In this document: piece by piece, positions 1 through 43,190 of the stretch
How the letters are laid out: each line of letters opens with the position of its first letter
Numbering within the stretch: the first letter of the stretch is position 1
Assembly: GCA_017512405.1 (NCBI GenBank)
Contig: JAFWGJ010000151.1
Coordinates: 1 to 43,190 of the forward strand
Reading direction: 5' to 3'
DNA length: 43,190 bases
DNA from: a bacterium
Lineage (GTDB): Bacteria > Cyanobacteriota > Vampirovibrionia > Gastranaerophilales > Gastranaerophilaceae
Program-made: the position numbers and the translations under genes
Notes under the pieces: generated by a model
Told to the model about the DNA's origin: nothing
Databases searched by the model: none
The model's input: only the letters and a program-made list of their open reading frames with translations

Positions 1-2
1 AT

Positions 3-1640
3 GTCAGTGTTATGGGCGGAGCAAAAATTCCAAAAGGTTCGGATTTATTAATAGAAGGCTCATCAATAAGTCCTGCTAAATACGACAGAGCCTTGGGTGT
101 AAAATTAAATATTCTTAAAGATGATTTAAAAATAGAACATATAAATTATTACATTTCGGATTTTATAGAAGAAAAGAAAGCCCGTCCGATTTTAAAACCG
201 CTTGTAACAATGAGCAGTCATTTGAATATGACATCAGGTAAAATTCATAAACTTGCATTTGATATTCCTGATCCGCTGCCAAGTGAATTTTTTAATGTAT
301 TGGTAAATAAGAGATTATTTAGAAACGGAACATTCAGTGGTAATTTGGAATATATAAATACCAACCCTCAAACCCCCTATGTTAACAGTAATGTAAAGCT
401 TAATGACGTAAGAGTTGTAGGACAAAGTCTGTCAATTAAAAATGGTACGGCTGTTTCAAATAACGGTCTGATTCACATTAATGCAGACGGACGTTTTAGA
501 AGAACAAATTATAAATTTGGTTGTGATATCAAAAACAGAATGTTATTTCCTGTAATAGTAAAAGATGTTGATATAAATTTAGAAGAATTAGATGTTGAAA
601 GAGTTTTGCAATCCTTTGCACCAAGACCTCAATTAACAGAAGCGCAGCGTCAGGAATTAAGAAAAAGAATGCTGGAAAATCAGGCAAAAGAGGCAAAAAG
701 TGATGTTCCGTTAAAATATTTTGAAGTGGAACAAAATACTCCGCAAAATGTTGTAAAATCTGAAGATGAGGCTCCGATTGAGTTTAAACCTAATTTAATT
801 GCAATAGAAAATTGTAAATTTAATGTTGACAAAGGTAAATATAAACAAATTAATTTTGGAGATTTACATGCAAAGTTAACCTTAACGGAAAAAGGTATTT
901 TGGAAATTAAATCAAACAGATTTAATTTTGCAGAAGGGATATCATCTCTGAAAGTTTATTGTGATATGGTGAAACAAAATTACAATATAAAACTCGGTGC
1001 AAAAGATGTTAATTCCGATACAATAGCTTCATCTATATTGAACTTGCCGCGAGAAATTTCCGGTAAGGCAAGTGCTATAATGGAATTGTACTCAGATAAA
1101 AATATGAAATTAAACGGTCAGATAAAATTTTCAATAAATGACGGTTCTATTGCAAAGCTCGGTTTGGTTCAATATATTCTAAACATGGCATCAATCTTTA
1201 GAAACCCTGTTGCAATGATTAGTCCGTCAACGCTAATTGACCTTGTGAATATTCCGGAAGGTTCTTTTAAAAAGATTACAGGTGATTTAAGAATAAGAAA
1301 TAATATAATGGACAGAATGATGATAAAATCTGCATCACCTCAGTTAAGTGCATTTATTGTCGGACAAATTAACCTTGAAAATTTTGATTCATCATTAAGA
1401 ATTTATACTAAATTTAGCGGTAAAGATAAAGGTATTGCAGGATTTTTGAGAAATATATCATTAAATTCTCTTGCAAGAAAGAGTAAATTTGGTCAGGAAG
1501 AAGTAAGTTATTATGCGTCAGAACTTTCGCAACTTCCAAAATTAGAAACAGGAGAAGAAAATGCACAAGTATTTTTGACAAAAGTTGATGGTGATTTACA
1601 AACTACAAACTTTATTTCCTCGTTGAAAAAAATAAAATAG
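3..1640 (+). CDS. AsmA-like envelope protein, 5' end cut by window
   Basis: C-terminal part of a large AsmA/YhdP-type protein. These are diderm envelope proteins, anchored by one N-terminal helix, that form long beta-rich grooves linked to lipid transport between membranes. The reading frame is open to the first bases of the window (codons run in frame from base 3), so the true start lies outside. About 540 residues are visible. They are rich in alternating hydrophobic/polar strands and asparagine, with a charged linker near residues 205-250. The C-terminal segment (about residues 340-480), with glycine-rich strands and a 'GQINLENFDSSLRIYT' stretch, resembles the AsmA C-terminal region. A second AsmA-type gene lies at 38906-41506. 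A methyltransferase start follows within 6 bases of the stop, suggesting co-transcription. The family call comes from overall pattern; the exact subfamily is uncertain. Confidence 0.65.
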   Translation, partial: VSVMGGAKIPKGSDLLIEGSSISPAKYDRALGVKLNILKDDLKIEHINYYISDFIEEKKARPILKPLVTMSSHLNMTSGKIHKLAFDIPDPLPSEFFNVLVNKRLFRNGTFSGNLEYINTNPQTPYVNSNVKLNDVRVVGQSLSIKNGTAVSNNGLIHINADGRFRRTNYKFGCDIKNRMLFPVIVKDVDINLEELDVERVLQSFAPRPQLTEAQRQELRKRMLENQAKEAKSDVPLKYFEVEQNTPQNVVKSEDEAPIEFKPNLIAIENCKFNVDKGKYKQINFGDLHAKLTLTEKGILEIKSNRFNFAEGISSLKVYCDMVKQNYNIKLGAKDVNSDTIASSILNLPREISGKASAIMELYSDKNMKLNGQIKFSINDGSIAKLGLVQYILNMASIFRNPVAMISPSTLIDLVNIPEGSFKKITGDLRIRNNIMDRMMIKSASPQLSAFIVGQINLENFDSSLRIYTKFSGKDKGIAGFLRNISLNSLARKSKFGQEEVSYYASELSQLPKLETGEENAQVFLTKVDGDLQTTNFISSLKKIK

Positions 1641-1646
1641 GTGTTT

Positions 1647-2300
1647 ATGTTTGAAAAATATTACAATGAAATAGCAAATATTGAGGGTTGGTTTGCCAAA
1701 GAAGATGCAAAACTTTTGTTTGAAACAATAAATAAACTTAAAGGTTCGGCATCAATGGTTGAAATAGGCTCTTGGTGCGGGAAATCACTGATATTTTCAG
1801 CCCTTGCGGCTATTAACAATGGAAATAATTGCAAAAAATACAGTATAGACCCTTTTACAACATCAAAGGATGAGCCAAATGGGAAGTACGAAACATTTAT
1901 TGAAAATCTTAAAAAATACGATTTATCAGATAAAATTGTTCACATAAAAGAAAAATCGAATGATATCGGTGAAAAATTTAATGATAACATTGAATTTCTT
2001 TTTATAGACGGATTTCATGTATATGAATATGTAAAAAAAGATTTTGAACTGTTTTCAAAACGTGTTATTGAAAACGGTTATATTTTAATTCATGATGTTG
2101 CAAGTTGGTTTGGACCGACTCAATTGGTTTATGATATTGCCGAAACAAGTGATAATATGAAAATACTTGATTTTGCAGGTCAAACTGTTTTAATGGCGAA
2201 AGTAAATAATTTATCAGCAGAAGATAAAGCAAGAAATAGAGATTTTAGTAATATTATAAAAAACAAAATCGAAACTTATAATATAAAACTCACTAAATAA
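1647..2300 (+). CDS. Class I SAM-dependent methyltransferase (Methyltransf_24 type)
   Basis: Probable methyltransferase of 217 residues with a Rossmann-like core. The SAM-binding glycine motif is 'MVEIGSWCGKS' near residue 37. The acidic end of strand beta2 is 'YSIDPFT', and the later 'LFIDGFHVYEYVKKDF' and 'GYILIHDV' segments are typical of the Methyltransf_24/CmcI-like group, in which Asp and His residues follow strand 4. I place the start at ATG 1647. A GTG two codons upstream, directly after the previous stop, is possible but less likely. The gene follows the AsmA-like gene with almost no gap. The substrate is not predictable: members act on sugars, small molecules or cephalosporin-like compounds. 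Confidence 0.7.
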   Translation: MFEKYYNEIANIEGWFAKEDAKLLFETINKLKGSASMVEIGSWCGKSLIFSALAAINNGNNCKKYSIDPFTTSKDEPNGKYETFIENLKKYDLSDKIVHIKEKSNDIGEKFNDNIEFLFIDGFHVYEYVKKDFELFSKRVIENGYILIHDVASWFGPTQLVYDIAETSDNMKILDFAGQTVLMAKVNNLSAEDKARNRDFSNIIKNKIETYNIKLTK

Positions 2301-2334
2301 TTTTCGTATTATAATAAAGAAAAAGGAGGATAAA

Positions 2335-2532
2335 ATGTATCAGTTATTTATAGAAAAAGAAACATCATTCGCACCTGATTTGGAAGGTGAATACACAGAA
2401 ATTGAAGATGCAAGAGCCGCAGCCAAAAAAGCAAAAGAAGAAGATTCTTCTATTTATTATGAAATAAAAGAAACTGACGGGCATGTTAACAATTACGGTG
2501 AATTAATTGCAACCGTTGTAGAAAGGGGTTAA
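2335..2532 (+). CDS. Small acidic protein of unknown function (65 aa)
   Basis: A 65-residue protein I do not recognise. It is preceded by a near-perfect ribosome binding site (AAGGAGG, 5 bases before ATG), so it is very probably translated. The sequence is acidic and lysine-rich, with a central alanine/lysine/glutamate helix ('DARAAAKKAKEEDSS') between short strand-like segments, compatible with a small alpha/beta fold. It has no membrane segment and no cysteines. The next gene starts two bases after its stop, so it is probably co-transcribed with the SIMPL-domain protein. Confidence 0.6.
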   Translation: MYQLFIEKETSFAPDLEGEYTEIEDARAAAKKAKEEDSSIYYEIKETDGHVNNYGELIATVVERG

Positions 2533-2534
2533 AC

Positions 2535-3263
2535 ATGTACGAAAAAATTAGGGATTTTCAGCTTGCAATTTTAGGTTTATGTCTTGCCATAGGTTTAATT
2601 TTTGCAGCGTTAATATCTACAACAAATCTTTCAAAAGACAGTATATCCGTAACCGGTTCTGCTTATGAAGTTGTAAAATCAGATTCTGCAAATTGGACTT
2701 TTACAATAAAGGCAAAAGAACCAACACGATTACAGTCTTATAAAAAAATTAAAGAGCAGCTTCCTGTTGTTGAACAATATATTTTGTCAAAAGGTTTTAC
2801 AAAGGACCAAATTGAGATTAAACTTGCTACAAGTTATGAATCTTACAAAAATAATCCAAACGGAACAATGTCAAATGTCGTTGAATATTACACCTATGAG
2901 CAGCCTGTAAAAATTTCATCAAAGGATGTTGAAAAAATTAAAGAACTTTCAACTTCATATCAGGAACTTACTGAAAAAGGCGTAAATATTTCAAGTTACG
3001 AAGAACCTCAATATCACTATTCTAAACTTGCAGATTTAAAAGTTAAGTTACTTCAACAAGCAACAACAGATGCAAGAAACAGAGCAAAATCAATGTTAAA
3101 ATCAAACCACAACAGACTTGGAAAAATCCGCTCAGCTAAAATGGGTGTTTTCCAAATTACACCTGTTGATTCAAATGATGTAAGCGACTCAGGTTACAAC
3201 GATTTATCTTCAATTGAAAAGAAAGTAACCGCAGTTGCAAACGTAACTTTTGCTATAAAATAA
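2535..3263 (+). CDS. SIMPL-domain (DUF541) membrane-anchored protein
   Basis: A 242-residue protein with one N-terminal membrane helix (about residues 10-30, 'LAILGLCLAIGLIFAALI') followed by an exported domain. The start of that domain, 'SISVTGSAYEVVKSDSANWTFTIKA', is the hallmark of SIMPL/DUF541 proteins. They have periplasmic or surface beta-alpha domains that form ring-like oligomers in known members, and their physiological roles are poorly defined. The lysine-rich middle and the C-terminal 'KKVTAVANVTFAI' strand also match the family. The gene is translationally close to the 65-residue gene upstream and is followed by a strong terminator at 3282-3312. The family call is firm; the function is open. 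Confidence 0.82.
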   Translation: MYEKIRDFQLAILGLCLAIGLIFAALISTTNLSKDSISVTGSAYEVVKSDSANWTFTIKAKEPTRLQSYKKIKEQLPVVEQYILSKGFTKDQIEIKLATSYESYKNNPNGTMSNVVEYYTYEQPVKISSKDVEKIKELSTSYQELTEKGVNISSYEEPQYHYSKLADLKVKLLQQATTDARNRAKSMLKSNHNRLGKIRSAKMGVFQITPVDSNDVSDSGYNDLSSIEKKVTAVANVTFAIK

Positions 3264-3281
3264 ATTTTATAAAATTTATTT

Positions 3282-3312
3282 AAAAAAAGCGGGCAAAATT
3301 TGCCCGCTTTTT
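3282..3312 (+). terminator. Rho-independent terminator after SIMPL gene
   Basis: A perfect GC-rich hairpin: AAAAGCGGGCA pairs with TGCCCGCTTTT around a short A/T loop, followed by a T run. It lies 19 bases after the stop at 3263 and closes the first transcription unit. Confidence 0.9.
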
Positions 3313-3440
3313 CATGTATTTATTGAATTTAAGACATGTTACAAAATCTTAATATTTTATAAAAACTTTATCAAAAAAAGTCAATTTTTTTCAATAAATA
3401 ATCTTTATATAAATACGAGAGATATTAAAGGTTTTTTATA

Positions 3441-3821
3441 ATGACATCATTTTCATTCAATTATGCATCTAATCCGCAAACATCATCAAAACCGTCTGAT
3501 GAAAAAATCGCACAAATGAAAAAAGAACAAGAAGCAAGACGTGCTAAATTATTAGAAGCAGTTGATGAATACAGAGATATATACGCAGCAGCAGAACAAA
3601 GCTATGTTGAGGCTCAATCAATATTCTTGATGCAAGAACGTGAACTTGCAAGACATGATGAATCAGATAAAGATTATGCTCAATATGAAAAAGAATATAG
3701 ACACGCAAAAAAAGCATATAGCAGTGCATATTCTGATAAAGATTTGAAACTTCAATTACTTCAATATCGTACTGATAACTATGTTAGAGCAAACAGAACT
3801 AACTTGCTTGACTTAGCTTAA
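3441..3821 (+). CDS. Charged helical protein of unknown function (126 aa)
   Basis: An unrecognised 126-residue protein. The first 20 residues are polar and probably disordered (Ser/Asn/Pro-rich). The rest is almost entirely helix-forming and strongly charged (Glu, Lys, Arg, Tyr, Ala), with heptad-like spacing from about residue 23 to 110, so a coiled coil or helical hairpin is likely. It has no signal peptide, membrane helix or cysteines. It stands alone between the terminator at 3282-3312 and the rpsO promoter region, and a T/A-rich 120-base leader precedes it. Codon use looks like that of neighbouring genes. Structural or filament-associated roles are possible, but nothing in the sequence shows one. 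Confidence 0.6.
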   Translation: MTSFSFNYASNPQTSSKPSDEKIAQMKKEQEARRAKLLEAVDEYRDIYAAAEQSYVEAQSIFLMQERELARHDESDKDYAQYEKEYRHAKKAYSSAYSDKDLKLQLLQYRTDNYVRANRTNLLDLA

Positions 3822-3868
3822 TCTTCATTTTTTGTTACAAGTATTAAATTTGTAGTTGATTTTTTTTC

Positions 3869-3905
3869 TTGACATACTATTATTGTCTTACAGATAGATA
3901 ATAAT
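3869..3905 (+). promoter_or_regulatory. Probable rpsO promoter
   Basis: A consensus -35 box TTGACA (3869-3874) lies 45 bases upstream of the rpsO start. The -10 is less clear: an AT-rich 'TAGATAATAAT' stretch follows at 3895-3905, but its spacing is longer than ideal. Confidence 0.45.
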
Positions 3906-3918
3906 AAAGGATTAAAGT

Positions 3919-4188
3919 ATGTCAATTAACTTAAAAAACAAAGCTACAATAGTTAAGAAATTCGGCGCAAATGAAAAAGATACAGGTTCTGCCGAAGTTC
4001 AAATTGCAATGTTAAGCCAAAAAATCAGCGAATTAACAGAACATATGAAATCTAATAAAAAAGATTTCTCTGCTAAACGTGGTTTATTAATGATGGTAGG
4101 TAAAAGAAAAAGACTTTTAGCATACTTAAAAGATATTAATTTGGATGGCTACAGAGCATTAATCAAAAAACTAAAAATAAGAGGTTAG
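3919..4188 (+). CDS. rpsO: 30S ribosomal protein S15
   Basis: Ribosomal protein S15, a primary binder of the central domain of 16S rRNA in the small subunit. At 89 residues it is the standard length. It shows the family signature: 'GSAEVQIA' near residue 23, 'LTEHMKSNKKDFSAKRGLLMMV' in the middle and 'RLLAYLKD' toward the end. It is a single-gene unit with its own -35 box upstream and a strong hairpin terminator downstream. It marks the last backbone gene before the glycan locus. Confidence 0.98.
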   Translation: MSINLKNKATIVKKFGANEKDTGSAEVQIAMLSQKISELTEHMKSNKKDFSAKRGLLMMVGKRKRLLAYLKDINLDGYRALIKKLKIRG

Positions 4189-4207
4189 TTTTTATTAAAA
4201 TGTTTAA

Positions 4208-4246
4208 TAAAAAAGGACAGGTTTTAAAGAACCTGTCCTTTTTTAT
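4208..4246. terminator. Bidirectional terminator between rpsO and the algI-like gene
   Basis: Hairpin AAAAAGGACAGGTT / AACCTGTCCTTTTTT around a six-base loop, with an A run on one side and a T run on the other. It can end both rpsO (plus) and the long minus-strand operon that finishes with the MBOAT gene at 4268. Confidence 0.9.
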
Positions 4247-4267
4247 ATTTCTAAATTGTTTAATTAA

Positions 4268-5668
4268 TTAAAATCTGAAATAAATGAATGGATTATAAGT
4301 ATTTGCTGCAATACTTACAGTTGATAAGAAGAATAATACCAGCAGCCATAAATTAATAAATGCTCTGCCAAATTTGTTTTTAACTTCAAGCATATTTTTG
4401 AAAATTGGCATTGCACAAAGTATTGCCACAACAAATGTAATTATTTCAATAGTATCAACATAATAAGCAAACGTATAAACAGGATTTGTGTGTAACAATC
4501 CGAACATATTCATAATATAATCCCAAGCATATTTCATATTATCAGCTCTGAATATAACCCAGCCGATTACAAATAGGAATATACAATAGAAATGTTGAAG
4601 TACGTAAACCCATTTTGCGTGTTCTTTCTGCTCAAATTCCTTGATATTTAGTAATTTTTCAACAATAATGAAAAATCCGTTCCAAATACCCCAAACAACA
4701 AAATTCCAAGCAGCACCGTGCCAGATACCTGTTAATAAGAATACGATACCAAGGTTTCTGACAGTTTTCCATTTACCTTGTCTGTTACCGCCAAGAGAGA
4801 TGTAAACGTACTGTTTGAACCAAGTAGAAAGTGAAATGTGCCATCTTCTCCAAAATTCTGTAATACTTCGTGAAATATATGGATAATTGAAGTTTTCAAG
4901 GAATTTAAATCCGAATATTAAGCCCAAACCGATTGCCATATCTGAGTATCCTGAAAAGTCAAAATAAATTTGGAAGGTATAAGCAATTGAACCAAGCCAG
5001 GCAATTCCGTGTCCGAATGCGTGAGGGTCTTGTGTAAAGATTTTATCTGCAATAGCTCCCATAGTGTTAGCTATGAGCATTTTCTTTGAAAGACCTATGA
5101 TAAATCTTTTTACACCTAAATTAACTTTTTCAAAACAAACTTCACGGGAATCAATTTGGTCTGCTACATCGTGATATTTAACAATAGGACCTGCAATTAA
5201 TTGCGGGAATAAGCAAATATATAGAGCAAGTTTATAAAAATCGTGCTGAGCTTTAACTTCACCTCTATATACATCAATTAAATAAGACATTGCTTGGAAT
5301 GTATAGAAAGAAATACCGATAGGCATTATAATATCAAGTGCGTGAATATTAGAATGGAATATGTTATTACAGTTTGCAATTAAGAAATTGAAGTACTTAA
5401 AGTAAACAAGGAATGATAAATCTGCAATTATTGTTAAAATCAAACACAATTTCTTGTGATTAACAAATTTTTCCATTGCAAGAGCGCCGAAATAATTGAA
5501 TATAATTGTCAAAAGCATTATTGCAAGATATTTTGGTTCGCCCCATGCATAGAAAATTATACTTGCAACCAGCAAAATCGGGTTGTGTAATTCCTTTTTT
5601 GTTACCAAATACAATAATAAAAGTATCGGTAAAAATATAAATACAAATGTCATTGAACTAAATAGCAT
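4268..5668 (-). CDS. AlgI-type MBOAT O-acyltransferase
   Basis: Polytopic membrane O-acyltransferase (466 residues, about ten hydrophobic segments) of the AlgI/DltB/PatA MBOAT family. These proteins pass acetyl groups from the cytoplasm across the membrane to a periplasmic partner that acetylates a polysaccharide. Family marks are 'FQIYFDFSGYSDMAIGLG' near residue 232, 'EFWRRWHISLSTWF' near 271 and the catalytic-His segment 'LTGIWHGAAWN' with His317. Its start codon overlaps the stop of the AlgJ-like gene upstream (TAATG), which implies translational coupling and a two-protein acetylation unit. It is the last gene of the ptmE-legF operon and the only MBOAT in the window, although four AlgJ-like genes are present. 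The substrate is probably the legionaminic-acid-containing glycan. Confidence 0.9.
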   Translation of the reverse strand: MLFSSMTFVFIFLPILLLLYLVTKKELHNPILLVASIIFYAWGEPKYLAIMLLTIIFNYFGALAMEKFVNHKKLCLILTIIADLSFLVYFKYFNFLIANCNNIFHSNIHALDIIMPIGISFYTFQAMSYLIDVYRGEVKAQHDFYKLALYICLFPQLIAGPIVKYHDVADQIDSREVCFEKVNLGVKRFIIGLSKKMLIANTMGAIADKIFTQDPHAFGHGIAWLGSIAYTFQIYFDFSGYSDMAIGLGLIFGFKFLENFNYPYISRSITEFWRRWHISLSTWFKQYVYISLGGNRQGKWKTVRNLGIVFLLTGIWHGAAWNFVVWGIWNGFFIIVEKLLNIKEFEQKEHAKWVYVLQHFYCIFLFVIGWVIFRADNMKYAWDYIMNMFGLLHTNPVYTFAYYVDTIEIITFVVAILCAMPIFKNMLEVKNKFGRAFINLWLLVLFFLSTVSIAANTYNPFIYFRF

Positions 5669-7407
5669 TATTTCTCCTTGTCGTTATTATCATACATGCC
5701 TGTCAATTTCGGCATATACACCGTTGAAAAATTCATAATTATGATATCGGGTTTATAAGCTTTTATTAAAGGCTCATAGGTATAAAAATTCAGATTTCTG
5801 TAATTGTCATACAATCTTATAGTGTGTTTAAAGCTGTATGGTAAGAATTCAACCAAATTTCTGCCGAAAGAATTTGCAATAAGCATAGTTCTCAAATTCG
5901 AACCGTCAGGATAATAAAACTCCTCGTCAAATCCGCATAAATCTTTCAATGGTGTAAAACTGCCCGTTTGCATTTTTGATTCATCAGGATTTTTGTAATA
6001 CAAAAAATCTGTATCAAGAACTTTTTTGTTAATAAATTTCGGAAGTTTTAACTGCATCAAGCCTTGACCTTCCGTAAATTCAGCATTCCACCAGTACTTA
6101 ACCCTTTTGTCATAATATGTTGTCATTGTACTTTCTTCCAAAATTTTTACATTTGGAAAATCCTTTTGTACTGTTTTCATTAATTCACGATAACAAACGT
6201 AAGCACCTTTTTTAGAATAATGGTGATCAGTTTTATAAAATACTGGAGTTTGTTTATTGGCTTCAAGCATTGCCTGTTTTGGAAAAACAATCTTAACATC
6301 GGTATTCTGCTTTATATATTCAATGATTTCTTCACCTTTATCAGATTCTGGTGTTGTTATATCAGGAAACTTGTAATTAAAAAAGTCTGCACGTCTCGGT
6401 ACTATAAGAATATATAATTTAATCTTATTTTTATTACAATATTCATTAAATTTACTTAAATTTTCAGCGTAAACAATTTCATCCCCGCTGTTATATCTTT
6501 CTTTTGTAAGCCCTAAATAAGCGACATCCGTCGTTATATTGAATTGTTTATATAATTTTCCTGTTTTTGTTTCACAAATTTGATTTAATGTGCAGGATAA
6601 AAAGCTGTTAACAGAAATAAGTTCTTTTCTGAGTGCAAATCTGTCATTAAACCATTCATTAAATTCTTTCCCGAAATTGTAATTTATTTGATTGTTTTCG
6701 ATAAAAGGTTTTAGTTTTGCAAGATAACGATTTTCACCTTTAGCTTTTTCATCCTGATTTATATGACTCATCGGTATAAATAAGAATATTAAAAATATTA
6801 TTAAAAACATAATTTCAATTCTTGATTGCTTTTGTATATTTTTAAAATTCGCCAAATAACTTGTGAGTTTATAAGATAAAAGAAACGTTAATATAATTAT
6901 TGAAATCAATATAAAAATATCAGGAGCAATATCAGCAGAAATTTTAACCGGTGCATCATAAATTAAAGAAAATCCGGTATTCGATGGACTTATAATTAAT
7001 TTATCGTTGTCAATTTTTATTGTTGCATTTTTTGCTTTAAAGTTTTTCAAGTTATCTAATTTTAACTCACCGTTTTTAATCTGAATATTACTTATTACTA
7101 TATTGCTATTATCAACGGACATTTTTGAAAACAATAATTTAACACGTCTCAGGCGTTTTACTCTTTTAACGTCAATTCTCAAAGTTTGAGGTGTATTAGT
7201 TAGTTTAGTTTCTGTTGAGCCTTGTTTTGTTTTTTTTACAACAAATTTATTATTATTTTTTTTGCTAAAAACAGCAGTAACTTTGCAATTACCATTTCCT
7301 GAAATATCAAAAGTTATAGGAAGCGGTTTGAAATCTAACCAAATTTTGTTTGTTGCAATTATACAAATTATTACTAATATTAGTGATATTATCGTACGTT
7401 TTTTCAT
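5668..7407 (-). CDS. AlgJ/AlgX-like SGNH O-acetyltransferase, long form (copy A)
   Basis: A 579-residue membrane-anchored relative of AlgJ/AlgX, periplasmic SGNH-fold proteins that finish O-acetylation of exopolysaccharides. Order: membrane helix 6-24; a beta-rich insert of about 130 residues (30-155); helices near 160-185 and 197-212; a conserved 'FNEWFNDRFALR' segment at 249-260; and the catalytic-like region. The Asp-x-His motif is present as 'TDHHYS' (D394, H396). The usual GDS serine block reads 'ANSFGR' (S513), so Ser is kept but the preceding Asp is Asn. It lies 6 bases after legF and overlaps the AlgI-type gene by one base, making it the likely partner of that MBOAT. It is most similar to copy B at 23098-24858. 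Confidence 0.82.
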   Translation of the reverse strand: MKKRTIISLILVIICIIATNKIWLDFKPLPITFDISGNGNCKVTAVFSKKNNNKFVVKKTKQGSTETKLTNTPQTLRIDVKRVKRLRRVKLLFSKMSVDNSNIVISNIQIKNGELKLDNLKNFKAKNATIKIDNDKLIISPSNTGFSLIYDAPVKISADIAPDIFILISIIILTFLLSYKLTSYLANFKNIQKQSRIEIMFLIIFLIFLFIPMSHINQDEKAKGENRYLAKLKPFIENNQINYNFGKEFNEWFNDRFALRKELISVNSFLSCTLNQICETKTGKLYKQFNITTDVAYLGLTKERYNSGDEIVYAENLSKFNEYCNKNKIKLYILIVPRRADFFNYKFPDITTPESDKGEEIIEYIKQNTDVKIVFPKQAMLEANKQTPVFYKTDHHYSKKGAYVCYRELMKTVQKDFPNVKILEESTMTTYYDKRVKYWWNAEFTEGQGLMQLKLPKFINKKVLDTDFLYYKNPDESKMQTGSFTPLKDLCGFDEEFYYPDGSNLRTMLIANSFGRNLVEFLPYSFKHTIRLYDNYRNLNFYTYEPLIKAYKPDIIIMNFSTVYMPKLTGMYDNNDKEK

Positions 7408-7413
7408 AAAATT

Positions 7414-8172
7414 TTATTCTCTATTTTTTATATTTGCAATATTTTTTTTTATTTTACCATAATCATCATACTTATCATAAAAGTATAGTGCCATATTTTC
7501 CATTAATTCTTTATCTTCCGGATTGTCAATGTCTAAAACTGCGGTATCTTTCATTTCATAAGCAACAGCTTTGCCGTCAAAAAGTTTTACCGCTTTCAAT
7601 AAAAATTCAGGTCTATAAGCATAAATTGAAGCATTCATATCATATACAGAAGGAACTTCTTGTCTTGAAACTGCTCCAAGATTTTCAACAGGTTTATAAA
7701 ATCCGTTTTCATATTTTTTTACCTGATTAAAATAAGGTGAACGTCTTGAAGTTGTCATTGAAAAACTCAAATCGGCTTCTTTATTTTCAATCAGAGCTTC
7801 CAAAACACCTTCAATATCTTTTTCGGTTCTTAAAGGTGAGGTTAAATCAATATCGATAACATAATTGTAAGGTTTATTCATTTTTATGTATGTGTCTTTT
7901 ATTACATCAATTTTTCCGACTCTGTCACCTGCAAGCTCTTCTGTTCTCGGAATATGTGTGAAAGCTATGTTTGTTGTTTTAAATTGTTCAACAAGCTCAT
8001 TACTGTCTGTATTAAGGGCTAATTCACATTCGTAAGCAGAACTATTTTTTACAAATAAATCATATGCTGACAGAGTGTAGTAACATATCGGGTACTTTAA
8101 AAAGTCGGAAATATTTTTATTCTTTAATCCTTTTGAGCCCTTTCTTGCACATATTGTAAATAAAATTTTCAT
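7414..8172 (-). CDS. legF: CMP-legionaminic acid synthetase (acylneuraminate cytidylyltransferase family)
   Basis: Activates the nonulosonic acid with CTP to give the CMP-sugar used by transferases. The 252-residue protein is close to NeuA/LegF/PtmB length. The N-terminal nucleotide-binding motif 'ARKGSKGLKNKN' matches the family's R-x-GSKG pattern, although an Ala-Arg-Lys version is used. 'DIDLTSPLR' (near 108) and 'VLDIDNPED' (near 222) supply the acidic metal-binding and C-terminal signature residues. Its start overlaps the Gfo/Idh/MocA gene by four bases (ATGA). LegF is preferred over NeuA because LegB, LegC, LegH, LegG and LegI homologues are all in the window. A short A tract near the 3' end encodes consecutive lysines. 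Confidence 0.88.
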   Translation of the reverse strand: MKILFTICARKGSKGLKNKNISDFLKYPICYYTLSAYDLFVKNSSAYECELALNTDSNELVEQFKTTNIAFTHIPRTEELAGDRVGKIDVIKDTYIKMNKPYNYVIDIDLTSPLRTEKDIEGVLEALIENKEADLSFSMTTSRRSPYFNQVKKYENGFYKPVENLGAVSRQEVPSVYDMNASIYAYRPEFLLKAVKLFDGKAVAYEMKDTAVLDIDNPEDKELMENMALYFYDKYDDYGKIKKNIANIKNRE

Positions 8173-9011
8173 GATAATGCTGCCTCTAAACTTTCTAATG
8201 CTTCTTTCGGTGTATTATAACCATTTTTATCTTGTGTTTCTATTAAATTTAAAAAATATTTCATTTCTTCAATATACATATCATCTTTATTTTTCGTTAA
8301 ATCAAAAATTTTGGTTTCATTTTGAGCAAAAACTTCTACCTGACGTTTTGTTTCTCTGCCAAAATAATCCAGATGGAGTGAACCGATAATATTTTTATTT
8401 TCAAAAATATATGCCGCGATATCATTTGACGTTATTTCCAAATCTGACTTCTTGCCTGATAATTTTGAAATTTTATTGAATTTGCCGAATATCCATTTTA
8501 AATAATCAATTTCATGAATTAAATCAAGTTCAACACCACCGCCCATATCAGCTTTTGCACTGTAATAATTTCTGTAATCTCCTGTTTTTCTCCATTTAGG
8601 AAGGTATGAAGAACAAATTGCCCTGAATGAATACACATTATTATTTTCTACAAAAACTTTTAATGCTTTTACCTCACTGTTATGTCTTAAAGGACAGGCA
8701 ATATAATTTACCCCTTTTGAAAATTCACACTCATATGGCTTTTCAAAAATCGGTTTTTCTATAAACATATTTTTTGTTTTGTTTTTTAATTTCGAAATTG
8801 CTTCATAATGCAGAGTTGTCGGATTTGTTATAAAAATTATGTCGTAGTCATCAGGAACATTTTCATAATCTGTATAAACCGTTTCAATATTTTCAAACGA
8901 TTCATTTTTGGTTCTGAGTGCATCAACTCTTACATCCGCAAGCGAGATTAAATTTTTTAAATGTCTTTGTCCGATTGAACCCAATCCAACAAAAAGAACT
9001 TTATATTGCAC
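8169..9011 (-). CDS. ptmF: PtmF-like Gfo/Idh/MocA oxidoreductase
   Basis: NAD(P)-dependent oxidoreductase of 280 residues. It has the Rossmann motif 'VGLGSIGQRHLKNL' at residues 8-21, the Gfo/Idh/MocA 'EKP' motif within 'MFIEKPIFEKP' and the 'MGGGVELDLIHEIDYLKW' segment that carries the substrate-site His and Asp. In Campylobacter jejuni the homologous ptmF sits beside ptmA, ptmB/legF and ptmE. As I recall, PtmA and PtmF supply the glucosamine-phosphate precursor for the GDP-linked pathway. The same neighbours occur here. It overlaps ptmA upstream by 11 bases and legF downstream by 4. The family is firm; the exact reaction is inferred from context. Confidence 0.75.
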   Translation of the reverse strand: MQYKVLFVGLGSIGQRHLKNLISLADVRVDALRTKNESFENIETVYTDYENVPDDYDIIFITNPTTLHYEAISKLKNKTKNMFIEKPIFEKPYECEFSKGVNYIACPLRHNSEVKALKVFVENNNVYSFRAICSSYLPKWRKTGDYRNYYSAKADMGGGVELDLIHEIDYLKWIFGKFNKISKLSGKKSDLEITSNDIAAYIFENKNIIGSLHLDYFGRETKRQVEVFAQNETKIFDLTKNKDDMYIEEMKYFLNLIETQDKNGYNTPKEALESLEAALS

Positions 9012-9711
9012 TCCAACCTCCGTCTACCATAAGGTTATGGCCGGTTATATAACTTGCTTCATCAGAAAGCAGAAAGCTGACCGCAGGTGCCATTTCTTCC
9101 GCCCTTGCAAGGCGTTTTAAAGGCGAACGATGCGAATAATTTTTTACAAATATCGGATTTTGGTTATCAAAAACACCACCGGGCGATACACAATTTGCTC
9201 TTATACCTTTGTGTCCGACGTATGAAGCTAAATATCTTGTAAAATTAATTATACCGCCTTTTATTGCAGGATATGCTGCGGGCGAAGTTCCGCCAGTTCC
9301 TTCATATATTGTGAAATCGTTTCCGCAAACACCATATATGGAGCCGAAATTAACAAAAGAAGAACCCTCTTTCATATATTTTAAGCCTTCTTGTGTTATT
9401 GTAATAATCGGATTCAATTGCATATCAACATTTTTTTGCCAGGATTCAAAAGACACATCTTCAAGTTTATTACCCCAGTCTATTGTTCTGGGATATGCAC
9501 AGTTTACAACGCCATCAATTTTACCGTATTCTTCGTAAACATTTTTAAACAATTCCTTAATTGCATTATTGTCGGTTATATCCAATTTGTATTCTTCAGA
9601 GTTAATATCTGCGTTTATAGCGATACCATGCTTTTTTTTGATATCCTTTACAATTTCTTTTCCTATAAGTCCGCATCCGCCGAATACAATTATTACTTTA
9701 TCTTTTAGCAT
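9001..9711 (-). CDS. ptmA: PtmA-like short-chain dehydrogenase/reductase
   Basis: Classical SDR of 236 residues. The cofactor motif is 'VFGGCGLIGKEIV' at about residues 9-21, followed by 'NCAYPR' in place of the usual NNAG. Near residues 120-150 there is a Ser ('NFGSIYG') and a 'YPAIKGG' block that supply the catalytic Ser, Tyr and Lys. 'NCVSPGGV' and 'YITGHNLMVDGGWS' close the fold. It stands in the same order as Campylobacter ptmA-ptmF-legF. Minus-strand neighbours overlap or are within 9 bases, so it belongs to the operon starting at the ptmE-like gene. An alternative is a sugar ketoreductase in another branch, but the gene order favours PtmA. Confidence 0.78.
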   Translation of the reverse strand: MLKDKVIIVFGGCGLIGKEIVKDIKKKHGIAINADINSEEYKLDITDNNAIKELFKNVYEEYGKIDGVVNCAYPRTIDWGNKLEDVSFESWQKNVDMQLNPIITITQEGLKYMKEGSSFVNFGSIYGVCGNDFTIYEGTGGTSPAAYPAIKGGIINFTRYLASYVGHKGIRANCVSPGGVFDNQNPIFVKNYSHRSPLKRLARAEEMAPAVSFLLSDEASYITGHNLMVDGGWSAI

Positions 9712-9720
9712 TCTTTCTCC

Positions 9721-10389
9721 TTATTGTCTGACAAAAAATTTATCAATGGTTTCTCCGTTATGTTCTTTTAAAATCAAATTTTTGCTTTGACCGAAAACCA
9801 GCTTATTGGCAGGAATATCTTCATTTACAACACTTGCATCTGCTGCAAAAATTACATTATTTGATATATTACTTGTGCCGATTACTTTTGATGAAGCATA
9901 TAAAATAATACCTTCGCCGAAGGCAGGATAGATGTCTTCTTTTGAGGCACCTATGGTAACATTTTGATGTATTAATATGTAATTTTCATAGTGTGCATTT
10001 CCGATTATCGAACCGACCGGATGACAAAACATAAATACATCAGGCAATTTTATTGAATAAAATGCATCAAGACAATTAAGTGTCTTATTCAAGTAAAATA
10101 ATTTCTCTGCTAAGTTTATATTATCGTTTAAATATGCTTCATTGGACAAAAACCATAAAAACATACAATATTGATCTGAATGCATATGATTAAAATAAGG
10201 TATTCCGTCTTTTGAAAAGTATTTTATTGCAGGATTTATTTTAGAGAAACAAAATTCTAATCGGGTAAGTGCATTATCAATAACTTTTCCGACCTCGTTG
10301 GGACTAACAGTATTTTTATCCGGAAATATGTTATTGATTTGTTTGCTTATATATTCAATTAATTCATTTTTTTCTATTGATAAATACAT
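9721..10389 (-). CDS. Left-handed beta-helix acyltransferase, serine-acetyltransferase-like
   Basis: A 222-residue protein with a helical N-terminal half and a C-terminal half made of hexapeptide repeats ('IIGNAH', 'ILIHQNVTIGAS', 'VIGTSNISNNVIFAADASVV'). This is the arrangement of serine O-acetyltransferases and related acyltransferases. His residues near 'FCHPVGSIIGNAHYENYILIH' could serve as the catalytic base. It lies between the ptmE-like gene and ptmA with gaps of about 10 bases, so it most likely acts on the glycan or its nucleotide-sugar precursor rather than in cysteine synthesis. The second acyltransferase, LegH (25192-25770), is a different PglD-type protein. The acyl acceptor cannot be told from sequence. 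Confidence 0.7.
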   Translation of the reverse strand: MYLSIEKNELIEYISKQINNIFPDKNTVSPNEVGKVIDNALTRLEFCFSKINPAIKYFSKDGIPYFNHMHSDQYCMFLWFLSNEAYLNDNINLAEKLFYLNKTLNCLDAFYSIKLPDVFMFCHPVGSIIGNAHYENYILIHQNVTIGASKEDIYPAFGEGIILYASSKVIGTSNISNNVIFAADASVVNEDIPANKLVFGQSKNLILKEHNGETIDKFFVRQ

Positions 10390-10399
10390 ACGTTTTTAC

Positions 10400-11452
10400 T
10401 TAAAATTTTATATATCTTATGTCATCCTGTGCTTTTGCGTAATTTTGAGCATTGCCAATATCCAGCCAATATCCACGTATAGGGAAATGACTTATTTTTT
10501 TCCTTTTCTTTATCAGATTTTCCATTAAATCGGTAGAATCGTATTTTTCATTTTTTGGTATAAATTTTATGAGTTCTTTTTTCAAGAGATAAATTCCGGC
10601 ATTTGAATAATATGTGAAGGAAGGTTTTTCTATCAAAGAATTTATTTTTTTGTCCGTTGTATCAAGTATACCGTATGGGATGTTAATTCTTATATTAAAC
10701 GTCGCTACCGACATACTGTCATTATGATCTTTATAATTTATAAAGAAATCATAGAAATCAATATTGGTTAAAACATCTGCATTCATAACTAAAATGTCTT
10801 TATGTTCAAATTTTTCGACCAAAGATAGTGAGCCGATTGTTCCCAAAGGCTCATTTTCCTCAATGAAATGTATTTTTATATTTGTATACTTGTAATTTTT
10901 TTCAATGTAATTAATAATTTGTTCTTTTAAATGGTTTACTGAAATATAAAAATTTTTTACTCCAAATCGTATTAATCTATCAATATTATGTGCAATAATG
11001 GGTTTCCCTGCAAGTTCAAGCATAGGTTTTGGCGTATCATTTGTATAAGGTTTTAATCTTATACCTTTTCCACCAGCCATAATTACCGCATCAACAGGAA
11101 GCAATGCATCAATTTTCGTAAGATTTATCAATTCAATAAGTTGGAAATTTTTACTTACAACCGGAACAATTTTTAAACTATTTTTTTTATATTCATCGAA
11201 TTTTTTGTAATCAGAATAATTTAAAAGATATTTGAAATTTTTTTTCATAATACTTGTTATATTGTCATCAAGGGTATGACCTTTTAGTAATCCGCGTCTT
11301 ATATCTCCGTCAGTTAGAGAACCAATTATTCTGGCATTTTTATCAATAACGAACAAAATTAAGCACGCAGTATTTTTAGGAAAGTTGTTAATTTTTGATA
11401 AAGCATATCTTATGTTTTTATTGTCTTTAATGGTAAATTTTGCTTCGTTCAT
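10400..11452 (-). CDS. ptmE: PtmE-like CBS-domain sugar-1-phosphate nucleotidyltransferase
   Basis: Predicted to transfer GMP to a (N-acetyl)glucosamine 1-phosphate, the entry to GDP-linked legionaminic acid synthesis. The start is ATG at 11452 ('MNEAKF'); extra in-frame codons upstream run into the promoter region and the divergent gene. The first 115 residues form a CBS-pair region ('IGSLTDGDIRRGLL'). From about residue 120 there is a nucleotidyltransferase domain with 'AVIMAGGKGIRLKPYT', 'KPMLELAGKPI' and the acidic 'VMNADVLTN' block. A CBS module fused to this enzyme is the Campylobacter PtmE architecture. It heads a seven-gene minus-strand operon down to the algI-like gene. The base preference (GTP versus UTP) is inferred from that architecture. 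Confidence 0.8.
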   Translation of the reverse strand: MNEAKFTIKDNKNIRYALSKINNFPKNTACLILFVIDKNARIIGSLTDGDIRRGLLKGHTLDDNITSIMKKNFKYLLNYSDYKKFDEYKKNSLKIVPVVSKNFQLIELINLTKIDALLPVDAVIMAGGKGIRLKPYTNDTPKPMLELAGKPIIAHNIDRLIRFGVKNFYISVNHLKEQIINYIEKNYKYTNIKIHFIEENEPLGTIGSLSLVEKFEHKDILVMNADVLTNIDFYDFFINYKDHNDSMSVATFNIRINIPYGILDTTDKKINSLIEKPSFTYYSNAGIYLLKKELIKFIPKNEKYDSTDLMENLIKKRKKISHFPIRGYWLDIGNAQNYAKAQDDIRYIKF

Positions 11453-11453
11453 A

Positions 11454-11481
11454 TTGATAATATACCATGAACATGTATAAT
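11454..11481 (+). promoter_or_regulatory. Sigma-70-type promoter for the zinc-ribbon methyltransferase
   Basis: TTGATA (11454-11459), 16-base spacer, TATAAT (11476-11481), located 48 bases before the ATG at 11529. The 76-base divergent interval must also hold the ptmE promoter on the other strand, for which I see only A/T-rich -10-like matches. Confidence 0.65.
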
Positions 11482-11528
11482 GTAGAAACAAATAAGAGTT
11501 TTTATACCAAATAAAAAGGATTTTATAA

Positions 11529-12596
11529 ATGTCAAATAGCACAAAAAGCCGTTCTGAGAGGATGTATGAGGCATTATTAAATACTCATAAATACTTTTTT
11601 GATTATGATAAAGAAGAGCTGAAAGAAGAATTTGCCTGCCATCTCGCAGAATGTCCGGCATGTGGCTCAAAACGCATAAATAAATACTGGACAAAAGATT
11701 GGTTTAAAATTGACAGATGTCCGGATTGTGGTTTTGTATTTGTTAACCCCAGAATGAATGATAAAGCTACCTATGAGTTTTATAATCAAGAGTGGATAAA
11801 TATTTATAATGAAGGTAAATTTTATAATAAAAATGTATCCGATAAAAATGATGCTGACGTCATTGAAAATATAAAAATATTTGAACTTTTGTACAAACAT
11901 TTGGAACAAAAAGAAGGAAATATTATTGAAATAGGCCCGGGTGGAGTTGGTGCATTTTTAAATTGTGCAATGGAAAAAGGGTATGATGTTACCGGAGTGG
12001 AGCTCGGAGAAGAAAATTGTAATATATTGAGACAACTTTTGGGTGAAAAAGCCAATATAATTCAATCTACGCTGGAAGGTGCCAACCTTCCTTCAGATTA
12101 TTTTGTAGGTGGTTCTATGAGAGATGTTTTGGAACATATTCCTAACCCTAAAGATTTTTTGAAAGAACTTAACAGAATACTTAAATTGAACGCATATTTT
12201 ACAATTCAGGTTCCGAATGTTGCAGGACTTATTTATAAATTTGCAAAACAATCTCATACCGTGGTATTTCCGTTTGAACATCCGAATTATTGGAGCCCGA
12301 AGGCCCTGACAAAAATACTTAACGATACCGGATTCGCAGTTGAATCAATTGAACATTTTGCCGATGATTTTACGTTATCGTCTATAAATAATTATATGAA
12401 CGGAGAATCCACATTTACTACATGTTTTAAAAGAGAGCAGGATTCTGCGCAAAAATCAATGTACAAAAGAATTAGCAAACTGCTGAAAAACCGGTTTATA
12501 AAAAGTTTAGACGATAAATTTACTCCACAAATTGCCGAAAAACTCAAAAAAGGCAGCGTTATAAGAGTTTTAGCACGAAAAATTCAAAATATTTAA
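11529..12596 (+). CDS. Zinc-ribbon class I SAM methyltransferase, PtmH-like candidate
   Basis: A 355-residue methyltransferase with an N-terminal four-cysteine zinc ribbon: 'CPACGS' near residue 43 and 'CPDCGF' near 63, typical of sugar methyltransferases. The SAM-binding motif 'IIEIGPGGVGAFL' is at about 136-148 and the 'VLEHIPNPKDFLKELNRIL' post-core segment at 199-217. It is a single plus-strand gene between two minus-strand operons, driven by its own promoter. Its stop overlaps the stop region of the convergent GT2 gene by four bases. In Campylobacter, methylation of the N-acetimidoyl group of a legionaminic derivative is assigned to PtmH. Together with the amidotransferase at 21886, a similar role is possible here but unproven. 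Confidence 0.75.
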   Translation: MSNSTKSRSERMYEALLNTHKYFFDYDKEELKEEFACHLAECPACGSKRINKYWTKDWFKIDRCPDCGFVFVNPRMNDKATYEFYNQEWINIYNEGKFYNKNVSDKNDADVIENIKIFELLYKHLEQKEGNIIEIGPGGVGAFLNCAMEKGYDVTGVELGEENCNILRQLLGEKANIIQSTLEGANLPSDYFVGGSMRDVLEHIPNPKDFLKELNRILKLNAYFTIQVPNVAGLIYKFAKQSHTVVFPFEHPNYWSPKALTKILNDTGFAVESIEHFADDFTLSSINNYMNGESTFTTCFKREQDSAQKSMYKRISKLLKNRFIKSLDDKFTPQIAEKLKKGSVIRVLARKIQNI

Positions 12597-13531
12597 ATAA
12601 TTTTTAAAAACTTTTTCAGGCGATATCTTAATAACTCTTTTTTTGTGAAAATAAAAAGCCAATTTTTGTTTGTTTTTTCAATCCATTCTATTAATTCGTA
12701 TTTGTTTACGAGTTTTTTACCCAATAACTGTCCTTTTAGATAAAGAGCATCTTGTCTCAGGCTTGGGGTGTTTGGTTCCAGATATTTAACAAAACCTCTC
12801 AACTGCATATTCCAATGCTTAAATTGTTCATGCTTCGGAATTTCCAAATCATATTTTAAACTTTTAAGTTTTCTTCCGTTTGGCGACTGTTTATACATGG
12901 ATTCATGATAGTGGAATAATGTATCATCAAAACCCCATTTATGACCTTTTTTTTGAAGCGCAGTTCTTATAATGATATCTTCATTCCTGTATATGTAATC
13001 ATCGTCTAAATCGTTCATAATATCATCAAAGGCAGCTTTTCTTCCCATTTGAGTGCCACCAAAGCCAAATCCTCTTTCTTCGTCTGCAAATTTTCTTTCA
13101 TAATACAGCATACAAACATGTCTTTGTTCACATTCAAACCAGTCATATTTTTCCGTATTCAAATAGAATTTGTCAAACCAGCCGTCTGCAATATAAACGT
13201 CAGAATGAAGATAAATAAAAAACTCTGTCTGAACTTCTTTTATCAACTGCATTATTGAATAGCCGAGAGTTTTAAACTGTTTATGGTCAAACACTTCAAC
13301 ACGAGGAAACTGTTTTGCTATTTCAATGGTATCATCTATACATCCACCATCACCCAAAAGTAAACGGTTTACAGGAATTTCTCTGTATATTGAAATTAAA
13401 TTTTTATACCAAAGTTCATTTGTATGCAAAACTGGGATTATAACATCTACTGCGTGAGTGGGATTATTTGCGAATCTGTCAACAAATTCTTCTTCACTGT
13501 ATAATCTCTGAAATATTGATTGTTCAGTCAT
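12593..13531 (-). CDS. Family 2 glycosyltransferase
   Basis: GT-A fold glycosyltransferase, 312 residues from the ATG at 13531. That start is preferred because a GAGGAAC ribosome site precedes it and the codon overlaps the stop of the upstream dehydratase gene (ATGACTGA). Conserved elements are 'VDVIIPVLHTNELW' at the N terminus, 'LLLGDGGCIDDT' and a 'YLHSDVYI' motif that supplies the Asp cluster binding the metal-nucleotide sugar. 'EDIIIRTALQKKGHKWGF' is acceptor-side sequence. No membrane helix is apparent. It is the last gene of the legI operon. Donor and acceptor sugars cannot be read from the sequence. Confidence 0.78.
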   Translation of the reverse strand: MTEQSIFQRLYSEEEFVDRFANNPTHAVDVIIPVLHTNELWYKNLISIYREIPVNRLLLGDGGCIDDTIEIAKQFPRVEVFDHKQFKTLGYSIMQLIKEVQTEFFIYLHSDVYIADGWFDKFYLNTEKYDWFECEQRHVCMLYYERKFADEERGFGFGGTQMGRKAAFDDIMNDLDDDYIYRNEDIIIRTALQKKGHKWGFDDTLFHYHESMYKQSPNGRKLKSLKYDLEIPKHEQFKHWNMQLRGFVKYLEPNTPSLRQDALYLKGQLLGKKLVNKYELIEWIEKTNKNWLFIFTKKELLRYRLKKFLKII

Positions 13532-14438
13532 AATTTTTAAGTTCCTCTTCCAACATTTTTTTAATAATATCATTAAAAGATGTCTCGGGCAACCAGTCTA
13601 ATTCTTTTTTTATTTTTGAATTATCTCCAATCATAACAGGCTTTTTTCTTGTTATTAATGATTTATCTTCGATAATATATTTTTCCCAATCTAAGTCTAA
13701 TAAACTAAAAACTTGTTCAATCCAATCCTGAACTTTATGCAATTCTCCGGACGAAATCACATAGTCATAAGGTTTATCGGCAATAAGCATTCTGTAAAAT
13801 GCATCACAAAAATCAGGAGCATATCCCCAGTCTGTTTGAGCGTTTAAATCCCCAAGGATTAGTTTATCAGCTTCACCTTTTTTTATTTTAACGGCAGTTT
13901 GTATAATTTTTCTTGATAAAAAATTCGGAGAACGAAAATGTGATTCGTGATTAAATAAAATACCTGAACAAGCAAATAAATTATATTTTTCTCGGTACCA
14001 TTTTATAATATCCATACCTATTTTTTTGGTTATTCCATAATCGCAAATTGGATTTTTTTCAGAGTTTTCGTTTAATAATTCTTGTTTTGGCATTCCGTAG
14101 ATAAGTGATGAAGATGCATAAAAAACTCTTGTATCATGTGATACATTAACAAGAACTTCTAAAATGTTTTTTATATATTCAACATGTGTTTTAAAGCAAG
14201 CATAAAACTCTGTACCATCTTGTTCAACATTATTTCCTGACGAATGGTGGTGTGCTGCTAGATAATAAATTTGATTTATTTTATTTGCAGAAAAATATTC
14301 TGCCAAAAACTTCAAATCATACATTAAAAAAGGATCTTCTCTGGTTATACCGATAACCTCAAAATTTTTATTCTGTAAATATTTTGTTAATATTTTCCCG
14401 TCTTGTCCGTTTGAACCAATAATCAGAGCTTTTTTCAT
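13524..14438 (-). CDS. GDP-mannose 4,6-dehydratase-like SDR
   Basis: Extended SDR of 304 residues. It opens with 'ALIIGSNGQDGKIL', the GxxGQDG cofactor motif of GDP-mannose 4,6-dehydratases, and has 'YLAAHHHSSG' near 58. 'FYASSSLIYG' is followed by a 'YGITKKIG' Tyr/Lys pair. GMD-like blocks 'LFNHESHFRSPNFLSRKI' and 'LGDLNAQTDWGYAPDF' are clear. It is shorter than typical GMD (about 350 residues) and divergent between the motifs, so it may act on a different GDP-sugar or be a reductase/epimerase. A GDP-sugar enzyme fits the GDP-linked legionaminic acid route. It overlaps the upstream transferase gene by four bases (ATGA). Confidence 0.75.
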   Translation of the reverse strand: MKKALIIGSNGQDGKILTKYLQNKNFEVIGITREDPFLMYDLKFLAEYFSANKINQIYYLAAHHHSSGNNVEQDGTEFYACFKTHVEYIKNILEVLVNVSHDTRVFYASSSLIYGMPKQELLNENSEKNPICDYGITKKIGMDIIKWYREKYNLFACSGILFNHESHFRSPNFLSRKIIQTAVKIKKGEADKLILGDLNAQTDWGYAPDFCDAFYRMLIADKPYDYVISSGELHKVQDWIEQVFSLLDLDWEKYIIEDKSLITRKKPVMIGDNSKIKKELDWLPETSFNDIIKKMLEEELKNYD

Positions 14439-15847
14439 AAATTTTTCTCCATTAAAAAGTTAAGATGATTGAGTATTCTTTCGCCGGCTTTACCGTCTAA
14501 AACTCCCCAATCCTGACTTTTTTCTATCTGTTTTTGTTTTATTTCATTATAATAAGCGTCATCTGTTGTTAATTTTTTTAGTTGATTTTCAAATTCTTGT
14601 TTATTAATTGCTCTTACAATGCCTCCTATTTGATATTGAATATAGTTCATATTTTGAATATCAAAGTTTAATACAGGTATACCACAAGCAATTGCCCATT
14701 TCATTGATGAGGAAATATTTACAACAAATATATCAGCAAGTCCGACCATTTCAACGGTATGACCGTCATATATTTTAAAATTATCAGATTCGTATTTTTT
14801 CAATGATTCTATATCAAGAGACGGATGTGGACAGCCTATTACGTTACAATTGGTATTTTTTAGCGTTTTTGTCCAATATTCAAGAAGCTCATAATGGTTA
14901 TCGTGAAACTCATCCATTCCTGCCATTAGATATTTTGGTGGGATTGCCGTAACTATTAGTTTTTTATTTTTATCAAAATGATATTTTTCATATATTTGAT
15001 TTCTTAATTCATCTTTATTTTGAACAATATGATACAGTGTATCAATATTAAGATTGCCGAGAGTAAACAGTTTTTTCTTATCAAGTCCGGCATTAGCATA
15101 ATAATCATAGTATGCTTTTCCGTCCAAAATTATGCTGTCAATATATCCACTGTTAAATAACCATGGTTTTGGTGGTTCAATACCGTGCAGTTTATAATAA
15201 AGAATATAGCTGGCCGGCAGGCGTAAAACTTTTTTTCCTTTATAATTCCATACCCAATTCGGGAATAAAAGTCCGGCAATTCTGTTAAGAAAATATTTCA
15301 TTGAATGGGTTTCTTTTGTTACAAAAAAATCTACGTCATCGCCGTTTGACATTGCTATTGTAACAGTAGAAGTTTTTATACCGTACCTGTGAGCCTCTTG
15401 TATACATACAGCTGTATCGTGTCCCGGAATATCACAACCCAGCATAACCAAATTCGGCTTAACCTCGTTTAATATTTTTCTAGTTACAAATTTTCTGAAT
15501 TGAAATCTTTGTTTTATATCACTCCAATTGTTTACGGGATTATTTTTAAAATCAACAAATCTTCTTTTTAATGTTTGTTTTACTTTCTTAGGTTCATTTT
15601 GCCCGGTCGTGTGTTGAATAATCTCAACATCATCAAGATTTGTTATTTTATTGCCCTTTTTATCATATATGTCAATATTAATTTTCAAACATTGTTCTAT
15701 ACAGGGAACCATTGATGAATCTATATAACAGGCAAATTGAATTATGGGAATTATATTATTTCCAAGACAAAGCTTTATTATACCCAATTGCTCGGTAAAA
15801 AAAGTTGACATATGGCATATAAATAAAATTTTCTTTTTCCCTGTCAT
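14435..15847 (-). CDS. GT-B-fold glycan transferase with HP and Ser-rich motifs, unassigned
   Basis: A 470-residue protein without a family I can name securely. The N terminus ('KKILFICHMSTF') and the C-terminal half look like a GT-B fold related to UDP-GlcNAc 2-epimerase, CDP-glycerol transferases and bacterial sialyltransferases. Near residue 337 it has 'VIGCPHPSLD' (H341-P342), and near 378 'ISSSMKWAIACGIPVLNFD', where a Ser cluster precedes a helix. Such HP and Ser motifs bind the nucleotide in CMP-sialic-acid transferases. It lies between the GMD-like gene and a radical SAM gene in the legI operon. It could be a second transferase for the CMP-nonulosonate or a sugar-phosphate transferase. 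Confidence 0.55.
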   Translation of the reverse strand: MTGKKKILFICHMSTFFTEQLGIIKLCLGNNIIPIIQFACYIDSSMVPCIEQCLKINIDIYDKKGNKITNLDDVEIIQHTTGQNEPKKVKQTLKRRFVDFKNNPVNNWSDIKQRFQFRKFVTRKILNEVKPNLVMLGCDIPGHDTAVCIQEAHRYGIKTSTVTIAMSNGDDVDFFVTKETHSMKYFLNRIAGLLFPNWVWNYKGKKVLRLPASYILYYKLHGIEPPKPWLFNSGYIDSIILDGKAYYDYYANAGLDKKKLFTLGNLNIDTLYHIVQNKDELRNQIYEKYHFDKNKKLIVTAIPPKYLMAGMDEFHDNHYELLEYWTKTLKNTNCNVIGCPHPSLDIESLKKYESDNFKIYDGHTVEMVGLADIFVVNISSSMKWAIACGIPVLNFDIQNMNYIQYQIGGIVRAINKQEFENQLKKLTTDDAYYNEIKQKQIEKSQDWGVLDGKAGERILNHLNFLMEKNL

Positions 15848-15859
15848 AATTTATCCTGT

Positions 15860-16909
15860 TTATAAGGTTACAATTATTTTGCATTTATCTGTTGATAATG
15901 ATTCCAAATTATTTAACTCAGGAAAATATTTATAAACCTTGTCTTTATCACAGGCAAAATAATTTCTGCAGCCGTTACAAATATTTTTTTCTCCGAAATA
16001 TATTTGCTTTACTAAATTTTTTAGAAGTTTGCAATTAAATGCCTTATTCAAATCTCTATAATCACCCAATGCTAGATGTTGAGAAAAATCTCCACAGCAT
16101 AATACAACTTTGCCGTTAGAATTTACCGTAATTGTGTTATTTACATAACTGCAAGTCTTCACTTCTACGGGTATGTCAAACTTAAAGCAATCTTGTTCCA
16201 TTTCTTTTGTATAATATAATTTTGTGCTTTTTTTATCATCCGACCACGATATATAAGGTCCCATCGTTGTAAATCTTATTTCATCTACATATGGTGACCA
16301 GGTTTCTATAAATTTATGCAAATCTGTTGATTTTGTAAATAAGCAATGTATTGTTCTGAAAGGTGTTTTTAAATTTTCAGCCCTTCTCTTTTTTACTTCT
16401 TCATCAAAGTTTTTAAGTTTTTCTATTGTTTCTTCAAATTTAAGATTTTTTCTTGTTCTTTCGTAACTTTCTTTATCCCAGCCTTCAATTGAAAATTGAA
16501 GTCTGTCAATAAGCATTAGTTCATCGGTAAATTTATCCATATTTGTTGTATTTGTGGATAACAAAGTCTTTTTATTTAATTGTGCAATTTTTTTTATATA
16601 TTCACCTGCATTTTTGTTTAACAATGGTTCTCCAAAAGCGTATAGAGAAATATTTTTTAAATCCGGCATTTCTTTTAACTGAGAATATATTGTTTCAAAT
16701 ATTTCTTCAGTCATTAATCCATTATCTTTAAACGTAAATCCCTCCTGCTGTCTTGGACAATAGGGGCATTTGGCATTGCATGTAGAGCCTATATCTATTA
16801 TGGCTTTTGTTATCTTTCTAGGATTTAGTTTATTGAAAAAGTAATAGCCAAAACCTAAGAAATCTGTTTTTGAGAGGTATTCATACAACCTTTTTTTAAA
16901 TTTATTCAT
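15860..16909 (-). CDS. Radical SAM/SPASM-domain protein
   Basis: A 349-residue radical SAM enzyme. The cluster motif is C44-x3-C48-x2-C51 within 'GSTCNAKCPYCPRQQ', after a strand that starts the TIM-like barrel. 'YAFGEPLLN' matches the second conserved (GGEP-like) strand. The C terminus has a SPASM-type set of cysteines ('KVVLCCGDF', then 'CNGCRNYFACDKD') that should hold one or two auxiliary iron-sulfur clusters. It lies 12 bases upstream of the GT-B gene and 10 bases after the methyltransferase-like gene. SPASM proteins modify peptides or act as sugar dehydrogenases/deoxygenases. In this setting a carbohydrate or glycopeptide substrate is likely; the reaction is unknown. Confidence 0.82.
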   Translation of the reverse strand: MNKFKKRLYEYLSKTDFLGFGYYFFNKLNPRKITKAIIDIGSTCNAKCPYCPRQQEGFTFKDNGLMTEEIFETIYSQLKEMPDLKNISLYAFGEPLLNKNAGEYIKKIAQLNKKTLLSTNTTNMDKFTDELMLIDRLQFSIEGWDKESYERTRKNLKFEETIEKLKNFDEEVKKRRAENLKTPFRTIHCLFTKSTDLHKFIETWSPYVDEIRFTTMGPYISWSDDKKSTKLYYTKEMEQDCFKFDIPVEVKTCSYVNNTITVNSNGKVVLCCGDFSQHLALGDYRDLNKAFNCKLLKNLVKQIYFGEKNICNGCRNYFACDKDKVYKYFPELNNLESLSTDKCKIIVTL

Positions 16910-16919
16910 GCGTTATCCT

Positions 16920-18149
16920 TTATACAATCTCAATTTCAGGCATAGGGAATATAAATTTTCCACCGTTTTCCAGATATTCCTTTTCTCTTTCAAGAATATT
17001 GTGTTTAAAATGCCAAGGTAAAACAAGGAAATAGTCCGGTTTCATTTTTTTTGCATCTTCTTCTGAAATAATAGGAATAAGTGTTCCCGGTGTAAAAGAA
17101 CCGAATTTATCTTCATTAACTTCTGCTATGTAAGGTATTTCCTTCGTAGTTAATCCGCAGAATTGCAATAATACATTACCTTTAGTGCTTGCACCGTATC
17201 CGAAAACTTTTTTACCGTCTTTTGTAAGTGCCTCAATTAATTCTTTAAGATTTTTTCTGTGTTTAAAAACTCTTTCTTCAAAATCTCGGTATGGTTTTGG
17301 AGTGCATAAACCCATATCGTCCTCTTGTTGAAGCATCCAGTTTATAATAGGAGTATTTTCTTTATAGTTAGCTGTTTTTTTACTTGCTGTTACGGCAAAG
17401 GAACCGCCGTTTATTGCGTTCATTTGTACATCAATAACCTTCATGCCGTTATTTTCAAGCATTTCTTTTACAACCTTAAACGAATAAAACTCCAAATGCT
17501 CATGGCAAACTGTATCGTAAGCATTAGTTCTGAGCATTGAAGGCATATAACTTTGTTCAAAATGCCAGATTCCGTCAGACGCTAAAACTTCTTCAATATC
17601 TTTTATGAAGGTTTGCGGTTCTTCCAAATCATAAAACATTGCTATTGAAGTTATTATTTTTGCTTTTTCTTCTCCGAATTTTTCTTTAAATACTTTGGCT
17701 GAGAAAAAATCGGGTATTAATGTTATGTCATCTGTATAGTATTTTTTGAATTTTACACCCGTTGGGTCTATACCTACTTTTTTACATTTGCTTTTATATG
17801 CTTTTAAAGAAGTCGCATCATTACTTCCTATATCAATTACAAGGTCATTTTCTTTTGGATTTGCAAGTTTTTCCAAAAAAGCAATTTTGTGTGTTAAATG
17901 GTTTACCATTGATTTATTTAAACCTGACCGGTAACCATAGTTCTCTCCGTACATTTCATCAAGCGAATAAGACTGTTTCATTTGCAATAAACCACAGTCT
18001 TGGCACCATACTAAATCAAGCGGACCTTTTGTTATTTTTTCTTCTTTTGATTTTGGAAATACCCCTGTTAAGACTTGTTCTCCAAGTGAAAGTACTTCTG
18101 TTAAATTGGTACTCTTACAATTTCTGCATTTTTTTATTTCGTTTATCAT
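16920..18149 (-). CDS. Sugar C-methyltransferase-like SAM protein
   Basis: 409 residues from ATG at 18149 ('MINEIKKC'), chosen for the AAGG ribosome site and because a longer start would overlap legG. Three modules: an N-terminal zinc ribbon ('CRNCKSTN' and 'CQDCGLLQ'); a SAM-binding core ('VIDIGSNDATSLKAY' near residue 100, 'EHLEFYSF' near 208); and a C-terminal domain with 'KVFGYGASTKGNVLLQFCG' and 'PDYFLVLPWHFKHNI'. This is the TylC3/NovU-like layout (Methyltransf_13, core, Methyltransf_14), used for C-methylation of keto-deoxysugars. The GMD-like dehydratase in the same operon could supply such a keto-sugar. Some members of this architecture are not methyltransferases, so the activity needs proof. 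Confidence 0.8.
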   Translation of the reverse strand: MINEIKKCRNCKSTNLTEVLSLGEQVLTGVFPKSKEEKITKGPLDLVWCQDCGLLQMKQSYSLDEMYGENYGYRSGLNKSMVNHLTHKIAFLEKLANPKENDLVIDIGSNDATSLKAYKSKCKKVGIDPTGVKFKKYYTDDITLIPDFFSAKVFKEKFGEEKAKIITSIAMFYDLEEPQTFIKDIEEVLASDGIWHFEQSYMPSMLRTNAYDTVCHEHLEFYSFKVVKEMLENNGMKVIDVQMNAINGGSFAVTASKKTANYKENTPIINWMLQQEDDMGLCTPKPYRDFEERVFKHRKNLKELIEALTKDGKKVFGYGASTKGNVLLQFCGLTTKEIPYIAEVNEDKFGSFTPGTLIPIISEEDAKKMKPDYFLVLPWHFKHNILEREKEYLENGGKFIFPMPEIEIV

Positions 18150-18199
18150 AAATAACCTTTTTATTGATGTCTTAGTTAATATTATCACGAATATTGTGT

Positions 18200-19309
18200 T
18201 CAAATATCATAAAATTTTTTTTGTAAATTAATATTAAAATCCTTTAAAATTTTTAGAATGTTATTAGCAGTGTCATCTTTTTCATATGGGTTTTTAGTAT
18301 TAGTAAAATCTTCAGTAAAAGCTTTTTTTATAGCATTTAAAATATCTGACTTTTCTGATTTACAATTTATTATAGATTTAGCCTGAATACGTCCTTTTTG
18401 TCGATTTCCGATATTTACAGTTGCAATTCCGAAAGATGGAACTTCTAATATTCCGCTTGAAGAATTGCCCACAACTGCATCAACGAATTGTATTGTCGAA
18501 AGATACTTTTTCATTCCTAGAGATTTGTACGTTTTTACATTATTATGCGTATTTTCAAAATCTTTTATTAAATTGAAAATGTCAATATTTCCTTCGTCAG
18601 AATTAGGACTTGTTATTATAATGTTCGTTTTTTCTAATTCGTCAAGTGCTTTTAATAATTCCTCAAATTGTTCTTTTGAATTACCTTCTAATGTGACTGG
18701 ATGAAACGTTACAAGCAGATTGTGATTATTAAATTTAAAATCCAAAGATTTTTCCAGCTCTTCTTTGCTCATCAAAGGAACAGTTTTTATGTTTTCAACA
18801 CCTAATGAACCTACATTAAAAACATTTTGTGGATTTTCACCCAGCTGAATTACGCGTTTACGGTATTCCTCACAGCTGGTAAAGTGTAAGTGGCTCATTT
18901 TTGTAATGGAATGTCTTATTGCTTCGTCAATAGCACCTTCAGTTGTTTCTCCGCCATGAATGTGTGCTATTGGAATATTGTTTAACATTGCTGACTGAGC
19001 AACACCCATAATTTCGTATCTGTCGCCTAAAAGTACAACAATATCAGGTTTTAGTTGCTTAAAAATTTTTGAGAACTTTTTTATTGCCTGTGCAAGGGCG
19101 TGTGCCGGTGATTTTTCTATTTCTATATCAACGGTTTTCGTTATAGGCTGTGTAATTTCATCAATTGTATGTCCGAATTTTTCTGACAAGTGCATACCGG
19201 TTGCAATTAATTGAAGTTCTAAATCTTTATCTTGGTAAATTTTTTCAATTAATCTGCTCATTATACCGTATTCGGCTCTAGTTGATGTTACTACACAAAT
19301 CTTTCGCAT
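18200..19309 (-). CDS. legG: Hydrolysing NDP-sugar 2-epimerase, LegG/NeuC type
   Basis: Converts the NDP-linked 2,4-diacetamido-2,4,6-trideoxyglucose to free 2,4-diacetamido-6-deoxymannose, releasing the nucleotide, just before the LegI condensation. The 369-residue length fits NeuC/LegG. It has 'CVVTSTRAEYGIMSRLI' at residues 4-20, 'VVLLGDRYEIMG' with the Asp-Arg pair near 96, 'HIHGGETTEGAIDEAIRH' near 117 and 'VVGNSSSGILEVPSFGI' near 280; these are family motifs lining the nucleotide pocket. The gene lies 5 bases after the B12-type radical SAM gene. LegG rather than NeuC is inferred from the co-located legB, legC and legH. GDP-sugar specificity would match PtmE. Confidence 0.87.
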   Translation of the reverse strand: MRKICVVTSTRAEYGIMSRLIEKIYQDKDLELQLIATGMHLSEKFGHTIDEITQPITKTVDIEIEKSPAHALAQAIKKFSKIFKQLKPDIVVLLGDRYEIMGVAQSAMLNNIPIAHIHGGETTEGAIDEAIRHSITKMSHLHFTSCEEYRKRVIQLGENPQNVFNVGSLGVENIKTVPLMSKEELEKSLDFKFNNHNLLVTFHPVTLEGNSKEQFEELLKALDELEKTNIIITSPNSDEGNIDIFNLIKDFENTHNNVKTYKSLGMKKYLSTIQFVDAVVGNSSSGILEVPSFGIATVNIGNRQKGRIQAKSIINCKSEKSDILNAIKKAFTEDFTNTKNPYEKDDTANNILKILKDFNINLQKKFYDI

Positions 19310-19314
19310 AAACC

Positions 19315-20715
19315 CTACATTTGTCTGAAACCTCTAAAAGATGCATCTCTGTTCATATACAAGTTATAACCGTTTTTATGCATTTTTTCTTTTTGATTTT
19401 CTATATATCTATCAATTAGTTTTGTATTTGCCTTATAAAGTGCTTCATATATTTCTTCATCTGTATATTTCGTGAAATTAACTGCTATTAAGTCTGAGTT
19501 TGTATGTTTATTTACATAAAAATCCTCAGCATCTTTAACAAGCCCTTTTTCCACTGCAATATCAAACAATTCACTTCCCGGATACGGCGTAACAGGCCTT
19601 AAAGTTCTTAATTGAGCGTGGTCATCATATTTTAATAAAAATTCAACTGCGTCATCAATTGCACTTAACGGCTCATTAATATTTCCGTATATTATATTCA
19701 GCCCCGGAGAAATTCCCACTTTTAAGGTATTCTCAATACCTTTTATAATCATATCTCTGGTTAAGCCTTTGTGCATAACTTTTAAAGTATCATTATCCAA
19801 TGATTCAATACCATAGTTTATAAATACGCAGCCGGCTTCTTTCATTTTTTCAAGGGTTGGAATATCAGCATAATTCAGTCTGCCGTTGCATTCCCACCTT
19901 ATATTAACTTTTGCGTCAATAAATGCCTGACAAAGTTCAACGGTTCTTTCTTTTGAACTCATCAGTAATTCGTCTTCAAAACCTATGTATGTAATATTAT
20001 AATTTTTCTTTAAATATTCAATTTCTTCTATAATACTTTTTGCACTTCTTGGTCTAAAACCTTTATCAAGCCTGTAACAGAAGTTGCAGGCAAACGTACA
20101 GCCCCTGCCGGAAAGCATTGTCATACATCTTTCATTATTTTTAATATTCGGCATACGAAGCATTGCATAAAAATCTATATTAAATAAGTCATATGCCGGC
20201 ATTGCAATTGTATCAATATCTTGGATTAACGGTCTGCGTGGATTTATAACACATTTTCCGTCCTTATCTTTATATGCAATTCCGAGAATCTCTGAATACG
20301 GTTTACTATGGTTTTCTATTGCATCCAACAGCTCAGGCATTGTTAATTCACCTTCTCCGATACCGATAAAATCAGCATTACTTATTTTCATAAAGTATTC
20401 AGGTGCTGATGCCGGACCATGTCCACCTATCATATAACTGAAATGTTTCCTGTTTTTTGATGCATTAATAGCTTTTGACAGGGATATAAGTTTTCTGTAT
20501 TGATAATAGCCCCCTATTGTACTGACCATAACGCCGTCAAAATCGTGACTATCCAGAAATGTTGTTAAATGTTCATCAGGATAATGATATACATCCTGAT
20601 GGTATACTTCTACTTTATGTCCAGCATTTCTTATAGCAGAAGCCAAATATCCCAATCCCATAGGGAATTCTGCAGTGTATGAGTCGTTGTCATATACAAC
20701 CATTAATATTTTCAT
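19315..20715 (-). CDS. B12-binding-domain radical SAM protein
   Basis: A 466-residue class B-type radical SAM protein. Residues 1-130 resemble a cobalamin-binding Rossmann domain ('GLGYLASAIRNAGHKVEVY', 'MIGGHGPAS', 'IGIGEGELTMPELL'), though no classical DxHxxG motif is seen. The radical SAM domain follows with C206-x3-C210-x2-C213 in 'GRGCTFACNFCYR', then 'YIGFEDELL', 'INYGIESLDNDTLK' and 'PVTPYPGSELF'. It is co-directional with legG (5-base gap) and follows legI after a 64-base gap with its own promoter-like sequence. Family members methylate unactivated carbons or rearrange substrates. A sugar substrate is inferred from location only. No homologue takes part in the known legionaminic acid pathway. 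Confidence 0.82.
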   Translation of the reverse strand: MKILMVVYDNDSYTAEFPMGLGYLASAIRNAGHKVEVYHQDVYHYPDEHLTTFLDSHDFDGVMVSTIGGYYQYRKLISLSKAINASKNRKHFSYMIGGHGPASAPEYFMKISNADFIGIGEGELTMPELLDAIENHSKPYSEILGIAYKDKDGKCVINPRRPLIQDIDTIAMPAYDLFNIDFYAMLRMPNIKNNERCMTMLSGRGCTFACNFCYRLDKGFRPRSAKSIIEEIEYLKKNYNITYIGFEDELLMSSKERTVELCQAFIDAKVNIRWECNGRLNYADIPTLEKMKEAGCVFINYGIESLDNDTLKVMHKGLTRDMIIKGIENTLKVGISPGLNIIYGNINEPLSAIDDAVEFLLKYDDHAQLRTLRPVTPYPGSELFDIAVEKGLVKDAEDFYVNKHTNSDLIAVNFTKYTDEEIYEALYKANTKLIDRYIENQKEKMHKNGYNLYMNRDASFRGFRQM

Positions 20716-20747
20716 TTTGTGTAAATCCTAACTTTCTCTTTTACCTA

Positions 20748-20776
20748 TAGATATCATAAAAAAAACCTTCATTCAA
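20748..20776 (-). promoter_or_regulatory. Internal promoter upstream of the B12 radical SAM gene
   Basis: On the minus strand TTGAAT (20776-20771), 17-base spacer, TATCTA (20753-20748), 33 bases before the start codon at 20715. It lies in the 64-base gap after legI and may let radical SAM, legG and downstream genes be expressed apart from legI. Confidence 0.4.
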
Positions 20777-20779
20777 CAT

Positions 20780-21772
20780 TTACGGAATAACAATTATTTC
20801 ATCCGAACTATAGTTTTTTAAGGCTGTTTTGCCTATAATTTCATCCCATCGCATTGGAGAAATACCGTTTGCCGGACGTTTTACCGTAAGATTTTCTTCC
20901 GTAAATTTCTCACCTTTTTTTATATCACATTTTGCGACAATAGATTTTCTTACAATTTCAATATTCTTTTTTTCGTTTTCCTGTGGTTTTTTTATTCCGT
21001 TACCAAACGCAAGTTCTATATTTCTGATTGATTTTACCATTTGTTTTAATTCATTCGGCTCCAAACTTGCTTTATGGTCAGGACCTTCCATTGTTTTATT
21101 GAGAGTAAAATGTTTTTCTATAATTTTTGCTCCCATTGCTACTGCCATAACCGGTATTTCTATCCCTTGAGTATGGTCTGAATAACCGACAGGCAAATTA
21201 AATTTATTTTTTATTGTCAGCATTGCGTTCATATTTACATTGTCATAGGGGCATGGATATTCTGTTGTACAATGTAAAAGAGAAACGTCGCAATTTTTTA
21301 GTACATTTAAAGCATCATTAATTTCATCTAAGTTTGCCATGCCTGTTGATAAAATAACCTTTTTACCAAAAGAATTAATTTTTCTTAGATATGGTAAATT
21401 AGTAATTTCGCCTGACGGAATTTTAAAAATAGTCATACCTAAATTATTTAGAAAATCAGCACTTTCTAAATCAAAAGGTGTGGATAAGAACATTATATTT
21501 TTGAGTTCGCAATATTCTTTTAATTGGCTAAATTTATCATAAGACAATTCCAAATTTTTAAGCATTTTATATTGGGAATCATCATTATTGGTATTTTTTA
21601 TTTGATAATCAGCTTTTTTAGCACTTTTGTTTACTAGATTTTCAGCTTTAAAAGTTTGAAATTTTATACAGTCGCAACCAGCTTCTGAAGCTTTATCCAC
21701 AAGTTGTTTTGCGAGTTCAAAAGAACCGTTATGATTAACTCCTGCTTCTGCAATAATAAATGTTCTTTTCAT
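20780..21772 (-). CDS. legI: Legionaminic acid synthase (NeuB family)
   Basis: Condenses the 6-deoxy-mannose derivative with phosphoenolpyruvate to give the nine-carbon legionaminic acid. The 330-residue protein has the NeuB barrel with 'FIIAEAGVNHNGS' at 5-17, 'DCIKFQTFKAENL' near 34, 'FKIPSGEI' near 136, 'HCTTEYPCP' near 166, 'GYSDHT' near 195 and 'EKHFTLNKTMEGPDHKASL' near 218. A C-terminal SAF/antifreeze-like domain (about 270-330, 'KRPANGISPMRWDEIIGK') closes the active site in the dimer. It begins the 21772-12593 operon and is divergent from the amidotransferase gene. NeuB, PseI and LegI are hard to tell apart by eye. The surrounding leg genes, and absence of pseB/C/F/G/H, favour LegI. 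Confidence 0.9.
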   Translation of the reverse strand: MKRTFIIAEAGVNHNGSFELAKQLVDKASEAGCDCIKFQTFKAENLVNKSAKKADYQIKNTNNDDSQYKMLKNLELSYDKFSQLKEYCELKNIMFLSTPFDLESADFLNNLGMTIFKIPSGEITNLPYLRKINSFGKKVILSTGMANLDEINDALNVLKNCDVSLLHCTTEYPCPYDNVNMNAMLTIKNKFNLPVGYSDHTQGIEIPVMAVAMGAKIIEKHFTLNKTMEGPDHKASLEPNELKQMVKSIRNIELAFGNGIKKPQENEKKNIEIVRKSIVAKCDIKKGEKFTEENLTVKRPANGISPMRWDEIIGKTALKNYSSDEIIVIP

Positions 21773-21837
21773 GTTTATTATGTTATCACAAAATCAAATT
21801 AAAATTTTATAAAGAATACTGTTTGTAAAAAAAAATG

Positions 21838-21846
21838 TGCTATATT
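21838..21846 (+). promoter_or_regulatory. Extended -10 promoter for the sugar amidotransferase gene
   Basis: TGCTATATT (TGn plus -10-like hexamer) 40 bases before the probable start, with no well-spaced -35. An extended -10 of this kind can work without one. The 107-base interval is shared with the divergent legI promoter. Confidence 0.35.
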
Positions 21847-21885
21847 TATTTTGTAATCTGCAAAAGAATAGTGAGGTTAATGATT

Positions 21886-23046
21886 ATGGGAAATGAAATG
21901 TTAATGACAAAGAAAACAGTAGAAGGAATAGAAAAAGAAGTTCAGATATGCAAAGAGTGTCTTATGTTATCAACAAGACCGAGATTAACATACAATGAAG
22001 ACGGTGTATGTTCTGCGTGTCAATGGTCACATGAAAAAAAGACAACGGTTGACTGGGCAAAAAGAAAAGAAGAATTAAAGGCATTTTGTGATAAATACAG
22101 AAGTGAATCAGGTTTTGACGTAATTGTTCCTGTATCAGGCGGTAAAGACAGTTCTATGATTGCTCACAAATTGAAGTATGTATGCGGCATGAATCCTTTG
22201 TGTATGAACATTAACCATTATGTTGATTGTAATACTGAAATGAATGAAATTAACCTTAAAAATTTCGTAAAAAATGGTTTTGAGTTATTCAGAGTATATC
22301 CAAACCAAAAAATTGAAAGAGATTTAGACAGAATTGGTTTGGTACAATACGGACAACCTTATTTTGGATGGATGACATCAATGGTTTTGGCTCCTCTAAA
22401 ATTGGCAACTAAATTTAATATTCCGTTCATAATGTACGGCGAAGAAGGTGAAGTTGAATACGGCGGTTCTACCGAATTAAAGAATAAACCTATTTATACT
22501 GTTGATGATACCGTTCGTTTCTATTTATCAGGTGTTCATCCTAATACATATCTTGATAAATATACTGAAAAAGAATTATACTGGTGGCTTCCCCCTTCTA
22601 ATGAAGATATTCAAAAGTTACAACCGGCGGTTGCTCACTGGTCATATTTTGAAAATTGGAACAGCAACTATAATTACGAATATGCAAAAAAATATGTAGG
22701 TTTGAAAGAACAAGTTTCTAATTCAGTCGGAACATATAATAATTTTGCCCAGACTGACGGTATTTTATATCCTTTACATACATATTTCATGTACTTGAAA
22801 TTCGGATTTGGAAGATGCTCACAAGATGTTTGTATTGATATTCGTTCAGGTAAAATAACAAGAGAAGAAGGTATTGAGTTAATTAACAAATACGATGAAA
22901 CTTACCCTGAACAATTTGAAGAACAATATCTTGAATACTATCAGCTGACAAAACAAGAATTCTATGATGTCATAGATAAATTTGCAAATAAAGATTTGCT
23001 TGAAAAGAGAAACGGTCGTTGGGTTAAAAAGTTCAAATTGGTTTAG
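21886..23046 (+). CDS. N-acetyl sugar amidotransferase (PseA/WbpG/PtmG type)
   Basis: Converts an N-acetyl group on a sugar to an acetimidoyl (amidino) group in ATP-dependent fashion, as PseA does for pseudaminic acid and PtmG is reported to do for legionaminic acid in Campylobacter. About 386 residues. Two zinc-type pairs, 'CKEC' and 'CSAC', near residues 22 and 42, and the ATP-pyrophosphatase P-loop 'VPVSGGKDSS' at 81-90. 'IMYGEEGEVEYGGS' is the second nucleotide-site block. The start is ATG 21886 (9 bases after GAGG); ATG 21880 is also possible. It is a single-gene unit between legI's promoter and the terminator at 23068. Homologues often use a HisH-like ammonia donor; none is in the window. 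Confidence 0.85.
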   Translation: MGNEMLMTKKTVEGIEKEVQICKECLMLSTRPRLTYNEDGVCSACQWSHEKKTTVDWAKRKEELKAFCDKYRSESGFDVIVPVSGGKDSSMIAHKLKYVCGMNPLCMNINHYVDCNTEMNEINLKNFVKNGFELFRVYPNQKIERDLDRIGLVQYGQPYFGWMTSMVLAPLKLATKFNIPFIMYGEEGEVEYGGSTELKNKPIYTVDDTVRFYLSGVHPNTYLDKYTEKELYWWLPPSNEDIQKLQPAVAHWSYFENWNSNYNYEYAKKYVGLKEQVSNSVGTYNNFAQTDGILYPLHTYFMYLKFGFGRCSQDVCIDIRSGKITREEGIELINKYDETYPEQFEEQYLEYYQLTKQEFYDVIDKFANKDLLEKRNGRWVKKFKLV

Positions 23047-23067
23047 GCAAAATTTATTAAATAATTA

Positions 23068-23102
23068 TAAAACCCGTATGCTTATAACATACGGGTTTTA
23101 TT
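23068..23102. terminator. Bidirectional terminator shared by amidotransferase and AlgJ-like copy B
   Basis: Hairpin AAAACCCGTATG / CATACGGGTTTT around a seven-base loop, with A and T runs on both sides. It lies 22 bases after the plus-strand stop and overlaps the stop codon of the minus-strand AlgJ-like gene, so it can serve both. Confidence 0.85.
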
Positions 23103-24858
23103 GTTCTGTTAAAGAGTATTTATTAGGATATAAATTTAATAAATGATTAATGTACGAACTCTGAAAACTAATGATTATTATATTTGGTTTATATTCATTT
23201 ATAGCAGACTCATATTCAGAAAATTTCATACCTCTGTAATTATCGTATAATCGGATAGTGTGCTTAAAACTATACGGCAAATATTCTACAAGATCTCGTC
23301 CGAAAGAATTTGCAATTAACATTACTCTAAAATTCGCCCCGTCTTTGTAATAAAACTCTTCATCTATTGCATGATTTTTGTTAAATATGGAAATATTGCT
23401 GAGATTACCATAGATTAAATCTGCCGAATATGGATTTTTATAGTATGTATAGGTAACATCTAACAGCTTTTCTTTTTGTTCTTTTGGTATTTTGAAATAT
23501 GAGAGAGGACCTTCATAAAAATTTTTGTTGCCAAAATAAACAGATATTCTTTTGTTATAATACGGAATTAAAATGTTTTTATCTAAAATTTTTACCTGAG
23601 GAAAATCTTTTTGTATTATTTTTATCAATTCGTAATAACCTACATATGCACCGGTTTTTGTCCAATGAGGATTTAATTTGTAAAATACAGGCGTTATTTT
23701 ATTTGCCTGTAAAAGGGCATTTTTAGGATAGATTATTTTTATATCCGAATTATGCCTGATACTTTCAATAATTTTTTCTGTAACGTCGGGTTCTATCTTT
23801 ATTTTATCAACATACTTGCAATTGAAAAAATCACTTAGTCTTGGGACAATTAATAGATACAGTTTTATATTATGATTTTTGCAATATAAATTTAATTTAT
23901 TAAGATTTACTGAATATTGTAATAATTCATCATCGTTTACATTATCTGTATATCCGTAGAATGAGCCTTCGCATAGTACATTACAATTTTTATACATTTT
24001 CCAACCGGTGGCTGTGTAGATACCTTTGCTCATTATAAATCTAACGGTATCATTTAATTGAAGCAGTTCTGTTCTTAATGCAAACCTATCATTAAACCAT
24101 TCATTAAATTCTTTGCCATAGTTGTAATTTACTTTTTTATTTGTTATTAGATGCGGTAATTTCCCCAAAAATCTGTTTTCATTTTTTGCTTTTATAGAGC
24201 TTGTATCAATATTACTCATTGGAATAAACAAAAATATAAAAAATATTGCAAGAAATACTACCTCAATTTTAGATTTATTTATTATATTTTTAAAATCAGG
24301 CAAATATATTGTAAGTTTATATGTTAAAAGAAATGTTAAAATAATTATTGAAAATAATAAAAAAATATCAAATTCAGGTTTTATCTTGAGGTTAATATTT
24401 TTGTCATAAATAAGTTGAAAAGAATTACAATTTTTAGATGTTACGATTAGTTTGTTATTTTCAATTTCTATATCAGCATTTTTTGCAATAAATTGTTTTA
24501 AATCATTTAATTCTATTTTTTCATTTTTTAATTGAATATTACTGATTATAATTTTAGAAATGTGATTATTTTTATTCGTAAATATTAGTTTTATACGTTT
24601 AACTTTTTTTACATTAGGTATTTCTATACTTATATTTGGTAGTAATTCTGAAAGTTGTATCTCTTTTGTTGCTCGTTTTGTCTTTTTTTGTATAAATTTA
24701 TTGTTGTCACTTCTGTTTAACAGCGCTGTAATTATATAATTTCCTTGTCCTGAAATGTCAAAATTTAAAGTTATGATAGGGTATGTAAACCACAAAAATT
24801 TTGTAAATATAGCAATAATAAACGTTATTAAAACTGATAAAAAAATACGCATTTGCAT
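23098..24858 (-). CDS. AlgJ/AlgX-like SGNH protein, long form with altered Asp (copy B)
   Basis: A 586-residue paralogue of copy A (5668-7407) with the same order: N-terminal helix, beta-rich insert at about 30-160, helices near 165-185 and 198-213, 'FNEWFNDRFALR' at 251-262 and the catalytic region. The conserved Asp-His-His block is changed: copy A has 'KTDHHYS' where this protein has 'KLNPHWT'. The Asp position is therefore Asn396 with His398 kept. The Ser block is 'ANSFGR' (S518). In AlgX the Asp of the Asp-His-Ser triad is needed for acetyl transfer, so this copy may be inactive, use another acid, or act as a binding or scaffold protein. It is a lone gene, divergent from the XRE gene and separated from other acetylation genes. 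Confidence 0.78.
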   Translation of the reverse strand: MQMRIFLSVLITFIIAIFTKFLWFTYPIITLNFDISGQGNYIITALLNRSDNNKFIQKKTKRATKEIQLSELLPNISIEIPNVKKVKRIKLIFTNKNNHISKIIISNIQLKNEKIELNDLKQFIAKNADIEIENNKLIVTSKNCNSFQLIYDKNINLKIKPEFDIFLLFSIIILTFLLTYKLTIYLPDFKNIINKSKIEVVFLAIFFIFLFIPMSNIDTSSIKAKNENRFLGKLPHLITNKKVNYNYGKEFNEWFNDRFALRTELLQLNDTVRFIMSKGIYTATGWKMYKNCNVLCEGSFYGYTDNVNDDELLQYSVNLNKLNLYCKNHNIKLYLLIVPRLSDFFNCKYVDKIKIEPDVTEKIIESIRHNSDIKIIYPKNALLQANKITPVFYKLNPHWTKTGAYVGYYELIKIIQKDFPQVKILDKNILIPYYNKRISVYFGNKNFYEGPLSYFKIPKEQKEKLLDVTYTYYKNPYSADLIYGNLSNISIFNKNHAIDEEFYYKDGANFRVMLIANSFGRDLVEYLPYSFKHTIRLYDNYRGMKFSEYESAINEYKPNIIIISFQSSYINHLLNLYPNKYSLTEQ

Positions 24859-24878
24859 AAAAAACCAATTTAAAAGAG

Positions 24879-24934
24879 TTAACTATAATTTATCTTTATT
24901 GACATATAAATCAATTAGCATGAATTATAGTTAA
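24879..24934. repeat. 12-bp perfect inverted repeat, candidate operator
   Basis: TTAACTATAATT (24879-24890) and AATTATAGTTAA (24923-24934), perfect arms separated by 32 bases. They lie in the 111-base interval between the divergent AlgJ-like copy B and the XRE regulator. The spacer contains a TTGACA (24899-24904) on the plus strand and a TTGATT on the minus strand, so the arms flank probable -35 elements for both directions. The length and centre spacing (44 bases, about four helical turns) would suit two dimers or a looped dimer of a small HTH regulator. Confidence 0.55.
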
Positions 24935-24969
24935 TAAAATTTATTTGTCAATCTTGATAGAATAATGAA

Positions 24970-25191
24970 ATGGAAAAGAAAACGATATTAAAAATATTTG
25001 CAAGTAATTTGCGTGCGGAAAGGGCAAGAAAAGGGTATTCGCAAGAATTTTTATCAGAAAAAGCGAATATCACGACAGAATATTTAAACAGAATAGAAAA
25101 GGAAAAATACAGTCCTTCACTAGTTGTTATAGTGAATTTAGCGCATGCTCTTGATGTTGATTTAAATACTCTTTTTCCTATTGGTAAATAA
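24970..25191 (+). CDS. Small XRE-family HTH regulator
   Basis: A 73-residue protein consisting of a single helix-turn-helix domain of the Cro/CI-XRE type: 'LRAERARKGYSQEFLSEKANITTEYLNRIEKEKYSPSL' carries the five-helix pattern, with 'SQEFLSEKANIT' as recognition-helix region and 'LAHALDVDLNTLF' as the family's closing helices. It has no effector or protease domain. It is a lone plus-strand gene pointing away from AlgJ-like copy B, and its stop abuts the stop of the convergent legH gene with no terminator between. The nearby inverted repeat suggests it controls its own promoter and that of copy B, and possibly other glycan operons. No toxin partner is visible. Confidence 0.85.
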   Translation: MEKKTILKIFASNLRAERARKGYSQEFLSEKANITTEYLNRIEKEKYSPSLVVIVNLAHALDVDLNTLFPIGK

Positions 25192-25770
25192 TTATTTAAC
25201 TAAGCTCCCTGCTTTTATAAATGCTTTTGAAGGTAATTTTACGCATTGAACGATTGTTGTGTTTGCACCGACAAATGAGTTTTCGCCTATTTCAACTTCG
25301 CCTGCGATTACAGCTCCTACTGCAATATGGCAATTATCTTTTATTATACATTCGTGTTCTATTAATGCTTTAGTATTTATAATACAGTTTTTGCCAATCT
25401 TAGCACCTGCGTTAATAAGCACATCGTGCATTACAATTGTTCCCTCTTCAATGCAGGCATGCTTTGATACGTATGCTCTTGGAGAAATAACCGTTGCAAA
25501 TTTTCCCCCTGCATTTTTGACCTTTTCATACAACTTAATTCTCAAATCGGCAGATTTGATTTGTCCGACGGTTATGAGAAAGTAATATCCCTGCTTTGCA
25601 TAGCTTCCGATATCATTATCGGTGCCGATAATTTTGTATCCCAAAACTTCTGTTCCTACTTTATCAGGAGTATCAAGAATTCCTGCAATCTCAAAATCTT
25701 TTACCCCTTCTATAACGTCAATGCAGCTTTTGCAATGTCCGCCGCCGCCGATTAAGATAAGTTTTTCCAT
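25192..25770 (-). CDS. legH: PglD/NeuD-type N-acetyltransferase, LegH
   Basis: Predicted to N-acetylate the 4-amino group of the NDP-4-amino-6-deoxy sugar made by LegC, giving the diacetamido intermediate. 192 residues, the usual PglD/LegH size. The N-terminal Rossmann-like segment is 'LILIGGGGHCKSCIDVI' at 4-20. Hexapeptide repeats run from about 100 ('AYVSKHACIEEGTIVMHDVL', 'IGKNCIINTKALIEHECIIKD', 'IAVGAVIAGEVEIGENSFVGANTT'), with the active-site His expected in 'IEHECII'. Its start overlaps the legC stop by one base (TAATG). It is the last gene of the AlgJ-legB-legC-legH operon. Confidence 0.85.
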   Translation of the reverse strand: MEKLILIGGGGHCKSCIDVIEGVKDFEIAGILDTPDKVGTEVLGYKIIGTDNDIGSYAKQGYYFLITVGQIKSADLRIKLYEKVKNAGGKFATVISPRAYVSKHACIEEGTIVMHDVLINAGAKIGKNCIINTKALIEHECIIKDNCHIAVGAVIAGEVEIGENSFVGANTTIVQCVKLPSKAFIKAGSLVK

Positions 25771-26894
25771 TATTTAAACTCCTTAATCGTTTTTATAACT
25801 CGCATTACATCGTCTTCTGTTAAATTAGTTGAGCAAGGTATATTTACAACTTTTTCATAATAGTCAATAGCTTTTTCAATTTTATAGCATTGACTACCTT
25901 CATAAGGTTTTAGTGTGTGAATAAGTTTCCATATAGGGCGGGTTTGGATTTTGTTTTCCGTCATATATTTAATCAGGTCATCACGTCTGTCCGTAACAAG
26001 CGAATAGAACCAATGATTAGTTCTTATCTTATCGCTGAAACCTAAAAGATTTAAACCGTTTTCGATATATAATTCGTAATTTTTCTTCTTTATTCCAACA
26101 AATTTTTCTAACTGTTCAAGTTGTGCAACACCAAGTGCTGCCTGAAGGTTCGTCATCCTATAATTGTAACCGATTTCATCATGTACAAAATATACCGCAT
26201 CGGCTTTTGCCTGAGTTGATAAATGTTTTGCGTGCTTTACATCTTCAATATTTTTAGCGGTTAAAGCTCCGCCTCCGCCTGTTGTAATTATTTTGTTTCC
26301 GTTAAACGAATATACGCCAAAATCACCAATTGTGCCTGCAAATTTTCCGTTGCTTAAACAATATGTGCCGAGTGCTTCTGTTGCATCTTCTATAAGTTTT
26401 AATTTATATTTTTCTGCTAATTCGCAAAGCAATTCAATATTACCAATATTCCCGAATACGTGAACAACAACTATTGCTTTAATTTGACGTTTTGTAGATT
26501 TATTAATAACTTTTTCGCCGTCAAAATCACATTCTTCTTCCAAAAACTGCTGAACTTTTTCGGCATCCATACATAAACTGTCATCACAATCCATGAAAAT
26601 CGGTTCTGCATAACAGTATTTAACGGGGTTTACTGCAGCTGCAAAGGTCAAAGTCGGAACTATAACTTCTGTATTCGGTTCAACACCTGACAATTTCATT
26701 GCCAAATGCAATCCTGCAGTACCACTTTGTAATGCACAAACCTGTTCTGTTTTTAGGTAGCCGGCAAGATTTTCTTCCAGTTTACTGATTAATTCACCAC
26801 CGGTTGAAACCCACTCAGTCTTTACTGCTTCTGTAACGTATTCAAGTTCGTTTCCCGAAAAATTCGGTACTGATAAAGGTATAAACTTAGACAT
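25770..26894 (-). CDS. legC: PLP-dependent sugar aminotransferase, LegC
   Basis: DegT/DnrJ/EryC1-family aminotransferase that adds the C4 amino group to the NDP-4-keto-6-deoxy sugar from LegB, using glutamate. 374 residues, typical length. Marks: 'TEWVSTGGELISKLEENL' near residue 30, 'ALQSGTAGLHLAMKL' near 54, 'VPTLTFAAAVNPVKYC' near 80, 'IEDATEALGT' near 167 and the PLP-lysine loop 'GVYSFNGNKIITTGGGG' near 192-208. 'GYNYRMTNLQAALGVAQLEQL' and the C-terminal 'NIPCSTNLTEDDV' also match the LegC branch. It overlaps legB by eight bases and legH by one, indicating tight translational coupling. Confidence 0.92.
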   Translation of the reverse strand: MSKFIPLSVPNFSGNELEYVTEAVKTEWVSTGGELISKLEENLAGYLKTEQVCALQSGTAGLHLAMKLSGVEPNTEVIVPTLTFAAAVNPVKYCYAEPIFMDCDDSLCMDAEKVQQFLEEECDFDGEKVINKSTKRQIKAIVVVHVFGNIGNIELLCELAEKYKLKLIEDATEALGTYCLSNGKFAGTIGDFGVYSFNGNKIITTGGGGALTAKNIEDVKHAKHLSTQAKADAVYFVHDEIGYNYRMTNLQAALGVAQLEQLEKFVGIKKKNYELYIENGLNLLGFSDKIRTNHWFYSLVTDRRDDLIKYMTENKIQTRPIWKLIHTLKPYEGSQCYKIEKAIDYYEKVVNIPCSTNLTEDDVMRVIKTIKEFK

Positions 26895-27876
26895 TATAAA
26901 TATCCACCTTGTATTTTTTTAGATTTTCAGGGTTTTTAAACCATGCGATAGTTTCTTTTAAACCCTCTTCAATTGAGTATTGTGGTTTAAAGCCCGTTAA
27001 TTCTTTAATCTTAGTGTTATCACACCACAAACGGTTGACTTCTGAATTTTTCGGTCTGATACGTTGCTGGTCAGTTACAAACTCAACGTCACTGTTCATA
27101 AGTTTTTTGATTAAATTTAATGTGTCGCCCATTGAAATTTCGTAGTTTGAACCTATGTTAATTTCTTCGCCGTTAGTTTTGTCGCAATTTGCAAGTGCAA
27201 CAAAACCTGAACAAGTATCCTTTACGTAATTAAAATCACGGGTAGGTGTTAAATCACCCAGTTTAATTTCTTTTTTGCCTGATGCAATTTGAGTAATTAT
27301 TGTCGGAATAATTGCTCTTGCAGATTGTCTTGGCCCGTATGTGTTGAACGGTCTTGCAATAGTTACAGGGAGTTCAAATGCGTTATAAAAACTTTTTGCA
27401 ATTGCGTCGGCTCCGATTTTAGTTGCACTATAAGGTGATTGCGGTTGTTTTGGATGATTTTCGTCAATCGGAACATAACGAGCCGTGCCATATACTTCTG
27501 AGGTTGAAGTTATTATTGTTTTTGAAACGTTGTTATCTCTTGCTGCCTGACAAACATTCAGAGTGCCTTTTATATTTGTATCAATATAACTGTCAGGAGC
27601 GATGTAAGAATAAGGTATTGCAATCAGTGCTGCAAGATGAAATATCACATCCACACCTTTTGTAATTTCTCTCATATAATTGGGGTCTCTGACATCACCT
27701 GTCAAAACTTCTATATCATTTTTGCAGTCAACATCTTCCAACCAGCCCCAGTTGTTAAACGAATTATATTGCGAAAGCGCTTTAACTTTTGCACCTTCTT
27801 TAACTATTCTTTCGGTTAAGTGAGAACCTATAAACCCATCTGCACCTGTTATTAAAACTGTTTTATCTTTTAACAT
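26887..27876 (-). CDS. legB: NDP-N-acetylglucosamine 4,6-dehydratase, LegB
   Basis: Extended SDR that makes the NDP-4-keto-6-deoxy-GlcNAc used by LegC. 329 residues from ATG at 27876 ('MLKDKTVLITG'), chosen because GGCAGGAA lies just upstream. 'ITGADGFIGSHLTERI' is the cofactor loop, 'HLAALIAIPYSYIAPDSYI' near 84 the LegB-type substrate segment and 'STSEVYGTARYVPIDE' near 126 the Thr region. 'SPYSATKIGADAI' near 147 holds the catalytic Tyr/Lys, and 'RPFNTYGPRQSARAIIPTII' near 176 is conserved. The single-domain form and company of legC separate it from membrane PglF and from PseB. It lies 41 bases downstream of AlgJ-like copy C. Confidence 0.92.
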   Translation of the reverse strand: MLKDKTVLITGADGFIGSHLTERIVKEGAKVKALSQYNSFNNWGWLEDVDCKNDIEVLTGDVRDPNYMREITKGVDVIFHLAALIAIPYSYIAPDSYIDTNIKGTLNVCQAARDNNVSKTIITSTSEVYGTARYVPIDENHPKQPQSPYSATKIGADAIAKSFYNAFELPVTIARPFNTYGPRQSARAIIPTIITQIASGKKEIKLGDLTPTRDFNYVKDTCSGFVALANCDKTNGEEINIGSNYEISMGDTLNLIKKLMNSDVEFVTDQQRIRPKNSEVNRLWCDNTKIKELTGFKPQYSIEEGLKETIAWFKNPENLKKYKVDIYNV

Positions 27877-27917
27877 TTTTCCTGCCTTTTTGTTTTTATT
27901 ATATTGCAAATAAAAAT

Positions 27918-29234
27918 TTATTCATACAATTCCGTTAAGTGGTCTATTTCACAAAAACATAGTACAAGTATATTCGTTTTTACGTCTTTTATATGTTGTT
28001 CAAAAGTTTTCATTTTATATTTTGCCAAAGGAAACGCAATATATATCCCTTCTGTCTTTCCAAAGCTGTAAGGTAGAGATTGCAAAAGATTTAGCATGAA
28101 AGAATCGCCATAAACCGTTAAATTTGGAGTTGCTTTTGTGGTTTTAAAATGATGGATTTTGCATAAACTTTTACTGTTCAGACATTTTTCAATTTTTAAT
28201 TCGTAATTTTTATATTTTAAATATTCGTATTTTGTATCAAGTAATGATTTGTCGTGAAGTCCCATCAGTTTGTATGAGATACCTTCAAACATTTCATTTT
28301 GGTGAATTCGTATTTTATTTGAATAAAAAGTATCAAAATCTGATTTTTTGTTTATATAAAGATTAGGAAAATCTTTTTGAATTACTTTCATTAGTTCCGC
28401 ATAACCGATATAAGCACCATTATCGGTCCAGTGGTGGTCTGTTTTAAAATATGCAAAATCGTGTTTGGAAAGTTCTTTTAATTCTTCAAAAGGATAAATA
28501 ATTGGAATACCTGTTTTATCGGTTATATATTTTCTCATTTGATTTGTTTTTTCATATTGACTAAAATTTGCGCTGTATTTTTTTACAACATCGGGATAAA
28601 TTTCTTCTTTTCTTGGCGCAATCAGAATATATAATTTTATATTGTTTTGATTACAAAAATCCTTGAGTTTTTGCACATTGTATACGGCTTTATCCAAATC
28701 TTCCTTGCCATATAAATCACTGCTTGCTTTAAAAACATCTGTGTTTACTATCCAATGAGTTTTTTTATCAAGGCAGAAATGCCCTTTTTCATAATATCTT
28801 TTTGCTAGCTTATAACTTATAAAATCGTTGCTTACTATGTATTCTCTTGTAAAAAATCTGTCATTAAACCAGTCATTGAAATTCTTGCCAAAATCATAAT
28901 TTATTTTGCCCTGTTCTATGAAAAAAGGTTTTAATTTTGCAAGAGTTCTGTTTTCTTGCTCCGAAACGGAATTTTTATTGATATGCGACATTGGCACAAA
29001 TAAAGCTATGAAAAATACGGTAAGAAATATTATTTCAATTACGGATTTATTTTTTATGTCCTTAAATTCCGCAAGATAGTTCGTTAATTTGTAAAAAAGC
29101 AAAAACGCAAGAACAGAAATTGAAATAAAAATATAAAAATTCAATGAAAATTTAACTGTATTTAACCATAATTTGTTGCTTAAAAACAGTACAAATCCTG
29201 TTAATAGTATTGATATTACAGTGCGTTTTTTCAT
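27918..29234 (-). CDS. AlgJ/AlgX-like SGNH O-acetyltransferase, short form (copy C)
   Basis: A 438-residue member of the same family without the beta-rich insert: the first helix (about 6-24) is followed at once by the second (about 31-49), then a third (about 68-82). It carries the most complete catalytic set of the four: 'KTDHHWTDNGAY' (D266, H268) and a canonical 'YGDSFM' block (S378). 'FNDWFNDRFFTR' is at 119-130. It is 27 bases downstream of copy D and shows clear nucleotide similarity to it, for example around the FNDWFND codons, consistent with tandem duplication. No MBOAT is adjacent, so it probably depends on the AlgI-type protein at 4268 or another acetyl donor. Confidence 0.82.
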   Translation of the reverse strand: MKKRTVISILLTGFVLFLSNKLWLNTVKFSLNFYIFISISVLAFLLFYKLTNYLAEFKDIKNKSVIEIIFLTVFFIALFVPMSHINKNSVSEQENRTLAKLKPFFIEQGKINYDFGKNFNDWFNDRFFTREYIVSNDFISYKLAKRYYEKGHFCLDKKTHWIVNTDVFKASSDLYGKEDLDKAVYNVQKLKDFCNQNNIKLYILIAPRKEEIYPDVVKKYSANFSQYEKTNQMRKYITDKTGIPIIYPFEELKELSKHDFAYFKTDHHWTDNGAYIGYAELMKVIQKDFPNLYINKKSDFDTFYSNKIRIHQNEMFEGISYKLMGLHDKSLLDTKYEYLKYKNYELKIEKCLNSKSLCKIHHFKTTKATPNLTVYGDSFMLNLLQSLPYSFGKTEGIYIAFPLAKYKMKTFEQHIKDVKTNILVLCFCEIDHLTELYE

Positions 29235-29261
29235 ATAAAAAATATAACATAAATAATCAAC

Positions 29262-30590
29262 TTAATCTTTAAAAAAATAAGGTAAGGTAGAAAGATTATT
29301 GTAGGTTACGCAAAAAATCAAAATGTTCGGTTTATATTCAAGAATATCTTTTTTATGGTATTTCATTATTTTAGTTGATTCTGTTTGAGAAATACCTTTT
29401 ACATTATTTGTTCTTATACGTTTTACGTTCTTAAATGTGAATGGAATAAATTCCGTTAAATTTTCGTTTTGGCTTGTGCCAAGAAGTATAACTTTGTAAT
29501 TTGCTCCTTTTGGGTAAAAATAATCTTTTTCTCTGTGCAGGTTTATGTCTGTTATTGTGGTTTTCAAAGCATTAAAATTTTTGTGCTTGTAATAACGATA
29601 TTTTGTGGTGTGGTATTTGTCTAAATTAAAAATGCCAAGTTTTGTTGCGGTTCTGCCGTATCCGAATTTTCTGTCCCAGTCTGTTCTTATAAGATTATTC
29701 TCTAAATATTCAAAATCATTGGGAGTTAAAACGTTAATGTTAGTAAAATCTTTTTGTATTGCATCCATCAGAACTTTATATCCTGTATAAGCGCCGTCAT
29801 CTGTCCAGTGATCGTCAGTTTTGAAGTAAATGTAATTGTTTTTTGCATTTTCTTTAAACTCATTAATAGGATAAAATATTTTTAAATCGGTATTTTTTTG
29901 CAATTGCTGAATATATTTTTCAAAAGGTGTGTTATCTTTTATTGCTATTATTGAAGATTTAGGTTTATAAATATCTTCTTTGGGTGGAGTTATAAGAACA
30001 TAAAGCTTGATATTGTTTTGTTTGCAAAAATTATTTAATTCAATCAGCGGTTTTAAATTATTTTGCACTTCCTTTGATGAATATCTGTAAAAATTCCTGT
30101 AATAATAGATAAAGCCTGATTCTTTATCTATAAAACCGTCTTGTTTTATTTCAACGTCTTTGTTTGTTGATATTTTTAGATAACTGTTAAGTGCAATAAG
30201 TTTGTTTCTGAAATTAAAGTGGTCATTAAACCAGTCGTTAAAATTTTTGCCGAAGTCGTAATTTATTTTACCCTGTTTCGTAAAAATCGGTTTTAATTTT
30301 GCAAGAGTACGGTTTTCTTGTTCCGATATTTCGCTGTTATCAATATTGCTCATTGGAATAAATAAAACAATAAAAAATATTATCAAAAATAATATTTCCG
30401 CTACGGATTTGTTTTTTACGGATTTAAAATCAGCTAAATAATTTGATATTTTATAAAATAGCAAAAATGATAAAACACTTATTGAGATAAATAGATAAAA
30501 ATTAAAAGTATTTGCGGATAACCAAAATTTATGCGTTAAAAAGGCACTAATTACGGTTAAAAACATTGAAATTACTGTTCGCTTTTTCAT
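29262..30590 (-). CDS. AlgJ/AlgX-like SGNH O-acetyltransferase, short form (copy D)
   Basis: A 442-residue paralogue of copy C with the same start ('MKKRTVIS'), three early hydrophobic helices and 'FNDWFNDHFNFR' at 117-128. The acid-His block is 'KTDDHWTDDGAY' (D259, H261), so the catalytic pair is kept. The Ser block is 'LLGTSQNEN' (S373), in which Asp of GDS is Thr, as also varies in copies A and B. It heads the minus-strand operon that continues through copy C to legB-legC-legH and is divergent from the plus-strand glycosyltransferase operon. Together with copy C it may acetylate different positions or sugars. Confidence 0.8.
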   Translation of the reverse strand: MKKRTVISMFLTVISAFLTHKFWLSANTFNFYLFISISVLSFLLFYKISNYLADFKSVKNKSVAEILFLIIFFIVLFIPMSNIDNSEISEQENRTLAKLKPIFTKQGKINYDFGKNFNDWFNDHFNFRNKLIALNSYLKISTNKDVEIKQDGFIDKESGFIYYYRNFYRYSSKEVQNNLKPLIELNNFCKQNNIKLYVLITPPKEDIYKPKSSIIAIKDNTPFEKYIQQLQKNTDLKIFYPINEFKENAKNNYIYFKTDDHWTDDGAYTGYKVLMDAIQKDFTNINVLTPNDFEYLENNLIRTDWDRKFGYGRTATKLGIFNLDKYHTTKYRYYKHKNFNALKTTITDINLHREKDYFYPKGANYKVILLGTSQNENLTEFIPFTFKNVKRIRTNNVKGISQTESTKIMKYHKKDILEYKPNILIFCVTYNNLSTLPYFFKD

Positions 30591-30682
30591 AGATTTAGAA
30601 TAACATAAACATTATAAAAATAAGGTGTTTAAAAATAATATTACATCATTAAAAATTTTATGTTATTATAAATTCATAAATT
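30591..30682. promoter_or_regulatory. Divergent promoter interval between two glycan operons
   Basis: A 92-base A/T-rich interval between the AlgJ-like/legBCH operon (minus) and the glycosyltransferase operon (plus). A perfect TATAAT lies on the minus strand (30616-30611), 21 bases before the minus start; a -35 at the right distance is weak. For the plus strand only a TTATAAA-like -10 near 30665-30671 is seen. Confidence 0.35.
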
Positions 30683-31555
30683 ATGGCAAAAGTATCAATA
30701 GTAGTACCGGTATATAATACAGAAAAATTTCTTGAAAAGTGCTTGAATTCTTTGATTGGACAGACTTTGCAAGATATAGAGATTATCTGTGTAAATGATG
30801 GCTCGACGGATAATTCTTTGAATATCTTGACGGACTATGCAAACAAAGATTCAAGAATAAAAATTGTAAATCAGGAAAATAAAATGCAAGGTGCAGCAAG
30901 AAACGCAGGCACCGCTGTTGCAGTCGGCGAATATATCGGTTTTGTTGATTCTGATGACTGGGTTGATTTGGATTATTACGAAAAATTATATAATACTGCA
31001 AAAAAATACGATATGGATATTGCTCTTGCAACAAATGTGAGAGTGAAAAATGATACTGAAAAAAAACGTTTAAATATTACGGAAGAAAAAGTTTATAACT
31101 CTTTACAAGAAAAAATTGATGTTTGTGAACAGTGGAAAAATGAATGTCCTACAAATAAAATCTATCGTATGTCTATGCTTAGAAATAATCATATTATATG
31201 GCCGGAAATGATGTATTGTGAAGACAAATTGTTTACAATGAAGGCTATTTATTATGCAAATGGCATTGTAACTGTTCCGAATACTTATTATTACTATTAC
31301 TGGAATCCAAAATCTACGGTTAATTTCTCGTTGAAAGCTCACCATTCAAGATACTTACGCCATAAAAATATTGCACGTCAGAGAGTTTTGAATTTTCTAA
31401 AATCAAAAAATGCAGAAATAAGGGACAAAGATTTTTGGGCAATTAGAAAAGATTTTAAAATTTTTAATATTGTAATGTTCAGAATAAAAGAAAGTTTGCA
31501 TACAGAAAAAGGTTTATTGTTTGGGTTTATACCTCTTTGGCAAAAAGGGGTCTGA
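30683..31555 (+). CDS. Family 2 glycosyltransferase
   Basis: GT-A fold glycosyltransferase of 290 residues. The N-terminal domain is textbook GT2: 'SIVVPVYNTEKFLEKCLNSL' at 5-24, 'DIEIICVNDGSTDNS' at 31-45, 'NQENKMQGAARNAG' near 63 and the metal-binding 'GFVDSDDWVDLDYYEKL' near 86-102 with DSDD. The C-terminal half ('WPEMMYCEDKLFTMKAIYYA') resembles acceptor-binding sequence of capsule GT2 enzymes. It has no membrane helix. It heads the plus-strand operon and its stop touches the ATG of the next GT2 gene (TGAATG). Confidence 0.88.
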   Translation: MAKVSIVVPVYNTEKFLEKCLNSLIGQTLQDIEIICVNDGSTDNSLNILTDYANKDSRIKIVNQENKMQGAARNAGTAVAVGEYIGFVDSDDWVDLDYYEKLYNTAKKYDMDIALATNVRVKNDTEKKRLNITEEKVYNSLQEKIDVCEQWKNECPTNKIYRMSMLRNNHIIWPEMMYCEDKLFTMKAIYYANGIVTVPNTYYYYYWNPKSTVNFSLKAHHSRYLRHKNIARQRVLNFLKSKNAEIRDKDFWAIRKDFKIFNIVMFRIKESLHTEKGLLFGFIPLWQKGV

Positions 31556-32476
31556 ATGACTAAGTTATCCATTGTATTACCTGTGTATAATGTGGAAAAA
31601 TATCTGAAAGAAACTTTAAATTGTCTTGTTAATCAAACTTTTTCAGATATAGAAATTATTTGTATAAATGATTGTTCAAAAGATAATTCACGCAGTATTT
31701 TAACTGATTTTGCAAGTAAAGATAAAAGAGTGAAAATTATTGATAATGAGCAAAATTCGGGCGCGGCAGTATCTCGAAATAAAGGTCTTGATATTGCAAC
31801 CGGAGAATATGTGTTGTTTTTGGATTCTGATGATATCTTTGAACGTAATTTGGCGGAATCTGTTATAAAGGCCGCCGATGAAAACAACTCAGATATTGTT
31901 ATTTACAATTACGATACAACAACCGGCAATAAAAAAATTAATTTTAAAAAAAATAAAAAACTAATTGATAAAAAGTTTTTTTCATATAAAGATATCCCCG
32001 ACAGAATATTCAATATAATTCCGCCAAATGCTTTTTCTAAATTATACAGAAGAAAATTTTTACAAGAAAATAATTTAAGATTTCAATCTTTAAAATCATG
32101 TAACGATAGCTATTTTGCACTGGCGAGTTTAATTTTGGCAAAACAAATTTCTTTGTTGGATAAAGTTCTTTTGCATTATCGCATCAATGCAACCGGTAAT
32201 ATATCTTCTTCCCGTGGCGTGCATTATAAAAATATTATAAGTGTAATGAAAAGTTTAAAATCATTTTTAGAAGAAAATAGTGTTTATAATGAAGTTGAGA
32301 AATCTTTTATTAAAGCATTCAGAAATCATTTGAGATACGAGTTTAAATTTGTTTCAAAAGAAAATAAAATGGATTTTATCGAATTTTGTAAGTCCGAATT
32401 GGGTAATGATTGGAAAAATTATGAAATAATTACAAAACCCGTAATATTTCAAAAATTTGTAATGTTCTTTAATTAG
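31556..32476 (+). CDS. Family 2 glycosyltransferase
   Basis: A second GT2 enzyme, 306 residues, starting directly at the stop of the first. Motifs: 'SIVLPVYNVEKYLKETLNCLV' at 4-24, 'EIICINDCSKDNSRSIL' near 33, 'NSGAAVSRNKGLDIATGEYV' near 64 and 'FLDSDDIFERN' near 86-96. The two enzymes share the same layout but differ widely in their C-terminal halves, so they likely use different acceptors or linkages. The C-terminal region here is lysine/phenylalanine-rich and probably peripheral to the membrane. It is followed after 46 bases by the wecC-like gene with its own ribosome site. Confidence 0.88.
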   Translation: MTKLSIVLPVYNVEKYLKETLNCLVNQTFSDIEIICINDCSKDNSRSILTDFASKDKRVKIIDNEQNSGAAVSRNKGLDIATGEYVLFLDSDDIFERNLAESVIKAADENNSDIVIYNYDTTTGNKKINFKKNKKLIDKKFFSYKDIPDRIFNIIPPNAFSKLYRRKFLQENNLRFQSLKSCNDSYFALASLILAKQISLLDKVLLHYRINATGNISSSRGVHYKNIISVMKSLKSFLEENSVYNEVEKSFIKAFRNHLRYEFKFVSKENKMDFIEFCKSELGNDWKNYEIITKPVIFQKFVMFFN

Positions 32477-32522
32477 TTGCTAATAACATTTATTAGTGAT
32501 ATAAATTATGTAGGTGGATAAA

Positions 32523-33761
32523 ATGAAAAAAATATCAATTGTAGGGTTAGGTTATATAGGTATTCCAACATCAGTGTTCTTTGCAAGAAGCGGTGTTGAA
32601 GTAGTTGGTATAGATGTTAACGAGAAACAGGTTGAAAGACTAAATCGTGGTGAAATAGGTATAGTTGAACCGGGTTTAGCAGAAATGGTTAAAGATGTTG
32701 TTGATAAAAAAATGTTCAGAGCAACTTTAACACCCGAGCCTGTAGATGCATTCATAATTTCAGTGCCTACTCCGTTTAAAGATAATTATGAACCTGATTT
32801 GTCATATATACAATCAGCTGCTAAAAACATTGCTCCCGTATTGCAAAAGGGTAATTTAATTGTATTGGAATCAACATCACCGGTAGGAGCAACCGAACAG
32901 TTGGCGAAATGGCTTCAAGAAAGTCGTTCGGATTTAAAAATAGCTGTTGAAGATGACGAAAATTGCGATGTCTATGTTGCATATTGCCCTGAGAGAATGA
33001 TTCCTGGTAATGTGTTTGAACTTATTGAAAATGACAGAATTTTAGGCGGTATAAATAATGTTTCAACCCAAAAAGCAAAAGAATTATATTCAAAAATTGC
33101 AAAAGGCGAATTGATTTTAACTAATGCAAGAACCGCAGAAATGTCGAAACTTACAGAAAACTCTTTCAGAGACGTAAATATAGCCTTTGCAAACGAGTTG
33201 TCAATGATTTGCGATAAATTGAATATTAATGTTCAAGAGCTGATTAGCCTTGCTAATCACCACCCGAGAGTAAATATTTTACAGCCGGGTTGCGGTGTAG
33301 GCGGACACTGTATAGCTGTTGACCCTTGGTTTATTGTTAATAAAACTCCTGATGAAGCTAAATTAATAAGACAAGCAAGAGAAGTTAATGATTACAAGCC
33401 TAAATTTGTGATTAAAAAAGTTGAAAAAGCAATAAAAGAATTGGGAAAAGATAATCCCTCAATTACGTGTTTCGGGCTTGCTTTCAAACCTAATATTGAT
33501 GATTTGAGAGAATCTCCCGCTTTAAAAATAACACAACAACTTGCAGAGAAATATAATAATGTTTTTGCTGTTGAACCAAATATTAATGTTTTGCCTGAAA
33601 AACTTGCAGATAAAAATATTAAACTCATCGATTTGGCAACAGGTTTAAAATCTGATATATTATTAATGTTAGTAGAACATAAAGAATTTAAAGCAATAAA
33701 CCCCAAATTATCTAAAAACCAAAGGTTAGTTGATACAAGAGGAATTTGGCAAAATGCATGA
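32523..33761 (+). CDS. UDP-N-acetyl-mannosamine dehydrogenase-like (WecC type)
   Basis: NAD-dependent nucleotide-sugar 6-dehydrogenase making a uronic acid. 412 residues from ATG at 32523, which follows AGGTGG; a GTG nine bases upstream lies on top of that site and is unlikely. 'ISIVGLGYIGIPTSVFFA' is the cofactor loop, 'SVPTPFK' near 79, 'LESTSPVGATEQLAKWL' near 118, 'YCPERMIPGNVFELIENDRILGG' near 155 and the catalytic Cys in 'GCGVGGHCIAVDPWFI' near 257-272. The SPVG/ATEQ and PGN-x-END forms match WecC better than UDP-glucose dehydrogenase. No WecB (non-hydrolysing 2-epimerase) is present, so the substrate may come from elsewhere or be UDP-GlcNAc. It overlaps the next gene by eight bases. 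Confidence 0.88.
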   Translation: MKKISIVGLGYIGIPTSVFFARSGVEVVGIDVNEKQVERLNRGEIGIVEPGLAEMVKDVVDKKMFRATLTPEPVDAFIISVPTPFKDNYEPDLSYIQSAAKNIAPVLQKGNLIVLESTSPVGATEQLAKWLQESRSDLKIAVEDDENCDVYVAYCPERMIPGNVFELIENDRILGGINNVSTQKAKELYSKIAKGELILTNARTAEMSKLTENSFRDVNIAFANELSMICDKLNINVQELISLANHHPRVNILQPGCGVGGHCIAVDPWFIVNKTPDEAKLIRQAREVNDYKPKFVIKKVEKAIKELGKDNPSITCFGLAFKPNIDDLRESPALKITQQLAEKYNNVFAVEPNINVLPEKLADKNIKLIDLATGLKSDILLMLVEHKEFKAINPKLSKNQRLVDTRGIWQNA

Positions 33762-35331
33762 AAAAGATATTGAAACAAAAATGTATGCCGAATTAGGCGA
33801 AGTGGTTTTTAAAAGTGGTTTTTTAACAAGAAATATTTTTAAACCTTGGAATTTTGTGAAATTTATACTGAATTATAAAAAGGGAATGAAAAAAATATAT
33901 CCTAATTTGGCAGCTTATATTGATAACTATGAAGACGAAACCTTATCAAAAGTAGCTGATATTCTTCTAAACATAAAAAAATATTGGCTTAATAAAAAAG
34001 AAACGTTTATTGTTAATAATCAATTATATAAAAAAAATATGTTGGAAGGTATTAAATTTAATGAACAATATGCTTTTGAACCTGTAAAAAACAGAATATG
34101 TTATTGTTTAAATCATTCTTTGCCTTATAGAGGTGACGGATATGTTACAAGAAGTCAACATATGGCACATGCGATGCAGGAAGCAGGATTTGAAGTTATT
34201 GCAATAACTCGTCCGGGATTTCCTTGGGATAATATCAAGAAACTTAAACACTGCAAAAATTTACCTATGGAAGAACAAATTAACGGTATTAAGTATAAAA
34301 GGCAATATTTAAGTCTAGATAAATTAAAATCAGAGCAGTACATGAAAATAGTTGCGGAAGAATGGAAAAAAACCTTTCTTGAACTTAAGCCAGAGTATGT
34401 AATTGCTGCATCAAATAATTTCAATGCGATACCTGCCCTTTCGGCTGCCAGAGAATTAGGGGTTCCTTTTTATTATGAAGTCAGAGGTTTATGGGAAGTT
34501 ACGAAATTATCCAAATATCCCGAGTGGGAAAATTCTGTGGACTGCTTTTTTGAAAAATATTACGAGGCAAGGATTTGCAAAGAAGTTGACGGTGTTTTTA
34601 CTCTAACGACTCCGATAATTGATGAATTAGAAAGCCGTGGAGTTGACAGGAACAAAGTTCATTTATGTCCTAATTGTGCAAATGTATCTCTGTTTAATCC
34701 GACAGGACGAGATGCAAAATTGGCAAAAAAACTAAAAATTCCTGATAATGTTGTTACAATAGGATATTTGGGTACTCTTCAGATGTATGAAGGACTTGAT
34801 GATTTAATGCAAGCCTGTGCAATTCTAAAAAATAAGGGCATAGATTTTAGGCTGCTTCTGGTAGGAGGCATTGCAAATATTGACAGAACTAACTATAAAA
34901 AATATCTGGAAAATGTTGCAAGAAAAGTCGGTATAAAAGATAAATTGATTATGCCGGGCAAAGTTCCACCTACAGAAGTTCCGAAGTATTATTCACTTAT
35001 GGATATAACACCATTCGGCAGAAAATCTTTACCTGTTTGTGAAATGGTTTCTCCTATAAAGCCTTTGGAGGCTATGGCTATGGAAAAAACTGTTGTTGTA
35101 TCCGATTTAGCAGCATTAAAGGAAATTGTTCAGGATAATGAAACGGGATTATATTTTGAAAAAGGAAATATTGAATCTTATGCCGAAACTTTAGAAAAAG
35201 CTATAAAGGATAAGGACCTAAGAGAACGTCTTGGTAAAAATGCACGTAAGTGGATTGTGGAAAATCGTCAATGGATTCAAAATGCCGAAACGATTAAAAA
35301 AGTTATGACCAAAGAAACTGTTAACGTTTAA
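33754..35331 (+). CDS. Family 4 glycosyltransferase with N-terminal extension
   Basis: A 525-residue GT-B transferase. The start is ATG 33754, overlapping the dehydrogenase stop (ATGCATGA). Residues 1-110 form a helical, lysine-rich extension not typical of GT4. The catalytic part begins near 112 with 'NRICYCLNHSLPYRGDGYVTRSQH', where the glycine-containing loop and 'HMAHAM' fit the acceptor domain. The C-terminal nucleotide domain has 'IGYLGTLQMYEGLDDLMQA' near 340, 'FRLLLVGGI' and the E-x7-E block 'EMVSPIKPLEAMAMEKTVVVS' with donor-binding glutamates. Retaining chemistry is expected for GT4. The extension could bind a membrane or partner. Confidence 0.85.
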   Translation: MHEKDIETKMYAELGEVVFKSGFLTRNIFKPWNFVKFILNYKKGMKKIYPNLAAYIDNYEDETLSKVADILLNIKKYWLNKKETFIVNNQLYKKNMLEGIKFNEQYAFEPVKNRICYCLNHSLPYRGDGYVTRSQHMAHAMQEAGFEVIAITRPGFPWDNIKKLKHCKNLPMEEQINGIKYKRQYLSLDKLKSEQYMKIVAEEWKKTFLELKPEYVIAASNNFNAIPALSAARELGVPFYYEVRGLWEVTKLSKYPEWENSVDCFFEKYYEARICKEVDGVFTLTTPIIDELESRGVDRNKVHLCPNCANVSLFNPTGRDAKLAKKLKIPDNVVTIGYLGTLQMYEGLDDLMQACAILKNKGIDFRLLLVGGIANIDRTNYKKYLENVARKVGIKDKLIMPGKVPPTEVPKYYSLMDITPFGRKSLPVCEMVSPIKPLEAMAMEKTVVVSDLAALKEIVQDNETGLYFEKGNIESYAETLEKAIKDKDLRERLGKNARKWIVENRQWIQNAETIKKVMTKETVNV

Positions 35332-35347
35332 TTGGTAAAAGGGTTGT

Positions 35348-36550
35348 ATGAAAAAGAAAAAAATACTTTTGCAATGTCAAGGAATCGCATATTATTATAT
35401 GGGGCTTGCTGCGATTTATACAAAATATCCGGACAGAAATGTTGATATTGATGTAGCGTTTTCAAGTTCAAAAGTTGATATGGATTTTAAGCCGTTTACG
35501 GATAAAATAGAACAAAGTAAATATGTAAACAATGTTTTTTCAATAAGATTTGTAAGACCGTATTTGTATGACAGATTGGCAAGTGTTCCCAAAAATTTCG
35601 GTACATATCTTAAATATCGTTTTAGATATAAACGGGATATTATAAAAAAAACAAAAGAACAATTAAGCTTTTATAAAACCAAGTATTCGGAAATCTTTTT
35701 TAGCCATGAACAGGGAAGCATGCTTATTACATCTCTGAAATTTCTGTATCCAAAGGCTAAATTTATTGCATACGGAGATGGTGCAGGACTAATTTCCGGC
35801 AGAAAATTTTTAATAACCGATAAAAAAGTCAATGATTATATCTTTTTTAAAGAAATAATTCCTGATGAAATAATTGCTCTGACGGTTTATATGCTTGACG
35901 ATTCGCTGGATATCGGAGAAATTCCGATATCCGGAACGGACAAAGATACTTATGCAGATTTAGTAAAAAATGACGAACTTATACAAAAAGAAGTTAACGA
36001 TTATGCAGACGGCATATTAAGTAAATATGATAACAGGCAGATAACCATATTAATGACCGATAATCTCAGTTGGTATCTGTACAACATGAGTGAAGATGAG
36101 CAAATAAATATTTACGTTGATATTATTGAAAGATACTGCTCTGATAACGGTGTAGTTATACTTAAAACTCATCCTTCAAATGATGAATTATTTATACAAA
36201 ATATAAAATCAAGATGCAGAAAAAATATTGAAATAATGGAAATGCCCAAGACATTAAAGAAGTATCCTATAGAAATTTTTTATAAACTGTTAAAAAATAC
36301 GGAGAATATTGTTACATTCCTTTCTTCTGCAAAAGTGGCATTAAAATGCATATATGACGTAGATTGTATTGATGCATACGATGTAATTCAAAAATATCCA
36401 CTGAAAAATTATGCAAATATTATATTAAATGCATACCAAAATATTTGCGATAGAATATCATGTTGGGATAAAAGGTCAATTATTTATGAAGAAAATATTA
36501 ATCCTAAATTGACAGAGATATATGAAAAATATACTAAAGTAAGTGATTAA
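35348..36550 (+). CDS. Sialyltransferase/polysialyltransferase-like protein, candidate nonulosonate transferase
   Basis: A 400-residue protein whose motifs fit bacterial CMP-nonulosonate transferases (GT38/GT52/GT80-like GT-B proteins). 'AYGDGAG' at 141-147 matches the (D/E)(D/E)G catalytic motif with Asp144 as possible general base. 'LKTHPSND' at 272-279 supplies the HP motif (H275-P276) that holds CMP, and 'FLSSAKVALK' at 324-333 the Ser pair that binds phosphate. Order and spacing (motifs about 130 and 50 residues apart) are as in those families. It is the last gene of the plus-strand operon, 16 bases after the GT4 gene. CMP-legionaminic acid made in this locus is the natural donor. The exact family and the acceptor are unknown. 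Confidence 0.68.
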   Translation: MKKKKILLQCQGIAYYYMGLAAIYTKYPDRNVDIDVAFSSSKVDMDFKPFTDKIEQSKYVNNVFSIRFVRPYLYDRLASVPKNFGTYLKYRFRYKRDIIKKTKEQLSFYKTKYSEIFFSHEQGSMLITSLKFLYPKAKFIAYGDGAGLISGRKFLITDKKVNDYIFFKEIIPDEIIALTVYMLDDSLDIGEIPISGTDKDTYADLVKNDELIQKEVNDYADGILSKYDNRQITILMTDNLSWYLYNMSEDEQINIYVDIIERYCSDNGVVILKTHPSNDELFIQNIKSRCRKNIEIMEMPKTLKKYPIEIFYKLLKNTENIVTFLSSAKVALKCIYDVDCIDAYDVIQKYPLKNYANIILNAYQNICDRISCWDKRSIIYEENINPKLTEIYEKYTKVSD

Positions 36551-36690
36551 AATATTTTCGTGATATAATAATTTTTAGAAGCATTTAGGGAAAGAATCTC
36601 AAAATTAATAGATACAAATTCTTAAACTTCCTGATAATTCGTTTTTAAAGTTAGTGATACTTTTTTGATGAGTTATGTGTTTCCTTATAT
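36551..36690. other. Intergenic stretch without a recognisable gene
   Basis: Together with the preA fragment and the 23 bases beyond it, this is the only gap over 300 bases without an intact gene. It is A/T-rich. A TATAAT-like hexamer sits near 36564-36570. A short plus-strand frame (36572-36625) encodes 17 helix-like residues before a stop, too little to name. I see no terminator hairpin after the sialyltransferase-like gene. Confidence 0.5.
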
Positions 36691-36861
36691 TCAATTATTA
36701 AATTTTCCCATTGTTATAACATAGCGTGGACTTGCTTCAATCATTTCTAACTCATCAGGTGTAATCGTTTTAAGAACAACTCCGCCCCAGTCCATTTCAA
36801 AGGCTTTATCTATACTTTCAATAAATGCCGTAGGCGGTGCAGAAGCAAACAAAAATGGATT
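36691..36861 (-). pseudogene. preA: Remnant of dihydropyrimidine dehydrogenase subunit PreA
   Basis: A 56-codon minus-strand frame, bounded upstream by an in-frame TAA and without a start codon, reads 'NPFLFASAPPTAFIESIDKA' and continues 'FEMDWGGVVLKTI', later 'EASPRYVITMGKFNN' and a stop. This is the N-terminal FMN-barrel start of PreA/DPYD-type dihydropyrimidine dehydrogenases, where NPF, the Ser/Ala-Pro pair, GWGG-x-x-x-KT and SPR are conserved. The rest of the roughly 400-residue protein, including the iron-sulfur domain, is absent. It lies 23 bases downstream of the nucleoside transporter on the same strand, so an ancestral transporter-preA pyrimidine operon probably lost this gene by deletion. 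Confidence 0.75.
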
Positions 36862-36884
36862 TTAAAACTCTATCCTAATACTGG

Positions 36885-38108
36885 TTATCCTATATAAAAC
36901 AATCCCGCAATCGTTCCTGTTATTATCGTTGCAAGTGTTGCAGCCATTAAACTTTTGTAGCAAATTGAAGTTATTAATCCTGTTTTTTCGGGTGCAAGAG
37001 CAACTGCACCGCCAACAGCGATACTTAAAGATTCAATACTTGTAAATCCGCATAGGGCATAAGAAGCTATAATTGCACTATGTGCAGATATAGTACCGGC
37101 TTTAATTGCTTCGCTTAATCCTACATATGACGGCACTTCCGTCATAATAAGTCTTGTACCTAAAAATTCTCCAACCATTGATGTATCTTGCGGAGCAACA
37201 CCCATTAAGAAAGCAACCGGTTTAAATATAAATCCTAAACATTTGGCAATAGTTATATCCGTAAAATAACTTAGGCATAAATTAAAAATACCCAATATGC
37301 CTATTACCGCAACAAGCAGTACTACAATTCCCATAATCATTTTACCGCCATCCATTGCACCGTTGACAATACTTCCGGTGAAAGTTCTTGCAGACTCGGG
37401 AATTTCTATTTTCATTTCGTTTTCTTCAGGAGTTTCTGTTTCAGGCTCCATAATCTTTGCTATCATAATTGCATTAGGAATTGATAATACCGTAGCGCCC
37501 ACCAAATGTCCAGCTATTGTCGGAATCTTGTCGTTAAGAAGTGAAACATACAATGCCAACATTGATGAGGCTATTGTTGACATAAAAACCGTAAAAATCA
37601 GAAAAAGCTGAGAACGAGTTAGCGATTTAAAGTACGGTCTTATGCTTGTAAAGGACTCAATACCTACAAACATATTGCTTGCAGAACATATTGCTTCAAT
37701 TGCCGTAATTCCAAAAAATTTCTTCACAAATTTTGCTATTGTTACAATAATAAAAGGCAAAATTCTTAAATAATACAAAAGACTGCAAAGAGATGCAAAA
37801 ATTATTATAAATGTTAAACTTTGGAATATTAAAATAAATCCCTGTTCAGAGTTTGCTGCACCCAAAGAACCAAATACAAAAACAACACCTTCCCTTGCTG
37901 CTTCTATAATTTTTGAAAAGAATTTACTAAATGCCAATAAAACATCTCTGCTTCTCGGCAATAGGAAAATGATTGTTCCAATAATCAATTCAATAGAAAA
38001 AGCCGTTAGAATTGTTCTAAAATTAACTGATTTTTTTCGACTGCTAAAAAGCCAAGCAATAAAAAGAAAAACAAATATTCCAATAAATCCAATAAATTTT
38101 TGTGACAT
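36885..38108 (-). CDS. nupC: NupC-type concentrative nucleoside transporter
   Basis: Inner-membrane nucleoside:cation symporter of the CNT family, 407 residues with roughly ten hydrophobic segments. Recognisable parts are 'FVFGSLG' near 76, 'GITAIEAICSASNMFVGIESF' near 138 (a family block that includes the Gln/Glu-type substrate loop), 'MSTIASSMLALYVSLL' near 175, 'NGAMDGGKM' near 248, 'GTRLIMTEVPSYVGL' near 310 and 'YALCGFTSIESLSIAVGG' near 345. The start has an AGGAGAG ribosome site. Only the preA fragment follows it on the same strand. It probably brings in pyrimidine or purine nucleosides for salvage. The orientation and backbone type show that the glycan locus has ended. Confidence 0.92.
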   Translation of the reverse strand: MSQKFIGFIGIFVFLFIAWLFSSRKKSVNFRTILTAFSIELIIGTIIFLLPRSRDVLLAFSKFFSKIIEAAREGVVFVFGSLGAANSEQGFILIFQSLTFIIIFASLCSLLYYLRILPFIIVTIAKFVKKFFGITAIEAICSASNMFVGIESFTSIRPYFKSLTRSQLFLIFTVFMSTIASSMLALYVSLLNDKIPTIAGHLVGATVLSIPNAIMIAKIMEPETETPEENEMKIEIPESARTFTGSIVNGAMDGGKMIMGIVVLLVAVIGILGIFNLCLSYFTDITIAKCLGFIFKPVAFLMGVAPQDTSMVGEFLGTRLIMTEVPSYVGLSEAIKAGTISAHSAIIASYALCGFTSIESLSIAVGGAVALAPEKTGLITSICYKSLMAATLATIITGTIAGLFYIG

Positions 38109-38184
38109 AAACTCTCCTGATTTTTATAAGTTTATTTATTTAATTACATTTTAATCCCGAATTTAATTAAAAAAACCAAAAGTA

Positions 38185-38193
38185 TTGTAACAC
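38185..38193 (-). promoter_or_regulatory. Extended -10 promoter of nupC
   Basis: On the minus strand TGTTACAAT (TGn plus TACAAT), about 77 bases before the nupC ATG. No good -35 is visible, which is acceptable for extended -10 promoters. Confidence 0.4.
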
Positions 38194-38280
38194 AAAATTA
38201 AATTGCTAAAAAAAATTAAAGATTAGGGGCTTAAACTTTTATTATTATAAACAAAAGTTAGTATCTTGGAATTAAAGGAT

Positions 38281-38865
38281 TTAAATATTATTTAACCATT
38301 TTATAATTTGCTCTTTTGTAAGTATAATTCCGTTTTCAAACATAAATAAAGGTTGTTTGGCATCTTTTGCATTTGTTGAATTCTTAATTTCATTAATTAT
38401 TTTCTTTTTATTTGCGCCACCAGAGTACGTAAAGAACGGAATTAGTGTTTTATTTTCAAAGTTATTGTGTTTTAAGAATACTTTAACGGGTAATGACACA
38501 GAAAAATTCCAAATCGGAGAGCCGACAAAAATAATATCATAATTTAAAATGTCAATATCATTTATTTGAGGTAAATATCCCTCTTCCATTTGCTTTCTTA
38601 CAAGTTTTGACATTTTAAAAATATTATTCGGGTATTTTTCAATTAATTCAATTTCTTTTATGTCTCCGCCAACAATAGAGTGTATATTTTCTGCAACACA
38701 TTTGGTATTACCAATATTTGAATAATAAACGATTAATATTTTTTTATTCGTTAATAGTTCGGGAGGATAATATTTAATATTTTTTAACTCGTTGATTTTA
38801 AAAATCGCTACTATAAGTAACGTCAAAAGTACAAAAAATATTCCGATTGCATAAATTTTCATCAT
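38281..38865 (-). CDS. Membrane-anchored flavodoxin-like protein
   Basis: FMN-binding flavodoxin-fold protein, 194 residues, with an N-terminal hydrophobic helix (about 2-24) that would anchor or export it. The phosphate loop is 'LIVYYSNIGNTKCVAENI' near 48-65 (the T/S-x-T-G-x-T-type loop, here with SNIGNT). 'DIIFVGSPIWNFSVSLPVKVFL' near 110-131 is the second flavin loop typical of flavodoxin_4/NAD(P)H-quinone-type proteins, and 'IPFFTYSGGANKK' the third. The role is likely electron transfer to an unknown partner; it could serve radical SAM enzymes, but its distance from them and the membrane helix give no evidence for that. It is a single-gene unit. Confidence 0.82.
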   Translation of the reverse strand: MMKIYAIGIFFVLLTLLIVAIFKINELKNIKYYPPELLTNKKILIVYYSNIGNTKCVAENIHSIVGGDIKEIELIEKYPNNIFKMSKLVRKQMEEGYLPQINDIDILNYDIIFVGSPIWNFSVSLPVKVFLKHNNFENKTLIPFFTYSGGANKKKIINEIKNSTNAKDAKQPLFMFENGIILTKEQIIKWLNNI

Positions 38866-38905
38866 ATTTAGATTATACGATAAAGGAATAGAATAATACT
38901 AAACT

Positions 38906-41506
38906 TTATCTGATTTCTTTTAGTTCTAAGTTGGTTTTACCTTTATTAATATCACCTTTTAAATGAATTCTGTAATAATTTGAATTCTTGTCGTTGTCCT
39001 TAATTTTAGGTATTTGCAGTAATTTTGACTCATATAATCCTTTTGAATGTTCAGGTCTGAAGACTACCTTTAAAATCGTGCTTAATGGTATGCCGAATAT
39101 TCTTACCCCTTTTGGAGCTTCTTTGCTGTAGTGCCAAAATAGCTGTAAATCCGCATACTGTTTTTCCATTTCATAACTACCTTCCAAAAATATTGCAGAT
39201 AATTCATGCCATGTGGTTAGGTTAATATTTTTTAATTCGGTATTATGAACTTCAAACGTACCTTTTATATCATCTTTCATTAAATCTTTTTGTGATAAAT
39301 CAATGTTTACAATATCAGATATTTTATACTTTGAATTTTTTATCAATAACTCTTTATCCCCAAGTTTTGGCAAGAATCCTTCTTTTACTTCAAAAGCACA
39401 ACGAGCATCTAAAAATCTGAACATATCTTTTGCTTTAAGTTCAACTTTAGCACTTGCAATGCCATCTATTTGATTCTGAAGATTTAATGTCATTTCTGCA
39501 ACTTTATTTGAATCAATATTTTTAGCTTCAAAAGTCATGTTTGATGTATCTTTGGCAAAATCATAAACTCCTTTCGCATGTACAGTTCCGTCTGCAAAAT
39601 TTAGGTCTTTCATATTGAAATTAAATATGTGATTTTTTAGACTGCCGACAAGTTTCGCATTTTTAAGAACAAACGCTTCTCTTCTAATCTCATTAATTAC
39701 TATTTCCCAATTATTGATTGTTAGTGGAATATTTTTAACTTTTTTTGAAAATTTATTTGAATCTAATTTACCACCCGATTTATCCCTATCAGGAGTTGTT
39801 TCAAAAACCAGTTTATCTAAAAACAGTTTCATGTTGTAAATCAGAGTATTGCCATAAATGTCATTCTTTGCACTCAGTTCCGCTGTGTATTTTTCGCCTT
39901 TATATAATCCGTTTGAGGTTATATTAAACACGCCATTTCCCGATACAACATGAGCTTGGGCAATATGAAAATCTTTATGTCTTGCTTTTATAATGTCAAA
40001 AGTTCCAAAAACTTGATTATTTTTAAAATCGTATTTTAAATCACCTTTAAACTCTCCACCTAAAATTTGCTGTTTAAAAGAACCGACAAATGAAGTTGGA
40101 ACATAGCCGTTTGTGTTTAAAGTTATGTATTGAGGAGTCATTTTGCCGTCTATTATTTTAAAATATCCATTCCCAAACAATATGTCTTTAAACTCATTAT
40201 TTTCTTGAACGGAAAATCTATAATCTTTTAAGAAAAACTCCTTATCTATTTTTTGAGTTTCAGCGAATATTTTTTTATTTTTGTTTCTAATTCCGGCATA
40301 GAAATCATTAAACATTATGCCTGAATCAGCAGGGATATTTATATAATATTTTGCATTAGGTTTCTTTTGCTTTATATAATAGTCGACTTCCATATCAAGA
40401 TAATTCTTAACCTTTATATTGGAAGGCAAGTATTTTTTAGTTAAAGCTGTTGTTATTTTTGAATTAACTTTTCCGAAAACTTCTTTTTTCTGCCTGTCAT
40501 ACATTTCTTTTATAAGCAGTTCATGTGTCAATTTCTCTGTTCCGAATGTTCCGACAGCAAACGATCTTACTTCACCATTTTTTATAAAGAATTCTGCTTT
40601 TTTGCAGGATACAGGAACATAAAATGGAAGAAATTTAGCAAACAAATCATTGGCTGTTACTACACCTGACAAATCATTGTCTTTATAAACCAAATCAACA
40701 TCGGCTGTACCTTTAAAATCCGTAAAATTTTCTATAAATTTTCTTTCGTGTTCAGTATATTTTTGAAGGAATAATACTGTTCCAAGAGTTTCTTTTACAG
40801 GAATTTTATTTCCTTTAATTGTAAAATTATCTAATTTTTTGTTATTTAAAATACTTCCGTCTATGACAACACGTGTTTTACCAACTGCAAGCGGAAAGTT
40901 TTTTGCCACTAACCTTTTATTATCTATGTATAAACTTCCAACCTCACCTATTAATATTGGATGTAAAACTCTATCAAGCTTTATATTCACAATTATATCA
41001 AGATTTTTTATTCCGTTATTTTCTTTAATTACAAACTGATTTGAGGATATTGATAAATTTTCCCCTTCGTGTCTGACAATCTCTATTTTTTTTATGTTTG
41101 TATATGGTATTTTATTTATGTCAAAAGACTTTTTCTTTTTTGTATCTTTTTTCTTTTCACTTTTTAGTTTTTTTAAAATATCAAGATTTGCATAGACTAA
41201 ATCTGCATTTAAATTTTTTAATTCCAATCTCTTAATAGATGTATTCAAATTTTCTATATTTAATCCGACTTTATTATTATCTTTGATAATTATGTCATTA
41301 GCTGTTATTTTAACAGATAACAACGGTGATAATTCTACTTTTAAACCACTTATATCAGAATGCATATCATATTGGGTTTTAATAAAGTTATTCAATATTT
41401 TAATAAAATTGTCAGAATTTAAGAATAAAGAAACGGCAAAAATAAATCCTAAATACAATACAATTAATGTTGAAAGTATTATAATCGAAATTTTGAGTTT
41501 TTTCAT
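38906..41506 (-). CDS. AsmA-family envelope protein
   Basis: An 866-residue protein with one N-terminal membrane helix (about 5-30, 'IIILSTLIVLYLGFIFAV') and a very long beta-rich periplasmic part. The opening 'LNSDNFIKILNNFIKTQYD' followed by 'SGLKVELSPLLSVKITANDI' and 'INTSIKRLELKN'-like strands is the AsmA N-terminal pattern. The C-terminal third ('NADGTVHAKGVYDF'-like segments, 'IFGIPLSTILKVVFRPEHS') fits the AsmA_2/YhdP lipid-transfer group. A lysine cluster near 110-125 lies after the first domain. Such proteins are thought to bridge inner and outer membranes for phospholipid movement. It stands 79 bases downstream of the secreted-protein gene, with a hairpin between. Confidence 0.78.
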   Translation of the reverse strand: MKKLKISIIILSTLIVLYLGFIFAVSLFLNSDNFIKILNNFIKTQYDMHSDISGLKVELSPLLSVKITANDIIIKDNNKVGLNIENLNTSIKRLELKNLNADLVYANLDILKKLKSEKKKDTKKKKSFDINKIPYTNIKKIEIVRHEGENLSISSNQFVIKENNGIKNLDIIVNIKLDRVLHPILIGEVGSLYIDNKRLVAKNFPLAVGKTRVVIDGSILNNKKLDNFTIKGNKIPVKETLGTVLFLQKYTEHERKFIENFTDFKGTADVDLVYKDNDLSGVVTANDLFAKFLPFYVPVSCKKAEFFIKNGEVRSFAVGTFGTEKLTHELLIKEMYDRQKKEVFGKVNSKITTALTKKYLPSNIKVKNYLDMEVDYYIKQKKPNAKYYINIPADSGIMFNDFYAGIRNKNKKIFAETQKIDKEFFLKDYRFSVQENNEFKDILFGNGYFKIIDGKMTPQYITLNTNGYVPTSFVGSFKQQILGGEFKGDLKYDFKNNQVFGTFDIIKARHKDFHIAQAHVVSGNGVFNITSNGLYKGEKYTAELSAKNDIYGNTLIYNMKLFLDKLVFETTPDRDKSGGKLDSNKFSKKVKNIPLTINNWEIVINEIRREAFVLKNAKLVGSLKNHIFNFNMKDLNFADGTVHAKGVYDFAKDTSNMTFEAKNIDSNKVAEMTLNLQNQIDGIASAKVELKAKDMFRFLDARCAFEVKEGFLPKLGDKELLIKNSKYKISDIVNIDLSQKDLMKDDIKGTFEVHNTELKNINLTTWHELSAIFLEGSYEMEKQYADLQLFWHYSKEAPKGVRIFGIPLSTILKVVFRPEHSKGLYESKLLQIPKIKDNDKNSNYYRIHLKGDINKGKTNLELKEIR

Positions 41507-41539
41507 TTATTAACACCCCCTCTTATATCTTAAATGCTA

Positions 41540-41576
41540 AAAGTATCGGGTTGAATAACTAATACTCAACCCGATA
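41540..41576 (-). terminator. Hairpin terminator after the secreted-protein gene
   Basis: Perfect 11-bp arms, TATCGGGTTGA (41544-41554) and TCAACCCGATA (41566-41576), with an 11-base loop, ten bases after the stop of the minus-strand gene. Only a short T tract (CTTTT) follows, so termination may be partial and allow read-through into the AsmA gene. Confidence 0.6.
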
Positions 41577-41586
41577 TTATAATTTA

Positions 41587-42612
41587 TTAATATGTAAAAG
41601 TATATTTTTTACCGAGTTTGTTTATTGTAAATTGAAGTGGTTTTGGATCATCTTTAAATTTTAAACAAAGTATTCTCATTGAAGAATTTGCCTTTAAGTC
41701 ATAATTTTCAGGTAATGAATGAGCAAATCTTGTAGATTCTTTGATTACTTTTGCTAGTCTTACATTGTTTGCAACGGTAAAACCTAATGACAAACCGCCT
41801 GTAGCAACGGCTAACGGAACACCCAAAGTATCTGCGACATCTAATTTATCCATATCTACAAAAGTTGATGTTGTAACATCTTTTAATGCCGCAAGTCTTT
41901 CTGAGTAAACTTTTTCTATTTTTATGTCAGAATTTGAATTATTTCTAATTATATATTCAAACGCATGAACATATTTATTTTCTTTGTTTTTTAAACGATA
42001 TTCATTAATTGTAACAGTAACATCAGCATTTGCATTATAAAATTCTTCTGTGTCAATACGAGTTAAATCAATCGGATCGTTATCCTCTGAATACGGAATA
42101 GTAGAGGTCTTTTCATTTCCTTTTGACATTTTATCATTTAATTTATTCATACCTTTTTTAAGTGGCTTTAAACCGTCAGGCAAGGTAAATAAACCGTCTA
42201 AAGCACCCGATCTCGCAAAATCTATAAAATCAAACTTATATTCTTTATAAGCTTCATCGTCACTAAGTGTTTCATATTGGTAATTTTGACTTTTAAAAAA
42301 TGCCGTAACATCGTTATTATCTTTGTCATATTCTTCGTCTGTTACAAGATATACATCTGTATCACGCAAAGCAGGGTAGAATTTCATATAATAGTGTCCT
42401 GTACCATACGTTGCATAATATGCATTTCTTCCAAGTTTCTTGACTTCAACTTCTTTACTTAAAATGCCATCCACAATAGGTACAACCGTCCTTATATTTT
42501 GATTTTTTATTCTGTATGCATGATAATTTTTAATCATGCCGGCTGCATTTGCAGTTGTCGAGAATAAAACAAGTAACGATAATACGCAAACACCTCTTAG
42601 CAATTTTTTCAT
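41587..42612 (-). CDS. Secreted protein of unknown function (341 aa)
   Basis: I do not recognise the family. Residues 1-23 are a clear signal peptide: 'MKKLLRGVCVLSLLVLF' then 'TTANA' with cleavage before 'AGMIKN', so the protein is exported. The mature part has a beta-rich N-terminal domain with many Tyr residues ('NAYYATYGTGHYYMKFYPAL'), a charged linker near 150-175 and a C-terminal domain with 'AFEYIIRNNSNSDIKIEKVY', which resembles an immunoglobulin-like or bacterial surface beta-sandwich. A hydrophobic glycine-rich stretch near 260-280 ('GVPLAVATGGLSLGFTVANN') could be a membrane or core helix. It starts 1 base after the permease gene's stop, so they are co-transcribed. There are no catalytic motifs that I can see. 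Confidence 0.65.
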   Translation of the reverse strand: MKKLLRGVCVLSLLVLFSTTANAAGMIKNYHAYRIKNQNIRTVVPIVDGILSKEVEVKKLGRNAYYATYGTGHYYMKFYPALRDTDVYLVTDEEYDKDNNDVTAFFKSQNYQYETLSDDEAYKEYKFDFIDFARSGALDGLFTLPDGLKPLKKGMNKLNDKMSKGNEKTSTIPYSEDNDPIDLTRIDTEEFYNANADVTVTINEYRLKNKENKYVHAFEYIIRNNSNSDIKIEKVYSERLAALKDVTTSTFVDMDKLDVADTLGVPLAVATGGLSLGFTVANNVRLAKVIKESTRFAHSLPENYDLKANSSMRILCLKFKDDPKPLQFTINKLGKKYTFTY

Positions 42613-42613
42613 A

Positions 42614-43190
42614 TTAATTGTTCTCCTTTGTGGTTAATTCAACATTTTCTTCTTTTCCTTTTATGTTTTTAACATATAATTCATCAAGCAGAACACAAAT
42701 TGTTGCCGCCATTGCAGGCCCAAAAAGAACTCCGATAAATCCGAAATACTTTCCACCCAAAATTAATGATAAAAATATAATTGTCGGATGTAAATCCATC
42801 AACTTGCTGAATGCATAAGGTCTAACCAAATTATTTTCTACAAGTTGTGCTATAACCATAACAATAAGTGTTGTAATAAGAACTTTTGTACCAAATTCAT
42901 AAACACCTATTAAACAAATCACAATTGCGATAGCCGGACCAACAACAGGAACAATATCTAAAATAGCGGCTATAATAGCAATAGAAATAGCATAAGGATT
43001 TTGTAAAATTAATAAACCGACTGCATTTACGACAAAGACACTTAATATAGCCATTGTTTGAGCAAATACATATCCACCCATTTTTGAGGATATATTGTCA
43101 ATAATCTCTTCCGTTCTATCTTTTATATTTTCAGGAATATAATTCAATACGGCTTCTTTAACGTTCTTTTTATCCTGCATAAAGAAAAAC
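42614..43190 (-). CDS. AI-2E-family transporter, 5' end beyond window
   Basis: C-terminal half of a polytopic membrane protein of the AI-2E/PerM family (about 350 residues when complete); the frame stays open to the window edge, so the true start is outside and the ATG at 43180 is internal. Visible parts: a helix with 'AQTMAILSVFVVNAVGLLIL', the conserved 'AILDIVPVVGPAIA' near the middle, 'VENNLVRPYAFSKLMDLHPTIIFLSLILGGKYFGFIGVLFGPAMAA', which carries the family's P-x4-K-x2-LHP and GG-x2-FG-x2-G motifs. Members are permeases or proton-coupled exporters; the name does not prove transport of autoinducer-2. The secreted-protein gene follows directly. Confidence 0.88.
   Translation of the reverse strand, partial: FFFMQDKKNVKEAVLNYIPENIKDRTEEIIDNISSKMGGYVFAQTMAILSVFVVNAVGLLILQNPYAISIAIIAAILDIVPVVGPAIAIVICLIGVYEFGTKVLITTLIVMVIAQLVENNLVRPYAFSKLMDLHPTIIFLSLILGGKYFGFIGVLFGPAMAATICVLLDELYVKNIKGKEENVELTTKENN

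What the first reader, a model, noticed from the sequence alone, without database searches (positions are those of the whole stretch)
35348..36550. Candidate legionaminic acid transferase with sialyltransferase-like motifs
The protein carries GDG, HP and Ser-Ser motifs in the order and spacing of bacterial sialyltransferases, and ends an operon beside a CMP-legionaminic acid locus. Few CMP-legionaminic acid transferases are known, so this may be a new GT family member.
Basis: partly seen in the sequence, partly recalled or inferred. Interest (0 to 1): 0.7.

Follow-up and report, generated by a model that had tools for sequence, protein, structure and literature searches.

The report
Probable nonulosonic acid (sialic-acid-like) transferase
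This gut-bacterium gene most likely encodes an enzyme that attaches a sialic-acid-like sugar, probably legionaminic acid, to a surface glycan; it resembles the bacterial polysialyltransferases only distantly, and since very few enzymes of this job are known it is a good bench candidate, although which sugar it uses is not shown.

Summary
The set is well above chance (0 of 20,000 shuffles). Pfam places the C-terminal half just over the cut-off of PF07388, the GT38-type polysialyltransferase family. Profile comparison links P0001 to NulO-associated PF07388 proteins (95%, E 2e-8), not to two other GT-B control sets. Two AlphaFold models (low confidence) both retrieve the GT38 crystal structure first in the PDB.

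The best new evidence is genomic. The only close relative found in the sampled genomes (43% identical) overlaps the stop codon of a pseudaminic acid synthase gene, and PF07388 genes in this bacterial family sit within 5 kb of a NulO synthase in 7 genomes (0.2 expected). So a CMP-nonulosonate transferase is well supported. Legionaminic acid as donor is likely, but rests on the neighbouring Leg locus and elimination. The relative is a Pse case, and rival transferases exist in the window and genome. It works like GT38 but lacks the first acidic residue of the D/E-D/E-G motif.

The parts
35348..36550 (+). P0001, 400 aa, candidate CMP-nonulosonate (probably CMP-Leg) transferase, GT-B, PF07388-like
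35774..35782 (+). GDG, residues 143-145; Asp144 is the predicted catalytic base (position of MhPST E153)
36164..36175 (+). KTHP, residues 273-276; His275 predicted to stabilise the CMP leaving group (MhPST H291)
36266..36274 (+).
36323..36328 (+). SS, residues 326-327; predicted phosphate ligands (MhPST S339/T340)
30683..31555 (+). GT2 glycosyltransferase, first gene of the operon that ends with P0001
   Evidence: PF00535, 6.3e-40
31556..32476 (+). GT2 glycosyltransferase
   Evidence: PF00535, 1.3e-40
32514..33761 (+). UDP-N-acetyl-D-mannosamine dehydrogenase (makes UDP-ManNAcA, possible acceptor sugar)
   Evidence: NF008286, 611 bits, cut-off 459
33730..35331 (+). GT4 glycosyltransferase directly upstream of P0001
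26887..27909 (-). LegB 4,6-dehydratase
   Evidence: TIGR04180, 525.5 bits, cut-off 475
25770..26894 (-). LegC aminotransferase
   Evidence: TIGR04181, 446.9 bits, cut-off 420
25192..25770 (-). NeuD/LegH-type acetyltransferase
   Evidence: TIGR03570, 182 bits
20780..21772 (-). NeuB/LegI-type synthase
   Evidence: TIGR03569, 520 bits, cut-off 400; PseI below cut-off
18200..19309 (-). NeuC/LegG-type UDP-sugar 2-epimerase
   Evidence: TIGR03568, 461.7 bits
7414..8172 (-). CMP-nonulosonate cytidylyltransferase (LegF candidate)
   Evidence: PF02348 6.8e-12; PseF model 2.3e-18, below cut-off
10400..11542 (-). PtmE-like sugar-1-phosphate nucleotidylyltransferase
   Evidence: PF00483, 3.4e-36; PtmE name is inference
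14435..15847 (-). P0002, 470 aa, second protein with HP and SSS motifs, inside the Leg cluster; rival Leg transferase

Best explanation
P0001 is a metal-independent, inverting GT-B glycosyltransferase that takes a nonulosonic acid from its CMP-activated form, most likely CMP-legionaminic acid or a modified Leg made by the divergent cluster next door, and adds it to the glycan built by the GT2/GT4 enzymes of its own operon, possibly next to a ManNAcA residue. By analogy with M. haemolytica polysialyltransferase, Asp144 deprotonates the acceptor hydroxyl, His275 and Ser326/Ser327 hold the CMP phosphate and Glu309 holds the ribose. Shown: the gene, the motifs, the PF07388 link, the gene order, and the co-localisation of relatives with NulO synthases. 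Inferred: the reaction, the donor, the acceptor and the linkage.
For: PF07388 (A-2_8-polyST) is the only Pfam match, 24.2 bits against a cut-off of 23.3; E. coli K1 NeuS scores 152 bits as positive control. hhalign of P0001 and its relative against 13 PF07388 proteins of the same bacterial family: 95.3%, E 2.3e-8; controls: another HP-containing GT-B group 0.4%, NeuC 0.2%. G145, K273, H275, P276, P307, E309 and S326 are invariant over 15 proteins. Spacing is like MhPST: base to His 131 vs 138, His to Glu 34 vs 32, His to Ser 51 vs 48. Foldseek top hit for P0001 is MhPST 5wcn/5wc6, E 4e-8, and for the relative's model 5wc6, E 4e-7; GT52 and GT80 sialyltransferases are also in P0001's list. The relative's start codon overlaps the stop of PseI (486.6 bits, cut-off 340), and that genome has PseF and PseC. 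PF07388 genes lie within 5 kb of NeuB-family genes in 7 genomes against 0.2 expected, max 4 in 20,000 simulations, with three kinds of synthase: Neu-type with NeuDAC, PseI, and a short NeuB. Leg donor: full Leg gene set starting 2.8 kb upstream of the operon on the other strand; own genome has only two strong NeuB-family synthases, the window's and one next to a KDN-9-phosphatase-like gene, neither PseI by the curated cut-off.
Against: The PF07388 score barely passes and covers only residues 225-338; no sequence-level hit to any solved structure. Direct hhalign to NeuS alone is not significant (2%, E 0.024). AlphaFold models are poor (pLDDT 52 and 55.5, TM-scores to MhPST about 0.3-0.4). The first acidic residue of D/E-D/E-G is Gly in P0001 and its relative. 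The closest relative sits with PseI, not LegI. P0001 is not inside the Leg gene row but on the opposite strand. The random-placement null for gene co-localisation ignores that glycan genes cluster anyway, and one of the seven (G326) is an atypical protein.
Confidence: 0.58

Rival explanations
1. P0001 is a CMP-nonulosonate transferase, but its donor is not legionaminic acid: it uses the product of the genome's second NeuB-type synthase (Kdn or Neu-like), CMP-Kdo, or pseudaminic acid.
For: The relative (43%) is in operon with a PseI gene. The own genome has a second NeuB-like synthase with a KDN-9-phosphatase-like neighbour, a further CMP-sugar synthetase and KdsB. PF07388 relatives pair with at least three synthase types, so donor use seems to change within the family.
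Against: The Leg cluster is the only nonulosonate cluster adjacent to P0001. No PseI equivalog among the strong NeuB-family matches of the (92% complete) genome. A NeuB of the second type is found in many relatives that lack a P0001-like gene.
Confidence: 0.22
2. Leg from this locus is transferred by another protein: P0002 (14435-15847, inside the Leg cluster, with HP and SSS motifs) or one of the two Maf/MptE-like proteins, and P0001 is a transferase for a different sugar.
For: P0002 is embedded in the Leg gene row and has HP and SSS motifs. Two PF01973 proteins of 580 and 647 aa are in the genome. Maf4 is the putative legionaminyltransferase of C. jejuni (PMC9298399).
Against: P0002 has no significant link to PF07388 or to P0001 and no relative in 239 genomes of the family, so nothing ties it to nonulosonates except position. 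The two Maf-like genes lie in surroundings without nonulosonate genes in the 3.5 kb seen. More than one NulO transferase per genome is possible.
Confidence: 0.14
3. P0001 is an ordinary GT-B enzyme for a UDP- or GDP-sugar, and the HP and SS motifs are shared GT-B features.
For: Weak PF07388 score; many non-sialyl GT-B enzymes also appear in the fold lists; HP is also found in beta-Kdo transferases (PMC5517516).
Against: Control GT-B sets do not align with it; the four motifs and spacing fit the CMP-binding enzymes; the relative is co-operonic with PseI.
Confidence: 0.06

Closest known systems
GT38 bacterial polysialyltransferases (MhPST/SiaD 5WC6, 5WCN; E. coli K1 NeuS), Pfam PF07388
   Same: Pfam PF07388 match, best fold hit, KxHP, PxE (ribose Glu) and SS at similar spacing, acidic base before the Gly of the first motif
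   Different: First motif is GDG, not D/E-D/E-G; Pfam similarity only in the C-terminal half; no sign of polymerising activity; different neighbouring nonulosonate pathway
PF07388 proteins beside NeuD-NeuB-NeuA-NeuC or short NeuB genes in other genomes of the same bacterial family (L063-L067)
   Same: Same motif columns, same host family, NulO synthase neighbours
   Different: About 16% identity, D/E-D/E-G intact, often tandem copies with poly-G/C tracts
GT52 (N. meningitidis LST, 2YK7) and GT80 (PmST1-type) sialyltransferases
   Same: GT-B fold and analogous DG, HP, SS/ST motifs; appear in the fold list of P0001
   Different: No Pfam match to their families; weaker fold scores than GT38
Maf flagellin nonulosonate transferases (C. 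jejuni Maf4)
   Same: Proposed to use CMP-Leg
   Different: Different family (PF01973), acceptor is flagellin; no similarity to P0001 found
GT118 KpsS1 retaining pseudaminyltransferase and TagB-domain NulO transferases of Tannerella
   Same: Move Leg/Pse from CMP donors; in T. forsythia the NulO sits on ManNAcA, and P0001's operon encodes a UDP-ManNAc dehydrogenase
   Different: Other families; no Pfam match of P0001 to them

Membership tests
GT38 / PF07388 polysialyltransferases | Score over Pfam PF07388 gathering cut-off | tested here: met
   24.2 vs 23.3 bits, residues 225-338 only; 31.9 bits in the genome search
GT38 / PF07388 polysialyltransferases | D/E-D/E-G motif with two acidic residues | tested here: not met
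   GDG in P0001 and relative; only the base position (Asp144) is acidic. MhPST E152A is a 300-fold worse catalyst (PMC5517516)
GT38 / PF07388 polysialyltransferases | HP motif, ribose-binding Glu, Ser/Thr phosphate ligands | tested here: met
   H275-P276, E309, S326-S327 in alignment columns invariant or nearly so; correspondence to MhPST H291/E323/S339 by family alignment and spacing
GT38 / PF07388 polysialyltransferases | GT-B fold closest to MhPST | tested here: inconclusive
   MhPST is top hit for two models but pLDDT is 52-55 and TM-score 0.3-0.4
GT38 / PF07388 polysialyltransferases | Alpha-2,8-polymerisation of Neu5Ac from CMP-Neu5Ac | not testable with these tools
   needs enzyme assay
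GT52 / GT80 sialyltransferases | Match to their Pfam families or closest fold | tested here: not met
   only PF07388 found up to E 10; 2yk7 and 4r9v/4v39 rank below GT38
Kdo/KpsS-type (GT99, GT107, GT118) transferases | Match to capsule-synthesis Pfam families | tested here: not met
   no match up to E 10; direct profile comparison not run
Maf flagellin transferases | PF01973 domain | tested here: not met
   no match in P0001
Legionaminyltransferase (function) | CMP-Leg pathway encoded in the same genome and near the gene | tested here: met
Legionaminyltransferase (function) | Conserved association of the subfamily with Leg rather than other nonulosonates | tested here: not met
   the only close relative is paired with PseI
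Legionaminyltransferase (function) | Transfer of Leg from CMP-Leg | not testable with these tools
   needs enzyme assay
GT97 / GT100 sialyltransferases | Sequence relation to these CAZy families | not tested

The most novel reading that the evidence does not exclude
P0001 and its red-deer relative define a separate 'GDG' subfamily of the GT38-like fold that has moved from Neu5Ac to di-amino nonulosonates, with one member specific for CMP-Leg and one for CMP-Pse, which would be the first GT38-like legionaminyl- and pseudaminyltransferases.
Probability: 0.3. Interest if true: 0.6.

Novelty: new member of a known kind. Interest (0 to 1): 0.45.

Why it matters
[quoted passage not shown] P0001 and its 43% identical relative, one beside a Leg cluster and one in operon with PseI, are a ready-made pair for finding what decides Leg versus Pse use. 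It also points to nonulosonate-decorated surfaces in Gastranaerophilales, uncultured gut relatives of cyanobacteria, on which my searches of the held library found no dedicated paper.

Tried and rejected
No hit to solved structures by sequence with P0001 or its pair profile, and none convincing with the 15-protein profile; weak G-protein hits of the A2 profile judged chance. No relatives in plasmids, phages or viral contigs. NCBIfam has no model for P0001. Weak 'relatives' in G037, G296 and others were partial, out-of-family or wrong-frame matches and dropped. The PF07922 (GT52) search of the own genome was empty but its control rang nowhere, so it proves nothing. A Maf-type flagellin role for P0001 was rejected for lack of any PF01973 match. 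Terminator and promoter scans gave no more than chance.

Full report
Observation. The ORF at 35348-36550 (+) is open, 400 aa, and follows the GT4 gene by 16 bases with an AGGG before its ATG. A fourth motif, PIE 307-309, is also present. Shuffling the protein gives the three-motif pattern 23 times in 20,000 and the four-motif pattern never.

Family. hmmscan of Pfam finds one family up to E 10, PF07388, the bacterial alpha-2,8-polysialyltransferases: E 2.9e-5, 24.2 bits, cut-off 23.3, residues 225-338. E. coli K1 NeuS (from the UTI89 record), used as control, scores 152 bits in the same search and finds M. haemolytica SiaD (5wcn, 5wc6) at 1.6e-38 in the PDB. P0001 itself finds nothing in the PDB by sequence. 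The profile of P0001 and its relative aligns with 13 PF07388 proteins of the same bacterial family at 95.3% probability, E 2.3e-8, with GDG over the DEG/EDG column, HP over HP, PxE over PxE and SS over SS. Two negative controls, a second HP-containing GT-B group and NeuC, give 0.4% and 0.2%. Direct comparison with the single NeuS sequence is not significant.

Mechanistic residues. In MhPST the catalytic base is E153 of a D/E-D/E-G motif, H291 of HP stabilises the leaving group, E323 binds the ribose and S339/T340 the phosphate (PMC5517516). P0001 offers D144, H275, E309 and S326/S327 at like spacing. The residue before the base, acidic in the 13 PF07388 relatives and worth 300-fold in MhPST, is Gly143 in P0001 and Gly in its relative. 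Since a tested defining feature is not met, I do not file P0001 in GT38; I say that it works like GT38.

Fold. AlphaFold with two sequences gave pLDDT 52, pTM 0.45 for P0001 and 55.5, 0.57 for the relative. These are poor models, yet both retrieve the GT38 crystal structure first among 350,542 chains (E 4e-8 and 4e-7), followed by other GT-B enzymes, with GT52 and GT80 sialyltransferases also in P0001's list. In both models the HP, PxE and SS residues sit at strand-to-helix turns of a Rossmann-like C-terminal domain.

Relatives and their neighbours. The host belongs to the same family as Candidatus Gastranaerophilales: the relative's contig, from a genome of the same family, is named so. One close relative exists among the sampled genomes (382 of the class; 383 of the family; 386 of the phylum; the samples overlap). 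Its start codon overlaps the stop of a PseI gene scoring 486.6 bits against a cut-off of 340, in a genome that has PseF and PseC on another contig. More widely, PF07388 genes of this bacterial family lie within 5 kb of a NeuB-family gene in 7 genomes; random placement gives 0.2 on average and at most 4 in 20,000 trials. The null ignores general clustering of glycan genes, and one of the seven (G326) is an atypical protein; but three cases are immediate neighbours (G278, G057, G022), and three lie in NeuD-NeuB-NeuA-NeuC gene rows. The partner synthases are of at least three sorts, so the donor is not fixed within the family.

Donor. The window holds LegB, LegC, NeuD/LegH, NeuC/LegG, NeuB/LegI, a CMP-transferase and PtmA/PtmE-like genes. 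The own genome has one other strong NeuB-type synthase, next to a KDN-9-phosphatase-like gene, and no PseI equivalog among these. CMP-Leg, perhaps methylated, amidated or acetylated by the other cluster genes, is therefore the likeliest donor, by neighbourhood and elimination. The operon's UDP-ManNAc dehydrogenase suggests ManNAcA in the acceptor glycan; in Tannerella the NulO sits on a ManNAcA residue (PMC6388019). That is an analogy, not evidence.

Rivals. P0002 (14435-15847), inside the Leg gene row, has HP and SSS motifs, no Pfam family, no detected relation to PF07388 and no relative in 239 genomes. The genome also has two Maf/MptE-like proteins. Either could be the legionaminyltransferase, or they may act on other acceptors.

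Verdict. A CMP-nonulosonate transferase: about 0.8 over all readings. A CMP-legionaminate transferase: a little under 0.6. Known kind, divergent member, in a field with very few characterised legionaminyltransferases (PMC11356810, PMC9298399).

Noticed in passing
L065 (G329:C9:28000-46000), L066 (G195:C4:64000-83955), L067 (G065:C24:1-15000): Tandem PF07388 genes beside NeuD-NeuB-NeuA-NeuC carry poly-G/C tracts of 8-15 bases in 30% GC DNA (4-6 tracts per locus, under 0.1 expected). Two tracts (L065 11446-11454; L066 6785-6796) lie where a PF07388 ORF is split into two frames. This looks like phase-variable nonulosonate transferase arrays in gut Gastranaerophilales; no paper in the held library joins the two terms.
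   Followed up: partly
window 14435-15847 (-): P0002, 470 aa, without any family, with HP and SSS motifs inside the Leg cluster: a second candidate nonulosonate transferase.
   Followed up: partly
window 15860-20715 (-): Between NeuB and P0002 the Leg cluster holds a B12-type radical SAM protein (19315-20715), a C-methyltransferase (16920-18203) and a SPASM radical SAM protein (15860-16909): the nonulosonate may be unusually C-methylated or otherwise modified.
   Followed up: no
window 4268-7407, 23098-24858, 27918-30590 (-): An MBOAT protein and four AlgX/DHHW-like SGNH proteins in one cluster: probably O-acetylation of the glycan.
   Followed up: no
window 21835-23046 (+): WbuX-type N-acetyl sugar amidotransferase on the opposite strand inside the Leg cluster, which suggests an acetamidino group on the sugar.
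   Followed up: no
L063 6324-8601, L064 6071-8333: A short NeuB-like synthase (295-299 aa, below the NeuB and PseI cut-offs) overlaps or adjoins a PF07388 gene in two genomes: a two-gene synthase-transferase unit of unknown sugar.
   Followed up: no
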